Positions 1-64,000 of a stretch of DNA of 64,000 nucleotides are shown piece by piece. The stretch is taken from NCBI RefSeq assembly GCF_900105675.1, contig NZ_LT629786.1:6076001-6140000 (forward strand), read 5' to 3'. The position numbers and the translations under genes were made by a program. The notes beneath the pieces are model-generated. The model worked only from the letters and a program-made list of their open reading frames with translations, was not told the origin of the DNA and did no database searches. The stretch's first letter is position 1. Each line of letters begins with the position of its first letter. Source of the DNA: Pseudomonas synxantha. Lineage in GTDB: Bacteria > Pseudomonadota > Gammaproteobacteria > Pseudomonadales > Pseudomonadaceae.

Positions 1-333
1 GATACCGTTAACCGCCGCCTTGGCCACGAAAGCCCTCACCACGTCATCGCTGTAGTGGCGGTAGCCCAGCAGGTTCTGGCCGCGCAGCAGCATTTGCAGG
101 CGCGTGTTGGGCAACGCGGCGCGCAGTTTGCGCAAGCGCTCCCACGGGTCTTCCTTAAGGAAGCGCACGCAGGCATCGAAGGTCGCGCCGCCCCAGACTT
201 CCAGGGACCAGTAGCCGACTTTGTCGAGCTTGTCGCAGATCGGCAGCATGTCGTCGGTGCGCATGCGGGTGGCCAGCAACGATTGGTGGGCGTCGCGCAG
301 GATGGTGTCGGTTACGAAGATCTTTTTAGTCAT
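1..333 (-). CDS. pycB: Pyruvate carboxylase subunit B (oxaloacetate decarboxylase alpha-like), 3' part missing
   Basis: Only the first 111 residues are inside the window; the gene runs off the left edge. The N terminus carries the carboxyltransferase motif [13 protein letters not shown] and the stretch [14 protein letters not shown] seen at the start of the carboxyltransferase barrel of pyruvate carboxylase subunit B and oxaloacetate decarboxylase alpha. The protein would transfer the carboxyl group from carboxybiotin to pyruvate to give oxaloacetate; the biotinyl domain lies outside the window. ATG is preceded by GAGGAA at 9 bases. It starts 11 bases after the pycA stop, so the two form one operon transcribed leftwards. 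Confidence 0.92.
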
Positions 334-344
334 TGGAATGTTCC

Positions 345-1760
345 TCACAGGCCTGCGTGGGCGGCGATGGCGGCGGCGATGGCCAGGGCCAGCTCTTCGG
401 GTTTGCGCTTGATCGAGTAGTTGGTCAGCTCAGGGTGGCTTTCCACGAAACTGGTGTTGAACTGGCCGCTGCGGAATTCCGGGTTGCGCAGGATTTCCTG
501 GTAGTAGGCGGCGGTGGTCTTCACGCCTTGCAGGCGCATGTCGTCCAGGGCTCGCAGGCCGCGGTCCATGGCCTCTTCCCAGGTCAACGCCCACACCACC
601 AGTTTCAGGCACATGGAGTCGTAGAACGGCGGGATGGTGTAGCCGGTGTAGATCGCCGTGTCGGTGCGTACGCCGGGGCCGCCGGGTGCGTAATAACGGG
701 TGATCTTGCCGAAGCTGGGCAGGAAGTTGTTCTTCGGGTCTTCGGCGTTGATACGGAACTGCAACGCGAAACCACGGTGCTGGATATCTTCCTGTTTCAC
801 CGACAGCGGCAGTCCCGAGGCTATGCGGATCTGCTCACGCACGATGTCGATCCCGGTGATTTCTTCGGTGATGGTGTGTTCCACCTGCACCCGGGTGTTC
901 ATCTCCATGAAGTACACCTCGCCCTCGGCGAGCAGGAACTCCACGGTGCCGGCGTTCTCGTAGCCAACGGCCTTGGCGGCGCGCACCGACAGGTCGCCGA
1001 TATAGGCGCGCTGTTCGGGGGTCAGCTGGGGGCTTGGAGCAATTTCGATGAGTTTCTGGTTGCGACGCTGGATCGAGCAATCACGCTCGAACAAATGCAC
1101 CACGTTGCCAAAGCTGTCGCCGAGGATCTGCGCCTCGATGTGCTTGGGATTGACGATGCATTTTTCCAGGAACACTTCCGCCGAACCGAACGCCTTGGTG
1201 GCTTCGGAGATAACACGGGGGAAGGCTTGTTCGAGCTCTTCGCGGCTGTTGCAACGGCGGATGCCACGACCGCCGCCACCGGAAGTGGCCTTGAGCATCA
1301 CCGGGTAACCGATGCGGTCGCCTTCGGTGAGGGCTTCATGGATGTCAGCAACGTTGCCTTCGGTGCCCGGCGTAACCGGCACACCGGCCTTGATCATGCT
1401 GCGGCGCGCTTCGGTCTTGTCGCCCATGCGGCGGATCACTTCGGCCGACGGGCCAATGAACTTGATCCCGCGTTCGGCGCAGATGTCCGCCAGTTCAGCA
1501 TTTTCTGACAGGAAGCCATAGCCGGGGTGCAGGGCGTCGCAACCGGTTTCCACCGCCAGGTTCACCAGCTTGCGCGGGTTCAGGTAGCCGGCCAGGGGCT
1601 CGGCACCAATGCTGTGAGCCTCGTCGGCACGCTTGACGTGCAACGCGTGGCGGTCGGCGTCCGAGTAGACCGCGACCGAGCGAATGCCCATCTCGGCGCA
1701 GGCACGTACGATTCGTACGGCAATTTCACCACGGTTGGCGATCAGGATCTTTTTTATCAC
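345..1760 (-). CDS. pycA: Pyruvate carboxylase subunit A (biotin carboxylase)
   Basis: 471-residue ATP-grasp biotin carboxylase that carboxylates biotin on PycB with bicarbonate and ATP. Visible motifs are [16 protein letters not shown] at the N terminus, the glycine-rich ATP loop [12 protein letters not shown], the EKC/HIEAQ segment, [15 protein letters not shown] and the C-terminal biotin carboxylase domain. The reading frame is open to 1853, but the homologous N terminus starts at the GTG at 1758-1760, with AAGGGA upstream. It is two-subunit pyruvate carboxylase rather than acetyl-CoA carboxylase AccC because the partner next to it is pycB and not accB. Divergent from the LysR gene, whose product probably controls it. 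Confidence 0.93.
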
Positions 1761-1902
1761 TTGGAAATTCCCTTGAGCCGATTGCTGCGTCTTCGACCTG
1801 ATGGAACTGGGTCGGCGCGTGACCAAATGTTTCATGACAGTCGCGAGACACACACTAAGCCCGTCAAGGGATTAACAAAAATCAATAATTATTGGGTCAT
1901 GC

Positions 1903-1918
1903 ATAAGTAAAGACTTAT
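1903..1918. promoter_or_regulatory. Inverted repeat in the pycA/pycR divergent promoter, candidate LysR operator
   Basis: ATAAGT-AAAG-ACTTAT, a perfect 6-4-6 palindrome, in an AT-rich 190-base divergent region, 34 bases before the LysR ATG. LysR regulators usually bind imperfect dyads of this size between their own gene and a divergent target. Binding is inferred. Confidence 0.45.
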
Positions 1919-1952
1919 AGTTGGCCGGATAGCCTGGGGTGAAGGGAGGTAA

Positions 1953-2930
1953 ATGATGCGTAAGTCACTGATGAGACTGACATTACGTCAATTGCAGATC
2001 TTTCATGAGGTCTGCGATCTGCGCTCCTACAGCCGCGCAGCCGAGGAAATGTCCCTCACGCAACCCGCTGTCAGCCTGCAGATTCGCCAGCTGGAAGAGC
2101 TGATCGGCCAACCGCTGTTCGATTATGTTGGTAAAAAACTTTACATGACCGAGGCGGCCGAAGCCCTGCAGCGCGCCAGCCGCGATATCTTCGGGCGCTT
2201 GGAAAACCTCGATATGCAGCTATCGGACATGCAGGGCTCGCTGCAGGGCCAGCTGAAACTGGCGGTGGAATCGAGCGCCAAGTATTTCGTGCCGCACCTG
2301 TTTGCCGCCTTCAAGCGCCAGCATCCGGAAGTGCAATTGCATCTGACCGTGGTCAACCGCGCCCAGGTCATTCGCCGGCTTTCGGATAACCGCGATGACC
2401 TGGTGATCATGTCCATGGTGCCCCAGGACATGGGCCTGGAGTTCTTGCCGTTTCTCAACAACCCGATTGTCGCCGTAGCGTTGCCAGATCATCCGTTGAG
2501 CTTGCAAGGGCCGCTGCGCCTGCAAGACCTGGAGCCTTACACGCTGCTTATCCGCGAACCGGGCTCCGGTACACGGCTGGCCTGCGAGGAGTACTTCAAG
2601 GAAAAACGCGTGCATTTCACTCAGACGGTAGAAGTGGCGTCGGCCGAGGCGCAGCGTGAGTGCGTGGTCGCAGGTTTGGGTGTGGCCCTGCTGACGCGCC
2701 ACGCCTTGAACCTGGAACTGGCCACCGGCGGGCTCAAGGAGCTGCCGGTGGAAGAACTGCCGCTGTACCGCAGTTGGTGCCTGGTGCAGGCCAAGGCTAA
2801 ACGCCTGTCACCAGTGGCTCACGCGTTCCTGGGCTTTATCCGCAGCGAACGGGTGCAGATCAGCGCGTTGGCTGAGCGTTTCGCTGGGCGGCCACGGGTG
2901 CCTGCCAATGGAGTTCCGGGTAGTCAGTGA
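1953..2930 (+). CDS. pycR: LysR family transcriptional regulator (PycR-type)
   Basis: 325 residues. An N-terminal winged helix-turn-helix (roughly residues 5-65, LRQLQIFHEVCDLRSYSRAA and SLTQPAVSLQIRQLEE) is followed by a LysR substrate-binding domain (about 95-300). It is divergent from pycA, as is the LysR gene called pycR in P. aeruginosa, so regulation of pycAB is the likely role; the inducer is unknown. GGGAGGT lies just upstream of two tandem ATGs (1953 and 1956); the second has the better spacing, and a third ATG at 1971 is possible. Its 3' end overlaps the oppositely oriented small gene by 71 bases. Confidence 0.85.
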   Translation: MMRKSLMRLTLRQLQIFHEVCDLRSYSRAAEEMSLTQPAVSLQIRQLEELIGQPLFDYVGKKLYMTEAAEALQRASRDIFGRLENLDMQLSDMQGSLQGQLKLAVESSAKYFVPHLFAAFKRQHPEVQLHLTVVNRAQVIRRLSDNRDDLVIMSMVPQDMGLEFLPFLNNPIVAVALPDHPLSLQGPLRLQDLEPYTLLIREPGSGTRLACEEYFKEKRVHFTQTVEVASAEAQRECVVAGLGVALLTRHALNLELATGGLKELPVEELPLYRSWCLVQAKAKRLSPVAHAFLGFIRSERVQISALAERFAGRPRVPANGVPGSQ

Positions 2931-3057
2931 TGCTCTGGAGCAACTGGCGCTCTTCGCAACGGTCTTCGATGGCGCGACGGAACGCCATGCGGCGCTGGTC
3001 TTCCTGCTGACGACGGGTCTTGACGGTGCTGTTGCTGTCTTCGTAGTGCCGGGTCAT
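2860..3057 (-). CDS. Small PA3496-like putative envelope integrity protein
   Basis: 65-residue, very basic and polar protein (MTRHYEDSNSTVKTRRQQED...) with no signal peptide or membrane segment. It resembles the small Pseudomonas family annotated as PA3496-like envelope integrity protein; the biochemical role is unknown. The ATG at 3055-3057 is chosen over the longer open frame because GGGAGA precedes it at a suitable distance and the upstream frame is REP-adjacent and not family-like. The last 24 codons lie antisense to the 3' end of the LysR gene. Confidence 0.7.
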   Translation of the reverse strand: MTRHYEDSNSTVKTRRQQEDQRRMAFRRAIEDRCEERQLLQSITDYPELHWQAPVAAQRNAQPTR

Positions 3058-3159
3058 TTGGAGTCTCCCAATGCGAGTACGGGGGAGTACAGGGTGGACG
3101 CGGGGGATGACGGGGCGATGACAGCCTGATGAAGATTCTGGACACACAATAGATTCCAA

Positions 3160-3249
3160 TGTGGGAGGGGGCTTGCTCCCGATAGCAGTGGGTCAGTCAA
3201 TGAATGGGTGATTGACACTCCGCTATCGGGAGCAAGCCCCCTCCCACAT
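3160..3249. repeat. REPIN: two inverted REP copies, GTGGGAGGGGGCTTGC family
   Basis: TGTGGGAGGGGGCTTGCTCC is followed after a variable spacer by its reverse complement, giving a long hairpin between two genes on the minus strand. The same doublet recurs at 35828, 41766 and 45059 in this window. Confidence 0.92.
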
Positions 3250-3268
3250 TTTTTACTGTGTACAATTT

Positions 3269-4135
3269 TTAGTCGTCGAGGGCTTTGACGGATTTGGGCG
3301 ACAGGCGCAGGCTGCGCAAGCTGCGCTTCACGCTCTTGAGGTGGTTGACCAGGCTCGGGCCACGGGCCATGGCCACGCCCATCGCCAGCACGTCGATCAC
3401 CACCAGATGAGCAATGCGCGAGGTCAGCGGCGTATAGATTTCGGTGTCTTCATGCACGTCGATCGCCAGGTTCACCGTGGACAACTCCGCCAATGGCGTC
3501 TGGCTCGGGCACAGGGTAATCAGCGAAGCGCCGCTCTCACGCACCAGATTGGCGGTGATCAGCAAATCTTTGGAACGACCGGACTGGGATATACAGATCG
3601 CCACGTCAGTGGGCTTCAAGGTAACGGCCGACATTGCCTGCATGTGCGGGTCGCTGTAGGCCGCAGCCGTCAGCAGCAGGCGAAAGAACTTGTGCTGGGC
3701 ATCGGCCGCCACCGCGCCCGAGGCACCAAAGCCATAGAACTCGACGCGCTGGGCCTGGGACATGGCAGTTACGGCTTTTTGCAGCTCCACCGGGTCGAGC
3801 TTCTCGCGCACTTCCATCAGGGTATGCAAGGTGGTGTCGAAGATTTTCAGGCTGTAGTCGGCAACAGAGTCGTCTTCATGGATCGCAAACTGGCCAAAGC
3901 TCGCGCCGGCCGCCAGGCTTTGTGCCAGCTTGAGTTTCAGATCCTGGAACCCGGAGCAGCCAATGGCGCGGCAGAAGCGCACGATGGTCGGCTCACTGAT
4001 GCCCACGCTGTGGGCCAGGTCGGCCATGGAACTGTGCATCACGGCCGCAGGATCAAGCAGCACATGATCGGCAACCTTGAGTTCCGATTTGCGTAACAGG
4101 TGGCGCGACTGGGCGATATGTTGCAACAGGTTCAA
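3269..4135 (-). CDS. HexR-like transcriptional regulator (RpiR/MurR family, SIS domain)
   Basis: 288 residues: N-terminal RpiR-type helix-turn-helix (about 1-77, with GISEPTIVRFCRAIGCSGFQ) and C-terminal SIS sugar-phosphate-binding domain (about 120-260, with FGFGASG-type and CISQSGRSKDL phosphosugar loops). HexR proteins repress hexose catabolism and release DNA on binding 2-keto-3-deoxy-6-phosphogluconate. The start is TTG, 45 bases from a perfect palindrome that fits a HexR operator, so autoregulation is likely. In other pseudomonads this second HexR copy is followed by a zwf paralogue; here none is present and the next gene is the GGDEF/EAL protein. The target genes are therefore elsewhere. 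Confidence 0.85.
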   Translation of the reverse strand: MNLLQHIAQSRHLLRKSELKVADHVLLDPAAVMHSSMADLAHSVGISEPTIVRFCRAIGCSGFQDLKLKLAQSLAAGASFGQFAIHEDDSVADYSLKIFDTTLHTLMEVREKLDPVELQKAVTAMSQAQRVEFYGFGASGAVAADAQHKFFRLLLTAAAYSDPHMQAMSAVTLKPTDVAICISQSGRSKDLLITANLVRESGASLITLCPSQTPLAELSTVNLAIDVHEDTEIYTPLTSRIAHLVVIDVLAMGVAMARGPSLVNHLKSVKRSLRSLRLSPKSVKALDD

Positions 4136-4180
4136 AGGGCAGGACTCTTGTTATTGGCAGGCGCCAGGGATGTAGCAAGC

Positions 4181-4197
4181 TTGTAGTTATACTACAA
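4181..4197. promoter_or_regulatory. Putative HexR operator
   Basis: TTGTAGT-TAT-ACTACAA, a perfect 7-3-7 palindrome. It fits the TGTARTTWNANTACA-like sites known for HexR, and lies 45 bases upstream of the HexR-like start codon. The remaining bases to 4299 show nothing else recognisable. Confidence 0.65.
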
Positions 4198-4299
4198 GAA
4201 TTCTCGTTTTGCCCGTTCGATGCATCACTAAATCGCCCTGCTCCCCCTCTGGTTTCAGCGGGCAGGCGCTATGTAGCCATATATTCAGCCTACGCTGCG

Positions 4300-7173
4300 T
4301 TAAGAAAAATCTGCATTTTTGCGTAACAAATCCGCCAGCCCTTCGGCCGGCATCGGCTGGCTGATCAGATAACCCTGCACTTCATCGCACTGCTCACCGC
4401 GAAGAAACTCCAGCTGCTGCTGATCTTCCACGCCTTCGGCCACGACCTTGAGCGCCAACCCATGGGCCATGGCGATGATTGCACGGGTGATCGCCGCATC
4501 CTCACGCCCCTGGCCAAGGCCACGGATAAAGGTCTGGTCGATCTTCACGTAGTCCACCGGAATGCGCTTGAGGTAGCTCAGGGACGAATAACCTGTGCCA
4601 AAGTCATCGATGGCCAGTTTCACCCCCAGGTCGCGCAACTGCTGGAAGGTGGCAATGATGTGTTCAACGCTGTCGAGCAACTGGCTTTCAGTCAGCTCCA
4701 GCTCCAGGTATTGCGAGTCCAGGCCGGTTTCTTCCAGGACCTGGCGCACCAGGCTGACCAGCTTGCCCTGGCGCAACTGATGCACCGACAGGTTGACCGA
4801 TACCCGAATCGGCGCGAGCCCCTGACGCTGCCACTCACAAGCCTGCCAACACGCCTGGCGCAGCACGAACTCGCCCAGCGGCACGATCAAGCCGGTTTCT
4901 TCGGCCAGGCCGATAAAGTCCCCCGGCGGCACCATGCCCCATTGCGGATGCTCCCAGCGGATCAGCGCCTCGGCGGCATTCAGCTTACCGGTGGCCAGGC
5001 ACAGTTTAGGCTGGTAGAACACACTCAGATGACGCTCCCCGATGGCTTTACGCAGGTGGTTTTCCAGCTGCAAACGTTCCAGGGTGCTGGCTTGCAGACT
5101 GTCGGTGTAAAACTGGAAATTATTCCCGCCCAAGTGCTTGGCGTGCTGCATGGCCATATTCGATTGGCTGACCAGCGCAGAAATTTCCCGCGCATTATCC
5201 GGCAGCAGACTAACCCCCATTGAGGCGCTAACCACCAGCTCATGCCCCTCCACCGTCACCGGTACACGCAGTTTTGCCAGCAGCCGCGTCGCCACCCGTG
5301 CCAGGCTCGACAGGTTGCCGTAGGCGTCGAAGAGCACGGCAAACTCGTCACCGGACAGGCGCGCAATGGTGTCGGCTTCAGGCAACGCGTTGATCAAACG
5401 CCGGGCCATTTTCTGCAATAACTGGTCGGCCACTTCATGGCCCAAGCTGTCATTGAGCAACTTGAAGCGGTCCAGGTTGATATGCAGCAGCGCAAGGCTG
5501 CGCCCGCCCTGGCGCACACGCTGGTGGGCCTCGCGCAGGCGTTCGCGAAACAGCGAGCGGTTGGCCAGGCCGGTCAGTTCATCATAGTGAGTGAGGTAGC
5601 GCATACGCTCCTCGGACTCGCGCCGCGCCGAAAGATCGGCAAAAAAGCCCACGATATGACTGACGTTTCCCCGGACATCGCGCACTACGTTCAGTTGCAG
5701 CCACTGCGGGTAGAGCTCACCGTTCTTGCGCGTTTCCACCAACTCGCCCTGCCAGGTACCGTGGCTGAGCAGCGCCTGGCGGATCACCGGGAAGTGGCGT
5801 CGCGCATCTCGGCTGCTGGGCAGTTCCACCACATTGCGGCCAAGCATGTCGTCGATGTCAAAACCGGTGACACGGCTGAATGCCTGGTTCACTGCGATCA
5901 GCGCGTACTCTGGATCGAGGATCACGATGCCTTCGCTGGCCGCCTCGAACACCGTCGAGGCGAGCCGTTGCTGTTCTTCCAGCGCCTTACTGGCGCTGAT
6001 GTCGCGGCGCGTGCCGAGCATGCGGGTCACGCGGCCGTTGGGCGCACGCTCCACCGCACGGCCACGGTCCTGGATCCACACCCAATGCCCGTCACCATGG
6101 CGCACCCGGTACTCCACCTGATAGTCCTCGCTACGGCCTTTGAGATGCTCCACCAGCGCACGCTTGAGCAGCGGCAGGTCGTCGGGGTGCAGGCGCGGCT
6201 TGAGGTGGCTGAGCATCGCCGTGACGTACTCGGGCTCCAGGCCGAACAGCTCCTTGAGTTGGGTGTGGTGGACTTCGTCGGTTTGCAGGTTCCAATCCCA
6301 CAGTCCCAGTTCGCTGGCTTGCAGGGCCATGGCCAGGCGCGCTTCGCTTTTATTCAGGGCAAGGCTGGCGGCATCCAGCTCCTGGCTGCGTCGCGCCACG
6401 CGGTCTTGCAGGCGAACCTGGGCCTCGCGCAAGTCCTGCTCCACCTGGCGGCGCTGCTCGACTTCACGCACTAGTTCCAGGTTCAATTGTTCGCTGCGTT
6501 GCTGCGCCTGTTGCAAATGCTCGATCAGGGCCTGGTTCTGGAAGCGTCGCAACAGCCCGTGTTGGATCAGGCGGTTGATTTGCCAGGCCACCAGGCTCAG
6601 GGACGCCAGCAGGATCAGGCCGAGCACCCCCCAGCCCTGCTGCTGGGGGGCGCCATTCCAGAACAGATAGGCGATGGCCGGCACCAGGCACGGCAAGGCA
6701 AACGACAGGAAGGCCCAAAGGCTCACGGCATAGGCCACGCTGGCCGATAATGAGGCCGCGCCGATCAGGCCAAACACCCAGGCCTGGTGCATAAAGCTGT
6801 CGGCGGGCACCAGGGCAATAGCCGCGACGGACAGGGTCAGGCCACTGACTGCCGAGCCGAGCATGAACATACGCCGCCACACCGGTTGGGCCTGGCGGCT
6901 GGGCATTGCCGAATCAAAGGCCGCCACCTGAATCACACGCATCGCCACCAGAGCCAGCAACCAGAGCAGCCAGATGCTATCGAGCAGATATTGCTCGGGG
7001 TTCCACAGCAACCAGGCACAGACCAGGCCGTTGACCAACATCAGCAATGTCGGCAGCAGCGACCCCTGATATAGCAGGCGTGTGCGCTCGACCGCCATTT
7101 CGGTTGCATAGTGTTTACGGATGAGCTGCGCAGGCGCCGCCGAGGGGCCTAACAGGTCGGTGCTAAGGGTCAT
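4300..7173 (-). CDS. Membrane PAS-GGDEF-EAL cyclic-di-GMP protein
   Basis: 957 residues when started at the ATG at 7171-7173; the open frame continues to 7404 without family-like sequence. About five or six membrane segments (35-205), a coiled coil (215-280), two PAS/PAC modules (about 280-395 and 405-520), a GGDEF domain (525-690) and an EAL domain (705-950). The GGDEF signature is altered to SGDEF (607-611). The EAL side has E735-A-L, ELELTES, IDDFGTGYSS, VKID and AEGVED intact, so phosphodiesterase activity is likely while cyclase activity is doubtful. Divergent from uvrD across 279 bases in which no operator was recognised. Confidence 0.88.
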   Translation of the reverse strand: MTLSTDLLGPSAAPAQLIRKHYATEMAVERTRLLYQGSLLPTLLMLVNGLVCAWLLWNPEQYLLDSIWLLWLLALVAMRVIQVAAFDSAMPSRQAQPVWRRMFMLGSAVSGLTLSVAAIALVPADSFMHQAWVFGLIGAASLSASVAYAVSLWAFLSFALPCLVPAIAYLFWNGAPQQQGWGVLGLILLASLSLVAWQINRLIQHGLLRRFQNQALIEHLQQAQQRSEQLNLELVREVEQRRQVEQDLREAQVRLQDRVARRSQELDAASLALNKSEARLAMALQASELGLWDWNLQTDEVHHTQLKELFGLEPEYVTAMLSHLKPRLHPDDLPLLKRALVEHLKGRSEDYQVEYRVRHGDGHWVWIQDRGRAVERAPNGRVTRMLGTRRDISASKALEEQQRLASTVFEAASEGIVILDPEYALIAVNQAFSRVTGFDIDDMLGRNVVELPSSRDARRHFPVIRQALLSHGTWQGELVETRKNGELYPQWLQLNVVRDVRGNVSHIVGFFADLSARRESEERMRYLTHYDELTGLANRSLFRERLREAHQRVRQGGRSLALLHINLDRFKLLNDSLGHEVADQLLQKMARRLINALPEADTIARLSGDEFAVLFDAYGNLSSLARVATRLLAKLRVPVTVEGHELVVSASMGVSLLPDNAREISALVSQSNMAMQHAKHLGGNNFQFYTDSLQASTLERLQLENHLRKAIGERHLSVFYQPKLCLATGKLNAAEALIRWEHPQWGMVPPGDFIGLAEETGLIVPLGEFVLRQACWQACEWQRQGLAPIRVSVNLSVHQLRQGKLVSLVRQVLEETGLDSQYLELELTESQLLDSVEHIIATFQQLRDLGVKLAIDDFGTGYSSLSYLKRIPVDYVKIDQTFIRGLGQGREDAAITRAIIAMAHGLALKVVAEGVEDQQQLEFLRGEQCDEVQGYLISQPMPAEGLADLLRKNADFS

Positions 7174-7452
7174 AGGCGATGTTCTTATAATGGTGAGCCC
7201 GGAACGTCGACGGAGCATACACAAGCAAGTGCCTGGGCCAAACTGCTCCAAGTCATAAAAAAACCTCGGCAATGGCCCGCAAACCTTTGGCGCAGACGGC
7301 TTGAGCAAGACGCGGCGGGGGCTGCGGCCCATGACCAACCGGTCATCCCCCTCGGCAGAATGTCTGCCCGGTCGACAGCGCTCCGGATGTTTTGCGTCGA
7401 CCACCTGGCATTGAGATTTGCCCGAGCCCCCTTAGGCCCATAGAATGCGTCG

Positions 7453-9636
7453 ATGCGCGATGATCTCTCTCTTTTGTTGAACTCCCTCAACGATGCCCAA
7501 CGCCAGGCCGTAGCGGCCCCCGTTGGTCGTCAGTTGGTCCTGGCCGGTGCTGGCTCCGGTAAAACCCGAGTGCTGGTGCACCGTATCGCCTGGTTGATCC
7601 AGGTCGAAAACGCGTCCCCACATTCCATCCTGTCGGTGACCTTCACCAACAAGGCCGCTGCCGAGATGCGCCATCGCATCGAGCAGTTGATGGGCATCAG
7701 CCCGGCCGGCATGTGGGTGGGCACCTTCCACGGCCTGGCGCACCGCCTGTTGCGGGCGCATTGGCAGGAAGCGGGGCTGAGCCAGACCTTCCAGATTCTC
7801 GACAGCGACGACCAGCAACGCCTGGTCAAGCGCGTGATCCGCGAACTGGGCCTCGACGAACAGCGTTGGCCGGCGCGCCAGGCCCAATGGTTTATCAATG
7901 GCCAAAAGGACGAGGGCCTGCGCCCGCAGCATATCCAGGCCAGCGGCGATCTGTTCCTGGCTACCATGCGCAGCATTTATGAAGCCTACGAGGCGGCGTG
8001 TTTGCGTGCCGGCGTGATCGACTTCTCCGAACTGTTGCTGCGCGCCCTCGACCTGTGGCGTGACAACCCCGGTTTGCTGGCCCATTACCAGAAGCGCTTC
8101 CGCCATATCCTGGTAGACGAGTTCCAAGACACCAACGCCGTGCAATACGCCTGGTTGCGCCTGCTGGCCAAGGGCGGCGACAGCCTGATGGTGGTGGGCG
8201 ATGACGACCAGTCGATCTACGGTTGGCGCGGCGCGAAAATCGAGAACATCTACCAGTACTCCGAAGACTTCCCGGACGCGGTGACCATTCGCCTGGAGCA
8301 GAACTACCGCTCCACCGCCGGGATCCTCAAGGCCGCCAATGCCTTGATCGCCAACAATACCGGGCGCCTGGGCAAAGAGCTGTGGACCGACGGCGGCGAA
8401 GGCGAGGCGATCAACCTGTACGCGGCGTTCAACGAGCACGATGAAGCGCGCTACGTGGTGGAAACCATCGAAAGCGCGCTGAAAACCGGCCTGGCGCGCA
8501 GCGATATCGCGATTCTGTACCGCTCCAACGCCCAATCGCGGGTGCTGGAAGAAGCCTTGTTGCGCGAACGCATTCCCTACCGTATCTATGGCGGTCAGCG
8601 CTTCTTCGAACGGGCGGAAATCAAGAACGCGATGGCCTACCTGCGCTTGCTCGAGGGCCGTGGCAACGATGCGGCACTGGAGCGGGTGATCAACATCCCG
8701 GCCCGCGGTATCGGCGAGAAAACCGTCGAGGCGATCCGCGACCATGCACGCCATGCCGATGTGTCGATGTGGGAAGCCATGCGTTTGCTGATCGCCAACA
8801 AAGGCCTGACCGGCCGCGCCGCCGGGGCCTTGGGTGTGTTTGTCGAGCTGATCGAGAACCTGGCCGCCAAGTGCGCCGAAATGCCCCTGCACCTTATGAC
8901 CCAGACCGTGATCGAGCAGTCCGGGCTGATCGCTTATCACGAAGCGGAAAAAGGCGAGAAAGGCCAGGCCCGGGTAGAAAACCTCGAGGAACTGGTCAGC
9001 GCCGCCCGCGCCTTCGAAAATACCGACGAGGACGAAGAGCTGACGCCGCTCGCCGCCTTCCTGGGCCACGCGTCGCTGGAAGCCGGCGATACCCAGGCCG
9101 ATGAGCACGAAGACAGCATCCAGCTGATGACCTTGCACAGCGCCAAGGGCCTGGAATTCCCCTACGTATTCCTGGTGGGCATGGAAGAAGGCCTGTTCCC
9201 CCACAAGATGAGCCTGGAAGAACCCGGCCGCCTCGAGGAAGAACGCCGCCTGGCCTATGTGGGCATTACCCGGGCGATGCAGAACCTGGTGATGACCTAT
9301 GCCGAGACCCGACGCCTGTACGGCAGCGAAACCTACAACAAGGTGTCGCGCTTTGTACGTGAAGTGCCGAAAGGGCTGATCCAGGAAGTGCGCCTCTCCA
9401 ACAGCGTCAGCCGCCCGTTCGGCGGTGGTCAGCAGCAAAACTCCAGCACCATGTTCGCAGGTTCCGAGATTCCGGAAACCCCGTTCAGCCTGGGCCAGCA
9501 GGTCAGGCATGCGATCTTCGGCGAAGGGGTGATCCTTAACTTCGAAGGCGCCGGTGCCCAGGCGCGGGTGCAGGTGAACTTCGCCGAAGGCAGCAAGTGG
9601 CTGATGATGGGCTACGCGAAACTCGAAGCGGTCTGA
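7453..9636 (+). CDS. uvrD: DNA helicase II
   Basis: 727 residues, the normal UvrD length. Superfamily 1A helicase motifs in order: Q-motif LNDAQRQAV, Walker A AGAGSGKT (31-38), Ia TFTNKAAAEM, II VDEFQDTN (D222-E223), III GDDDQSIYGWRGA, IV EQNYRST, V LMTLHSAKGLEFP, VI RLAYVGITRA, plus the C-terminal Tudor-like GVILNFEGAG segment. It unwinds DNA 3' to 5' in nucleotide-excision and mismatch repair. Transcribed alone and followed by a REP hairpin. The opposite strand is open over almost the same length, a codon-bias shadow and not a gene. Confidence 0.97.
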   Translation: MRDDLSLLLNSLNDAQRQAVAAPVGRQLVLAGAGSGKTRVLVHRIAWLIQVENASPHSILSVTFTNKAAAEMRHRIEQLMGISPAGMWVGTFHGLAHRLLRAHWQEAGLSQTFQILDSDDQQRLVKRVIRELGLDEQRWPARQAQWFINGQKDEGLRPQHIQASGDLFLATMRSIYEAYEAACLRAGVIDFSELLLRALDLWRDNPGLLAHYQKRFRHILVDEFQDTNAVQYAWLRLLAKGGDSLMVVGDDDQSIYGWRGAKIENIYQYSEDFPDAVTIRLEQNYRSTAGILKAANALIANNTGRLGKELWTDGGEGEAINLYAAFNEHDEARYVVETIESALKTGLARSDIAILYRSNAQSRVLEEALLRERIPYRIYGGQRFFERAEIKNAMAYLRLLEGRGNDAALERVINIPARGIGEKTVEAIRDHARHADVSMWEAMRLLIANKGLTGRAAGALGVFVELIENLAAKCAEMPLHLMTQTVIEQSGLIAYHEAEKGEKGQARVENLEELVSAARAFENTDEDEELTPLAAFLGHASLEAGDTQADEHEDSIQLMTLHSAKGLEFPYVFLVGMEEGLFPHKMSLEEPGRLEEERRLAYVGITRAMQNLVMTYAETRRLYGSETYNKVSRFVREVPKGLIQEVRLSNSVSRPFGGGQQQNSSTMFAGSEIPETPFSLGQQVRHAIFGEGVILNFEGAGAQARVQVNFAEGSKWLMMGYAKLEAV

Positions 9637-9646
9637 CACGCTTCAC

Positions 9647-9672
9647 CTGTAGGAGCGAGTTCGCTCCTACAG
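9647..9672. repeat. REP hairpin, GTAGGAGCGAG family
   Basis: CTGTAGGAGCGA-GT-TCGCTCCTACAG, a perfect 12-base-stem palindrome just after uvrD. It belongs to a second REP family, seen again at 11284. The following bases to 9861 hold no recognisable gene. Confidence 0.88.
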
Positions 9673-9861
9673 AGAACGGTTCAACATGAAGGTTACGGCT
9701 GCTCCCTTGTATTTCACGAGGACGCGCCAATATCTGTAAAACGTCCTACAGACCCTTCGGATTCGGTCTTACGCAAAAGCCCGAAACATTATGCCGCTAG
9801 CCACTGTCACGACACCTGTGCAACATGGCGCGCGTGCAATCCACAAATGGGAATTCCCTTT

Positions 9862-10734
9862 ATGAAACGTTTTCTTAGCATCGCCATGGCGTTGTGCATC
9901 GGCTTGACGATGAGCCTCGACGCCAACGCCAAACGCTTCGGTGGCGGCAAAAGCTCGGGCGCGGCGCCGACTCACCAGACCAGCCAGATGGCTCCAAGCG
10001 CCGGTGCCGGCGGTGCAGCCGCCACTGCGGGCGCAGCCGGTGCCGCTGGCGCTGCTGCCAAGGCCGGCGGTGCTTCGCGCTGGCTGGGCCCTCTGGCCGG
10101 TATCGCTGCCGGTGGCCTGCTCGCCTCCATGTTCATGGGCGGCGGCTTCGAGGGCATGCAGATTTTCGATATCCTGATCCTGGCCGTCATTGCTTTCGTG
10201 ATCTTCCGCTTTATCGCCGCCCGTCGTCGCAAGCAGCAGGAGCACCTGGCTCCAGCCGGCGCGCCAATGCAGCGTGAAGTATTCGAGCAGAAGCCTGCCA
10301 TGGGTTCGATCTTCGGTGGTTCGGCAGCACCTGCCGCTGCCGCCCGTCCGGTGATCAACGCACCGGCCTGGTTCAACGAAGAGCGTTTCGTCGAAGCGGC
10401 CCGCAGCCACTTCCAGTCCCTGCAACAACACTGGGACGCCAACGAAATGGACAAGATCTCCGAGTTCGTGACCCCGCAACTGCTGGAGTTCCTCAAGCGC
10501 GAACGTGCCGAGATCGGTGACGCGTTCCAGTCGACCTACATCGACGACCTGCGCGTTCAACTGGACGGTGTGGATGATCGCGCCGACAAAACTATCGCCA
10601 CCCTGACCTTCAGCGGCGTGTCGAAGACCTCGCGCTTCGACCAGGGCGAAGTGTTCAGCGAAAGCTGGAACATGGAACGTGCCCAGGGCGAGGACCAGCC
10701 ATGGCTGGTGGCCGGTATCCGCCAGAACGGCTGA
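9862..10734 (+). CDS. Tim44-like domain membrane protein
   Basis: 290 residues from the ATG at 9862, which gives a clean signal peptide (MKRFLSIAMALCIGLTMSLDANA) and has GGGAA at a proper distance; the upstream ATG at 9847 only adds five residues. After a Gly/Ala/Ser-rich stretch come one or two membrane segments (about 72-120, ending in FRFIAARRRKQQE) and a C-terminal Tim44-like fold (about 165-290, with WFNEERFVEAARSHFQSLQQHWDANE). Bacterial members are inner-membrane proteins of unknown function. Ends before a strong terminator. Confidence 0.85.
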   Translation: MKRFLSIAMALCIGLTMSLDANAKRFGGGKSSGAAPTHQTSQMAPSAGAGGAAATAGAAGAAGAAAKAGGASRWLGPLAGIAAGGLLASMFMGGGFEGMQIFDILILAVIAFVIFRFIAARRRKQQEHLAPAGAPMQREVFEQKPAMGSIFGGSAAPAAAARPVINAPAWFNEERFVEAARSHFQSLQQHWDANEMDKISEFVTPQLLEFLKRERAEIGDAFQSTYIDDLRVQLDGVDDRADKTIATLTFSGVSKTSRFDQGEVFSESWNMERAQGEDQPWLVAGIRQNG

Positions 10735-10761
10735 AACCTGCACGTTTGAGCAAGCGGTAAC

Positions 10762-10789
10762 AAAAACCCCGGACATGTCCGGGGTTTTC
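10762..10789 (+). terminator. Rho-independent terminator after the Tim44-like gene
   Basis: AAAACCCCGGA-CATG-TCCGGGGTTTT hairpin followed by a T-rich tail, 28 bases after the stop codon. Confidence 0.9.
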
Positions 10790-10869
10790 TATTTCACGGT
10801 TGCACTTATAGCGAGCTACTGTATAAAACGCCCCTATAAACCGCGCCATCTAGCAAGAGGATCCCGGCC

Positions 10870-11277
10870 GTGGAAGAAATCATCGAACAATTGCGTGAAG
10901 CCAACGAACCGGTCCCGGTTCCTTTGGAGCTGCCTGACGAAGACCAACTGGTGGAAATCGAAGAACAACTGTTCATCGACATCCCGTTTGTCTTCCGCGA
11001 ATTCCTGCTGACCGTCAGTGATGTGGTGTACGGCAGCCTGGAGCCGGTGACCGTCACCGACCCACAATCCCACACCTACCTGCCAGAGGTTGCCGCCAAC
11101 GCCTGGGATGCCGGCGTTGATCGCAGCATGATCCCGATCTGCCAGGACGGCGATGACTACTATTGCGTCGAGGAAGACGGCACCGTGGTGCTGTGGTCCG
11201 GCGAAGAAGAACTCGTTACCGAAGAAACCTGGGAATCGGTATGGCACTGGGCGCGGGACGTCTGGCTGGAAAGCTGA
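10870..11277 (+). CDS. SMI1/KNR4 (SUKH) family protein
   Basis: 135 residues, strongly acidic. The core (IEEQLFIDIPFVFREFLLTVSDV) matches the SMI1/KNR4 pattern of a helix with P-x-x-F/Y-x-x-F followed by a small beta domain ending in W-WARDVWLES. The start is GTG at 10870 with AAGAGGAT upstream. SUKH proteins often serve as immunity proteins to nuclease toxins, but no toxin gene is beside this one and the pseudomonad-wide version is single, so a role in immunity is not supported here. Function unknown. Confidence 0.75.
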   Translation: MEEIIEQLREANEPVPVPLELPDEDQLVEIEEQLFIDIPFVFREFLLTVSDVVYGSLEPVTVTDPQSHTYLPEVAANAWDAGVDRSMIPICQDGDDYYCVEEDGTVVLWSGEEELVTEETWESVWHWARDVWLES

Positions 11278-11283
11278 GGCCTT

Positions 11284-11372
11284 TGCAGGAGTCGAGCTTG
11301 CTCGCGAGAAACCTGAGGGCGCCACTGGTTGTCAGGTTTCCCGCGTTATCGCTAGCACGCTCGCTCCTACTG
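11284..11372. repeat. REPIN of the GTAGGAGCGAG family
   Basis: CAGGAGTCGAGCTTGCTCGC at the left and GCTAGCACGCTCGCTCCTAC at the right are inverted REP halves around a spacer that itself contains an inverted AAACCTGA/TCAGGTTT. The right half runs into the stop codon of the antiporter gene. Confidence 0.8.
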
Positions 11373-13124
11373 CGTATCCTTGTGGTTATCCAGCGTTTCC
11401 AACAAGGCCACCTGCATCCGCGTATGCACACGGATAAACCAGCGCCAGAGCACCGCCGCCACCGCCGCCGTGACCACGGCGATCAACACCAGCAACTTGT
11501 TGGTCGGCAGAATGCTGGCCGACAAGGCTGCCAGTAGCAGGAAGATCACCAGCAGTGACAAGATGGGGATCAGCTCCGCAATCACCCGTCGCACGCGCTG
11601 GGTATGCCGCCCGGCCATCTCCGGCTTCACACTCATCTCTGCCAACAACATCGACAGTGCCTTGAGCTTGCGATACGCCGCAATCAGGAACGGCAGCGAT
11701 AACAGCAGTGCCCCACCCCAGATCAATGCCTTCTGCCAGCTCGGATCACTGATCCATCCCTCCAGGTACCCGCCGATGCGTGCGGCGAAATAACTACCCG
11801 CGAAGAAGATCGCGATCACCAGTGCCAGGTTGACCCCTACTTGCAGGATGATCTTGCGAATCATCGAGGCCAGCATCGCCCCCTCGCCCTGAGGCTGGAT
11901 GCTGCGCAGCCACTCGCCATACATGCCGAAGACCCGGCTCATGCGCTTGGGCATTACCGCTGCGATCTTCAATGACAGTGGATCGGCGCCGCGAATCAGG
12001 TAGGGCGTCAGCAGCGTGGTAATCGCCGAAACAGCCACCGCCACCGGATACAGGAAGTCGCTGGTCACCTGCAGGGTCATTCCCAATGCTGCAATGATGA
12101 AAGAAAACTCGCCAATCTGTGACAGCCCCATGCCGACCCGCAGCGAAGTGCGGCCATCATTGCCGGCGATAAAGGCTCCCAGACCGCAGGACAGCATCTT
12201 GCCCAGCACCACCGCCACGGTGATCACCGCAATCGGCCAGGCGTATTGCAGCAGGATATGAGGGTCGATCATCAACCCTATCGCGACAAAGAAGATTGCA
12301 CTGAACATGTCGCGAACCGGCTCGATCAGGCCCTCGATCTTAATCAATTGACGGGATTCAGCCATGATCGCGCCAATCAAAAAGGCCCCGAGCACCATGC
12401 TGTATTCCAGTTTCACCACCAACAGGCAGAAACCGAAGCATAAGCCCAGCACGGTGATCAGCAGCATCTCATTGCTTTCAAACTTGGCCACATAAGCCAG
12501 CAGGCGCGGCACCAGCAAAATGCCGATCACCAACGCAACGATCATGAACAAGGACAGCTTGCCGACCGTGGAGAACACCTCGCCAGAGCTGACCGTGCCA
12601 CTGACGGCGATGCTCGACAGCAAGGCAATGATGCCGATACCCAGGATGTCCTCGACGATCAGCACGCCAAAAATCAGCTGGGCGAAACGCTGGTCTTTCA
12701 TCTTAAGGTCATTGAGGGCCTTGACGATGATGGTGGTCGAGGAGATCGCCAGGATCGCGCCGAGAAACAGCGAGTCCATGGTGCTCCAATCGAACCAGCG
12801 GCCGATCTCGTAGCCGATCCAGATCATCAGGACGATCTCAAGGAACGCCGCGATAAACGCCGTGGCCCCCACCTTGAACAGCTTGCGCAGGCTGAACTCC
12901 AGGCCCAGGCAGAACATCAGGAAGATCACCCCCAGCTCGGCCAGGGTCTTGATGGTGTCTTCGTCGTGGATCAGGCCAAACGGCGGAGTATGGGGGCCGA
13001 TAATGAAGCCCGCGACGATATAGCCCAGCACCACCGGCTGCTTGAGGCGATGAAACAGGATGGTGACGACCCCTGCTACCAGCATGATCACGGCCAGGTC
13101 CTGGATAAAGCTGATGGCGTGCAT
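11367..13124 (-). CDS. Monovalent cation:proton antiporter-2 (KefB-type)
   Basis: 585 residues from the ATG at 13122-13124 (GGAG at 9 bases). The first about 390 residues form a Na+/H+ exchanger domain of 11-12 membrane segments with VVLGYIVAGFIIGPHTPP, FCLGLEFSLRKL and the transport-core segment AILAISSTTIIVKAL. KefB/KefC homologues then carry a cytosolic NAD-binding TrkA-N domain; here the C-terminal 190 residues instead contain three or four further membrane segments and a basic loop, with no Rossmann motif. K+ or Na+ efflux is inferred from family. The TAG stop is inside a REP element. Confidence 0.85.
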   Translation of the reverse strand: MHAISFIQDLAVIMLVAGVVTILFHRLKQPVVLGYIVAGFIIGPHTPPFGLIHDEDTIKTLAELGVIFLMFCLGLEFSLRKLFKVGATAFIAAFLEIVLMIWIGYEIGRWFDWSTMDSLFLGAILAISSTTIIVKALNDLKMKDQRFAQLIFGVLIVEDILGIGIIALLSSIAVSGTVSSGEVFSTVGKLSLFMIVALVIGILLVPRLLAYVAKFESNEMLLITVLGLCFGFCLLVVKLEYSMVLGAFLIGAIMAESRQLIKIEGLIEPVRDMFSAIFFVAIGLMIDPHILLQYAWPIAVITVAVVLGKMLSCGLGAFIAGNDGRTSLRVGMGLSQIGEFSFIIAALGMTLQVTSDFLYPVAVAVSAITTLLTPYLIRGADPLSLKIAAVMPKRMSRVFGMYGEWLRSIQPQGEGAMLASMIRKIILQVGVNLALVIAIFFAGSYFAARIGGYLEGWISDPSWQKALIWGGALLLSLPFLIAAYRKLKALSMLLAEMSVKPEMAGRHTQRVRRVIAELIPILSLLVIFLLLAALSASILPTNKLLVLIAVVTAAVAAVLWRWFIRVHTRMQVALLETLDNHKDTQ

Positions 13125-13416
13125 GGCGAGGGGCTCCTTGAGGGTACCGGCGCTTTTCCCACTTCCGGCCGCGCCTTTGTAGGGTCGCAAAGAGCGGAAG
13201 GAAAAGTCTGCCTTGAACGTAAGAAAAGCCCTGAGATGGGCTTTTGAAGGTTAACACCGCGACTTCTGCTGGAAAGCCGGTGCAATATATGGAAACAGAT
13301 CGCCGAGCGCGTGACGGCAAGCCGCCCACTGGCGTCCCGTTAGGGATGGCGCTGCAAAGACTCCAGCACCCGCAGAGGTGCCCCCCCAACCAATGCCTAC
13401 AACCCGTGAGTGTGCT

Positions 13417-13902
13417 ATGGAACCCGGAAACGCCCAGCTGTCGATGACGGTATTGATGACCCCTGACATGGCCAACTTCTCAGGCAATGTCCACGGCGGC
13501 ACGCTGCTCAAGTATCTCGACGAAGTGGCCTATGCCTGTGCCAGCCGTTATGCCGGCCGTTACGTGGTGACGCTGTCGGTGGACCAGGTGATTTTTCGCG
13601 AGCCGATCCATGTCGGTGAGTTGGTGACTTTCCTGGCGTCGGTCAACTACACCGGCAATACCTCGATGGAAGTGGGCATCAAGGTAGTGACCGAGAACAT
13701 TCGTGAACGCTCGGTGCGCCATACCAACAGCTGCTTCTTCACCATGGTGGCCGTGGATGACCAGCGCAAACCCGCCGCCGTGCCGCCCTTGCAGCCGCAG
13801 AACAGCGAGGACAAACGCCGCTTTGTGCAGGCCCAGCAGCGTCGGCAGATTCGCCAGGAGCTGGAAAAGCGTTATCAGGAAATCAAAGACGAAGCGCCTT
13901 AG
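13417..13902 (+). CDS. Acyl-CoA thioesterase (hotdog fold)
   Basis: 161 residues. The hotdog thioesterase signature is clear: MTPDMANFSGNVHGGTLLKYLDEVAYACASRYAG holds the N-x-x-G-x-x-H-G-G-x-x-L-x-x-x-D element, then VTLSVDQVIFREPIHVGE. Such enzymes hydrolyse cytosolic acyl-CoA thioesters (YciA/acyl-CoA hydrolase group). The C terminus is a basic helical tail (RRQIRQELEKRYQE). ATG at 13417 is preferred on family length; ATG at 13393 is a second possibility with AGAGGTG further upstream. Confidence 0.9.
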   Translation: MEPGNAQLSMTVLMTPDMANFSGNVHGGTLLKYLDEVAYACASRYAGRYVVTLSVDQVIFREPIHVGELVTFLASVNYTGNTSMEVGIKVVTENIRERSVRHTNSCFFTMVAVDDQRKPAAVPPLQPQNSEDKRRFVQAQQRRQIRQELEKRYQEIKDEAP

Positions 13903-13913
13903 TTCAAAACCTG

Positions 13914-13934
13914 TAAACCCCCTCCCACACTGGT
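13914..13934. repeat. Single partial REP half
   Basis: ACCCCCTCCCACACTGG-type sequence is one unpaired half of the GTGGGAGGGGG family, lying between convergent genes. Confidence 0.55.
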
Positions 13935-13944
13935 TTTTGCGTAC

Positions 13945-14817
13945 TTACAGACTGATCGGTGTGGCTTCGAAGCGTACACGAGGATGGGCAATGCGATCCT
14001 GGGCCCGCACCAGTTCCAGTTCATAACTGGCGCAGGCCTGGGTTTCCAGCAGCACTTCATGCACTGCCGCGGCGGTGAACTCAAAGGCTGCCACCAGGCT
14101 ATCGCCCAGCAGCACCCGCGCCAGGAACAGGCCCGACGTCAGGTCGCCCACGCCCACTGGCTGACGCGGGAACGCCAGCAGCGGCCGACGCAAGTGCCAG
14201 CTGCCGTCTTCGGTCACCAACAGCATCTCGAAGCCGTCCGGCAGTTTGCCCGGGTAATCCAAGTGCTTGACCAGCACCGCCTTGGGCCCACGTGCCAGCA
14301 AGGCCTTGGCCATTGCGAGGCAATCGAACAGCGACTGCGGCTTGCGACCGGCAAAGCTATCCAGCTCCAGCTGATTGGGGCAGAGGAAATCCGCCATGGC
14401 TGCGGCCTCATCCAGCAGGAAATCGCTGACCTCCTGTGGCACGATGCAGCCCTTTTCCGGGTGGCCCATCACCGGGTCACACAGGTACAGCGCCTTGGGG
14501 TTGATCGCCTTGATGCGGGCGACACCGCTAAGGATCGCGCGGCCTTGAGCTGCACTGCCGAGGTAGCCGGACAGCACCGCATCGCAGTTGCCCAGCTCAC
14601 CAATCGCGGCAATACCTTCCACCAGCGCCGGAATTTGCTGCGGCGCCAACACTTCCCCCGCCCATTGTCCATACTGAGTGTGGTTGGAGAATTGCACCGT
14701 GTTGAGCGGCCAGACGTTCACCCCGACCCGCTGCATAGGGAATACGGCGGCGCTGTTTCCGGCGTGGCCAAAGACCACATGAGACTGGATCGCAAGCAGA
14801 TGAGGTGTGCGTTTCAT
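13945..14817 (-). CDS. pdxY: Pyridoxal kinase PdxY
   Basis: 290 residues. PfkB/ribokinase-like fold with the PdxY N terminus ([23 protein letters not shown]), the substrate loop [20 protein letters not shown], and the C-terminal anion hole region [17 protein letters not shown] containing the catalytic aspartate. It phosphorylates pyridoxal in the vitamin B6 salvage pathway. The ATG at 14815-14817 matches the family start; the open frame extends only to a TTG six codons upstream. Confidence 0.95.
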
Positions 14818-14934
14818 GCGGGAGATTTCCGTCAAGCCGTTGAAATTCTGGCCGCGCAGTATGCGACTAAACGCAGCCTGTACGACAGACCGGCGACACA
14901 GTTAAGCTGCTCTCACTTTGTTGGAGTTCATGGA

Positions 14935-15330
14935 ATGCTGACCCTGGGAAACATGTTCGTGTTGATGCTGCTGGCGACCGGCGCCGCCTGGGTCTGGCAC
15001 AACCACGGCCTGCGTGAGCGCGCGCTGGAGCGGGTCAAGCAGCATTGCGCCAAGCTTGATATCGAACTGCTCGATGGTGCGGTGGCACTCAAACGCATCG
15101 GTTTCGTCAAGGATGCCAATGGCCGGCGGCGCCTGGCACGTGTCTACACTTTCGAATTCACCGTGACCGGGGAAACCCGGCATGCCGGGATCATTACCCA
15201 GTTCGGCGCCCACAGTGCGCAGATCGAGCTGGCGCCCTACCCGTTCGAGGCCAAGGAGCCGTTGCCCACCGCCGAGGTGATCGAATTGAGCCAATGGCGC
15301 CAGGACCACGCGACCAAGAACCGTCAGTAA
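14935..15330 (+). CDS. DUF3301 membrane-anchored protein
   Basis: 131 residues with one N-terminal membrane segment (MLTLGNMFVLMLLATGAAWVW) and a soluble domain typical of DUF3301 (HGLRERALERVKQHCAKLDIELLDGAVAL, RVYTFEFTVTGETRH). Function unknown. TTGGAG precedes the ATG. It is divergent from pdxY and its stop overlaps the CobW-like gene on the other strand by 7 bases. Confidence 0.85.
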   Translation: MLTLGNMFVLMLLATGAAWVWHNHGLRERALERVKQHCAKLDIELLDGAVALKRIGFVKDANGRRRLARVYTFEFTVTGETRHAGIITQFGAHSAQIELAPYPFEAKEPLPTAEVIELSQWRQDHATKNRQ

Positions 15331-16298
15331 CGACAGGCTGCCAGTGCTTCCTGCAAGGTGGCCACATCCTGTGGCTCGCTGAAGATCAATTCAATCCGCG
15401 AATCCCGCCGCCATTCGCTGGGTCGCCAAACTAGAGGGCTGTTATCCACAGCGTTGGCCGAGACCCAGCCGTCGACACTGTGGATAACCAGTTTGGCACG
15501 CCGCCAGTCGAGGCCTGATAGCCAATGATGCAGACGGCTGATCTCGAATTGCTGGCTCGGGTGCCAACGCCAGCCGATACTCCAGCCGCCCTCCTGGCCC
15601 TGGCTCAGACAGATCGGCAGCGCAGGATCACTCCAGATGGCCGGCATTTGCGCCAGCCCCTCAGGGACCTCGAAGTTACCCACAGCGCCTTGGGCCTGCG
15701 CATCCAAGCCTGGCAACCGCTCAAGCGGCAATTGCGCCTGGCGTGTCCAATACACTGCGCATGCGGGTAATTGCGCTTCAATCGCCTGACGTTGTGCTGC
15801 ATCCAGCGCCTCGTCCTTGTTCAGCACCAGCAGGCCGGCGCTGGCCAATGCCTCTTGCTGTGCCTGCGGCAAAGGCTTCCCCACCGCCAAGGCCTGGGCA
15901 TCCAGCACCAGGACACAGGGCTGTACCGCCAGCACGCCTTGCCATGGCGCCTCTCGCAGCTGTTTGAGCAACTGCATCGGATGGCCCAGGCCCGAAGGTT
16001 CGATAAACAACCGATCCGGCTTGGCCTTACGGAGCAAGCGGCTCAGCCCGACCTGGAACGGTGCACCATTCACACAGCACACGCAGCCCCCGGCCACTTC
16101 ACCGAGGGCGATGCCATCATCGTCTTGGGTGAGCAAGGCCGCGTCCAGGCCGATCTGGCCGAACTCATTGATCAGCACCGCCCAGCGCTCGTTGGCCGGG
16201 CGCTGGGCGAGCAGGTGCTGGATCAGGCTGGTCTTGCCGGCGCCCAACGGGCCGGCAATCACGTGGGTGGGAATATTCTGCAGCATGGGAAGCATCAT
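15324..16298 (-). CDS. CobW/COG0523-family GTPase, putative zinc metallochaperone
   Basis: 324 residues. G3E-family P-loop GPLGAGKT (16-23), the metal-binding motif GGCVCC (C72-V-C74-C75), a switch-like EPSGLGHP and guanine motif NKDE are in the expected order, followed by a shortened CobW C-terminal domain. Members in Zur regulons deliver zinc to client enzymes. It is the last gene of a leftward run dksA2-zigA-DUF1826-this gene, 32 bases after DUF1826, so it is probably co-transcribed from the Zur-controlled promoter at 18.65 kb. It is divergent enough from ZigA to be a distinct subfamily. Confidence 0.85.
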   Translation of the reverse strand: MMLPMLQNIPTHVIAGPLGAGKTSLIQHLLAQRPANERWAVLINEFGQIGLDAALLTQDDDGIALGEVAGGCVCCVNGAPFQVGLSRLLRKAKPDRLFIEPSGLGHPMQLLKQLREAPWQGVLAVQPCVLVLDAQALAVGKPLPQAQQEALASAGLLVLNKDEALDAAQRQAIEAQLPACAVYWTRQAQLPLERLPGLDAQAQGAVGNFEVPEGLAQMPAIWSDPALPICLSQGQEGGWSIGWRWHPSQQFEISRLHHWLSGLDWRRAKLVIHSVDGWVSANAVDNSPLVWRPSEWRRDSRIELIFSEPQDVATLQEALAACRY

Positions 16299-16330
16299 TC
16301 AGACCGTGTAGAGAGCTTGATCCTACCCGG

Positions 16331-16974
16331 TTATGCCAGCCAATCCAGCGTCAGGATCAACCGTCGCTCATCGGCCTGGAGCGCTGGCGAACGGTGGATC
16401 AGGCCATGCCCTTCGTTACCGTGCCATTTCGTCCCCTTGAGCAACGCCACTTCGCCGCAGTGAATCTGCTCGATGCGCTCGGAGGGCTCAGCGTCTGCCT
16501 GGCTCAATTGGCGCCGGTCCATGACACCTTCGCGCAACCATTGGCTGCCGATGCCGGCATAGGTGGTGATCAGCCGGACCGGCACATGGTCGACGTGAAA
16601 GCGCGGGCACATGGCCTTATCCAACAGCCGCAGGCGCACGCCGATACGCCTGGCGCCGAGCAGGCAGGCGAATGCGCTGACCAGCCACGACACATCGGCA
16701 ATAAACCCGTCGTAACCTTCAAGATCCCGACAACTGGACGCCAAACCCTGCAGGTTAGGTACGGCGTCTTCGTTGTCGAGCTCAATCACCAAGGACTCGG
16801 CTAACGGCTCATTGAGCGCCACCAGTAAGGCGCCGAATTCGGCAATATGCAGGGGCAAATGGCGCTGCCAGACTGCCAGGTTGACGCCATCTTCGAGAAT
16901 GTCTGACAGCGCCAACGGTGTTTCCCCGCGGGTCTGGCGGATCACGGGGCGCAGGGGAATAACCGGGGCCAGCA

Positions 16975-16975
<1 letters not shown>
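16331..16975 (-). CDS. DUF1826 protein
   Basis: 214 residues. Matches DUF1826 by the pattern CPRFHVDHVPVRLITTYAGIGSQWL, ALLKG.KW, GLIHRSPA and the C-terminal RLILTLDW. The H-x-D...H arrangement looks like a cupin/2-oxoglutarate-oxygenase-type metal site, which is an inference. The family recurs in Zur-controlled clusters with zigA. The ATG overlaps the zigA stop as TGATG, indicating translational coupling. Confidence 0.85.
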
Positions 16976-18180
<1,205 letters not shown>

Positions 18181-18207
18181 CAGGTATTCCTCATCAGGGT
18201 TGGCCGG

Positions 18208-18612
18208 TCAAACTGCCCGTTTATGGCGTTCGCGCAGCTCTTCACGTTCTTTGGCTTCAATACACAGGGTCGCGGTGGGGCGCAGCAGCAGGCGCTGCAG
18301 GCCGATGGGCTCGCCGGTTTCACGGCACCAGCCGTATTCACCGCGGGCCAGCAGCTCCAGAGCATCGTCGATCTTGTCCAACAGCTTCTTTTCCCGCTCC
18401 AGCAGGCGCAGTTGCCATTGACGTTGTTCTTCGGCACTGCCGATATCCGCCAGGTCGCTATTGGTTTCCTGCTCGCGCAGCGCCTGGAACTCAGCGTCGA
18501 TACGGGCTTGCAGCTCATTGCGCTGAGCCAGCAGCAGCTCGCGGAAGAAGCGCTGTTGGGCGTCGTTCATGTAGTCGGCAGGCGGTTGGGCCAGAAGGTC
18601 TTGTTCGGTCAT
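18208..18612 (-). CDS. dksA2: Zinc-independent DksA paralogue DksA2
   Basis: 134 residues. The coiled-coil tip carries D53-L-A-D56, the acidic pair that reaches the RNA polymerase secondary channel. The zinc-finger region has lost two of four cysteines: C96-R-E-T99 and C117-I-E-A120 replace C-x2-C pairs. That is the hallmark of DksA2, which works with ppGpp at rRNA and other promoters without zinc. First gene of the leftward operon; a perfect Zur palindrome sits 34 bases before its start codon. Confidence 0.95.
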   Translation of the reverse strand: MTEQDLLAQPPADYMNDAQQRFFRELLLAQRNELQARIDAEFQALREQETNSDLADIGSAEEQRQWQLRLLEREKKLLDKIDDALELLARGEYGWCRETGEPIGLQRLLLRPTATLCIEAKEREELRERHKRAV

Positions 18613-18645
18613 GGGAAGCGGTTCACGGGTCAGGCTGTGCTTTTA

Positions 18646-18660
18646 TGTTATAGTATAACA
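18646..18660. promoter_or_regulatory. Zur box between dksA2 and the secreted-protein gene
   Basis: TGTTATAGTATAACA, a perfect palindrome around one central base and a match to the gammaproteobacterial Zur consensus GTTATAWTATAAC. It lies between divergent genes, 34 bases from dksA2 and 79 bases from the 122-residue gene, so it may control both. Confidence 0.9.
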
Positions 18661-18738
18661 ATGCAAATAAGCCAATCCCCTTGTTCGACGCGACGAAGGG
18701 CGCAATGCTTGATCATCTTCTTACCCAGAGAAAATTCG

Positions 18739-19107
18739 ATGAGATACCTGATGTGCGCCCTGCTCGTGGCAGCCGCAGGGCCTGCCTGCGCCCAAACGCC
18801 CAGCCTGTTGGCCAACTGCACACGCAGCGCCAACCTGCTGGCGTGCGTGGACCCGTTGGGCAATGCCTATAGCGTGGCGACCGTGGGCAGCACCACCTAT
18901 TTGCGCGGCTTTGAAGTGATCGGTAAACGCTACTGGGCGCAGACCAACAGCCGCTATGGGCAGCTGACGTTCTTTATCGGGTTGGCATCCGATGGCGAGG
19001 CGTGGGTCGGTTACACGCGGCGTGTGGGCTGGACCACCCTCAACCGCTTTTCCAGCTCAGGTGGTGCCAGTGCCAAGTTCACTTGCAGCCGAATGACCGG
19101 CTGTTAA
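18739..19107 (+). CDS. Small secreted protein of unknown function in the zinc block
   Basis: 122 residues with a signal peptide (MRYLMCALLVAAAGPACA before QTPS). The mature part has four cysteines (NC, LACVD, FTC, TGC-end) that could form two disulfides, and a repeated aromatic pattern (YSVATVGSTTYLRGF, GKRYWAQTNSRYGQLTFF) suggestive of a small beta domain. No catalytic motif recognised. AGAG precedes the ATG. The position matches an unnamed gene next to dksA2 and amiA in P. aeruginosa. Its stop overlaps the amiA stop by 4 bases on the other strand. Confidence 0.8.
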   Translation: MRYLMCALLVAAAGPACAQTPSLLANCTRSANLLACVDPLGNAYSVATVGSTTYLRGFEVIGKRYWAQTNSRYGQLTFFIGLASDGEAWVGYTRRVGWTTLNRFSSSGGASAKFTCSRMTGC

Positions 19108-20315
19108 GCCTGGGCGTTCTTCTGTTCCTGCACCCAGGCCATGTAGCTGTTCATCGGCGGGTTCTTCTGGAAGTAACTTTTCAAACCTTCGAAAAGTCCG
19201 TCCGCCACCGCTTGCTGGTGGCGCGCGGTGACCAGCCGCTGGGCATCCCGCGCATTGGAGATAAACCCGGTTTCCACCAGGATCGAAGGCACGTCCGGTG
19301 ACTTGAGTACCGCAAACCCTGCTTGTTCCACACGCTTCTGATGCAGGCTGGTGACGCTTTGCAGGCTGCCCAATACCGAGCTGCCCAATTGCAGGCTGGA
19401 GGCGATGGTAGCGTTCATCGACATGTCCAGGATCACCCCGGCCAGCATCGGGTCCTTGTCCTTCAGATTGAGCAACGTGGTGGCGCCCAGCAGGTCTGCG
19501 CCGTTTTCGCGCTGAGCCATGAAACGCGCTGTGGCGGAGGTGGCACCGCCCTCAGACAATGCATACACCGAAGCGCCCGATGCGCTAAGCCGTGGGGCGG
19601 CGTCGGCATGCACGGAGATAAACATATCGGCCTTGTGCTGACGGGCGATGTCCACGCGTTTGCGCAGCGGCACAAAGAAGTCGTCGTTGCGCACCAGTTT
19701 GACGTCAAAGCCCTTTTCGCGTTTCAAGCGTTTAGCCAGCAACTGGGCGATCGACAGCACCACATCCTTTTCGCGCTGGCCCTTGGAACCGACGGCACCC
19801 GGGTCTTTGCCGCCATGCCCGGGGTCGACCACCACGATGATGTCGCGTTTGGGATGCCCCTTGCCCACCGGCGTCACTAGCGGCGGCGGTTCAGCGACGA
19901 TTTGACGGGGGGCGCGAGTGGCGTTGGTCAGGTCGAGCACCAGGCGATGGCCTTGGCCATCCTGGGGCGGCAGCACGAAACTGTTGAGCTGCATCGGCGC
20001 AACCAAATCCAACACGATGCGCGTGTCGCTCTTACCAAAATGCCCGGAACGGATCGAGGTAATCCCACTGTTCTTCAGCGCCAGCTGGGAGAAGTCGCCA
20101 CTGAGGCCCGCACCACTTAAGTCGATGATCAAGCGGTCCGGAGCCGTCAGGGAGAAGGTCTTGTATTGCACCGGGCCGCTGAGGTCGAACACCAGGCGCA
20201 GCTTGTCGTCCGAGCGCCACAGGCGTGCATTGCGAATCTGCGTGGCATAGGCGCCCAAAGGCAAGGTGAACAGGGGGCTGACCAGCAGCAAGTTGAGAAG
20301 CTGACGTCTGTGCAT
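19104..20315 (-). CDS. amiA: N-acetylmuramoyl-L-alanine amidase AmiA (Zur-linked)
   Basis: 403 residues. The N terminus MHRRQLLNLLLVSPLFTLPLGAYA is a probable twin-arginine signal. An AMIN cell-wall-targeting domain follows (about 28-125), then the zinc amidase_3 domain (about 165-390) with DPGHGGKDPGA, the glutamate of QREKDV, ISVHADA and the catalytic VETGFISN. It cleaves the peptide stem from peptidoglycan in the periplasm. All zinc ligands are kept, so it is an extra copy made under zinc limitation and not a zinc-free form. ATG at 20313-20315 is chosen for the signal peptide; the frame is open to 20354. Confidence 0.9.
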   Translation of the reverse strand: MHRRQLLNLLLVSPLFTLPLGAYATQIRNARLWRSDDKLRLVFDLSGPVQYKTFSLTAPDRLIIDLSGAGLSGDFSQLALKNSGITSIRSGHFGKSDTRIVLDLVAPMQLNSFVLPPQDGQGHRLVLDLTNATRAPRQIVAEPPPLVTPVGKGHPKRDIIVVVDPGHGGKDPGAVGSKGQREKDVVLSIAQLLAKRLKREKGFDVKLVRNDDFFVPLRKRVDIARQHKADMFISVHADAAPRLSASGASVYALSEGGATSATARFMAQRENGADLLGATTLLNLKDKDPMLAGVILDMSMNATIASSLQLGSSVLGSLQSVTSLHQKRVEQAGFAVLKSPDVPSILVETGFISNARDAQRLVTARHQQAVADGLFEGLKSYFQKNPPMNSYMAWVQEQKNAQA

Positions 20316-20397
20316 GACATATACCGCAGATAAAGGAGCGTCCCTGCTCGACATGACTGAACAAAGGCTGGGGTAGAAATTTCATCGTAGCGGTTAT

Positions 20398-20412
20398 TGT
20401 TATACTATAACA
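20398..20412. promoter_or_regulatory. Zur box between amiA and folE2
   Basis: TGTTATACTATAACA, the same palindrome as at 18646 with the central G changed to C (equivalent to reading that site on the opposite strand). It is 83 bases from the amiA start and 32 bases before folE2. Confidence 0.9.
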
Positions 20413-20443
20413 TGACGAATTATTTCCAACGATGGACCTGCTT

Positions 20444-21334
20444 ATGAATGCGCTGACTCTGCCGGATATCGCCGCGCAGGCTTCACGCCAAGCCTTGCCA
20501 CTCGACTGGGTAGGCATGTGCGGCATCGCCTTGCCCATTTTGATTGACGGTCAGCGCCTGACCGCCACTGCCGATGCAGGCGTCAGCCTGGACGATGGCA
20601 CGGCCCGTGGCATTCATATGTCACGCCTTTACCTGGCCCTGGAAATGCTCGATCAGCAGCCGCTCACACCTGCACTTCTGCGTAATGTACTGCTTCGATT
20701 TCTCACCAGTCATGAAGGTTTATCTAAGAACGCCTACCTGCGTATCCACACCGATCTACTGCTTAAGCGCCCGGCGCTGGTCAGCCCGTTAGCGGGCTGG
20801 AAAAGTTACCCGGTGAGCATCGAAGCACGGTTGGAAAACCAGATGTTCCACGTGGAACTAAAAATTGACGTTACTTATTCCTCAACTTGCCCATGCTCTG
20901 CCGCACTCGCCAGGCAGTTGATTCAACAGCAATTTCTCGAGGATTTCGCCAGCTCACCATTGCAGCACGAAGACGTGTTGGCTTGGCTCGGCAGCGCCAA
21001 CGGCATTGTCGCCACGCCTCATAGCCAGCGCAGCAGTGCGCAGTTACACGTTCACCTGCAAGGTAATGAGCTGGCGATAGTCGACTTGATCAACAGTGCC
21101 GAAACCGCCCTCGGCACCGCTGTGCAAACCGCAGTGAAACGCGCGGACGAACAAGCCTTCGCCCTGGCCAACGGGCAGAACCTGATGTTCTGCGAAGATG
21201 CCGCTCGCCGCCTGAACCTCGCCTTGAAACGCTCGGACGCGGTCAAAGCCTTCCACCTCAAAGTGATCCACGCCGAAAGCCTGCACGCGCATGATGCCGT
21301 GGCTGAAAGCCGCTGGACGAGAGACCTGGCATGA
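20444..21334 (+). CDS. folE2: GTP cyclohydrolase FolE2 (type IB)
   Basis: 296 residues. FolE2 makes 7,8-dihydroneopterin triphosphate for folate with metals other than zinc and is induced when zinc-dependent FolE fails. Family features: GIHMSRLYLAL, SYPVSIEARL, and the STCPCSAALARQ motif holding the conserved cysteines (C149, C151). ATG at 20444 has GGA upstream and matches the family; ATG at 20432 lacks a ribosome-binding site. First gene of a five-gene operon behind the Zur box; its stop overlaps the next ATG. A parS-like palindrome is embedded in codons 134-139. Confidence 0.95.
   Translation: MNALTLPDIAAQASRQALPLDWVGMCGIALPILIDGQRLTATADAGVSLDDGTARGIHMSRLYLALEMLDQQPLTPALLRNVLLRFLTSHEGLSKNAYLRIHTDLLLKRPALVSPLAGWKSYPVSIEARLENQMFHVELKIDVTYSSTCPCSAALARQLIQQQFLEDFASSPLQHEDVLAWLGSANGIVATPHSQRSSAQLHVHLQGNELAIVDLINSAETALGTAVQTAVKRADEQAFALANGQNLMFCEDAARRLNLALKRSDAVKAFHLKVIHAESLHAHDAVAESRWTRDLA
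20844..20859. other. parS: parS-like ParB-binding centromere site
   Basis: TGTTCCACGTGGAACT contains the 14-base perfect palindrome GTTCCACGTGGAAC of Pseudomonas parS; only the final base departs from full symmetry. It lies inside folE2, about 33 kb from parAB, within the distance from the origin at which Pseudomonas parS sites cluster. Confidence 0.8.
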
Positions 21335-21999
21335 TCACCTGTAACGCTCTGCGCTGGGGCGCTCCCGGTCAACCACTGACGCCGGCACTGGATTTGACGC
21401 TGGAGAAAGGCAGCCTCACCGGCATCATCGGCGCCAACGGCACGGGCAAGAGCAGTTTGCTCAAAGTCATTGCTGGCCTGCAAAAACCATTGTCGGGAAA
21501 GGTCAGCATGGATGTTCCACGCCGTGGTGGCCTGTCGTTCCTGCCCCAGCAGCAACACTTGGATCGCCAGTTCCCCATCAGCTTGCAAGAATTGGTCGCC
21601 GCCGGTTTTTGGCGTACCCGGTACACCAGCGAGGAACGCAGCCAACGCCTGCAAGCGGTACTGGACGACTGGTGCCTCAGTGGCCTGGAACATCGGCCGT
21701 TGATGGCGTTGTCCGGAGGTGAACTGCAACGTGCCCTGCTCGCCCGCATGAGCCTGGCCGACGCGCCGATCCTGTTGCTTGACGAACCCCACGCCGCCCT
21801 CGACGAGGACGGCCAGGCCCTGTGCTGGCAACATATCCACGCATGGCATAGTGAGGGCCGCACGCTGATCGTTGTCTGTCATGACCTGGCATCTGTGCGC
21901 TATCACACCCAGCAGGTGGTGCAGATCAAGAACACCGGCTGCGTCTTCGGCCCCAGCAAAGCGCTGATCCGCCCGCAACCACAGATGCAGGTGGCCTGA
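21331..21999 (+). CDS. Zinc/manganese-type ABC importer, ATP-binding subunit
   Basis: 222 residues. Walker A GANGTGKS (34-41), Q-loop LPQQQ, signature LSGGELQRA (127-135), Walker B ILLLDEP (147-153) and H-loop VCHD are intact. The family is ZnuC/MntB-like. ATG overlaps the folE2 stop as ATGA. As part of a Zur-controlled operon it most probably energises zinc uptake; the canonical znuABC-zur locus of Pseudomonas is elsewhere, so this would be a second importer. Confidence 0.88.
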   Translation: MITCNALRWGAPGQPLTPALDLTLEKGSLTGIIGANGTGKSSLLKVIAGLQKPLSGKVSMDVPRRGGLSFLPQQQHLDRQFPISLQELVAAGFWRTRYTSEERSQRLQAVLDDWCLSGLEHRPLMALSGGELQRALLARMSLADAPILLLDEPHAALDEDGQALCWQHIHAWHSEGRTLIVVCHDLASVRYHTQQVVQIKNTGCVFGPSKALIRPQPQMQVA

Positions 22000-22865
22000 T
22001 GCACCTTAGCGCCCACCTGTGGATGCCGTTCCATGAATTCGTGTTTATGCGCCGTGCACTTTTCGGCGGGTTGGTGCTCGCCTGCAGCACCGCGCCGCTG
22101 GGGGTGTTTCTGATCCTGCGGCGTATGAGCCTGATCGGTGACGCGGTGGCACACGGCATCTTGCCCGGAGCCGCCCTGGGCTTCTGGTTCGCAGGCTTGA
22201 GCCTGCCCGCGCTGACCATTGGCGGCCTCGGCGCCGGCCTGAGCATGGCCGGCCTGGCCGCGTGGATCACCCGTCGCACCGGCCTGCGCGAAGACGCCAG
22301 CCTCGCCGCCATCTATCCCATTTCCCTCGCTGCCGGCGTACTGATCCTGGGCCTTGCCGGCAAACGCCTGGACCTGCTGCACTTGCTGTTCGGTTCAGCC
22401 CTGGCGGTGGATCAAACCACCCTCACCGGCATGCTCTGGGTCTCAGGTTTCAGCCTGATCGCCATGGCGCTGATCTACAAACCGCTGCTGCTCGACACCC
22501 TTGACCCGCTGTTTCTGCAGACTGTCAGCCGTCTCGGCCCGCTTGCCCATGGCGTGTTCCTGACCCTGGTGGTGCTGAACCTGGTGATCGGTTTTCAGGC
22601 CATCGGCGCCTTGATGGTGGTGGGCTTGATGATGCTGCCGGCCATCGCTTCACGCTTCTGGAGCCGACGCCTGCCGGTACTGATGGCGGTATCGGCAGTG
22701 CTGGGATGCCTATCGGTATGGCTAGGGTTGTTGCTGTCGTTCTACTACTCACTGCCCAGCGGCCCGGCCATTGTGCTGGTGGCGGGCGCCGGGTATCTGC
22801 TGTCCGTGGTGTTCGGTCCGGTGCACGGCTTGTTGCGCCGCCCGCCTTTGCTTTCATCCCAATGA
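21999..22865 (+). CDS. Zinc/manganese-type ABC importer, permease subunit
   Basis: 288 residues with about eight membrane segments, ABC-3 (ZnuB) family. Features include FEFVFMRRALFGG-like entry helix (FHEFVFMRRALFGGLVLAC), LRRMSLIGDAVAHGILPGAALGF, which is the family's coupling region, and the C-terminal AIGALMVVGLMMLPAIASRFW. The ATG overlaps the ATPase stop (TGATG), and the substrate-binding gene starts 11 bases after it. Confidence 0.9.
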   Translation: MHLSAHLWMPFHEFVFMRRALFGGLVLACSTAPLGVFLILRRMSLIGDAVAHGILPGAALGFWFAGLSLPALTIGGLGAGLSMAGLAAWITRRTGLREDASLAAIYPISLAAGVLILGLAGKRLDLLHLLFGSALAVDQTTLTGMLWVSGFSLIAMALIYKPLLLDTLDPLFLQTVSRLGPLAHGVFLTLVVLNLVIGFQAIGALMVVGLMMLPAIASRFWSRRLPVLMAVSAVLGCLSVWLGLLLSFYYSLPSGPAIVLVAGAGYLLSVVFGPVHGLLRRPPLLSSQ

Positions 22866-22876
22866 GGTGTTTCCCG

Positions 22877-23755
22877 ATGCGCGCCCTACTCGTGCTGTTC
22901 AGTCTGCTACTGCCGCTTTCGATGGCTCACGCTGCGGACAAACTCCAGGTGGTCACCAGCTTCAGTATTCTCGATGACATCACCCACCAGATCGGAGGCG
23001 ACCATATCCAGATCAGCAACATGGTCGGCCCGGACGCTGACGCCCATACCTATGAACCCACCCCGGATGATGCCAAGGCACTGCTCAAGGCCCGGGTCAT
23101 CATCAAGAACGGCCTTGGTTTCGAGCCATGGCTGGATCGCCTGGTGACCAGCACCGAAACCAAGGCCACTGTGGTCACCGCTAGCAAAGGCGTGATTTCC
23201 CACACCATGGACGAAGATGGCGAAACCATTCCCGACCCACACGCCTGGCACAACCTGGCCAACGCTGAAATCTATGTGAGCAACATCACCAAGGCGCTGG
23301 CAGCCGCCGACCCGGACAACGCCAACGCCTACCTGAGTAATAGCCAGGCCTACCTGAAACAGATCCATAGCCTGCTGGCCGACGCCAAGGCCAAGTTCGG
23401 CGCCCTGCCGCCGGGCAACCGTCGCATCGTCACCTCCCATGACGCCTTCGGTTACCTGGGCCAGGCCTACGGTATCCAGTTCCTCGCGCCCCAAGGCTTG
23501 TCCACCGAGCGTGACCCTTCGGCCGCCGAAGTCGCCGCGCTGATCACCCAGATTCGCAAGGACAAGGTCAAAGCCGTATTCATGGAAAACATCAAGGATG
23601 CGCGCCTGCTCAAACAGATCGCTGATGAAAGCGGCGCACAGATCGGCGGCACGCTGTACTCCGACGCTCTCGCCGCAGAAGGCCCGGCCAGCACCTTTAC
23701 CGGCCTATTCGAATACAACCTCAATACCCTCTACGCAGCCTTGAGCAAGCCATGA
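22877..23755 (+). CDS. Zinc/manganese-type ABC importer, periplasmic binding protein
   Basis: 292 residues with a signal peptide (cut near MAHAA-DK). Cluster A-I (ZnuA/TroA) fold: metal ligands H57 in DADAHTYEPT, H122 in DPHAWHN and H188 in TSHDAFGYL. The loop before H122 (109-120) is acidic with only one histidine, not the long histidine-rich loop of ZnuA, so it resembles AztC/TroA-type receptors. GAGGTG lies 8 bases before the ATG. The stop overlaps the next gene by 4 bases. Confidence 0.9.
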   Translation: MRALLVLFSLLLPLSMAHAADKLQVVTSFSILDDITHQIGGDHIQISNMVGPDADAHTYEPTPDDAKALLKARVIIKNGLGFEPWLDRLVTSTETKATVVTASKGVISHTMDEDGETIPDPHAWHNLANAEIYVSNITKALAAADPDNANAYLSNSQAYLKQIHSLLADAKAKFGALPPGNRRIVTSHDAFGYLGQAYGIQFLAPQGLSTERDPSAAEVAALITQIRKDKVKAVFMENIKDARLLKQIADESGAQIGGTLYSDALAAEGPASTFTGLFEYNLNTLYAALSKP

Positions 23756-24312
23756 TCCGCAAGAACCCTTCCGGCGACCTGCCGGTGATTGCTGAATCGG
23801 CCTACGTGGACAAAACCGCGATCATCTGCGGCAAAGTCATTATCGGCGAGAACGTGTTCGTCGGCCCCTATGCCGTGATCCGCGCAGACGAAGTCGACGC
23901 CAGCGGCGCCATGGACCCGATTACCATCGGCGCCAACTCCAACATCCAGGACGGCGTGGTCATCCATTCCAAGTCCGGCGCAGCGGTGACCATCGGCGAG
24001 TTCACCTCCATCGCCCACCGCTCCATCGTCCATGGACCCTGTACAGTCGGCGATCGCGTGTTTATCGGTTTCAACAGCGTGCTGTTCAACTGCGGCGTGG
24101 GCGATGGTTGCGTGGTGCGCCACAACTCAGTGGTCGACGGCCGCGACCTGCCCGCCGCCTTCTACGTGCCCTCCACCACTCGCATCGGGCCCAACACCGA
24201 CTTGTCGCAATTCCCGCCGGTGAGTGTCAGTGCCTCGGAGTTTTCCGAAGACGTGGCGCGCACCAACGTCGACCTCGTGCGCGGCTACAAAGCCTTGCAA
24301 AACGAGTTCTGA
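23752..24312 (+). CDS. Gamma-class carbonic anhydrase-like protein
   Basis: 186 residues with left-handed beta-helix hexapeptide repeats (AIICGKVIIGENVFVGPYAVIRAD and later). The metal-ligand histidines of gamma carbonic anhydrases are present as H72, H89 and H94 (IHS and IAHRSIVHG). Predicted to hydrate CO2 using zinc, iron or cobalt; gamma enzymes can use metals other than zinc, which fits replacement of zinc-dependent anhydrases in starvation. Last gene of the folE2 operon, joined by an ATGA overlap. Confidence 0.85.
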   Translation: MIRKNPSGDLPVIAESAYVDKTAIICGKVIIGENVFVGPYAVIRADEVDASGAMDPITIGANSNIQDGVVIHSKSGAAVTIGEFTSIAHRSIVHGPCTVGDRVFIGFNSVLFNCGVGDGCVVRHNSVVDGRDLPAAFYVPSTTRIGPNTDLSQFPPVSVSASEFSEDVARTNVDLVRGYKALQNEF

Positions 24313-24380
24313 GCCAGCACGCGCTGGTTTCCGGGCACCTGGCCTGTCACAACGGCCAGGGCCGTCTCGCAGGTTCTGCG

Positions 24381-24902
24381 TTAAGCGCGTGGCTTGACCG
24401 TACCGCAATCTTTGCCTAGCCATTGGGCGTGGCTGTCCAAGCTGCCCTTCTGCTGGATGCCGGTGGCATTGAACGTACCGTTGACAGTGGTGGTGAATTC
24501 CTTCTGGCTCTGGAATGTCGCCACGCCTGTGCCTTGGGCTTTCGGGCAGCTGAAACGGAATTTCCACTGGTTGCCGCTCTTGTCGGTCACTTCCTGTTTG
24601 CACCCCGATTGAGGGTCGGTCAGCGGGATGGAGTCGGAGGCGACCTGGGCAGGGGTCAGGCACACCTGCACGCCCTTACCGGCCATGTTGATGCCTTGCT
24701 TTTCGAGCATAGCGCGCTGTTCAGGGGTCATCTGTTGCTTGAGCTGACCGAGGATCAGCGACAGGTCCGGCAGGTCCTGGTTATCGACCTTCATATTGCT
24801 GGTGGTCAATTCCCACAAGCCCGGCGCCAACATCTGCGCCTGCGCCGCCACCGGCAGCGACAACCCAACAACCATGGCCAAACCTAGCAGACGAGCATTC
24901 AT
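24381..24902 (-). CDS. DUF3617 secreted protein
   Basis: 173 residues with a signal peptide (MNARLLGLAMVVGLSLPVAAQA). DUF3617 pattern: PGLWELTTSNM at the mature start, CLTPAQ, SGCKQEV and C-terminal TVNGTFNATG. Four cysteines may pair in the periplasm. Function unknown. Convergent with the carbonic-anhydrase gene and divergent from clsA. Confidence 0.85.
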   Translation of the reverse strand: MNARLLGLAMVVGLSLPVAAQAQMLAPGLWELTTSNMKVDNQDLPDLSLILGQLKQQMTPEQRAMLEKQGINMAGKGVQVCLTPAQVASDSIPLTDPQSGCKQEVTDKSGNQWKFRFSCPKAQGTGVATFQSQKEFTTTVNGTFNATGIQQKGSLDSHAQWLGKDCGTVKPRA

Positions 24903-25032
24903 CGGGTAACTCCTGGGTAATTGTCGGCGTTAGACGCCGCAAAGCGGCCAGTGTTGCACGGCAAATAAAATAGCGACATTCGCCGTCGTTCATGGTCTGT
25001 TACGCACTGGACTGCCTGGAGTTACGTCGTTC

Positions 25033-26472
25033 ATGGATTTCTTTGGCCCGCACCTGCTCGCCTACTTCATTGCCACGCTGCACGTTCTCGGGAGCCTCGC
25101 CGCAGTTCACGCGGTACTGACTGTCCGCACCGCCCAAGGCTCGATCGCCTGGGCCTTGTCGCTGATGTTCATGCCTTACCTGACGCTGATCCCCTACCTG
25201 ATTTTCGGCCGCAGCACCTTCGACGCCTACATCCAGGCCCGGCGCCAGGCCAACCAGGAAATGCACACGGCGATTACCGAGCTGAACTGGCGCCCATGGG
25301 TAGAGGAAGCCCTCGCGGCACGCAACTCCAGCGCCTATGGCTCCCTGCGCGCCATGCCCAAGCTGGGGCGCATGCCGTGCCTGGCCAATAACGAAGTGCG
25401 CTTGCTGATCAATGGTGATGCCACGTTCGGCGCGATCTTCGAGGCCATTCGCAACGCCAACACCGCCGTGCTGTTCCAATTCTTCATCATTCATGACGAT
25501 GAACTGGGCCGCCAGTTGCAGGCCCTGTTGAAGGAAAAGTCCGCCCAAGGCGTGGCGATCTACGTGCTGTACGACCGTATCGGCAGCCATGCGCTGCCCC
25601 ATCGCTACGTGCAATCGCTGCGCGACGCCGGGGTACAGGTCAAGGCGTTCGCCACCCGCAGCGGCTGGCTCAATCGCTTCCAGGTCAACTTTCGTAACCA
25701 TCGTAAGATCGTGGTGGTGGACGGTCTTACCGGGTTTGTCGGCGGGCATAACGTCGGCGATGAATACCTGGGCAAGAAACCACCGCTGGCGCCATGGCGC
25801 GACACCCATGTGCAGGTCACCGGCCCGGTGGTGGCGTGCCTGCAGGAATCGTTTGCCGAGGACTGGTTCTGGGCTGCACGGGAACTGCCGCCGCTGATTC
25901 TGCCGGACGCCTATCCTGAAGACGGCGTGCTCTGCCAACTGCTCGCCAGTGGCCCGGCCGACCCCTATGAAACCTGCTCGCTGTTTTTCGTCGAGGCCAT
26001 CCATGCGGCGACCGAACGGGTCTGGATCACCAGCCCCTACTTCGTTCCCGACGAAGCCGTGTTTGCCGCCCTGCGCCTGGCGGTGCTGCGTGGGGTGGAC
26101 GTGCGCCTGCTGCTGCCATCGCGGCCCGACCACCGCATCGTGTACGCCGCATCCAGCCTGTACGCCATCGAAGCGGTGCGCGCAGGCGTGCGGGTCTTCC
26201 GCTACACGCCAGGGTTTCTGCATCAGAAGGTGGTGTTGGTGGACAGGGAAATCAGCGCCATTGGCAGCGCCAATTTGGACAACCGTTCGTTCCGGCTGAA
26301 TTTCGAAGTGATGTTGCTGACGGTGGATGAAGCCTTCGCCAGCCAGGTTGAACACATGCTGCTGGACGATTTCGCCCTGTCCCATGAGGTCAGCCAGGAG
26401 GAAAGCCGTGAGACTCGCCGCCTGCAACAATTGGGGATGCGGGTGGCACGCTTGATCTCACCGATCCTCTAA
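25033..26472 (+). CDS. clsA: Cardiolipin synthase A
   Basis: 479 residues, normal length. Two N-terminal membrane segments (about 5-58) precede two phospholipase D modules with H-x-K-x4-D motifs: HRKIVVVD beginning at H223 and HQKVVLVD beginning at H397, each followed by GGHN or GSANLD. It condenses two phosphatidylglycerol molecules to cardiolipin and glycerol in the inner membrane. Single transcription unit ended by a short REP hairpin. Confidence 0.95.
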
Positions 26473-26486
26473 CAAACAACACAGGG

Positions 26487-26521
26487 AAAATGTGGGAGGG
26501 GGATTGCCCCCTCCCACATTT
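26487..26521. repeat. Short REP hairpin between convergent clsA and cfa
   Basis: AAATGTGGGAGGGGG-ATT-GCCCCCTCCCACATTT: two GTGGGAGGGGG halves almost back to back, without the usual spacer. It could end transcription from both sides. Confidence 0.88.
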
Positions 26522-26547
26522 GGATCTCCAGTGTTCTGGAAAACGGG

Positions 26548-27732
26548 TTAGCGATAGAGATCTTCCCGCGTCCAGGGCAGTTCATGGCTGCCATCGGCGT
26601 GAGGTTTCACCGCCAGGATCTGGTGCAGGTTGATCCAGCCCCGGGCAAACGCATAAGCGCAACCGGCCAGGTACAGACGCCAGATGCGCAACGCCTGCTC
26701 CGGCACCATCTTCGCCGCCGCTTCCAGGTTGTCTTCCAGGCGCTCGCTCCAATGATCCAGAGTGCGTGCGTAGTGCAAACGCAGGCTTTCGACATCAACC
26801 ACTTCCAGCCCGACTTCACTGATCTCAGCGGTCATCATCGCCAGGTGCGGCAGCTCACCATTGGGAAATACGTAGCGTTCGATAAAGTCCCCGGCACCGC
26901 GGCCTACTGGGCGGCCATCGGTGTGCTTGGCGGTAATGCCATGGTTCATCACCAGGCCACCTTCGCGTACGGCGCCAAACAGGGTTCGGCAATATTGCGC
27001 TAGGTTGGCGTGGCCGACGTGTTCGAACATACCCACGCTCACCACTTTGTCGAAACGACCGTCCTGGGGCAGGTCGCGATAATCAAGTAGTTGCAGGTCG
27101 ACCTGGTCTTCCAGGCCTTCGGCTTTTACGCGCTCCTTGGCCAGCGCCAGCTGTTCCTTGCTCAGGGTGATGCCAAACACCTTGACCCCGAACTCCCGCG
27201 CCGCATAGCGCGCCAGTCCGCCCCAGCCGCAGCCCACATCGAGCAGGTACTCACCCGGCTGCAGTCGTAGCTTACGGCACAGGTGGCGAAATTTATCCTG
27301 TTGGGCCTGGTCGATGGATTCGCTGCCGGTTTCGAAATAACCGCAGGAATACGCCATATCCTGGTCCAGCCAGAGCTGGTAGAACTCGTTGGACAAGTCG
27401 TAGTGATAGGAAATGGCTGCCGCGTCGGTGGCCTTGTCATGGATAGAGCGCACCGGACGGCTGCCCTCGTCGTCATCGACCAAGGCGTGACTCAATTCAT
27501 CACAGACCCGGATCACTTCGGAGATGGAGCCTTCCAGCTCCAATTTGCCTTCGACGAAAGCTTCGCCCAGAGAGTCGAGCGTTGGATGGCTCAGCTTGGA
27601 CACGACCGTGGGATCCTTGACCACGATGGTCACACTGGGCTCGGGGCCCAAGTTGAATTCATGGCCGTCCCAGAGTCGAAGACGCAGCGGTAGCTGAAGA
27701 TTCTGTAAGGCCGGTGGAAGTTGCGCGAGCAT
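26548..27732 (-). CDS. cfa: Cyclopropane-fatty-acyl-phospholipid synthase
   Basis: 394 residues. The S-adenosylmethionine motif LLDVGCGWGG (163-172), the active-site region MAYSCGYF (126-133), and FDKVVSVGMFEHVGHANL are those of Cfa/CmaA enzymes, which methylenate cis double bonds of membrane phospholipid acyl chains. The N-terminal 90 residues form the lipid-binding domain. It follows bufC after 85 bases; whether it has its own promoter is not visible. Confidence 0.94.
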   Translation of the reverse strand: MLAQLPPALQNLQLPLRLRLWDGHEFNLGPEPSVTIVVKDPTVVSKLSHPTLDSLGEAFVEGKLELEGSISEVIRVCDELSHALVDDDEGSRPVRSIHDKATDAAAISYHYDLSNEFYQLWLDQDMAYSCGYFETGSESIDQAQQDKFRHLCRKLRLQPGEYLLDVGCGWGGLARYAAREFGVKVFGITLSKEQLALAKERVKAEGLEDQVDLQLLDYRDLPQDGRFDKVVSVGMFEHVGHANLAQYCRTLFGAVREGGLVMNHGITAKHTDGRPVGRGAGDFIERYVFPNGELPHLAMMTAEISEVGLEVVDVESLRLHYARTLDHWSERLEDNLEAAAKMVPEQALRIWRLYLAGCAYAFARGWINLHQILAVKPHADGSHELPWTREDLYR

Positions 27733-27817
27733 GAGTAGTCCCCCCTTGTTTCAGACGTCTGCTGTGAGGGTAGACCATCCTAAACAAAGTAGGAAGCTAT
27801 CGATCGATAGCACCTTT

Positions 27818-28606
27818 CTATGGCACTCGCCGTTCGAGCAAACCATCCTGGATCCACTGCTTCAGCCATGTGGCCGCTTGCAGTGGCGCACCCTCTTCAT
27901 AAGTGACTGCCAACTGCGCACACAGTTCTGAAAAACTCCAACCGGTGGTCACCATCCCCGCCAGAGCACCGGCTTCTCCGGGCTCCAGGCTGCGGTAGTG
28001 GCACACATTCTCATGGCGCCACACCAGGCAGAGTTGCGCCAGATTCAGAGCTTGGCTGCCGGGGAAATCCAATTGCTCCTTGCTGGCGCGCCAGATCGCC
28101 ACCGTATTGAAACGGCAAAGCAACTGCTGCACTGAGGGCGCGAGGGTGACCTGTAACGCCGGCCAGTCTTCAGGCGCCAGTTGCGCCATGTCATTCAAGG
28201 TCAGCGGCGCACCCTGGGGCGCATCAAACGCCAGGGTGAACGCCCACTCCAAGCGCGCCATTTCAGCCAGCGGCGCACTTTGTTCTGCGACCAGGCGCTC
28301 AAGGATAAACACTGCAAAGCGTTCACCCAGCCAGCGCAGGCTATAGTGGGCCGAGGGATATCGACGGATATAGGCTTGGGTCAGCAAGGCAAACTCATCA
28401 TCTCCCAGCCAATACCAGATGGCGCCGAAGTCATGGCGCAGCACTTCCTGCAATCGCGACAGGTAGGCGTTGTGATAAATGGCCAGCCCCGTGTCTACAT
28501 CCAGCGTCGGCCCACCCAGCAAGGTGGCGGCAAAGCCACTGTTGGCGACGGACGTTTCGGATAACAGATGCTGCTCAAAAGCCAACTGCCAGTCGATCAG
28601 GCGCAT
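27818..28606 (-). CDS. bufC: BufC/HvfC family partner protein (DUF2063)
   Basis: 262 residues. The DUF2063 N terminus (FEQHLLSETSVANSGFA, GLAIYHNAYLSRLQEVLRHDF) and the second domain (EWAFTLAFDAP) match the putative DNA-binding-named family that accompanies MNIO enzymes and helps them bind the precursor peptide. Overlaps the end of bufB by 10 bases. Confidence 0.85.
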   Translation of the reverse strand: MRLIDWQLAFEQHLLSETSVANSGFAATLLGGPTLDVDTGLAIYHNAYLSRLQEVLRHDFGAIWYWLGDDEFALLTQAYIRRYPSAHYSLRWLGERFAVFILERLVAEQSAPLAEMARLEWAFTLAFDAPQGAPLTLNDMAQLAPEDWPALQVTLAPSVQQLLCRFNTVAIWRASKEQLDFPGSQALNLAQLCLVWRHENVCHYRSLEPGEAGALAGMVTTGWSFSELCAQLAVTYEEGAPLQAATWLKQWIQDGLLERRVP

Positions 28607-29442
28607 AACGATCTCCGGGCCAAGGCGCTGGTCCCAAGTTCGCGTGCCTTGCTCAATTCGGTGAGTAACTCTTCGAACGGCGGGAAATGGTCATCGCGTT
28701 CCAACAGTGTCGACACCGGCCCCAAGTGCTCCAGGGTCTGCTGATACAGCGCCCACACCGGGTCGCACACCGGATGGTCATGGGTGTCGACCACATAGTC
28801 GCCGTAGTCCATATGCCCTGCCAGGTGCAGTTGGCGAATGCTCTGGGGCGGCAGGTTGCGAATAAACGTCCAGGCGTCGAACCCATGGTTACGCGAACTG
28901 ACGTAGACATTGTTGACGTCCAGCAGCAACTGGCATCCGCTCAGGTGGGCCAGGGCGTTGAGAAATTCCCACTCGGTAAAGTCATCGGCCTTGGAGCGCA
29001 CATAGCTGGAGACGTTTTCCAGTACCAGCGGGCGCTGCAACACATCCTGTACCTGACGCACACGGCCGGCCACGTGGTAGAGACTCTCTTCGGTGTAGGG
29101 CAGAGGCAGCAGGTCATGCAACTGGTGCGCGTTGCCGCGGCTCCAGCACAGGTGATCGGAAATCCACGCCGGCTGGATGCGCTCGGCGAGCTGTTTGATT
29201 TGCTCCAGGTAATCGGTATCGAGGGCATGGGGCCCGCCGATGGACAAGGACACCCCGTGCATCACCAGGGGATAGCGCTCGGCTATGGCATCCAGGTAGT
29301 ACAAGGCTTTGCCGCCCGGCACCAGATAATTCTCGGAGATCACTTCGAACCAATCCACCGCAGGGGATTGCGCCAGGATCTGCTCATAGTATTCGTTGCG
29401 TAACCCCAGGCCGTAACCCAGGGAGGGGAAGGAACTGCTCAT
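28597..29442 (-). CDS. bufB: MNIO-family peptide-modifying enzyme BufB (DUF692)
   Basis: 281 residues. DUF692 TIM-barrel with iron-ligand motifs LGYGLGLRNEYY, MHGVSLSIGG, SDHLCWSRG, LENVSSY, DVNNVYV, HLAGHMD and DTHDHPV. MNIO enzymes use a multinuclear iron centre to oxidise cysteine residues of a precursor peptide into oxazolone/thioamide or thiooxazole groups. Two tandem ATGs (29445 and 29442) follow GGGAG; the second has the better spacing. The substrate should be the BufA product encoded 65 bases upstream. Confidence 0.88.
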   Translation of the reverse strand: MSSSFPSLGYGLGLRNEYYEQILAQSPAVDWFEVISENYLVPGGKALYYLDAIAERYPLVMHGVSLSIGGPHALDTDYLEQIKQLAERIQPAWISDHLCWSRGNAHQLHDLLPLPYTEESLYHVAGRVRQVQDVLQRPLVLENVSSYVRSKADDFTEWEFLNALAHLSGCQLLLDVNNVYVSSRNHGFDAWTFIRNLPPQSIRQLHLAGHMDYGDYVVDTHDHPVCDPVWALYQQTLEHLGPVSTLLERDDHFPPFEELLTELSKARELGTSALARRSLCA

Positions 29443-29507
29443 CATGAACTCCCGCAAAGTGTCCACAGCGGTGGAGTTGAACCGCTGCGGTTGCACTCGG
29501 TTGTCGC

Positions 29508-29777
29508 TTACTCGCCGACTTTGCCGCCAGCCTCGTCGCAAGCAGCCTTGGTCATGGTCTTGAAGCCGTGGCCTTTGCAGACAGCCTGGCCTTTGCAGAC
29601 AGCCTGGCCTTTGCAAGCGTTTTCGGCGGTCTTGCAATCGTTCATGCCTTTGCAGGAGGTGACGCCGTAGCAATGAACCGAAGCGTCGGCAGCCTGTACC
29701 TGGGTGGCGACACCGGCAAACATGGAAGCTGCAGCGATTGCCAGGGCTGCACCGGAAACGGCTTGTTTGATGTTCAT
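29508..29777 (-). CDS. bufA: Bufferin-type cysteine-rich metallophore precursor
   Basis: 89 residues: signal peptide (MNIKQAVSGAALAIAAASMFAGVATQVQA) then a mature part with seven cysteines (36, 42, 48, 55, 61, 67, 80) spaced every six or seven residues in CKG repeats. It is the first gene of the bufABC run. Family members are periplasmic copper-binding RiPPs made by the MNIO enzyme. CKGQAV is exactly duplicated at 55-66. AGGA lies 8 bases before the ATG. No DoxX-type fourth gene follows. Confidence 0.85.
   Translation of the reverse strand: MNIKQAVSGAALAIAAASMFAGVATQVQAADASVHCYGVTSCKGMNDCKTAENACKGQAVCKGQAVCKGHGFKTMTKAACDEAGGKVGE
29572..29607. repeat. 18-bp tandem duplication inside bufA
   Basis: CCTTTGCAGACAGCCTGG occurs twice in a row with no mismatch and a third, partial copy (CCTTTGCA) follows. 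In the coding strand it adds one CKGQAV unit with its cysteine. Confidence 0.92.
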
Positions 29778-29894
29778 TGTGTAGTCCTCATAAATCGGTA
29801 GGGGAGCCGGTCTGAACGGATTGCTCAGTCTCGACACACCACTAGAGTGAGGCCCCTTATCGGCGTTACAGCTGTGAGCAAATTTTTCCGAAAA

Positions 29895-31781
29895 TTAATC
29901 CTCAAGCTTCAACAGCGGCTCCTGGAAGCGCAATAAACGCCCGGCGTTACCCAGCACCAGCAAGGTGCTGAGGTTATGTAACACCGCCGCGATCATGGCG
30001 CCCGCCGCACCCAGCCAGCCAAACGCTGCGAACACCACAATGGCCAGGGTCCAGCCCAAGCCGATGATCACGTTCACCTGCAACGTCTGCCGGCACTGGC
30101 GGCTCAAGCGCACACAGGTGCCCAGGCGGCGCAAGTCGCTGCCGATCAACACCACGTCAGCCGACGCCAGGGCGATGTCCGCACCGCCCGCGCCCATCGC
30201 CACGCCGACCACACCGGCCTTGAGCGCCAGGGAGTCGTTGATGCCATCGCCCACCACCATCGGCCGGAAGCCGCTGCTGATTTCCCCCAGCACGCGGTTG
30301 AGCTTGTCTTCCGGCAGGGCCTGGGCTTCGACATCACTGATGCCCACATCCAGCGCCAGGCTATCGGCCACGCTTTGGCGGTCACCGGTCAGTAGCAATT
30401 GGCGGCCCAGGCCCAAGTCCCGCAGTTCTTGCAGGGCCTGGCGCGCTTCCGGCTTGACGCTGTCGGCCAGCAACAGCCAGGCCAGGAACTCGCCGTTCAA
30501 CGCCAGCCCGGCGATCGGGCCGTCATGGGTGGGAACGCCGGTAGTGACGATGCCCAACTGTTCGAACAATTCCGGGCGCCCGAGCGCCGCTTCGCCCTGC
30601 TCGGTCTGCGCTACCACACCCAGGCCCTGGCGCTCTCGGATGTCGGTGAGTGCCAGCATTTGTTCCTGGGTCGCCAACCCCGCCAACGCTCGGCTGACCG
30701 GGTGACTGCTCGCCGAACCGAGGCTGGCCGCCAGGTTCAGCAGCGCCTGGCGATCCGGCGCGGTGGTGTCGATAGACTGCAGGCGCAAAGTGCCAAAGGT
30801 CAGGGTGCCGGTCTTGTCGACCACCAGCGACGTCAGGTCGGCCAGCTCTTCAAGGAACGCAGAGCTGCGAATCAGAATCCCGTGGCGCGCCGCCACGGCG
30901 ATCCCGGCAATCGCCGTGGCCGGCGCCGACAACACTAGGGCGCACGGGCATGCCGCCACCAGCACGGCGAGCATGGCCTGGGCGTCATTGGTGACAAACC
31001 AGGTCACCGCTGCCAGCAACAGCACCAGCACCATATAGCTGCCGGCATAACGCTCCAGCAGCCGGGTGATCGGCGGCTTGGAACGCTCGGCGTTCTGCAT
31101 CAGTGCGATGACTTTGCCCAAGGTCGACTCATTGCCGGTGCGCGTCACTTCAAGGCGCAACAAACCATCGAGGTTGATCGCGCCTCCAAACACCTGCACG
31201 CCGACGCCGGCTTCCAATGGCACCGACTCGCCGGTAATCGGCGCCGTGTCCAGGCTCGCCTGGCCGGACAGCACGACACCATCAGCCGGCACGCGGTCAC
31301 CGGCGCGCACTTCGACGATATCGCCGGTGTTCAGGGTGCCGTTATCCACTTCGGTAATGGTGCCGTCCGCCTGCACCAGGCGGGCGTGGCTGCGGGTGAG
31401 TTTACCCAGGGCATGGATCGCTTCCTGGGAGCCGATCACGCTGCGCTCTTCCAGCACATGCCCGAAGATCATGATGATCGGCAACAGCGCCGCGGTGAGC
31501 AGATCGCCGGTAGCCCAGGCGCCGAGCATGGCCAGCGCAATCAATTGGTCGGTAATGCCGTGCAGGCTCGGAAAGCGCAGGCTGTACCAGGCCGAACGCA
31601 TCACCGGCACCGCCACCAACAGCGAAGCCACGCCCAGCAGCAACTGGCTCACGCCGCTCTGGTCCGGCGCCAGCCAGCGCCATACCAGGCCCAGTACCAG
31701 CAGCCCCAACGCGAGCATGGCCAGGGTCAATTGCCGGGCAGCGCTACGCTGTTCGGCGGAAGTCAGCATGGGCGCGCTCAT
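29895..31781 (-). CDS. P1B-type heavy-metal ATPase
   Basis: 628 residues. Order: short N terminus without a heavy-metal-associated domain, membrane helices, actuator motif ITGESVPLEAG, metal-binding CPC (AACPCALVLSAPA), phosphorylation DKTGT (D322), GDGIND hinge, and a last helix pair containing LHNLSTLLVLGNAGRLL. The CPC helix shows transition-metal transport; the final helix differs from both the Cu(I) and the Zn/Cd signatures I know, so the metal is left open. ATG overlaps the preceding SPFH gene (ATGA). End of the SPFH operon; bufA begins 117 bases further on. Confidence 0.88.
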   Translation of the reverse strand: MSAPMLTSAEQRSAARQLTLAMLALGLLVLGLVWRWLAPDQSGVSQLLLGVASLLVAVPVMRSAWYSLRFPSLHGITDQLIALAMLGAWATGDLLTAALLPIIMIFGHVLEERSVIGSQEAIHALGKLTRSHARLVQADGTITEVDNGTLNTGDIVEVRAGDRVPADGVVLSGQASLDTAPITGESVPLEAGVGVQVFGGAINLDGLLRLEVTRTGNESTLGKVIALMQNAERSKPPITRLLERYAGSYMVLVLLLAAVTWFVTNDAQAMLAVLVAACPCALVLSAPATAIAGIAVAARHGILIRSSAFLEELADLTSLVVDKTGTLTFGTLRLQSIDTTAPDRQALLNLAASLGSASSHPVSRALAGLATQEQMLALTDIRERQGLGVVAQTEQGEAALGRPELFEQLGIVTTGVPTHDGPIAGLALNGEFLAWLLLADSVKPEARQALQELRDLGLGRQLLLTGDRQSVADSLALDVGISDVEAQALPEDKLNRVLGEISSGFRPMVVGDGINDSLALKAGVVGVAMGAGGADIALASADVVLIGSDLRRLGTCVRLSRQCRQTLQVNVIIGLGWTLAIVVFAAFGWLGAAGAMIAAVLHNLSTLLVLGNAGRLLRFQEPLLKLED

Positions 31782-32812
31782 TGTTCGGCTCCCTGGATGA
31801 TCAAGCGGGAGTCGTCCTTGGGGTCGACGGTGGTGACGGAACCGGCCTGGCCGAGAATCTTCGGCATGCGCTCGCGGTACAGGCGCAACAGCAAACCAGG
31901 GTCTTTGACCTGGGCCAGGCTGGCGACAGTGGCGGTTTGCGCCTGGGCATTGGCCAAGCGTTCGCTGGCCTGGGCGTGGGCGACTTGCACCTGGCGGTCA
32001 GCTTCCTGATTGGCGTTCTGGGTGAGTTTTTCCGCTTCGGTGCGCGCATTGGCCACGGCTTTATCGGCTTGCTGGCTGGCGGTCAGTACCGCGTTGAAGG
32101 CATTCACCGCCGGGCCCGGCAGGCTTGATTGCACATCGACGCGGGTGACTTCGACGCCCAGGCCCAAACCGGCGGCGGCCAACTGCGCCAGGCGTTTGTT
32201 GATGCCTTGCACCAGATCGCCGCGCAGCCGCTCACGGCGTTCGGCGGCGCCATTGTCGCTGCCGATCAGCTCCGGGCGGGCGACCAGGATGGTGTCCAGA
32301 TCCCGCGCCGCGGTGAGGGCCACAGCGCTGCGGGTCACCAGCCGATCCAGGGCAGGCAACACGTGCTCGCCTTGCAATACGAAAGCGTAGGGCTCGGTCA
32401 CCTTATAGAAAACCCGCACGTCCAACTGCACTACCCCGGCATCGCCAGTCAGCAGATAACCGGAGCCAGCCAAGGCATCGCTCAACGGCGTAGCGAAACT
32501 GGCCACGCGATCAGCCTGCAGCGCCGCGTCGGAACGTAGCAGGTTTTCTACCCGGCGCTCGATCACCCGGTCCGCCGCCGGCAGCAACACCACCTGTTCG
32601 AAGGGCTGCGGCCAGGCCAGCAACAGCCCGGCGTTCTGAATGCGATCAAGGGCGCCGAAGTGCAGGACCACGGCGCGATTCTGCGGGTCGATCTGGCGCA
32701 CATTGGAAAAGGCCCAGGCCAACGCCGCCAACACGGTGACCGCGTACAGCGCCAGGAACGTCAGGCGCCCGGCCTGGATCCATGGGCTGTCCGGGCTGTC
32801 ACGCTCGCTCAT
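31778..32812 (-). CDS. SPFH/band-7 protein, HflK-like
   Basis: 344 residues. One N-terminal membrane segment (about 14-36), then an SPFH domain (VRQIDPQNRAVVLHFGALDR, VQLDVRVFYKVTEP) and an alanine/glutamate/glutamine-rich coiled coil (TASQQADKAVANARTEAEK...). In length and composition it resembles HflK, which with HflC encloses the FtsH protease. The normal hflK-hflC pair of Pseudomonas lies with hfq and hflX, so this is an additional set. Overlaps both neighbours by 4 bases. Confidence 0.82.
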   Translation of the reverse strand: MSERDSPDSPWIQAGRLTFLALYAVTVLAALAWAFSNVRQIDPQNRAVVLHFGALDRIQNAGLLLAWPQPFEQVVLLPAADRVIERRVENLLRSDAALQADRVASFATPLSDALAGSGYLLTGDAGVVQLDVRVFYKVTEPYAFVLQGEHVLPALDRLVTRSAVALTAARDLDTILVARPELIGSDNGAAERRERLRGDLVQGINKRLAQLAAAGLGLGVEVTRVDVQSSLPGPAVNAFNAVLTASQQADKAVANARTEAEKLTQNANQEADRQVQVAHAQASERLANAQAQTATVASLAQVKDPGLLLRLYRERMPKILGQAGSVTTVDPKDDSRLIIQGAEQ

Positions 32813-33801
32813 GGCTGGATGTCCTTCGGCCCGTCCACCAGGGCGCGGAACGGCGCAGCGTCGGTGCGCAGAATGATCTTGGTGCCCGGCGTAACCACGG
32901 TGCCCAGGGTGTCCAGCGAGCGCAGCAGGTTGTACAGCTGTGGATTACCGGCGTAGGCGCGACCATAAATCTGCGCGGCTTCGACCCGCGATTGCGCTTC
33001 GATATCGGCGGCTTTCACCGTCGCATCGGCCTGCACGATGCGCGCATCACGCTCGGCGGCGGAGCGGATCTGCGCCGCTTCGCGCTTGCCCACCGCAGTG
33101 CGCTCGGTGGCGATGGTTTCACGCTCGGCACGCATACGATCAACCGTGGCGGTGAGTGTCACCGAGGGCAATGTCAGGCGCTCGATGCCGACCTGCGCCA
33201 CGCGCACGCCGTAGGTGGCGAGCAGTTGTTGATCAATCTGCTGGCGCAACTGCGCTTCGAAATCAGCAATGCGCACTTGGCTGGCATCGGTATTGATCAG
33301 GCTGGACAGGTCAAAGCTGGCCGCGGTGGTCTCCAGCGCCGAACCGACGAAGGTGCGGATCTGCCGTGCCGCTTCATCCGGCTGGTTCTGCACCGCGCGC
33401 ATAAAGCGCTGCACATTGTCGGCATCGCCCTGCACCTGCCACGCCACATAAGCCTGCACGATAATCCGCAGGCCATCGCGGGTGCCCACATCCTGCAAGC
33501 CGCTGGACGTGGTGCGCAGGCGCAGGTCCACCGGGATCGCCGCTTCGAACGGCGCTGGCCAGCGCCAGCCCAGGCCAGGTTCCAACAACACCCGTGCGGG
33601 GTTACCGAAGCGGGTAATCACCGTGGCCTCGCCGGAACGCACCTGCACAAGGCTTGCCGCTGCCACGGCAAACAGCACCAGCAACACTGCCCAGGCCATA
33701 CGACGCCAAGGAAAAGGCCCGCTCGCCTGCTCATCGCCGTGATGGTGATGGTGGTGGCCGTGATGATGGTGATGACCGTGATCATGAGAATGAGCGCTCA
33801 A
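32809..33801 (-). CDS. SPFH/band-7 protein, HflC-like, with a polyhistidine N terminus
   Basis: 330 residues. The N terminus has 14 histidines in the first 21 residues (positions 4-21), then a membrane segment (about 33-53) and an SPFH domain (VRSGEATVITRFGNPARV, VQAYVAWQVQGDADN) with a coiled-coil tail (RAERETIATERTAVGKREAAQIRSAAERDA). The histidine tract should be cytosolic and may bind Zn, Ni or Cu; with a metal ATPase in the same operon a metal role is plausible. Starts 12 bases after the 641-residue gene ends. Confidence 0.85.
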   Translation of the reverse strand: MSAHSHDHGHHHHHGHHHHHHGDEQASGPFPWRRMAWAVLLVLFAVAAASLVQVRSGEATVITRFGNPARVLLEPGLGWRWPAPFEAAIPVDLRLRTTSSGLQDVGTRDGLRIIVQAYVAWQVQGDADNVQRFMRAVQNQPDEAARQIRTFVGSALETTAASFDLSSLINTDASQVRIADFEAQLRQQIDQQLLATYGVRVAQVGIERLTLPSVTLTATVDRMRAERETIATERTAVGKREAAQIRSAAERDARIVQADATVKAADIEAQSRVEAAQIYGRAYAGNPQLYNLLRSLDTLGTVVTPGTKIILRTDAAPFRALVDGPKDIQP

Positions 33802-33813
33802 CAGACAGACTCC

Positions 33814-35739
33814 TTATTGAACGGCTTTGCGCGGCACCGACGGATCGGCGGGCAAAGTAAAAGAACGCAGATCAATCGTCGGCGCACTGCCGGCACCCAA
33901 ACGATGATCCAGAATAAGCAGCTTGGCGTGGGCCAGGCCCAGGCTCAGTTGACCCAGGTACTGTTCCAGCACGAAGGCCTGGCCAGCGGCGGCGTAGGCT
34001 TTTTGTTCGGCGGTAAAGCGTAGGTTCGCCGCTTGCGCGCCAGCATTCACCTCGCGGGCGTTGGCCTGGGCTTGATCCCGGGCAGTGCTGGCTTGCAACA
34101 GCGCTTGGTTGGTCTGCTCGCTGGCGGCGCCGCGTTCCCGGGCGATCAGGGCCTGGGCGCCGATCTGCGCGGCTTGCACACCGTGGTAAGCGTTGGCGGC
34201 TCCAGCGGGCGGGTGAATCGCTTCGACCACCGTGGCAAGGATCTCCACACCACTGTCGAGTGTTTGCAGATCGGCTTGCACGCTGCGACCAATTTCGTCG
34301 GCGAGGCTGGTGCGTTGTTCACCGAGCAATTCGTCCAGGGTGCGCGAGGCGAAGTCATGCACCAGGATGCGGCTGGCGGTACTGCGGATCAGAGTCGGGA
34401 TATCAGCGCTGTTATAGGTGGCGGAGAGCGCGGCCTGGTCGGTAAGGCCGATACGGTAGACAAAACGCACGTCCATATTGACGATCTGGAAGCCCTGCTT
34501 ATCGCCGCTGCTGCTGGCAATGACCTGGGATTTGTCATTTACGTGGCTGGCGTCCCACAGGCGGTTGGCGATCAACGGCGCCGGGCCTTCGGCAGCGGCC
34601 AACGGCGCAGTGGCGGCTTCACTGACGCTGGTCGCCAGCTCATGCACCACGCCGTTTTCGATGTTCAGCACACGGCCCAACGGCCACGGTAAACCCGCAT
34701 GCAGGCCGGGGCCGAACACCTCGACCGGTTTGCCAAAGCGCTCATAAATCCCACGGCCTTGCAGGGGCACCTCATGCACGCCGGTCAGCGCCCAACCGAC
34801 CGCGAGCACCACCAGCAGCACCGGCAAAAACGCCCGGCGCATGTAGGTAAAGGCCCAGATCTGGCGCAGGTCGATACCGAAACGGTTGTGCAATTCATGC
34901 TGCAACGCCAGCAAGGGTTGTGGCGGCCAACGCAGCAGGCCGGCGATAAAACTCTGCGCTATCAAGCGCGGTTCGAGACGCGGCTGGCGTGGGCTGAACA
35001 GCGACAGTACGCCTCTGAGCAGGAACTCCAACGCCACCAGTGCCGGCAGCAGGCCGATCAGTGTCGCCAGGCGCAGTGGCCAAACCGACTCGGCATTGGC
35101 AAACAGCAGGCAGATTGCACTGATCACCAGGCAGATAATTGCCACCCGGCTCAACTGCGCCAGCTGTGACGCTTCCGGCCATTGGGCGGCGGTTTCCTGG
35201 GCGAGGCGACGTTCAAACACCAGCAGACCGAACGCCAGCGCCAACGCCAGCGCCGCGCCGATGCTTGCCGATTGACCGACGGCCGCAGCGGGCAAGGCCA
35301 GGTTCCAGAACTGGGTAACACTGACCAACGCCAGCAGCGACCAGCCACCCAACCACAATACCGGCGCGCCGACCTGGGCCAGCAGACCATTGCCGAAACG
35401 GTTGATCAGGCCCTTGTGCCAAGTGGTGGGCTCGCTGGGTTCTTCGACCAATTCAGCGCTTGGCGCCTCCAGCGCCTGGGCGCGCCAATCGGCCACCCAC
35501 CAGGCCGACTGTAACCCGGCTACCAGCACCAACAGGGCCGAAGCGCAGTTGATCAACACCACCGGCCAGATCGACAGTGGCGCAAACAACGCCACGAACA
35601 ACGCCAGTACCCAAGCACTGATGGCCAGGGTCGTCAGGCTGATGCCAGCCTGGCGCAGTCGACGGGCATGGAACAACCCTTGCTGAAAACGCGCAAGGCC
35701 CTCTACCGAAGCGCCGTCAGCTTCTAGATCCACTTGCAT
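33814..35739 (-). CDS. Polytopic membrane protein with a C-terminal SPFH domain
   Basis: 641 residues from the ATG at 35737-35739. About seven membrane segments occupy residues 30-360 (for example AISAWVLALFVALFAPLSIW and the one ending LLVVLAVGWALTGVHEV), after which comes an SPFH domain (PLQGRGIYERFGKPVEVFGPGLHAGLPWPLGRV, DVRFVYRIGLTD) and a coiled-coil tail. The first gene of the operon. Longer open frame to 35916 is translated REPIN sequence and is not used. A large multispanning extension before the SPFH domain is not part of canonical HflK. Function unknown. Confidence 0.8.
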   Translation of the reverse strand: MQVDLEADGASVEGLARFQQGLFHARRLRQAGISLTTLAISAWVLALFVALFAPLSIWPVVLINCASALLVLVAGLQSAWWVADWRAQALEAPSAELVEEPSEPTTWHKGLINRFGNGLLAQVGAPVLWLGGWSLLALVSVTQFWNLALPAAAVGQSASIGAALALALAFGLLVFERRLAQETAAQWPEASQLAQLSRVAIICLVISAICLLFANAESVWPLRLATLIGLLPALVALEFLLRGVLSLFSPRQPRLEPRLIAQSFIAGLLRWPPQPLLALQHELHNRFGIDLRQIWAFTYMRRAFLPVLLVVLAVGWALTGVHEVPLQGRGIYERFGKPVEVFGPGLHAGLPWPLGRVLNIENGVVHELATSVSEAATAPLAAAEGPAPLIANRLWDASHVNDKSQVIASSSGDKQGFQIVNMDVRFVYRIGLTDQAALSATYNSADIPTLIRSTASRILVHDFASRTLDELLGEQRTSLADEIGRSVQADLQTLDSGVEILATVVEAIHPPAGAANAYHGVQAAQIGAQALIARERGAASEQTNQALLQASTARDQAQANAREVNAGAQAANLRFTAEQKAYAAAGQAFVLEQYLGQLSLGLAHAKLLILDHRLGAGSAPTIDLRSFTLPADPSVPRKAVQ

Positions 35740-35827
35740 CCACTCAACGCCCGCGTGTACATAATTCGTTACGATATAACACGAAGCGTGAAATTTTTGT
35801 TCGCTTTTGAACTCAGCCTGGATCCCC

Positions 35828-35920
35828 TGTGGGAGGGGGCTTGCTCCCGATGGCATTGGGTCAGTAAGTAGATGGGTTGGCTGATGCACCGCTATCGGGA
35901 GCAAGCCCCCTCCCACATTT
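35828..35920. repeat. REPIN, GTGGGAGGGGGCTTGC family
   Basis: Two inverted REP copies around a spacer of about 50 bases in the divergent gap 35740-36050 between the SPFH operon and the ynbA-like gene. The rest of that gap is presumably promoter sequence; I see no operator in it. Confidence 0.92.
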
Positions 35921-36050
35921 GCCTCACGGTGTTCTCTGGATTGTGACTAACCCCCTATAAACACGAGCTATCACTAGTGTCGGCGGCAATAAGTCGGCAC
36001 ACTCCTGAACAGTTTTTCGCGGGCCCACGGACAAGGAAGCGCCACCTCCC

Positions 36051-36674
36051 ATGATTTCCATCTACCAACTCAAACCGCGGTTCCAGAACCTGCTGCGCCC
36101 CCTGGTGCAGCGTCTCTACGACAACGGCACCACCGCCAACCAGATCACCGTGCTGGCGGGGGTGATTTCCTTGCTGGTCGGCTTGCTGATTGCTGCTTTC
36201 GCCCAGCAGCTCTGGCTGTTTGCGCTGATCCCGCTGTGGATGATTGTGCGTATGGCCCTCAACGCCGTCGACGGCATGCTCGCCCGGGAGTTCGGCCAGC
36301 AGTCACGCCTAGGCGCCTACCTCAATGAACTGTGCGACGTGATTGCCGACAGCGCGTTGATCCTGCCCTTTGCCTTGATACCCGGCGTGAGCCTGGCGCC
36401 GGTACTGCTCGTGACGCTGCTGGCGGTATTCAGCGAGTACGCCGGGGTGCTGGGGCCGATGGTGGGTGCATCGCGTCGCTATGACGGGCCGATGGGCAAG
36501 AGTGATCGGGCCTTCGTACTTGGCGTGCTGGCTACCGGTGTGGCGTTGGGCTGGCTCGGCGCCGGCTGGGTCGAGGCGGTGATGTGGCTGGTGGCTGCCC
36601 TGCTCGCCTACACCTTGGTCAACCGGGTACGTCAGGGCCTCAAAGAACAACAACACACTCCCCCTTCTGCATAA
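36051..36674 (+). CDS. ynbA: CDP-alcohol phosphatidyltransferase-like protein (YnbA family)
   Basis: 207 residues, about six membrane segments. The CDP-alcohol transferase motif is present in altered form: N71-A-V-D74-G-M-L-A-R79, eight residues, G88-A-Y-L-N92-E-L-C-D96. The first and third metal-binding aspartates of the usual D-x2-D-G-x2-A-R...G-x3-D-x3-D are asparagines, which I also recall for E. coli YnbA. It should transfer a phosphoalcohol or phospholipid group from a CDP-activated donor, but product and activity are unproven. First gene of a six-gene operon; gaps to neighbours are 10 bases or fewer. Confidence 0.82.
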   Translation: MISIYQLKPRFQNLLRPLVQRLYDNGTTANQITVLAGVISLLVGLLIAAFAQQLWLFALIPLWMIVRMALNAVDGMLAREFGQQSRLGAYLNELCDVIADSALILPFALIPGVSLAPVLLVTLLAVFSEYAGVLGPMVGASRRYDGPMGKSDRAFVLGVLATGVALGWLGAGWVEAVMWLVAALLAYTLVNRVRQGLKEQQHTPPSA

Positions 36675-36684
36675 GGATTTTGCG

Positions 36685-38433
36685 ATGCGCGAACAGCAAG
36701 AGCACACCTTCAGTACCCATGATGGCGTCGAGCTTTTCTACCGGCACTGGCCGGCTACGGCCGCCGCCGGGCCGCGCAAGGCAATCCTGTTGTTCCATCG
36801 CGGCCATGAGCACTCCGGGCGTATTGCCCACCTGGTAGATGAACTGGGCTTGCCGGAGTTTGATTTTTTCGCCTGGGACGCCCGCGGCCACGGCCAATCG
36901 CCCGGCGAGCGCGGCGACAGCCCCAGCTTTGCCACCAGTGCCCGTGATGTGCAGACCTTCTGTGACCACATCGGCGGCGCCTACGGCATCGAAGAGCAAA
37001 ACTTCGCCGTGATCGCCCAAAGCGTCGGCGCGGTGATCGCGGCCACCTGGGTCCACGACTATGCGCCGAAAATCCGCGCCCTGGTGCTCGCCTCGCCGGC
37101 CTTCAAGGTCAAGCTGTACGTGCCCTTCGCCCGCCCAGGCCTGGCCTTGATGCGCAGGTTTCGGGGCAACTTTTTCGTCAACAGCTACGTCAAGGCCAAG
37201 TTCCTCAGCCATGACCCGGAGCGCGTAGCCTCCTACGACAGCGATCCGTTGATCACCAAGGCCATTTCGGTGAATGTGCTGTTGGGGCTGTACGAAGCGG
37301 CCGATCGGGTTGTAGCCGACGCCCAGGCGATCCAGGTGCCGACCCAGTTGCTTATCTCCGGCTCCGATTTTGTGGTGCACCGTAAACCCCAGCAGCAATT
37401 TTTCGGCCGCCTCGGCAGCCTGAAAAAAGAGCTGCATATCCTCCCCGGGTTTTTCCACGACACCCTCGGTGAACGTGACCGAGCCGTGGCCGTGAGCAGC
37501 GCCAAACGCTTTATCTTGCAGAACTTCGCACACCCGCTGGACCGCGCATCTCTACTGAACGCCGACAAACTTGGCGCCACCTGCGCCGAATCCGAATCCC
37601 TCGCCGCGCCACTGCCACGCAATTCCCTGCGCGACCTCTACTGGCGCATGACCCGCGCCAGCATGGGCCTGGGCAAGAACCTGTCGGACGGCGTGAAACT
37701 GGGCTTCGACACCGGTTTCGACTCCGGCAGCACGCTGGACTACGTGTATCGCAATAAGCCTACCGGCAAGGGCGGGCTGGGGCGGATGATCGACACCAAC
37801 TACCTCAACTCCATTGGCTGGCGCGGTATCCGCCAGCGCAAGCTGAACGTCGAGGAACTGCTGCGCTTGGCCATGACCAAGCTGCGTGACGAGCACCGCG
37901 AGGTCCGTATCGTCGATATCGCCGCCGGCCACGGCCGTTACATCCTTGAAGCCTTGCAGGGCGTATCGCCGTTGCCGGAGTCGATCCTGCTGCGCGACTA
38001 CAGCGACATCAACGTGCGCGACGGTGGCGCGCTGATTCGCGAGAAGGGCTTGGGGGACATCGCCCAGTTCGTCAAAGGCGATGCGTTCGACCGCGCCGAC
38101 CTGGCTGCCCTGGACCCCAAGCCGACCTTGGCCGTGGTGTCCGGGTTGTATGAGTTGTTTGCCGATAACGCCATGGTCGGCGGCTCACTGGCAGGCTTGG
38201 CCGAAGCCGTGGAGCCAGGCGGTTACCTGGTGTATACCGGCCAGCCATGGCACCCGCAACTGGAGTTGATAGCCCGCGCGCTTACCAGCCACCGCCAGGG
38301 CCAAGCTTGGGTAATGCGTCGCCGCAGCCAGGCGGAAATGGACCAACTTGTCGAGGCCGCGGGCTTTCGCAAGATCACCCAGCGCGTGGATGAATGGGGC
38401 ATCTTTACGGTGTCCCTGGCCCAGAAGATCTGA
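36685..38433 (+). CDS. ynbC: Fused alpha/beta-hydrolase and methyltransferase (YnbC family)
   Basis: 582 residues. Residues 1-290 form an alpha/beta hydrolase of the monoacylglycerol-lipase type: oxyanion HRGHEHSGR, DARGHGQSPG, nucleophile elbow A-Q-S-V-G (about 112-116) and the histidine in GFFHDTLGE. Residues 390-582 form a class I SAM methyltransferase (RIVDIAAGHGRYILEA, then LAVVSGLYELF). YnbC in E. coli has the same length and arrangement. Together they could deacylate and methylate a lipid product of the neighbouring enzymes. Confidence 0.85.
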   Translation: MREQQEHTFSTHDGVELFYRHWPATAAAGPRKAILLFHRGHEHSGRIAHLVDELGLPEFDFFAWDARGHGQSPGERGDSPSFATSARDVQTFCDHIGGAYGIEEQNFAVIAQSVGAVIAATWVHDYAPKIRALVLASPAFKVKLYVPFARPGLALMRRFRGNFFVNSYVKAKFLSHDPERVASYDSDPLITKAISVNVLLGLYEAADRVVADAQAIQVPTQLLISGSDFVVHRKPQQQFFGRLGSLKKELHILPGFFHDTLGERDRAVAVSSAKRFILQNFAHPLDRASLLNADKLGATCAESESLAAPLPRNSLRDLYWRMTRASMGLGKNLSDGVKLGFDTGFDSGSTLDYVYRNKPTGKGGLGRMIDTNYLNSIGWRGIRQRKLNVEELLRLAMTKLRDEHREVRIVDIAAGHGRYILEALQGVSPLPESILLRDYSDINVRDGGALIREKGLGDIAQFVKGDAFDRADLAALDPKPTLAVVSGLYELFADNAMVGGSLAGLAEAVEPGGYLVYTGQPWHPQLELIARALTSHRQGQAWVMRRRSQAEMDQLVEAAGFRKITQRVDEWGIFTVSLAQKI

Positions 38434-38435
38434 AC

Positions 38436-39734
38436 ATGCGTGAACCCGGTTTATTGAAACCAGCGGTCCTCTGGCTGCTGCTGTTGGCGCCGCTGTTTTT
38501 CAGCACTTACGGCTTTGCCACCTGGGTCACCAGCCAGCGCAGCGACGTCGGCACGCTGGTATTCGGCTGGGAAACCCATATGCCGTTCTGGGCCTGCACC
38601 ATCGTGCCCTATTGGTCCATTGACCTGCTCTACGGCTTCTCCCTACTGTTACCCAATACTCGCCATGAACTGAAACAACATGCACTGCGCCTGCTGAGCG
38701 CGCAGGTTATTGCCGTCAGTTGCTTCCTGATCTGGCCACTGCGCTTCACCTTTGAGCGGCCGGAACTGGACGGCGTGTTCGGCTGGCTATTCACGGTGCT
38801 GGCCGGTTTTGACAAACCCTTCAACCAGGCACCGTCCCTGCATATCGCGCTGCTGGTGATCCTGTGGGTCATGTATCAGCGGCACACCCGGGGATTCTGG
38901 CGCTGGGTGGTGCATGGATGGTTCGCCCTGATTGGCCTCTCGGTGCTGACCACTTATCAACATCACTTTATCGACTTACCCACAGGCGCCCTCGCGGGGT
39001 GGTTATGCGTGTGGTTTTGGCCGGTGGAACATCCGAGCCCGTTGGTGAATGCGCGACTGACGCGGGATCCCCAACGCTGGCGCCTGGGAGTGCGCTATGG
39101 GCTGGGTGCATTGATACTGGCGGTGCTTGCTTTCGTGCTCGGCGGCGGCTGGTTGTGGCTGCTGTGGCCGGCGGTATCCCTGGGGTTGGTCAAAGCCAAT
39201 TACATCGTGCTAGGCGCGTCAGGCTTTCAAAAACGCGAAGACGGTCGTCTTAGTCCCGCCGCACGCTGGCTGTATGCCCCTTACGTTGCTGGCGCGTGGA
39301 TCAACTCGCGCCTATGGACACGCAGACACCCACAGCCCGATATGATTGTGGATAACGTCTGGCTTGGGCGTATTCCCACAACGCACCAGCAAGGTTCATT
39401 CAAGGCCATTGTCGATCTGTGCGCCGAACTGCCGATTAATCCACAGGGCCGTGCGTATGCCTGCGTGCCAGTGCTTGACCTGATCGCGCCGACCCCCGAG
39501 GAGTGCCTGAAAGCCGCGCAGGCTATCGAGCAACTGCGCCAGCACGGGCCCTTGCTGGTGTGCTGTGCCCTCGGTTACTCCCGCAGCGCTACCGCCGTTG
39601 CCGCCTGGCTGCTGATCACAGGGCGCGCCGCCACGATAGATCAATCGCTGGCTATCATTCGTACAGCACGGGCCAACGTGGTCCTGCATCCTGCGCACCG
39701 AGAAGCTTTGGAGGGTTTGCCCCATGCCCGCTGA
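38436..39734 (+). CDS. ynbD: PAP2 phosphatase fused to a dual-specificity phosphatase (YnbD family)
   Basis: 432 residues. An N-terminal polytopic membrane domain has PAP2 lipid-phosphatase elements (QAPSLHIALL and TYQHHFIDLPTGA). The C-terminal 130 residues are a cysteine phosphatase with the C-x5-R loop C-ALGYS-R in LLVCCALGYSRSATAVAAWLL. Two phosphatase folds in one protein match E. coli YnbD. It would dephosphorylate a phosphatidyl-alcohol-phosphate made by the YnbA enzyme, in the way Pgp enzymes finish phosphatidylglycerol. The ATG at 38436 is 2 bases after the ynbC stop. Confidence 0.85.
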   Translation: MREPGLLKPAVLWLLLLAPLFFSTYGFATWVTSQRSDVGTLVFGWETHMPFWACTIVPYWSIDLLYGFSLLLPNTRHELKQHALRLLSAQVIAVSCFLIWPLRFTFERPELDGVFGWLFTVLAGFDKPFNQAPSLHIALLVILWVMYQRHTRGFWRWVVHGWFALIGLSVLTTYQHHFIDLPTGALAGWLCVWFWPVEHPSPLVNARLTRDPQRWRLGVRYGLGALILAVLAFVLGGGWLWLLWPAVSLGLVKANYIVLGASGFQKREDGRLSPAARWLYAPYVAGAWINSRLWTRRHPQPDMIVDNVWLGRIPTTHQQGSFKAIVDLCAELPINPQGRAYACVPVLDLIAPTPEECLKAAQAIEQLRQHGPLLVCCALGYSRSATAVAAWLLITGRAATIDQSLAIIRTARANVVLHPAHREALEGLPHAR

Positions 39735-40167
39735 TATGGAACTCCAGGTGGTCGCCAGCCTGCTGCGCCGTGGCCATTCGCTGGATCAGTTATCCACAGG
39801 CCTGACGCTGCTCGGCGTACTGTTCGGCCTTGCCCAGCTATTGTTGGCGAGTATCTCGACGATCTGCCTGTTGCTGGCCCTGTGGATGATCGTATTGGGC
39901 CTGCTGCAAAAATACTGGGCATTGCGCGTGGCCCTCGACGCCGACCTGTTTGCCCTGCTCGCCCGCGACACCACACGCACACCGGACCTCGACCAGGCCC
40001 TGCAAACCCTTGGTTTGCAATCACCTAAACGAGCCGGTCGGCCCTGGAGCGAACGCCGTCGTGGCGCGCTCAAACTGTTGCGCAAACAAGCCTGGTTGCT
40101 GGGCGCGCAAGCGCTGCTGACCCTGGGCGTCATTCTCGCCAGCCCTTGGCTGCCTTTCGCCGGATAA
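39724..40167 (+). CDS. Small membrane protein of the ynb-like cluster
   Basis: 147 residues with two or three membrane segments (about 25-60, and 120-140) and a basic middle part (RAGRPWSERRRGALKLLRKQ). No family recognised. It starts inside the end of ynbD (11-base overlap; ATG at 39736 is an alternative) and ends 9 bases before the acyltransferase gene, so it is translated with the pathway and may be a membrane partner of one of the enzymes. Confidence 0.75.
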   Translation: MPADMELQVVASLLRRGHSLDQLSTGLTLLGVLFGLAQLLLASISTICLLLALWMIVLGLLQKYWALRVALDADLFALLARDTTRTPDLDQALQTLGLQSPKRAGRPWSERRRGALKLLRKQAWLLGAQALLTLGVILASPWLPFAG

Positions 40168-40176
40168 GGAATCCCC

Positions 40177-40797
40177 ATGTTCGAACCCGTGGTCGCCACG
40201 CTGATTACTTCCATGGCCCGCACCGTCACCGGCGCTCGCAGCCTGTGGCTGGGGTGCGCGCCGGTGCCGGTGCAACGCATCTATTTCGCCAACCACAGCA
40301 GCCACGGCGACTTCGTGCTGGTATGGGCGTCGCTGCCGCAGAACCTGCGCAAGTTCACGCGCCCGGTGGCGGGCAGTGATTACTGGAACAAGAGCGCCCT
40401 GCGCCGCTACATCATCAACCGTGTGTTCAACGGTGTGCTGATCGACCGCGAGCGCAAGGAGCCTGTGGATAACCCTTTGCAACCCATGCTCGCTGCGCTG
40501 GAAGGCGGTGACTCGCTGATCATTTTTCCGGAAGGCACACGCAATCTGGAGGATGGCTTGCTGCCATTCAAGAGCGGCTTGTACCACTTGGCCAAAAGTT
40601 ACCCACAGGCCGAACTGGTGCCCGTGTGGATAGCCAACCTCAACCGGGTCATGCCCAAGGGCCGAGTGCTGCCACTGCCCTTGTTATGCACAACCAGCTT
40701 CGGTGCTCCCCTGCAATTGGAAGAAGGCGAAGACAAAGCCGCATTCCTTGCTCGTACCCGCGACGCCCTGCTCGCCCTTGCCCCGGAGCATTCCTGA
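40177..40797 (+). CDS. Lysophospholipid acyltransferase (PlsC-like)
   Basis: 206 residues. Acyltransferase block I NHSSHGD (H-x4-D), block III FPEGTRN, and PVWIANLNRVMPKG are in the right order. The HSSHGDF variant instead of NHxSxxD is a minor change. It would re-acylate a lyso-lipid, which pairs with the hydrolase encoded two genes upstream. No such acyltransferase is in the E. coli ynb cluster. Confidence 0.87.
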   Translation: MFEPVVATLITSMARTVTGARSLWLGCAPVPVQRIYFANHSSHGDFVLVWASLPQNLRKFTRPVAGSDYWNKSALRRYIINRVFNGVLIDRERKEPVDNPLQPMLAALEGGDSLIIFPEGTRNLEDGLLPFKSGLYHLAKSYPQAELVPVWIANLNRVMPKGRVLPLPLLCTTSFGAPLQLEEGEDKAAFLARTRDALLALAPEHS

Positions 40798-40798
40798 A

Positions 40799-41731
40799 AT
40801 GGATAGCCAAACCCTGATGTTATTCGGCGGCATAGGCGCGATCCTGGTCATCGCCTCGCTGATCGGCCTGATCCTCAAGCTGCGCACCCGTGGCAGCCCC
40901 AATGCCGTGATCGACAACCTCAACGCCCGCATCAACGCCTGGTGGGTGATGGTGGTGGTGATCGGCATTGCCTTCTGGCTCGGTACTGGCGCGGTGATCC
41001 TGTTGTTCTATGCCGTGTCGTTCTACGCCCTGCGAGAATTCCTCACCCTCACCCCAACCCGGCGCAGCGACTACCCGGCCCTGGTGGCCGCGTTCTACCT
41101 CGCCCTGCCGCTGCAATATGTGCTGATCTACGCCGACTGGTATGGGCTGTTCTCGATCTTCATCCCGGTGTACGTGTTTTTGCTGCTACCGATCCTCGCC
41201 TCCCTTGGCGGCGACAGTACACACTTCCTGGAACGCGCCTCGAAGGTGCAATGGGGGCTGATGATCGCGGTGTTCTGCGTGTCCTTCGTCCCAGCCCTGC
41301 TGACGCTGGACATTCCCGGCTACGAAGGCCGCAACCTGTTGCTGATCGCCTACCTGGTGATCGTGGTGCAACTGTCAGACGTATTGCAGTACGTATGCGG
41401 CAAGCTGTTCGGCAAACACAAGATCGCGCCCAATCTGTCACCGTCGAAAACCGTGGAAGGGTTCGTAGGCGGAATTCTGCTGTCATCCCTGATCGGCGCG
41501 GCGCTGTGGTGGACCACACCGTTTAATCCCTGGCAGTCGTTCTTGATCGCGCTGTTGATCAACTTGCTGGGCTTTGCCGGTGGGATCGTGATGTCGGCGA
41601 TCAAGCGCGATCGCGGCGTGAAAGACTGGGGGCATATGATCGAAGGACACGGCGGGATGCTGGATCGGCTGGATTCGGTGTGCTTCGCGGCGCCGATCTT
41701 CTTCCACCTCGTACGTTACTGGTGGACCTGA
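40799..41731 (+). CDS. ynbB: Phosphatidate cytidylyltransferase-like protein (YnbB family)
   Basis: 310 residues, about eight membrane segments. The CdsA signature S-x-I-K-R-x4-K-D is present as SAIKRDRGVKDWGHMIEGHGG followed by LDRLD, and the upstream QLSDVLQYVCGKLFG and SPSKTVEGFVGG motifs match. It would make a CDP-diacylglycerol-type donor for the YnbA-like enzyme. Last gene of the cluster, followed by a REPIN. Confidence 0.87.
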   Translation: MDSQTLMLFGGIGAILVIASLIGLILKLRTRGSPNAVIDNLNARINAWWVMVVVIGIAFWLGTGAVILLFYAVSFYALREFLTLTPTRRSDYPALVAAFYLALPLQYVLIYADWYGLFSIFIPVYVFLLLPILASLGGDSTHFLERASKVQWGLMIAVFCVSFVPALLTLDIPGYEGRNLLLIAYLVIVVQLSDVLQYVCGKLFGKHKIAPNLSPSKTVEGFVGGILLSSLIGAALWWTTPFNPWQSFLIALLINLLGFAGGIVMSAIKRDRGVKDWGHMIEGHGGMLDRLDSVCFAAPIFFHLVRYWWT

Positions 41732-41765
41732 CCCACCCCTTTCTCAAAACCAATGAAGATCAAAA

Positions 41766-41857
41766 TGTGGGAGGAGGCTTGCCTCCGATAGCCGAGCTGG
41801 CAGTCACCGGATAGGTTGGCTGATACACCGCAATCGGGGGCAAGCCCCCTCCCACCT
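41766..41857. repeat. REPIN, diverged GTGGGAGGGGGCTTGC family
   Basis: Left half reads TGTGGGAGGAGGCTTGCCTC and right half GGGGGCAAGCCCCCTCCCAC, so the two arms differ by a few compensatory or uncompensated changes. Lies between convergent genes. Confidence 0.88.
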
Positions 41858-41879
41858 TGGTTTGCGGTGCTTTCAGGGT

Positions 41880-42266
41880 TTAAGCAAAATCTGAAACTGG
41901 TGCAGCAGCGATCTCGACATAGCTAGACTCCCCGCCGCCTGTTGCACCCGATAGCCAGCCCCAAACGAAACTCAGCGTTGTGCGCCCGCGAAGGTCCACG
42001 TCTACCGTGCCACGTGACCACCCCGCGAGCAGTTCCCCTTCCAGGGTCACGCATTGATAAAGCAGCTCGATGGTATCTGCACCGGTCACCCGCCCGACCT
42101 GCGTGCCCAGGCGAATCCGGCCACCTTGGTAGGTGCTTGAAATGACGCCATCTTCAACTTGGTAGTGAAATACTGTCCCCGTGCCGGACAGCCCTTGAGT
42201 ATTGTTCGCGACCGCAAACCGACGGTTATGCAAACGTGCGTGAACGGTCGCTGATGAGCTTTGCAT
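41880..42266 (-). CDS. Small conserved protein downstream of glmS (family often named N-acetylglutamate synthase)
   Basis: 128 residues from the ATG at 42264-42266 (AAGGAT upstream). The pattern RRFAVANNT...GTVFHYQVEDGVISSTYQGGRIRLGTQVGRV, LLYQCVTLEGELLAGW, GESSYVE matches a small all-beta family that databases often label N-acetylglutamate synthase; the sequence has no GNAT acetyl-CoA site, so that name is not supported. It lies after the glmS terminator on the same strand, between attTn7 and a REPIN. Confidence 0.7.
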   Translation of the reverse strand: MQSSSATVHARLHNRRFAVANNTQGLSGTGTVFHYQVEDGVISSTYQGGRIRLGTQVGRVTGADTIELLYQCVTLEGELLAGWSRGTVDVDLRGRTTLSFVWGWLSGATGGGESSYVEIAAAPVSDFA

Positions 42267-42302
42267 TATTGGCATCCTTGAGTGGAGCGAATTCAAACCC
42301 AT

Positions 42303-42329
42303 AAAAAAAGGGCTGTTAAAAACAGCCCC
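42303..42329 (-). terminator. Terminator of glmS
   Basis: On the minus strand GGGCTGTT-TTT-AACAGCCC is followed by seven Ts, 23 bases after the glmS stop. Confidence 0.9.
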
Positions 42330-42390
42330 TCTTCAGGTACGCGAGAAAGCCTTACTCCACTGTCACCGACTTCGCCAGGTTACGCGGCTG
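42325..42390 (-). other. attTn7 region at the end of glmS (unoccupied)
   Basis: Tn7 transposons recognise the last codons of glmS and insert about 25 bases past its stop, which falls at about 42327 inside the terminator stem. No Tn7 end or tns gene is seen here, so the site is empty. Confidence 0.75.
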
Positions 42391-44184
42391 GTCAACGTCA
42401 GTGCCTTTGAGCACGGCAACGTAGTACGACAGCAACTGCAGCGGGATGGTGTACAGAATCGGCGACAGCGTGTCGTGAATGTGCGGCATGTTGATCACGT
42501 GGGTGCCTTCACCATTGGTCATGCCTGCCTTCTCATCGGCGAAGACGATCAGTTGGCCGCCACGGGCGCGTACTTCCTGCAGGTTGGACTTGAGCTTCTC
42601 CAGCAGTTCGTTGTTTGGCGCCACGGTAACCACTGGCATATCGTCATCCACCAGGGCCAATGGGCCGTGTTTCAGCTCACCGGCCGGATAGGCTTCGGCG
42701 TGGATGTACGAGATTTCCTTGAGTTTCAGCGAGCCTTCCATCGCCACCGGGTATTGCGCGCCACGGCCCAGGAACAGGGTGTGGTTCTTGTCAGCGAACA
42801 GCTCAGCGACTTTTTCCACGGTGCCGTCCATTGCCAGGGCTTCGCCAAGGCGGGTTGGCAGGCGGCGCAGTTCTTCTACCAGAGTGGCTTCCACGCCCTC
42901 GGCGAGGGTGCCGCGTACTTGGCCCAGGGACAGGGTCAGCAGCAACAGGCCCACCAGTTGGGTGGTGAAGGCTTTGGTGGAGGCTACGCCGATTTCGCGA
43001 CCGGCCTGGGTCAGCAGGGTCAGGTCGGATTCACGCACCAGGGAGCTGATGCTGACGTTGCAGATTGCCAGGCTGCCGAGGAAACCCAGCTCCTTGGCGT
43101 TGCGCAGGGCAGCCAGGGTATCGGCGGTTTCGCCGGACTGGGAGATGGTTACGAACAGGGTGTCGGGTTGCACCACCACCTTGCGATAGCGGAACTCGCT
43201 GGCGACTTCGACCTGGCACGGAATGCCCGCCAGTTCTTCCAGCCAGTAACGGGCGACCATGCCGGCGTGGTAGCTGGTGCCGCAGGCCACGATCTGCACA
43301 TTGCGCACCTTGGCGAACAGCTCGGCGGCTTGCGGGCCGAAAGCGTTGACCAGTACCTGGTTCTGGCTCAGGCGACCTTCCAGGGTGCGTTGCACCACAG
43401 ACGGCTGCTCGTGGATTTCTTTGAGCATGAAGTGGCGGAACTCGCCCTTGTCAGCGGCTTCGGCACCGTCACGGTATTGCACGGCTTCACGCTCGACGGA
43501 CTGGCCGTCAACGTCCCAGATCTGCACGCTTTCACGACGGATGTCGGCAATATCGCCTTCTTCCAGATACATGAAGCGGTCGGTCACTTGGCGCAGGGCC
43601 AGTTGGTCGGAGGCGAGGAAGTTCTCGCCCAGGCCCAGGCCGATCACCAGTGGGCTGCCACTGCGTGCAGCAACCAGGCGATCAGGCTGGCCGGCGCTGA
43701 TCACGGCCAGTCCGTAGGCGCCATGCAGTTCCTTGACCGTGGCCTTGAGGGCGGTGGTCAGATCGCTGTGGTCCTTGAGCTTGTGGTTGAGCAGGTGGGC
43801 GATGACTTCGGTGTCGGTATCCGAAGTAAACACATAACCCAGGCCCTTGAGCTGTTCGCGCAGCACTTCGTGGTTTTCGATAATGCCGTTGTGCACTACC
43901 GCCAGGTCACCGGAGAAGTGTGGGTGAGCGTTACGCTCGCACGGCGCACCGTGGGTGGCCCAACGGGTGTGGGCAATGCCCAGGCGACCTACGAGCGGCT
44001 CGCCGGCCAAGGCCTGGTCCAACTCGCTCACCTTGCCCGGCCGGCGCATGCGCTCCAGCTTGCCGGCATTGGTGAAAACCGCCACGCCGGCACTGTCATA
44101 GCCGCGGTATTCGAGGCGCTTGAGGCCTTCGATCAGGATGGCAGTAACATTACGTTCGGCGACTGCGCCAACAATTCCACACAT
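42352..44184 (-). CDS. glmS: Glucosamine-6-phosphate synthase
   Basis: 610 residues. N-terminal class II glutaminase with the nucleophile Cys2 (MCGIVGA), [13 protein letters not shown] and HNGIIENH; two SIS isomerase domains with [17 protein letters not shown] and [12 protein letters not shown] terminus [13 protein letters not shown]. It converts fructose-6-phosphate and glutamine into glucosamine-6-phosphate, feeding GlmM and GlmU for peptidoglycan and lipopolysaccharide. Starts 10 bases after glmR ends, so the two are co-transcribed. Confidence 0.97.
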
Positions 44185-44194
44185 GGTATTTCTC

Positions 44195-44962
44195 CTAGAT
44201 GACGGCCGCGCATATCAGCGTAATGCCGCGGGCTTGGATCTGGTCGCGGGCCTCAAGCGGCAGGCGATCATCGGTAATAAGGGTATGGACGCTGCTCCAA
44301 GGCAGTTCCAGGTTGGGAATCTTGCGGCCGATCTTGTCGGACTCGACCATCACCACCACTTCACGGGCGACCTCGGCCATGACGCGGCTCAAGCCCAGCA
44401 ATTCGTTGAAGGTGGTGGTGCCACGCTGCAGATCGATGCCATCGGCACCGATGAACAGTTGGTCGAAGTCGTAGGAACGCAGCACCTGCTCGGCGACCTG
44501 GCCCTGGAACGAGTCCGAATGCGGGTCCCAGGTGCCGCCCGTCATCAACAACACCGGTTCGTGTTCCAGTTCGCTCAGGGCGCGGGCCACGTTCAGGGAG
44601 TTGGTCATCACCACCAGGCCGGGCTGATGGCCCAGTTCGGGGATCATGGCGGCGGTGGTGCTGCCGCTGTCGATGATGATGCGTGCGTGTTCGCGCAAAC
44701 GCACCACTGCCGCACGCGCGATGGCGCGCTTGTAGGCCGAGATGGGTTGGGCAGCGTCGCCCACCAGCTCTTGGGGCATGGTGATCGCGCCACCGTAGCG
44801 ACGCAGGAGCAGGCCGTTACTTTCGAGAGCGGCCAAGTCCTTGCGGATGGTGACTTCCGAAGTTTCGAAACGCTTGGCCAGTTCGTCCACGCTGACTTCG
44901 CCCTGTTCATTGAGCAGAGTGAGGATATTGTGGCGTCGTTGGGGTGTATTTCGTTTCGACAT
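44195..44962 (-). CDS. glmR: DeoR-family regulator GlmR
   Basis: 255 residues. DeoR helix-turn-helix (about 1-58, [25 protein letters not shown]) and sugar-phosphate-binding domain (about 75-240, [11 protein letters not shown] and [10 protein letters not shown]). The pseudomonad glmR product controls glmS. Start ATG at 44960-44962 fits the family; the frame is open to 45001 and no strong ribosome-binding site is visible. Repeats TTTCGTTTCGA overlap its start and leader, so autoregulation is likely. Confidence 0.88.
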
Positions 44963-44985
44963 GATGGTGATAAGTTTCGTTTCGA
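44949..44985. promoter_or_regulatory. Direct repeats TTTCGTTTCGA, candidate GlmR operators
   Basis: TTTCGTTTCGA at 44949-44959 and 44975-44985, start-to-start distance 26 bases. DeoR-family sites often contain TTTCG repeats. The second copy extends into TTTCGAAAG, a small palindrome. The first copy is inside the first codons of glmR. Confidence 0.5.
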
Positions 44986-45058
44986 AAGATAACGAAGGCA
45001 ATCAAAACCTATTGGCGAAAGATCGTCAAGTGAGATTTCTAAAATAATGCAGGCAAAA

Positions 45059-45149
45059 TGTGGGAGGGGGGCTTGCCCCCGATGGCGGTGTGTCAGCCAA
45101 TGTATATGTGACTGAACCACCGCTATCGGGAGCAAGCCCCCTCCCACAC
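45059..45149. repeat. REPIN, GTGGGAGGGGGCTTGC family
   Basis: Inverted REP halves separated by about 50 bases between glmR and glmU. A DnaA-box-like TGTGGATAA follows at 45172. The gap 44963-45181 holds nothing else. Confidence 0.9.
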
Positions 45150-45181
45150 TGGAGTTTGTTGCGAGCGAGGCTGTGGATAAA

Positions 45182-46549
45182 TCAGGTTTTCTTGATTTTT
45201 ACCGGGCGCTTCCAACCGTCGATGTTGCGTTGACGGGCGCGGGCGACGGCCAACTGCGACTTATCCACATCCTGGTTGATGGTGGAACCTGCCGCGGTGT
45301 TTGAACCATCACCAATGGTGACTGGCGCAATCAACGAGTTGTTGGAGCCGATAAATACGTCTTCACCAATAGTCGTCTGATATTTATTGGCGCCGTCGTA
45401 GTTACAGGTGATAGCGCCAGCACCAATATTGCTGCGGGCACCGATCACTGCATCACCGAGGTAAGCCAAGTGGCCGGCCTTCGCTTCGTCACCCATTTTC
45501 GCATTTTTCAGCTCGACGAAATTGCCAACGTGCGCTCTCACGCCCATCACTGTACCCGGACGCAACCGTGCAAACGGCCCCGCATCGCTACCCTCGCCCA
45601 TCACGGCACCGTCGATATGGCTGTTAGCCTTGACCACCACGCCTTTGCGCAAGGTGCTGTCCTTGATCACGCAGTTCGGGCCGATGACCACGTCGTCTTC
45701 AATGATCACCCGGCCTTCGAGGATCACGTTGATATCGATCAGCACGTCGCGGCCCACCGTCACTTCGCCACGCACATCGAAACGCGCCGGGTCACGCAGG
45801 GTCACGCCCTGGGCCATCAGGCGGCGGCCCTCGCGCAGTTGGTAGTGACGCTCCAGCTCTGCGAGCTGCTTGCGGTCGTTGGCGCCCTGCACTTCCATCG
45901 GGTCGTGAGGCTGTTCGGTGGCGACCAGCAGGCCGTCACTCACAGCCATTTCGATCACATCGGTGAGGTAGTACTCGCCCTGGGCGTTGTTGTTGGACAG
46001 ACGGCTCATCCAGTCGCCCAGCTTATCGGCAGGCACGGCAAGAATGCCGGTGTTGCCTTCAGTAATGGCGCGCTGGGCTTCGCTGGCATCTTTATGCTCG
46101 ACGATAGCGGCAACCTTGCCGTCCGCATTACGCACAATGCGGCCGTAGCCGGTAGGGTCGTCCAGCTCAACGGTGAGCAGGCCCATCTGGCCAGGCACGA
46201 CATGCTTGAGCAGACGTTGCAGGGTTTCCACTTCAATCAGCGGTACATCGCCGTAGAGGATCAGCACCGTGTCGGCAGTGATGAAGGGCACGGCTTGCGC
46301 AGTGGCGTGGCCGGTGCCCAATTGTTTGTCTTGCAATACGAAATTCAAGTCGTCCGCAGCCAAACGTTCCCGTACTACGTCGGCACCGTGGCCGATCACC
46401 ACGTGAATACGCTGAGGGTCCAACTGCCGGGCGCTGTGGATAACATGACCCAGCATGGAATTGCCGGCTACCGGGTGCAGCACCTTGGGCAGGGCCGAAC
46501 GCATACGAGTGCCCTGGCCTGCGGCGAGAATGACGATTTCAAGAGACAT
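45182..46549 (-). CDS. glmU: Bifunctional GlmU, acetyltransferase and uridylyltransferase
   Basis: 455 residues. Pyrophosphorylase domain (1-230) with [22 protein letters not shown] and YGDVPLI; left-handed beta-helix acetyltransferase domain (250-455) with hexapeptide repeats and [17 protein letters not shown]. It acetylates glucosamine-1-phosphate and adds UMP to give UDP-GlcNAc. Separate from glmS-glmR by a REPIN, and from atpC by a terminator, so it is its own unit. Confidence 0.97.
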
Positions 46550-46601
46550 GAATGGCTACCAATCCTGGGCGGTCCGGGTTCAGACCAAAGAAGTGTTTTG
46601 C

Positions 46602-46638
46602 AAAAAAAGAAAAAGGGTAGCCGAGGCTACCCTTTTTA
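46602..46638 (-). terminator. Terminator of the atp operon
   Basis: AAAAGGGTAGCC-GA-GGCTACCCTTTT, a perfect 12-base stem with a T-rich run on the minus strand (complement of 46602-46614), between atpC and glmU. Confidence 0.93.
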
Positions 46639-46672
46639 ATCAATCACGCATGAAGCGTAACGGCATGGCCGC

Positions 46673-47089
46673 TTACTTCTTGCGGATCTGCTGGAGCGTG
46701 CGCAGCTGAGCTGCAGCCTCGGCCAGACGAACTGCAGCAGCGCTGTAGTCGAAGTCTGCGCCTTTTTCGTTCAGCGCCTTCTCGGCAGCCTTGACGGCTT
46801 CCTGAGCGGAGGCTTCATCCAGGTCGCCAGCACGTTGCACGGTGTCGGCAAGTACCTTGACCATGTTCGGCTGAACCTCGAGGAAACCACCGGAGATGTA
46901 AAACACCTCCTTTTCCCCGCCTTGCTTGGTCAGAGTGATCGGACCTGGCTTCAAGCTGGTAATCAACGGAGCGTGACCCATGGCGATACCAAGATCACCC
47001 AAGTCGCCGTGCGCTGTTACAAACTCGACCAGACCGGAGAAAATTTCCCCTTCCGCGCTGACGATATCGCAATGGACTGTCATAGCCAT
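46673..47089 (-). CDS. atpC: F1 ATP synthase epsilon subunit
   Basis: 138 residues. N-terminal beta sandwich ([32 protein letters not shown]) and C-terminal helical hairpin. Inhibitory and coupling subunit of the rotor stalk. Last gene of the atp operon, 44 bases after atpD, followed by the terminator. Confidence 0.96.
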
Positions 47090-47133
47090 CTGATTGCCTC
47101 AACCTGATGAGCGCCCGTTGCCGGGCGCCTGGA

Positions 47134-48537
<1,404 letters not shown>

Positions 48538-49398
48538 TTAAACCGCGGCAGCGCCGCCGACGATTTCCGAGATCTCTTGGGTGATCGCAGCCTGACGCGC
48601 CTTGTTGTAGATCAGCTGCAAATCGCTGATCAGATCACCGGCGTTATCGGTAGCGTTTTTCATCGCGATCATCCGCGCCGCTTGTTCAGCTGCGTTGTTC
48701 TCGACCACCGCCTGGTACACCTGCGACTCCACGTAGCGCACCATCAAGCCGTCAAGCAGCTCTTTGGCGTCTGGTTCGTAGAGGTAGTCCCAGTGGTGCT
48801 TGAGTTCCTGATCCGGGGTCGCCACCAGTGGAATCAATTGCTCCACGGTTGGCTGCTGGGTCATGGTGTTGATGAACTTGTTGGATACCACGGACAGGCG
48901 GTCAATCCGGCCTTCCAGGTACGCATCCAGCATCACCTTCACACTGCCGATCAAATCATTGATCGACGGCTCTTCACCCAGGTGGCTGATAGCTGCAACG
49001 ACGTTACCGCCGAAGTTACGGAAAAAGGCCGCACCCTTGCTACCCACAACACACAGATCGATCTCGACGCCGTTTTCGCGGTTTACCGCCATGTCCTTGA
49101 CCAGGGCCTTGAACAGGTTGGTATTCAGACCACCACACAAACCACGGTCACTGCTCACTACCACATAACCTGCACGCTTGACGGCGCGCTCGATCATGAA
49201 CGGGTGGCGGTATTCCGGGTTGGCGTTGGCCAGATGCCCAATTACCTGGCGGATACGCTCCGCATAAGGACGGCTAGCAGCCATGCGCATTTGTGCCTTG
49301 CGCATTTTGCTGACCGCCACTTTTTCCATGGCGCTGGTAATTTTTTGCGTGCTTTTGATGCTCGCAATCTTACTGCGAATCTCTTTTGCGCCTGCCAT
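48538..49398 (-). CDS. atpG: F1 ATP synthase gamma subunit
   Basis: 286 residues. Central stalk subunit with N-terminal coiled-coil helix ([22 protein letters not shown]), [10 protein letters not shown] and the C-terminal helix [31 protein letters not shown]. Rotates inside the alpha3beta3 ring. Between atpA and atpD as usual. Confidence 0.98.
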
Positions 49399-49448
49399 GT
49401 AACACCTATCAGGTTAGCAAGCGGGAGCCTTGCGGCTCCCGCTGCGGC

Positions 49449-50993
49449 TTACCAGGTTTGGGTGGCCTTGAACTTCTCGATACCGGCTTTCATGCCAGCG
49501 TCGATATCGTCATTGAAGTCACCCTTCACGTTGATCTTCGCCATCAATTCGGCGTGATCGCGGTTGAAGTAAGCAATCAGCGCTTGTTCAAAGCTGCCGA
49601 CCTTGGCGATTTCAACGTCGGTCAGGAACCCACGCTCAGCGGCATACAGCGACAACGCCATGTCAGCGATCGACATCGGGGCGTATTGCTTCTGCTTCAT
49701 CAGCTCGGTAACGCGCTGACCATGCTCAAGTTGCTTACGGGTCGCTTCGTCCAGGTCAGAAGCGAACTGGGCGAATGCCGCCAGTTCACGGTACTGAGCC
49801 AGAGCGGTACGGATACCACCGGAGAGCTTCTTGATGATCTTGGTCTGAGCGGCACCACCCACACGGGATACCGAAACACCGGCGTTCACAGCAGGACGAA
49901 TCCCTGAGTTGAACATGGCCGATTCCAGGAAGATCTGACCGTCGGTGATGGAAATCACGTTGGTCGGAACGAACGCGGAAACGTCGCCAGCCTGGGTTTC
50001 AATGATCGGCAGTGCGGTCAGGGAACCGGTTTTGCCGGTCACTGCGCCGTTGGTGAACTTCTCTACGTACTCTTCCGAAACGCGGGATGCGCGCTCCAGC
50101 AGACGGGAGTGGAGATAGAACACGTCGCCTGGGTAAGCTTCACGGCCTGGTGGACGGCGCAGCAGCAGGGAAATCTGGCGGTAAGCCACTGCCTGCTTGG
50201 ACAGATCGTCATAAACGATCAGCGCGTCTTCACCGCGGTCGCGGAAGAATTCACCCATGGTGCAACCGGAGTACGGTGCCAGGAATTGCAGCGCAGGAGA
50301 TTCCGAAGCACTGGCAGCCACGATGATCGTGTTGGCCAGGGCGCCGTTTTCTTCCAGCTTGCGAACCACGTTGGCGATGGTCGATTGCTTCTGACCAATG
50401 GCTACGTAGACGCAGAAAATGCCGCTGTCTTTCTGGTTGATGATCGCGTCGATCGCCAGGGCGGTTTTACCGATCTGACGGTCACCGATGATCAGCTCAC
50501 GCTGGCCACGGCCGACCGGGATCATGGCGTCGACAGCCTTGTAGCCAGTCTGTACAGGCTGGTCTACCGACTTACGCCAGATCACGCCTGGAGCAACTTT
50601 CTCGACCGCGTCGGTCTCGGTGTTGCCCAGTGGACCTTTGCCGTCAACTGGATTACCCAGTGCGTCGACTACGCGACCCAGCAGTTCCTTACCAACCGGA
50701 ACTTCCAGGATGCGGCCGGTGCACTTGGCGCTCATGCCTTCAGCCAGACTGGTGTACGCGCCCAATACAACGGCACCTACGGAGTCTTGCTCCAGGTTGA
50801 GGGCCATACCGTAGACGCCGCCCGGAAACTCGATCATCTCGCCGTACATGACGTCGGCCAGACCGTGAATCCGCACGATGCCGTCAGATACGCTGACGAC
50901 AGTGCCTTCGTTACGGGCTTGGGAGGTCACATCGAGCTTGTCGATGCGGCCCTTGATAATTTCACTTATTTCGGAAGGATTGAGTTGCTGCAT
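49449..50993 (-). CDS. atpA: F1 ATP synthase alpha subunit
   Basis: 514 residues. Regulatory nucleotide-binding subunit with P-loop GDRQIGKT (about 169-176), the region [32 protein letters not shown] and [10 protein letters not shown] near the C-terminal domain. The 21 bases before it separate it from atpH. Confidence 0.98.
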
Positions 50994-51014
50994 TGCTCTG
51001 CTGCCCCTTCAAAC

Positions 51015-51551
51015 TCAAGATTTCAATGCTTCGGCAAGTTTCGCGATTTTGCCGCGAATCGAGCCATCGATAACCAGGTCGCCGGCACGGATAACGACAC
51101 CACCAATCAGGGATGCGTCCTCCGAAGCTTGCAGGCGCACTTCCCGATTGAGTCGTGCACTGAGAACCTTGGCGAGTTTGTCTTGCTGTTCTTGGTTCAA
51201 TGCGAAAGCACTGGTCACTTCAACGTCTACCGATTTCTCTGCTTCGGCCTTGTACAGGTCGAACAGAGCGGCGATCTCCGGCAATAACGGGAGACGGTCG
51301 TTTTCGGCAATGACGTGAATGAAGTTCTGCACCTTCACATCAAACTTGTCGCCGCACACTTCAATAAAAGTGGCGGCCTTGTCTGCGCTCGTCAGGCGCG
51401 GGGCCTTGAGCACGCGCTGCATGGTGTCGTCTTGCGACACTGCTGCAGCCAGGCCGAGCATGGCTGACCAAGAGGCCAGCTGCTGGTGGGCCTGGGCGTG
51501 CTCGAAGGCTGCCTTAGCATAAGGTCGGGCCAACGTGGTCAGTTCTGCCAT
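51015..51551 (-). CDS. atpH: F1 ATP synthase delta subunit
   Basis: 178 residues. N-terminal [13 protein letters not shown] and C-terminal [26 protein letters not shown] are diagnostic. It ties the b-subunit stalk to F1. Twelve bases lie between atpF and this gene. Confidence 0.97.
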
Positions 51552-51563
51552 GATCGCCCTCGC

Positions 51564-52034
51564 TTAAATTTCAGCAGCCAGTTTGTCAACCAGCTCCGCG
51601 TGCGCGTTTTGATCGATTGTGGCACCAAGGATCTTCTCCGCGCCGCCGACAGCCAGGGCACCCAGTTGGGCACGCAGCGCGTCTTTGACACCGTTCAGTT
51701 CCTGTTCGATCTCGGCATGAGCCGAAGCCTTCACACGGTCAGCTTCGACGCGGGCTTTTTCAACAGCCTCTTCGACGATCTGGTTACCGCGTTTCTTGGC
51801 TTGCTCAATGATTTCAGCTGCCTGTGCTTTAGCTTCGCGCAGTTGAAGACCCACTTTCTCTTGGGCCAACTCCAGGTCGCGAGCTGCACGGCTGGCAGCG
51901 TCCAAACCATCCGCGATCTTCTTCTGACGTTCGTGCAAAGCCGCGATGACCGGAGGCCACACGAACTTCATGCAAAACACTACAAAAATGAAGAACGCAA
52001 CGGATTGGCCAATCAGGGTTGCATTAATGTTCAC
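51564..52034 (-). CDS. atpF: F0 ATP synthase subunit b
   Basis: 156 residues. One N-terminal membrane segment ([28 protein letters not shown]) followed by a long charged coiled coil that forms the stator stalk. Normal length. Confidence 0.97.
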
Positions 52035-52090
52035 GCCAACACCTCGCTCATTCGTTGTCCATCACCCCAATCACTCGAAAAGTCGAGTGA

Positions 52091-52363
<273 letters not shown>

Positions 52364-52435
52364 TTACGTCGTATGGTTTAGGTTTTTTAGATTTTAAAGC
52401 GGTAAAACAAATCGTTTCATAGCCCTGGTGGGCCA

Positions 52436-52457
52436 CCTTCCCGTTTGACCGGGAAGG
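52436..52457. promoter_or_regulatory. Stem-loop in the atpB-atpE intercistronic gap
   Basis: CCTTCCCG-TTTGAC-CGGGAAGG, an 8-base perfect stem without a T run. In this position it may stabilise the atpE message, whose product is needed in many copies. The function is inferred. Confidence 0.55.
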
Positions 52458-52481
52458 ACATCAGACTAGTCGAGACTGGTC

Positions 52482-53775
<1,294 letters not shown>

Positions 53776-53923
53776 CACTCTTGCTCCTCAATGGTCGGCT
53801 GCCGGAAATCAATAACTTGGCATAATTTGTGCCGACAAAATGCGCGCAGAGTATAGGGGCGGTTCTGCCCCTATTCAACTGTCGGGTAGTGATTTCCGAT
53901 CACACGCTACATAAGCAAATGTT

Positions 53924-54796
53924 TCAGCGGATGTGGGCAAGGACGCCCTGCAGCTCATCGAGAGAGTTATATCCGATGACCAATTGCCCTTTGCCCTTCT
54001 TGCCGTGACGAATTTGCACCGCAGAGCCCAGGCGCTCGGCCAGGCGCTGCTCGAGTCGTGCGATATCCGGATCAGGTTTGGCCGCTTCGCCCGGTGCAGG
54101 TTTGCCGCTGAGCCACTGGCGAACCAGGGCCTCGGTCTGACGTACAGTCAGACCTCGTGCGACAACGTGTCGCGCCCCTTCAACCTGTTGATTTTCCGGT
54201 AAGCCGAGCAAAGCACGGGCGTGGCCCATTTCCAGGTCGCCGTGGGACAACATGGTCTTGATGACTTCCGGCAGCGCGATCAGGCGCAGCAAGTTGGACA
54301 CGGTGACTCGGGATTTCCCCACTGCGTCGGCCACTTGTTGTTGGGTCAACTGGAATTCATGCTGCAAACGCTGCAACGCGATCGCTTCTTCGATCGGGTT
54401 GAGGTCTTCGCGCTGGATATTCTCGATCAACGCCATGGCGATGGCGGTTTCATCCGACACATCGCGCACCATCGCCGGGATGGTCTCCTTGCCGGCCTGT
54501 TGGCTGGCGCGCCAGCGACGTTCACCGGCGATGATCTCAAAGCGGCCACCGCCAATCGGGCGCACCACAATCGGTTGCATCACGCCCTGGGCCTTGATCG
54601 AGTTAGCCAGTTCTTCCAGCGCCTGGGGATCCATGTCCCGGCGTGGCTGGTATTTGCCGCGCTGGATCAGGTCCAGGGGCAGGTGCTGCAGCTCGCGCTC
54701 GTCGGCCTGCACCGCTTGCTCTTCAAGCGATGTGACGGTCGGACCACTAAGCAGTGCATCCAGTCCACGTCCGAGACCTCGTTTCTTGACGGCCAT
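53924..54796 (-). CDS. parB: Chromosome partitioning protein ParB
   Basis: 290 residues. ParB/Spo0J: N-terminal GRGLDALL, CTP-binding ParB/Srx domain with PLDLIQRGKYQPRRDMDP and AGERRWRASQ, a helix-turn-helix (TQQQVADAVGKSRVTVSNLLRL) and C-terminal dimerisation domain. It loads on parS sites and spreads as a clamp. One parS-like site is in this window at 20844. Confidence 0.97.
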   Translation of the reverse strand: MAVKKRGLGRGLDALLSGPTVTSLEEQAVQADERELQHLPLDLIQRGKYQPRRDMDPQALEELANSIKAQGVMQPIVVRPIGGGRFEIIAGERRWRASQQAGKETIPAMVRDVSDETAIAMALIENIQREDLNPIEEAIALQRLQHEFQLTQQQVADAVGKSRVTVSNLLRLIALPEVIKTMLSHGDLEMGHARALLGLPENQQVEGARHVVARGLTVRQTEALVRQWLSGKPAPGEAAKPDPDIARLEQRLAERLGSAVQIRHGKKGKGQLVIGYNSLDELQGVLAHIR

Positions 54797-54805
54797 GGGG
54801 ATTCC

Positions 54806-55603
54806 TTAAGTTGGCTGGGCTGCAGCAGTGCGTGAATTGCGGCGTTGACGGCGAACCAACTCACCGGCCAGCGCCAGATAGGCAATGGCACCACGCGAGG
54901 ACTTGTCGTACGCCAGCGCGGGCATGCCATAGCTTGGCGCTTCGGCCAGGCGGATGTTGCGTGGGATCACGGTGTCATACAGTTGATCGCCAAAATGTTC
55001 CTTGAGCTGCGCCGACACATCGTTCATCAGGCTCAGACGCGGATCGTACATGGTCCGCAACAGGCCTTCGACTTTCAGGTTCGGGTTGAGCAACTCGGCG
55101 ATACGCTTGATGTTATCCACAAGGTCGCTCAAGCCTTCGAGGGCGAAGTATTCGCACTGCATGGGGATAATCACCCCATCGGCGGCCACAAGGGCGTTGA
55201 GCGTCAGCATCGACAGCGACGGTGGGCAGTCGATCAGAATGTAGTCGTAATTCTCGCGAATGGGCGCCAGGGCGCTGCGCAGACGGCTTTCTTTCATCTG
55301 CATTTCCAGCAGCACCACTTCCGCCGCGGTCAAATCGCGGTTGGCCGGCAGCAGTTGGTAACCGCCATGCTCGGAATAGTGCATGGCCTGGGCCAGGTCG
55401 CATTCGCCAATCAGCAAATCGTAGACCGAGTTTTCCAGGCCGTGTTTATCCACACCGCTACCCATGGTGGCGTTGCCCTGTGGATCGAGATCGATCAACA
55501 GCACCCGACGCTTGGTGGCGACCAGGGATGCTGCGAGGTTGATACAGGTGGTGGTCTTACCCACGCCACCTTTCTGGTTCGCAATCGCGAATACCTTAGC
55601 CAT
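54806..55603 (-). CDS. parA: Chromosome partitioning ATPase ParA (Soj)
   Basis: 265 residues. Deviant Walker A KGGVGKTT (11-18), LLIDLDPQGNAT, IDCPPSLSMLTLNAL are intact. ParA moves ParB-parS complexes at division. The ATG at 55601-55603 is the family start; the TTG-led extension to 55621 is not used. Nine bases separate it from parB. Confidence 0.97.
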   Translation of the reverse strand: MAKVFAIANQKGGVGKTTTCINLAASLVATKRRVLLIDLDPQGNATMGSGVDKHGLENSVYDLLIGECDLAQAMHYSEHGGYQLLPANRDLTAAEVVLLEMQMKESRLRSALAPIRENYDYILIDCPPSLSMLTLNALVAADGVIIPMQCEYFALEGLSDLVDNIKRIAELLNPNLKVEGLLRTMYDPRLSLMNDVSAQLKEHFGDQLYDTVIPRNIRLAEAPSYGMPALAYDKSSRGAIAYLALAGELVRRQRRNSRTAAAQPT

Positions 55604-55621
55604 TCTTGCTTGTGTTCCCAA

Positions 55622-56266
55622 TCATGCCGTGCGGCGCAGTATCAGCAGATGGCGTTGGCCTTGGCAACCGGGTACGGCCAAGGCGTGTTCGCTATCGAGG
55701 TGGAAGTCCGCCGGCAATGCTAACAGCTCGTCGCTTGGATGGACGCCCTTCATTGCCAGCCAACGGGTATCGCGGTCGCCGAGGTGGCGGGTCCAGTTGC
55801 TGAAGTTCTCCATGCTGCTGAACGCCCGGGACACAATGCCGTTGAAAGGCAGCTCAGGCGTGAAGGCTTCGACACGGCTGTGGATAACTTGCAGGTTATC
55901 CAGCTTGAGTTCGAGTTTGACCTGGGTCAGGAAGCGGGTTTTCTTGCCGTTGCTGTCGAGGCAGGTCACTTGGGACTCGGGAAACAGGATTGCCAAAGGA
56001 ATCCCAGGCATGCCGCCGCCACTGCCGACGTCGAGCCAGCGACCGTTTTCGATGAACGGCATCACGCTGAGGCTGTCGAGCAAATGCCGTGACACCATCT
56101 CATCCGGATCACGCACCGCAGTCAGATTGTAAGCCTTGTTCCATTTGATCAACAGGGCCAGATAACCCAGCAGTAGCTCATGCTGGGCTTCAGTCAGGGC
56201 CACGCCCAACTGGCGCGCCCCTGTGGATAACTCTTCGGCGTGTTGCGAGGTGACCAACGAACTCAA
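55622..56266 (-). CDS. rsmG: 16S rRNA m7G527 methyltransferase RsmG
   Basis: 214 residues. SAM-binding loop [20 protein letters not shown], the N-terminal helical part with [13 protein letters not shown], and the C-terminal segment VSRAFSSM. Formerly gidB. The ATG overlaps the mnmG stop by 4 bases, and the end is 18 bases from parA. Mutations in it give low-level streptomycin resistance in many bacteria. Confidence 0.97.
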
Positions 56267-58155
56267 GCGCTTTGCTCCAACTGACGGCCCGCGCCGCGTT
56301 TTTTCAAATGAATCATCAACAGCGAAATGGCTGCCGGCGTGACGCCTGGGATGCGTGAAGCCTGGCCGAGCGTTTCCGGCCGAGTTATCCCCAGCTTGCT
56401 TTGAATCTCTTTCGACAGCCCGGAAATCCCGGTGTAGTCGATATCCACAGGGAGCTTGGTGTCTTCACTGGCGCGCAAGCGGGCGATCTCGTCCTGCTGG
56501 CGATCAATGTAACCGGCGTATTTGGTCTTGATCTCGACCTGTTCGGCAACCTGTGGATCTTCCGCGCCCTGGCCTGTCACTTCGACCAGGCCAGCGTAGT
56601 CGATTTCCGGACGGGAAAGCAGGTTCAGCAGGTTGTACTCATGGGTCAGCGGCGTGCCGAATTTTTCCGCAATCGCATCGCCTTGTTCAGTGCCCGGGCG
56701 TACCCAGGTACTTTTCAGCCGTTGCTCTTCGAGCGTGATACTTTCGCGTTTCTTGCAGAACGCAGCCCAACGGGCGTCATCGACCAGGCCCAATTCGCGA
56801 CCTTTTTCGGTCAAGCGCAGGTCGGCGTTGTCTTCGCGCAGGATCAGGCGGTATTCGGCCCGGGAAGTGAACATCCGGTACGGTTCCTGGGTACCGAGGG
56901 TAATCAGGTCGTCGACCAATACACCGATATAGGCTTCATCGCGACGCGGGCACCAGCTGTCTTTGCCTTGTGCGCGCAATGCCGCGTTGGTTCCGGCCAG
57001 CAACCCCTGGGCCCCGGCTTCTTCGTAACCGGTGGTGCCATTGATTTGCCCGGCAAAGAACAAGCCGCCAATTACCTTGGTTTCCAGGCTGTATTTCAAG
57101 TCACGCGGGTCGAAGTAATCGTACTCAATGGCGTAGCCCGGTCGCACGATGTGCGCATTTTCCATACCGCGAATCGACTGCACGATCTGGATTTGCACGT
57201 CGAACGGCAAGGAGGTGGAAATCCCGTTCGGGTAAAGCTCGTGCGTAGTCAGGCCTTCGGGCTCGATGAAGACCTGATGGCTTTCCTTGTCGGCAAAGCG
57301 GTGGATCTTGTCTTCGATCGACGGGCAATAACGCGGGCCAATACCTTCGATCACCCCGGAATACATTGGCGAACGGTCGAGGTTTGCGGCAATGATTTCG
57401 TGGGTTCGGGCGTTAGTGTGGGTAATCCAGCAACTGACCTGTTTCGGGTGCTGCTCCTTGGAGCCCATGAACGACATAACCGGAATCGGCGTGTCACCGG
57501 CTTGCTCGGCCATCACCGAAAAATCCACAGAACGCCCGTCAATACGTGGCGGGGTCCCGGTTTTCAGGCGACCAACTCGCAGAGGCAATTCGCGCAGGCG
57601 TTTTGCCAGGGCGATCGACGGCGGATCACCGGCGCGACCACCGGAATAATTCTGCATGCCAATGTGGATAAGCCCACCGAGGAAGGTACCGGTGGTCAGC
57701 ACGACGGATTCTGCGAAGAAACGCAGGCCCATTTGGGTGACCACGCCTTTCACGACGTCCTGCTCGACGATCAGATCATCGGCGGCTTGCTGAAATATCC
57801 ACAGGTTCGGCTGGTTTTCCAGGGTTTCACGTACGGCCGCCTTGTACAGGATGCGGTCAGCTTGAGCCCGGGTTGCACGCACCGCCGGGCCTTTGCGGCT
57901 GTTGAGCACGCGAAATTGAATACCACCTTTGTCGGTAGCCATGGCCATCACGCCGCCAAGGGCGTCGATTTCCTTGACCAAGTGGCTTTTGCCAATCCCG
58001 CCGATAGCGGGGTTGCAACTCATGGCACCGAGGGTTTCCACGTTGTGCGTAAGCAGCAGGGTTTTTACGCCCATGCGTGCTGACGCCAGTGCTGCCTCGG
58101 TACCGGCATGACCGCCGCCGATGACGATCACTTCAAAACGGGAAGGGAAATCCAC
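56263..58155 (-). CDS. mnmG: tRNA uridine-34 carboxymethylaminomethyl enzyme MnmG
   Basis: 630 residues. FAD-binding [19 protein letters not shown], the [18 protein letters not shown] region with a catalytic cysteine, [14 protein letters not shown] and C-terminal [17 protein letters not shown]. With MnmE it makes cmnm5U34 in tRNA. Two tandem GTG codons open the frame (58158 and 58155); the second has better spacing from GAGGT and gives the usual MDFPSRF N terminus. Confidence 0.97.
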
Positions 58156-58280
58156 CACGCACCTCGTGCCTGCTTATGTAGGTAATCAGGAATTGTTTGT
58201 TGAAAGAGTTCTGGAGCTTTGGCGGCAAGTATAGGGACTTCGCCGTTCCTAAAGAACCCTTTGCACAAAATTTAACCAGC

Positions 58281-58569
58281 TGTGGATGAATCACGGACAA
58301 TAGAAATTAAAAGAGAGAAATTTATTAAATCTTTGTTTTTATGTTTATTTCTACTGAGCTACTTTTCTGTGGATAGATTGCTACGGACCTTTATTTACAA
58401 TGTGTACAGAGGTTCAAAAGTCTGTGGTCATGTGCCAATGAGAGCCTTGGATAAGTGCTTTAAGCCTGTGGATTAAACACGTGGTTATCCACAGAGGGGT
58501 TTTTGCTCAGGTTTCAGGCCCTGTTATCAACTGGGCACAAGGGCGGTTATTCACAGGGCTTAATCCACA
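58281..58569. other. DnaA-box cluster in the mnmG-fecI gap, origin-like
   Basis: Six boxes related to TTATCCACA: 58281-58289 (reverse, TCATCCACA), 58368-58376 (reverse, CTATCCACA), 58467-58475 (reverse, TAATCCACA), 58485-58493 (forward, perfect), 58547-58555 (forward, TTATTCACA), 58561-58569 (forward, TAATCCACA). An AT-rich stretch lies at about 58300-58400. The gap runs from 58156 to 58720 and codes for nothing convincing. Known pseudomonad origins lie by dnaA, to the right of this window, so origin activity here is only a possibility. Confidence 0.6.
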
Positions 58570-58684
58570 GAAAACCGCAAATCCGCTGGTATTTCCTTCT
58601 GTACGAAGGCAGCCGCATCCTTTACCCGGGGTGGTGATTGCTTCAAAAAGAGATCTATTGTGAGAAAACGGTTCGGCAGTTAAT

Positions 58685-58703
58685 AATAGCGATTATCATT
58701 AAC
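58685..58703. promoter_or_regulatory. Fur box upstream of fecI
   Basis: AATAGCGATTATCATTAAC matches the consensus GATAATGATAATCATTATC at 14 of 19 positions, including the run ATCATTA, and ends 18 bases before the sigma-factor ATG. Iron repression of the sigma gene is the expected result. Confidence 0.8.
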
Positions 58704-58720
58704 CTGCCTTGTCATGCCCT

Positions 58721-59227
58721 ATGTCCCTTCCATCACACACGGCTGCGGTCCAGAACATCTATGAGCAACACCATTCCTGGTTGCACGGGTGGCTCAAAGG
58801 TAAGTTGCATAACGCCTGCGATGCGGCCGATGTGGCGCACGATACGTTCGTGCGTATTCTGGGCGGGCGACATGCGGCGCAGATCATTGAGCCGCGGGAC
58901 TATCTGGCGACCATCGCCAGGGGCCTGGTGATTGATCGTTACCGTCGACACGCCATTGAGCAGGCCTACAAGCAAACCTTGGCCGAACGTCCTGAAGCCA
59001 ACACCATTAGCGAAGAAGACAAGGCCATCATCATTGAGACCTTGGTGGCTGTGGATAAAGCTTTGGCCGCACTCGGCGAGCGAGCGCGGCGGATCTTTAT
59101 GCTGTCGCAGCTCGAGGGGCTGACTTATCAACAGATCGCAGATCAGCTGCAGGTCTCATTGACCACAGTGAAGAAGCACATGATCCGTGCATTGACCGAA
59201 TGTTCGCTGATCGTGGCCAGCCTGTAA
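58721..59227 (+). CDS. FecI-type ECF RNA polymerase sigma factor
   Basis: 168 residues. Sigma-70 region 2 (YEQHHSWLHGWLKGKLHNACDAADVAHDTFVRIL) and region 4 (ALGERARRIFMLSQLEGLTYQQIADQLQVSLTTVKKHMIRAL) are both complete. It should direct transcription of the TonB receptor when the FecR partner relays a siderophore signal. The ATG at 58721 fits the family N terminus. The stop overlaps the fecR start as TAATG. A perfect DnaA-box sequence lies in it at 59050, probably by chance. Confidence 0.93.
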   Translation: MSLPSHTAAVQNIYEQHHSWLHGWLKGKLHNACDAADVAHDTFVRILGGRHAAQIIEPRDYLATIARGLVIDRYRRHAIEQAYKQTLAERPEANTISEEDKAIIIETLVAVDKALAALGERARRIFMLSQLEGLTYQQIADQLQVSLTTVKKHMIRALTECSLIVASL

Positions 59228-60171
59228 TGGCGGTCCCCGATCGCAAGACCTTCGAAGCCGCTGCCAGCTGGTACGTACAGTTCCAGTCCCAGACACCCAC
59301 GCCCGCTGACCGCAAGGCTTGGCAACAATGGCTGAACAGCGATCCGTCCCACCAGGCTGCGTGGGACCAGATGGAACAATTACAGCGCAGTCTTGGCGCG
59401 CTGCCCCAGGATTTCACCCGCCGTGCATTGTCGACCACGCAGCAACGGCGCCAAGTACTGAAGTGGATGCTGGCGTTGGGCGGTACCGGCTATCTAGGCT
59501 GGAATGTTCAGCAACACACGCCCCTGGCCCATGTTTGGGCTGATTACCGAACGTCCGTGGGTGAGCGCCGGCGTATAGAACTGGCTGACGGTACGCGGAT
59601 TGATCTTAATACCAGCACCGCGATTGACGTGGTTTTCGATGGGCGCCGGCGCTTGATCCGTTTGCGCGAAGGTGAAGTACTTATCCACACCGGCAAGCTC
59701 GGCTGGCAAACGCCGTTTTATGTCGAAACCCTTCAAGGCCGCGTCCAGGCATTGGGCACTCGGTTCACCGTGCGCCAGTTGCCAGGCTCCACACGTGTCG
59801 GCGTCCTGGAGGATCGGGTGAGCGTGTATCCAGGTGACCAGCCCAACCACGCGCGGCTGCTCGGTGCCGGTGAGAGCGCTGACTTTGATCGCCAAAACGT
59901 GGGTCCCAACACGAGTTATCGCGGCTCCCAGGCTGCCTGGGTCGATGGGCAGTTAATCGTATTGGATGCTCGCCTCGCAGAGGTGATGGACGAAATCGCC
60001 CGCTATCGCCCAGGTGTCCTGAAATACGATTCGGCTTCGGCGCGCTTGCGTATCTCCGGCACCTTCCGACTGGATTCAACCGATGCAGTACTGGCTAACC
60101 TACAGGCAACCCTGCCGATTCAGGTGAAGTACTTCACGCGCTATTGGGTTTCAGTGATGCGAATCGGTTAA
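59227..60171 (+). CDS. FecR-type anti-sigma/sigma regulator
   Basis: 314 residues. An N-terminal cytosolic part (FEAAASWYVQFQSQTPTPADRKAWQQWLNSDPSHQAAWDQ, DUF4880) binds the sigma factor, a membrane segment lies near 88-105 (MLALGGTGYLGW), and the periplasmic FecR domain follows (VGERRRIELADGTRIDLNTSTAIDV, EGEVLIHTG, VQALGTRFTV). It receives the signal from the STN domain of the receptor. Overlaps fecI by one base. Confidence 0.92.
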   Translation: MAVPDRKTFEAAASWYVQFQSQTPTPADRKAWQQWLNSDPSHQAAWDQMEQLQRSLGALPQDFTRRALSTTQQRRQVLKWMLALGGTGYLGWNVQQHTPLAHVWADYRTSVGERRRIELADGTRIDLNTSTAIDVVFDGRRRLIRLREGEVLIHTGKLGWQTPFYVETLQGRVQALGTRFTVRQLPGSTRVGVLEDRVSVYPGDQPNHARLLGAGESADFDRQNVGPNTSYRGSQAAWVDGQLIVLDARLAEVMDEIARYRPGVLKYDSASARLRISGTFRLDSTDAVLANLQATLPIQVKYFTRYWVSVMRIG

Positions 60172-60253
60172 AAAAATCGCACACGGGGTTATCTTTTTTT
60201 CACCTGATGCGGCCCTACAGGTAATCACGACCACCTTCAGGGCTTACCCACCT

Positions 60254-62692
60254 ATGCGCCTCCCCACCAAGCTCCGCTTGCGACTTTCCTGCCACGGTAT
60301 GATGTATGGCCTGCTGCTCGGTACCGCAACCATCGCCAGTGTCTTGCTTGCCCCTGGCGCCATGGCCGCCAATGGGGTGCAGCATTTCGTCATCGCGGCT
60401 GGCCCGCTGGACAACGCCTTGAGTCAATTCGCTGCCAGAGCGAATGTGATTCTGTCTTTCTCGCCTCAGCAAACCGCGCAGCTGACTACAGCAGGGCTGG
60501 AAGGCGATTATTCGGTGGAACAAGGCTTTGCGCAGTTGCTGCAGAACTCGGGGCTACAAGTGCTATCCCAGGCGCCCGGCAGTTATGTTCTGCAGGCCAT
60601 TCCCGCAGGGCAACTAGTGCTCGCCCCTACCACGGTCAGCGGTTATCAACAGGCAGCGTTCAACCAAGACATCGCCGGGGATGTGGGCTACAAGGCGCAA
60701 AATAGTCGCATCGGTACCAAGACCAGCACGCCTTTGTCCGAAACACCACGTTCGGTATCGGTCGTCACCGGTCAGCGCATAAAGGACCAGAAGTCACAAA
60801 CGCTGACTGAAGTGTTGGGTTATGTGCCGGGGATCTTCGCGCCCCCTTTTGCTGCCGGTGACGGCCTGGCAGGCGACCTGTTCTTTATTCGCGGTTTCAA
60901 TGCCACGGATTACGGCTACGGCCTTCTGCGGGATGGGCTACGGGTACAAGGCAATCGCTACGATACGACCAGTGAGCCTTATGGCTTGGAGCGCGTCGAA
61001 ATCTTTCGCGGCCCCTCGTCCCTGCTCTACGGTGAGAATGCGCCTGGCGGCTTGGTGAATCTGGTGAGCAAACACCCCACCGCCACTCCGCAAGGTGAGG
61101 TGCAAGTGGGGTATGGCTCAAATAATCGGCGTCAATTGGGTGTGGATATCTCGGGTCCGCTCAACGACAGCGACAGCATCCTTGGACGCGTGGTGATGCT
61201 GGGTCGCAAATCCGACACGCAAACTGACCATGTTCCAGATGATCGCCTGTATATCGCGCCCTCCCTGACCCTGAATTTCGACGATTACAACAGCCTGACC
61301 CTGTTGGCCAATTACCAAAAAGACCACACTAATCTCGAGCTAGGCCTACCCGCCGCCGGCACCTTGCTTACCAACCCCAATGGCAAACTGTCCAAGCACA
61401 CCATGCTCGGCAACCCGGACTGGAATACGTTCGAACGTGAAGCCTGGAGCACTGGCTACGAGTTCAGCCATAGTTTCAACGACGATTGGCAGTTCCGCCA
61501 GAACTCACGCTATATGCAGTCGCGCATCAACCGCCATGAAACCTGGCCTGGCGCGCTGAATAACCGTGGCTTCGGTACTCAGCTGAACATGACTGCCTAT
61601 GACCGCTACAACAAGTCGATGGTCTATTCCCTGGATAACCAGGTGGAAGGCAAATTCCAGCTCGGTGGTCTCGACAATACTGTGCTCCTCGGCGCCAGCT
61701 ACGACCGCACCTCGTTCAACCAGGATTGGGACGCTGGCTCTGCCGGCACCATCAATGTGTATAACCCCGTCTACCTGCGTGATCCATTGACCCCGATTGC
61801 CGTACAAAACACCTTGCTCGAACAACAGATGAAAGGGGTCTATGCACAAATCCAGAGCAAGTATGACCATTGGCTGTTCCTGCTCGGAGGCCGTCAGGAC
61901 TGGGTGGAAAGTCATTTCCGTGACAAGGTCAACAAGGCCAGCAACACCGAGGCCGAGGACCGCAAGTTCACTTACCAGGGCGGGGTGATGTACCAATTCG
62001 ACAACGGTCTGACGCCGTATGTCAGCTATTCCACTGCCTTCGTTCCCGTGCAGCAAATCTCCAACGCCGGTTCACCCTTGAAGCCGATCACCAGCAGCCA
62101 GTACGAAGTGGGAGTGAAGTACGAGCCGATCGGCTGGGATACCGCGATGACAATGTCGCTGTATGACTTGCGCAAGCAAGACGATACCTACCTGGACGCC
62201 ACCACCAACAGTTACCGCCAGGTGGGCGAGAGCCGGGCCAAGGGTGTAGAAGTCGAGGTGAACAGCAATCTCACGCCCAATCTCAATGTGACGGCGGCTT
62301 ACACCTATACGGACGCTCGGATTACCAAGGATTCGGCTACCTCACTGGTCGAGGGGCACCAAATGACGGGAGTGCCGCGCAACCAGGCCTCGATCTGGGG
62401 CAAGTACCGTTTCCTCGATGGCCAACTCAAGGGCTTATCCCTGGGTGGCGGTGTGCGTTATTTCGACAGTACCTTTGCTTACACCGCACCTACGCTGTAC
62501 GGGAAGTTGGACGCAGGTAGCGTCACCTTGGTGGACGCAGCGGTTGGCTATCAGATCGATAAACACTGGTCAGTCGACCTGAACGCCAAGAACCTGTTCG
62601 ATAAGGAGTATGTAGCCGGCTGCAACGACGCCGGCCGTTGCTACTGGGGGGACAGCCGTACCCTGCTCGGTACGGTGTCGTACAACTGGTAG
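60254..62692 (+). CDS. TonB-dependent siderophore receptor with signalling domain
   Basis: 812 residues. A long signal peptide ending GAMA, then an STN domain (about 42-115, FVIAAGPLDNALSQFAARANVILSFS), a TonB box region near TTVSG, plug domain (SETPRSVSVVTGQRIKDQ, EVLGYVPGIF, FIRGFNATDYGYGLLRDGL, RVEIFRGPSSLLYGENAPGGLVN) and a 22-strand barrel ending LGTVSYNW. The barrel resembles hydroxamate receptors of the FhuA/FoxA type; the actual ligand is not readable from sequence. Third gene of the fecI-fecR system. Confidence 0.93.
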   Translation: MRLPTKLRLRLSCHGMMYGLLLGTATIASVLLAPGAMAANGVQHFVIAAGPLDNALSQFAARANVILSFSPQQTAQLTTAGLEGDYSVEQGFAQLLQNSGLQVLSQAPGSYVLQAIPAGQLVLAPTTVSGYQQAAFNQDIAGDVGYKAQNSRIGTKTSTPLSETPRSVSVVTGQRIKDQKSQTLTEVLGYVPGIFAPPFAAGDGLAGDLFFIRGFNATDYGYGLLRDGLRVQGNRYDTTSEPYGLERVEIFRGPSSLLYGENAPGGLVNLVSKHPTATPQGEVQVGYGSNNRRQLGVDISGPLNDSDSILGRVVMLGRKSDTQTDHVPDDRLYIAPSLTLNFDDYNSLTLLANYQKDHTNLELGLPAAGTLLTNPNGKLSKHTMLGNPDWNTFEREAWSTGYEFSHSFNDDWQFRQNSRYMQSRINRHETWPGALNNRGFGTQLNMTAYDRYNKSMVYSLDNQVEGKFQLGGLDNTVLLGASYDRTSFNQDWDAGSAGTINVYNPVYLRDPLTPIAVQNTLLEQQMKGVYAQIQSKYDHWLFLLGGRQDWVESHFRDKVNKASNTEAEDRKFTYQGGVMYQFDNGLTPYVSYSTAFVPVQQISNAGSPLKPITSSQYEVGVKYEPIGWDTAMTMSLYDLRKQDDTYLDATTNSYRQVGESRAKGVEVEVNSNLTPNLNVTAAYTYTDARITKDSATSLVEGHQMTGVPRNQASIWGKYRFLDGQLKGLSLGGGVRYFDSTFAYTAPTLYGKLDAGSVTLVDAAVGYQIDKHWSVDLNAKNLFDKEYVAGCNDAGRCYWGDSRTLLGTVSYNW

Positions 62693-62711
62693 AGGCCTGT
62701 GGATAACCAGG

Positions 62712-64000
62712 CTATTTGCCGATGCAGAAACTGGAAAAGATCCGCCCCAACAAATCATCGGAGCTGAATGCGCCGGTGATTTCCCCCAAGAGCTGCTGCG
62801 CCTGTCGCAGATCCTCTGCCAGCAGCTCTCCCGCCCCCGCTAGGGTCAGCTGCGCACGACCGTGTTCCAACGCCGCGCTCGCATGGCGCAACGCCTCCAA
62901 ATGCCTGCGGCGTGCACTGAAGCTGCTTTCCGAGGTCTGTTCGTAGCCCATGCAGGCCTTGAGGTGCTCACGCAGCAATTCCAGGCCCTCACCCGCCGAT
63001 TTGGCGCTCAAGCTGATCGTGACATGCCCGTCCTCACTGGTTTCAAGGGCGATTGCTTCACCTGTCAGGTCGGCCTTGTTACGAATCAGAGTGACTTTGG
63101 CTGGGTCCGGGCGTTGCTCGAGGAATTCAGGCCACAGTGCAAAAGGGTCCACAGCTTCCGGTGCCGTGGCATCAACTACCAGCAACACCCGATCTGCTTC
63201 GCTGATAGCCTTGAGCGCACGTTCCACGCCGATTTTTTCCACTTGGTCATCGGTGTCGCGTAAGCCGGCAGTGTCGACCACGTGCAGCGGCATGCCGTCG
63301 ATGTGGATATGTTCGCGCAGGATATCCCGGGTAGTGCCGGCAATCTCGGTGACAATCGCCGCCTCGCGTCCTGCCAGGGCATTGAGCAGGCTGGATTTAC
63401 CGGCATTGGGCCGGCCGGCAATCACCACTGTCATGCCATCGCGCAACAGCGCGCCCTGCCCGGCTTCACGCAGCACTGTGGATAATTCCTCGCGGACTTT
63501 ATCCAACATGGCTAAGACGTGGCCATCGGCGAGGAAGTCGATTTCTTCTTCCGGAAAATCAATTGCCGCTTCGACGTAAATACGCAGACTGATCAGTTGC
63601 TCGGTCAAGTTATGCACACGCAGGGAAAAAGCGCCCTGCAACGAGCGTAATGCGTTGCGCGCAGCCTGGGCAGAACTGGCTTCGATCAAATCGGCGATGG
63701 CTTCGGCCTGGGCCAGGTCGAGCTTATCGTTCAAAAACGCGCGTTCGCTGAATTCCCCAGGTCGCGCCAAGCGGCAACCCAGTTGCAGGCAGCGCTGCAA
63801 GAGCATATCCAGCACGACAGGGCCGCCATGGCCCTGTAACTCCAGAACGTCTTCTCCAGTGAAGGAGTTCGGCCCAGGGAAGTAGATAGCCAACCCTTCA
63901 TCCAATACGCTTTGGTCGGCATCCAGGAATTGGCCGTAATGGGCATAGCGCGGTTTCAGCTCTCGGCCACTGATAGCCTTGGCTGCTACACCCGCAAGCG
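62712..64000 (-). CDS. mnmE: tRNA modification GTPase MnmE, 5' end outside the window
   Basis: About 429 residues are visible, lacking roughly the first 27. The frame is open to the right edge (...[19 protein letters not shown]...). GTPase motifs [31 protein letters not shown] and NKADL are intact, and the C terminus ends in the conserved FCIGK whose cysteine is needed for tRNA modification. Partner of MnmG. Convergent with the TonB receptor, 19 bases away. Confidence 0.96.

Follow-up and report, generated by a model that had tools for sequence, protein, structure and literature searches.

A compact cluster of six genes in Pseudomonas synxantha encodes, as we propose with moderate confidence from its sequence, an optional second phospholipid branch that combines its own supply of CDP-diacylglycerol with an unusual transferase, A. 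In the rows we aligned, the loss of two motif aspartates of A, D1 and D3, is fixed. A private CDP-diacylglycerol supply next to a transferase that departs from its family signature suggests that work on well-studied bacteria has missed a phospholipid or a reaction, and E. coli K-12 carries a four-gene form of the module.

Layout and proteins of the cluster

The six open reading frames lie on the forward strand between positions 36051 and 41731 of the 64,000-nucleotide stretch of DNA analysed here (the window), in the order A-C-D-X-P-B (Table 1). They are separated by 10 bases between A and C, 2 between C and D, 9 between X and P and 1 between P and B, with D and X overlapping by 11 bases. All six genes, with order and strand kept, are present in 75/80 named loci, all from Pseudomonas and representing the best 80 of 569 confirmed stretches, and therefore the arrangement is not due to chance. 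The five exceptions within the best 80 of 569 comprise three loci that adjoin contig ends (L107, L122 and L134), one that has the six genes and an additional C-like reading frame (L136), and one with C-D-X alone on a contig that continues on both sides (L164). Comparison of the window with up to seven relatives gave dN/dS values of about 0.03-0.34 across the six genes, with X the highest.

Table 1 Features of the cluster, in window positions.
Feature	Position	Strand	Description
Gene A	36051-36674	+	YnbA family, CDP-alcohol-phosphotransferase-like membrane protein, 207 aa
Codon of N71	36261-36263	+	Place of motif aspartate D1; aligns with first motif Asp of 6h53
Codon of N92	36324-36326	+	Place of motif aspartate D3; aligns with third motif Asp of 6h53
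Gene C	36685-38433	+	Monoacylglycerol-lipase-type alpha/beta hydrolase fused to Methyltransf_20 domain, 582 aa
Gene D	38436-39734 (mechanical ORF opens 38394)	+	PAP2-like membrane domain and C-terminal dual-specificity phosphatase (DSP) domain
Gene X	39724-40167	+	Membrane protein, predicted helical bundle, 147 aa
Gene P	40177-40797	+	PlsC-like acyltransferase, 206 aa, HX4D and FPEGTR motifs
Gene B	40799-41731 (mechanical ORF opens 40703)	+	CdsA paralogue, YnbB type, 310 aa

A crude count from hydropathy gives A six hydrophobic segments, and A passes PF01066 (CDP-OH_P_transf; 33.1 bits against a cut-off of 22). The two halves of C match Hydrolase_4 (PF12146) with 241 bits and Methyltransf_20 (PF12147) with 514 bits; S113 (41/42 rows), D228 (42/42), H258 (41/41) and both D411 and G415 (42/42) are conserved, and a PDB search with the methyltransferase half returned no credible relative (best E 0.027). 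P matches PF01553 (Acyltransferase) with 56.9 bits and has H40, D45, E119, G120, T121 and R122 in 35/35 rows, so that HX4D, EGTR and the Pfam match all speak for the PlsC family, although the score for NCBIfam TIGR00530 is only 48.3 of the 102.95 bits at its cut-off. B belongs with CdsA by PF01148 (CTP_transf_1, 246.7 bits) and the C-terminal HGG and DRxD signature, with H284, G285, G286, D289, R290 and D292 in 36/36 rows. It matches E. coli YnbB and the other cluster B proteins across about 270-310 residues and the genome's other CdsA (L216) across 167 residues only (35%). YnbB of E. coli is reported, as data not shown, to be unable to replace CdsA (PMC6362211, available part), and these alignments set B apart from the housekeeping CdsA.

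The membrane protein X has no Pfam family at E 0.1 and a best E of 0.64 in a PDB profile search; its predicted model reaches a mean pLDDT of 82.7 and a pTM of 0.65, and R68, D72, R106 and R111 are conserved in 31/31 rows. For PAP2 enzymes, the catalytic histidines lie in the motifs PSLH and HHxxD. D has both motifs, taken in part from a PAP2 alignment in the available part of PMC7413402, with H136, H176, H177 and D180 invariant in 37/37 rows. The PAP2 profiles fall below their cut-offs (PAP2_3, PF14378, 22.7 of 27 bits; PAP2, PF01569, 18.2 of 27.2 bits), and thus the PAP2 part of D rests on the invariant residues. DSPc, at 36.7 bits, lies above its cut-off of 33.5, and the rows listed by a fold search with D were filled by the DSP half. 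Helix counts suggest the two phosphatase sites may lie on opposite faces of the membrane. Predicted active-site residues are conserved in C, D, P and B.

As the preliminary description observed, six genuine genes lie on one strand with hardly any gaps, which is confirmed by the reading frames, the junctions, dN/dS values well below 1 for every gene and the 75 loci with this arrangement among the best 80 of 569. Its family calls for A, C, P and B are borne out by the Pfam matches, and its small membrane protein without a known family is X. For D, described there as a PAP2-DSP double phosphatase, the DSP domain and the conserved histidines agree with that account, whereas the PAP2 profiles do not reach their cut-offs.

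The aspartate signature of A and its relatives

The eight-residue signature D1xxD2G1xxAR...G2xxxD3xxxD4 has been termed absolutely conserved in CDP-alcohol phosphotransferases (PMC4634129, available part). A keeps six of the eight residues (D2, G1, A, R, G2 and D4), and because asparagine replaces D1 and D3 we name it CDP-alcohol-phosphotransferase-like and not a standard member of the family. Its best PDB relative is 6h53, a CDP-diacylglycerol--inositol 3-phosphatidyltransferase (32.3 bits). In searches with patterns that left N and D free, asparagine stood at both 71 and 92 in 39/39 rows, those of the window and E. coli among them, and in 77/77 named Pseudomonas rows, two sets that overlap (L058 = L164, L051 = L165), and E93, the residue after N92, was kept in 39/39. 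Also fixed in the A rows are N30 and T33 (cytidine site), K150, R153 and R192. A control of 33 PF01066 loci, found with equally free patterns and biased toward strong PgsA-like matches, has Asp at both places in 31; the remaining two are the window's own A and an off-pattern locus (L173), which by eye apparently has all four aspartates at a different spacing. The Asn rows are a large natural exception to a signature termed absolutely conserved and matter for family annotation and for the two-metal mechanism. The fixed loss of two of the four signature aspartates is the most unusual trait of the cluster, and the preliminary description did not mention it.

Asparagine at D1 and D3 is found again in a sister transferase family that is also tied to P and B. 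Among 30 loci similar to this family, again found with N and D left free, 27 are N/N (L259/L284, with internal stops, included). The other three are L258, which is D/D, L247, a broken piece, and the patternless L261 = L281, a similar protein with Ser at D1 and Asn at D3. An intact sister transferase stands beside P and B in 12 loci (L225, L265-L275), and a broken copy in L226. In a tree, the two Asn families join apart from the Asp types with a moderate support of 89/84, the motif columns being included and two branches being very long. We tentatively suggest, with somewhat less than even confidence, that the Asn-type proteins (YnbA and sister) form a separate class of CDP-alcohol phosphotransferases whose rebuilt metal site uses one metal or serves another acceptor chemistry; together with PlsC-like and YnbB-type partners, they would make an overlooked minor phospholipid common in Proteobacteria, with C, D and X as an exchangeable tailoring cassette.

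Aspartate changes damage the relatives that have been studied, and it may therefore be that A does not carry out the reaction typical of the family. In MjPSS, changing any of the four aspartates lowers or abolishes activity, and magnesium hardly or not at all restores D62N (D3) and partly restores D41S (D1), as reported in the available part of PMC8633023; CEPT1 D136A and D154A, which we assign by spacing to D2 and D3, are described as nearly dead (PMC10156783, available part). Both aspartates replaced in A are metal ligands, and A could on these grounds be no longer a transferase, serving instead as a CDP-diacylglycerol-binding regulator or scaffold in a module that tunes the phosphatidic acid and CDP-diacylglycerol pool. 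We consider this unlikely. The YnbA family has D2, D4, the glycines, the cytidine-site residues, N71, N92 and E93 without variation, the sister family shows almost the same constancy, and dN/dS of A is about 0.13-0.20 (window against relatives); a dead site would more often drift, though conserved pseudoenzymes exist.

A core of A, P and B with optional genes

Six loci (L276, L277, L278, L280, L282 and L283) have A, P and B together without C and D, and their genomes gave no match to the C family; L222 and L223 also have A, P and B together, with C elsewhere in the genome. In a survey of 65 loci selected by matches to C, A, B or the sister family, P and B are present in 55/61 loci with A or the sister transferase, loci thus chosen by matches to cluster genes. 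A genome-wide search for C, A and B in 148 family genomes gave a nested pattern, in which all 33 genomes with strong C are among the 53 with A and all 53 among the 69 with YnbB-type B, at cut-offs that differ between the genes (about 1e-144 or better for C, 1e-20 for A and 1e-60 for B), with two weak genomes of the 35 that have any PF12147 match left out and with chance values computed without regard to kinship. L050 has, between A and P, a 3.5-kb block of C-D-X that L276 lacks (identity of the aligned pieces 87-90%), and L065 has about 1.9 kb, with C alone, that L277 lacks (pieces 74-86%). D was not found in two genomes (G138 and G110), although both have A, C, P and B. The core is A-P-B, with C, D and X optional, and this nested gene set offers clean genetic comparisons between A-P-B alone, with C, and with C-D-X.

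The preliminary description had read the cluster as a complete pathway in linear order, in which an alcohol phosphate is joined to a CDP-lipid, the product loses its phosphate through D, C trims and methylates it and P re-acylates it. The required families do stand in one operon in 75/80 named Pseudomonas loci (best 80 of 569), and the closest solved relatives of A make a phospholipid phosphate. The linear order is nevertheless not supported, because G138 and G110, with A, C, P and B, gave no D; moreover, the six loci above have P beside A and B although no C was found in their genomes, and E. coli YnbD, in the available part of PMC7413402, did not complement strains without PGP or C55-PP phosphatases. 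We regard the linear pathway as rather improbable, and what stands of the preliminary description is a conserved lipid-metabolism operon related to ynbABCD.

In the optional second branch that we favour, the protein families suggest that P would acylate lysophosphatidic acid to phosphatidic acid, which B would convert to CDP-diacylglycerol as a private donor pool. As P sits with A and B where C was not found, supplying phosphatidic acid is a simpler role for it than re-acylation after C. A, with an N-D-N-D metal site in place of the usual D-D-D-D, would then pass on the phosphatidyl group; as its acceptor, a phosphorylated alcohol or sugar is probable, but not inositol phosphate. C would come in addition, hydrolysing an acyl ester and methylating, with the product or a lysolipid as its substrate, and D and X would be putative further add-ons. 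Counting against this explanation are the damaged aspartate mutants of the relatives, the E. coli operon without P, the normal growth of an E. coli ynbB knockout (PMC6362211, available part), the Ser at D1 in L261/L281 and the pairwise alignment of A with 6h53, in which R153 is offset by one residue from PgsA1 R155 and the R94 equivalent is Val.

Other lipid routes and known systems

The glycan of MPIase is enterobacterial, whereas the cluster is common in Pseudomonas, which argues against a glycolipid route in which CDP-diacylglycerol from B would go into a sugar-phosphate lipid, for instance GlcNAc-PP-DAG, the precursor of MPIase, with A helping in the transfer. In E. coli, overproduction of YnbB raises the glycolipid MPIase, but the ynbB knockout, which grew normally, is given without significant MPIase change in the available part of PMC6362211. 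A 2019 title, cited in the available part of PMC12871917, calls YnbB dedicated to MPIase, and ynbB was one of five transposon hits for ECA-PG but was confirmed not to be necessary for it (PMC8609368, available part). Overall we find this route improbable. The earlier statement that the E. coli product has no assigned function is too strong for YnbB in view of the MPIase increase; for the ynbABCD pathway as a whole, the literature on the operon examined here, available in part, assigns no product.

A redundant route to phosphatidylglycerol is very improbable. CDP-diacylglycerol, glycerol 3-phosphate and a PTPMT1-like phosphatase would suffice for it, and the DSP domain of D resembles PTPMT1, but a PgsA-like protein (L170, named by resemblance) is already encoded in the genome and the YnbD complementation result for the PGP phosphatase strain (PMC7413402, available part) speaks against it. 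Furthermore, A has P, R and R at positions 147, 153 and 192, where the control has K (30/31), Q (30/31) and Y (31/31), in rows chosen by patterns that fix N or D, whose N/D columns are so by construction. That A makes phosphatidylinositol phosphate and D takes off the phosphate is scarcely credible, since A, whose closest relatives in NCBIfam and the PDB are synthases of the archaetidylinositol- and phosphatidylinositol-phosphate type, scores far below the NCBIfam cut-offs (NF045883, 48.8 of 170 bits; NF040950, 73 of 180 bits), PF01658 (inositol-1-phosphate synthase) was found in 1/20 C-bearing genomes tested, not the window's own, the controls with a PF01658 match do not include E. coli, and the essential PgsA1 R94, the positively charged residue after D4 of phosphatidylinositol-phosphate synthase (PMC6506517, available part), is replaced by Val (V97) in the window's A. 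Position 97 is V in 19, I in 1 and M in 1 of 21 YnbA rows and Arg in 12/12 sister rows, chosen by the same N- or D-fixing patterns, and inositol phosphate is an unlikely candidate acceptor.

Among known systems, the CDP-alcohol phosphotransferases (M. tuberculosis PgsA1 6h53, PgsA and Af2299) are homologous to A across most of its length, and A differs from them, as does its sister family, by Asn at D1 and D3. The hydrolase half of C resembles monoacylglycerol lipase (PDB 6qe2, 71.9 bits), with the Ser-Asp-His kept, but C carries a fused methyltransferase domain. D shares the fold and the conserved active-site Cys and Arg of PTPMT1 and other dual-specificity phosphatases, to which it adds a PAP2-like membrane domain, and B shares PF01148 and the C-terminal HGG...DRxD residues with CdsA, yet is a separate YnbB-type paralogue that resembles the housekeeping enzyme in its C-terminal half only. 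The closest parallel in arrangement is E. coli ynbABCD, where homologues of A, B, C and D stand together, four of the families as originally described; YnbA has the same N/N active site as the window's A, and YnbC is 56% identical to the window's C. The window does not have the order A-B-C-D free of other genes, and the acyltransferase P and the small membrane protein X, both absent from the E. coli operon, do set the cluster apart, as had been pointed out. The comparison makes ynbABCD, covered to at least 80% in 4242/5426 E. coli genomes and thus not universal in the species, the reduced form, and the departure is that of E. coli and not of the Pseudomonas cluster.

Content and spread of the six-gene cluster

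The six-gene cluster recognised in the preliminary description was correctly observed. Of 80 named Pseudomonas loci (the best 80 of 569 stretches), 75 carry all six genes in identical order and on the same strand, and dN/dS is well under 1 for each gene (approximately 0.03-0.34, window versus up to seven relatives). The host genome is a single contig of 6.84 Mb, and the named relatives nearest to it place it in Pseudomonas. Among 40 loci of the own family and phylum, collected around Methyltransf_20 matches, 32 contain A, C, D, P and B; the small membrane protein X is seen by tblastn in 22 of these 32, and a phmmer search finds it in 30 loci. The cluster is patchy, since matches to Methyltransf_20 above the cut-off occur in only 34 of 148 family genomes and in 27 of the 398 from the phylum. 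Relatives of the neighbouring protein at 33814-35916 also lie near the cluster in L053, L054, L055, L057 and L061.

Coordinates of the cluster, its neighbours and related loci (L, single loci of the comparison set)
Feature	Sequence	Coordinates	Strand	Description
Six-gene cluster	window	36051-41731	+	junctions of 10, 2, -11, 9 and 1 bases
A	window			CDP-alcohol phosphotransferase-like
C	window			Methyltransf_20 fused to monoacylglycerol-lipase-like hydrolase
D	window			DSP and PAP2-like
X	window			no family assignment
P	window			PlsC-like
B	window			CdsA-like
Adjoining genes	window	29895-35916	-	three successive SPFH/Band_7 proteins and a P-type ATPase
Nearby gene	window	28597-29673	-	MbnB/TglH/ChrH family (RiPP-precursor modification enzymes), 372 bits
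ORF between C and D	L080	9208-11361	+	717 aa, kind unrecognised; N-terminus export-signal-like by eye
Second C-like protein	L085 (genome G029)	8519-10174	-	distant (36% identity), away from cluster
Sister-family gene with P and B	L225	6095-8438		Asn-type CDP-alcohol phosphotransferase
ynbABCD	L003 (E. coli)	11622-16202		

Asparagines at two signature positions of A

The main surprise of the cluster lies in A, where the loss of two signature aspartates is fixed. The CDP-alcohol phosphotransferase signature, D1xxD2G1xxAR...G2xxxD3xxxD4, contains eight residues termed absolutely conserved (PMC4634129), and its four aspartates in PgsA1 (D68, D71, D89 and D93) are described as binding two metals (PMC6506517). 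In all 39 rows of the YnbA family, the window and E. coli among them, Asn replaces both D1 and D3 and the residue following D3 is Glu; the Asn pair recurs in 77 of 77 named Pseudomonas rows, a set that overlaps the 39. Among 33 PF01066 control loci, Asp occupies both positions in 31; of the other two, one is A of the window and one is off-pattern. A sister family (12 loci, L235-L246) likewise has Asn at D1 and D3 and is without the Arg of 'AR'. In L225 and L265-L275 it is accompanied by P and a B of the YnbB type; its gene is broken in genome G392 (locus L226). Most remaining signature residues are kept in both Asn families. A tree groups these two families and separates them from the Asp types, with moderate support. 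Genome G189 carries both families, yet a single YnbB-type B.

Altering any of the four aspartates of MjPSS is reported to lower or abolish activity, with Mg restoring D62N (D3) hardly or not at all and D41S (D1) being partly restored (PMC8633023). CEPT1 loses nearly all activity with D136A or D154A, changes that to judge from spacing would correspond to D2 and D3 (PMC10156783). Enzyme-damaging changes therefore stand fixed in two families here. Titles and abstract openings of the literature searched mention neither the Asn variant nor the A-P-B module.

A core of A, P and B with optional C, D and X

The core of the cluster is A-P-B. Split clusters keep these three joined: in genome G009, C-D-X lies at L058 and A-P-B at L223, and in G110 a lone C lies at L086 and A-P-B at L222. 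Two genomes in which searches detected no member of the C family and no D, G042 and G031, also have A-P-B, as do four further genomes without a detected C family (L278, L280, L282 and L283). Between L276 and L050, whose aligned pieces are 87-90% identical, a 3.5-kb C-D-X block between A and P is present or absent; L277 and L065 differ likewise by C alone. Searches found no D in G138 and G110, both carrying A, C, P and B, and in G344 those four stand in one place and a D-like gene (41% identity) in another. Across 148 family genomes, A occurs in 53, among them all 33 with strong C, and a YnbB-type B in 69, among them all 53 with A. We report this nesting as a pattern without a probability, because the genomes are related and the searches used unequal cut-offs. 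A, D, P and B were not found in the 18-kb locus around the second C-like protein.

Proposed working and comparison with E. coli ynbABCD

The preliminary description had read the six genes as a linear phospholipid pathway, an interpretation that is partly right. A lipid-synthesis module is retained as the most likely function; the fixed linear six-step pathway is not supported. In such a module, P would form phosphatidic acid, B would convert it to CDP-diacylglycerol and A would move the phosphatidyl group using an altered metal site, C would change the product or a lysolipid through ester hydrolysis and methylation, and D and X would act in genomes that have them. K150, R153 and R192 of A, fixed in both Asn families, resemble the PgsA1 acceptor-phosphate arginines R155 and R195, which suggests that the acceptor is probably phosphorylated; as R153 is one residue off in the pairwise alignment, we treat this as a lead only. 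Inositol phosphate is an unlikely acceptor, since its synthase occurs in 1 of 20 C-bearing genomes.

B aligns with cluster B proteins and YnbB over approximately 270-310 residues, but with the genome's other CdsA (L216) over 167 residues only (35%), and is therefore a dedicated paralogue. Conserved are the acyltransferase motifs of P, the Ser-Asp-His set and methyltransferase motif of C, and the residues of both phosphatase sites of D. The PAP2 part of D scores under the Pfam cut-off, its assignment resting on invariant His residues; the other half folds like a DSP, and its nearest structures include Tk-PTP and PTPMT1. The two sites would lie on opposite membrane faces if all eight model helices (7-34, 60-69, 76-99, 133-150, 153-171, 180-194, 212-235 and 237-264) cross the membrane, a placement made tentative by imperfect helix calls (hydropathy alone gives seven of the eight plus a false helix inside the DSP domain) and by low model confidence near residues 30-60 and 100-130. 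The predicted model of X is a helical bundle and adds no further information.

In published work, YnbB overproduction raises MPIase, the change in a ynbB knockout is not significant and YnbB cannot replace CdsA (PMC6362211); ynbB was hit in a transposon screen but was confirmed dispensable for ECA-PG (PMC8609368). YnbD is reported to have been without an ascribed function and not to complement PGP and C55-PP phosphatase strains (PMC7413402). YnbA was formerly annotated as a cholinephosphotransferase, since withdrawn (PMC3781023), BglJ-RcsB reportedly activates ynbA (PMC12871917), and ynbB serves as a transcriptionally silent control region (PMC5725501). By megablast, ynbABCD has no match in 847 of 5426 E. 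coli genomes; at the five best-listed places the match is split in two, and an insertion sequence is annotated beneath it. The E. coli operon has A, B, C and D as in the window but lacks P and X, and is an outlier form of the cluster.
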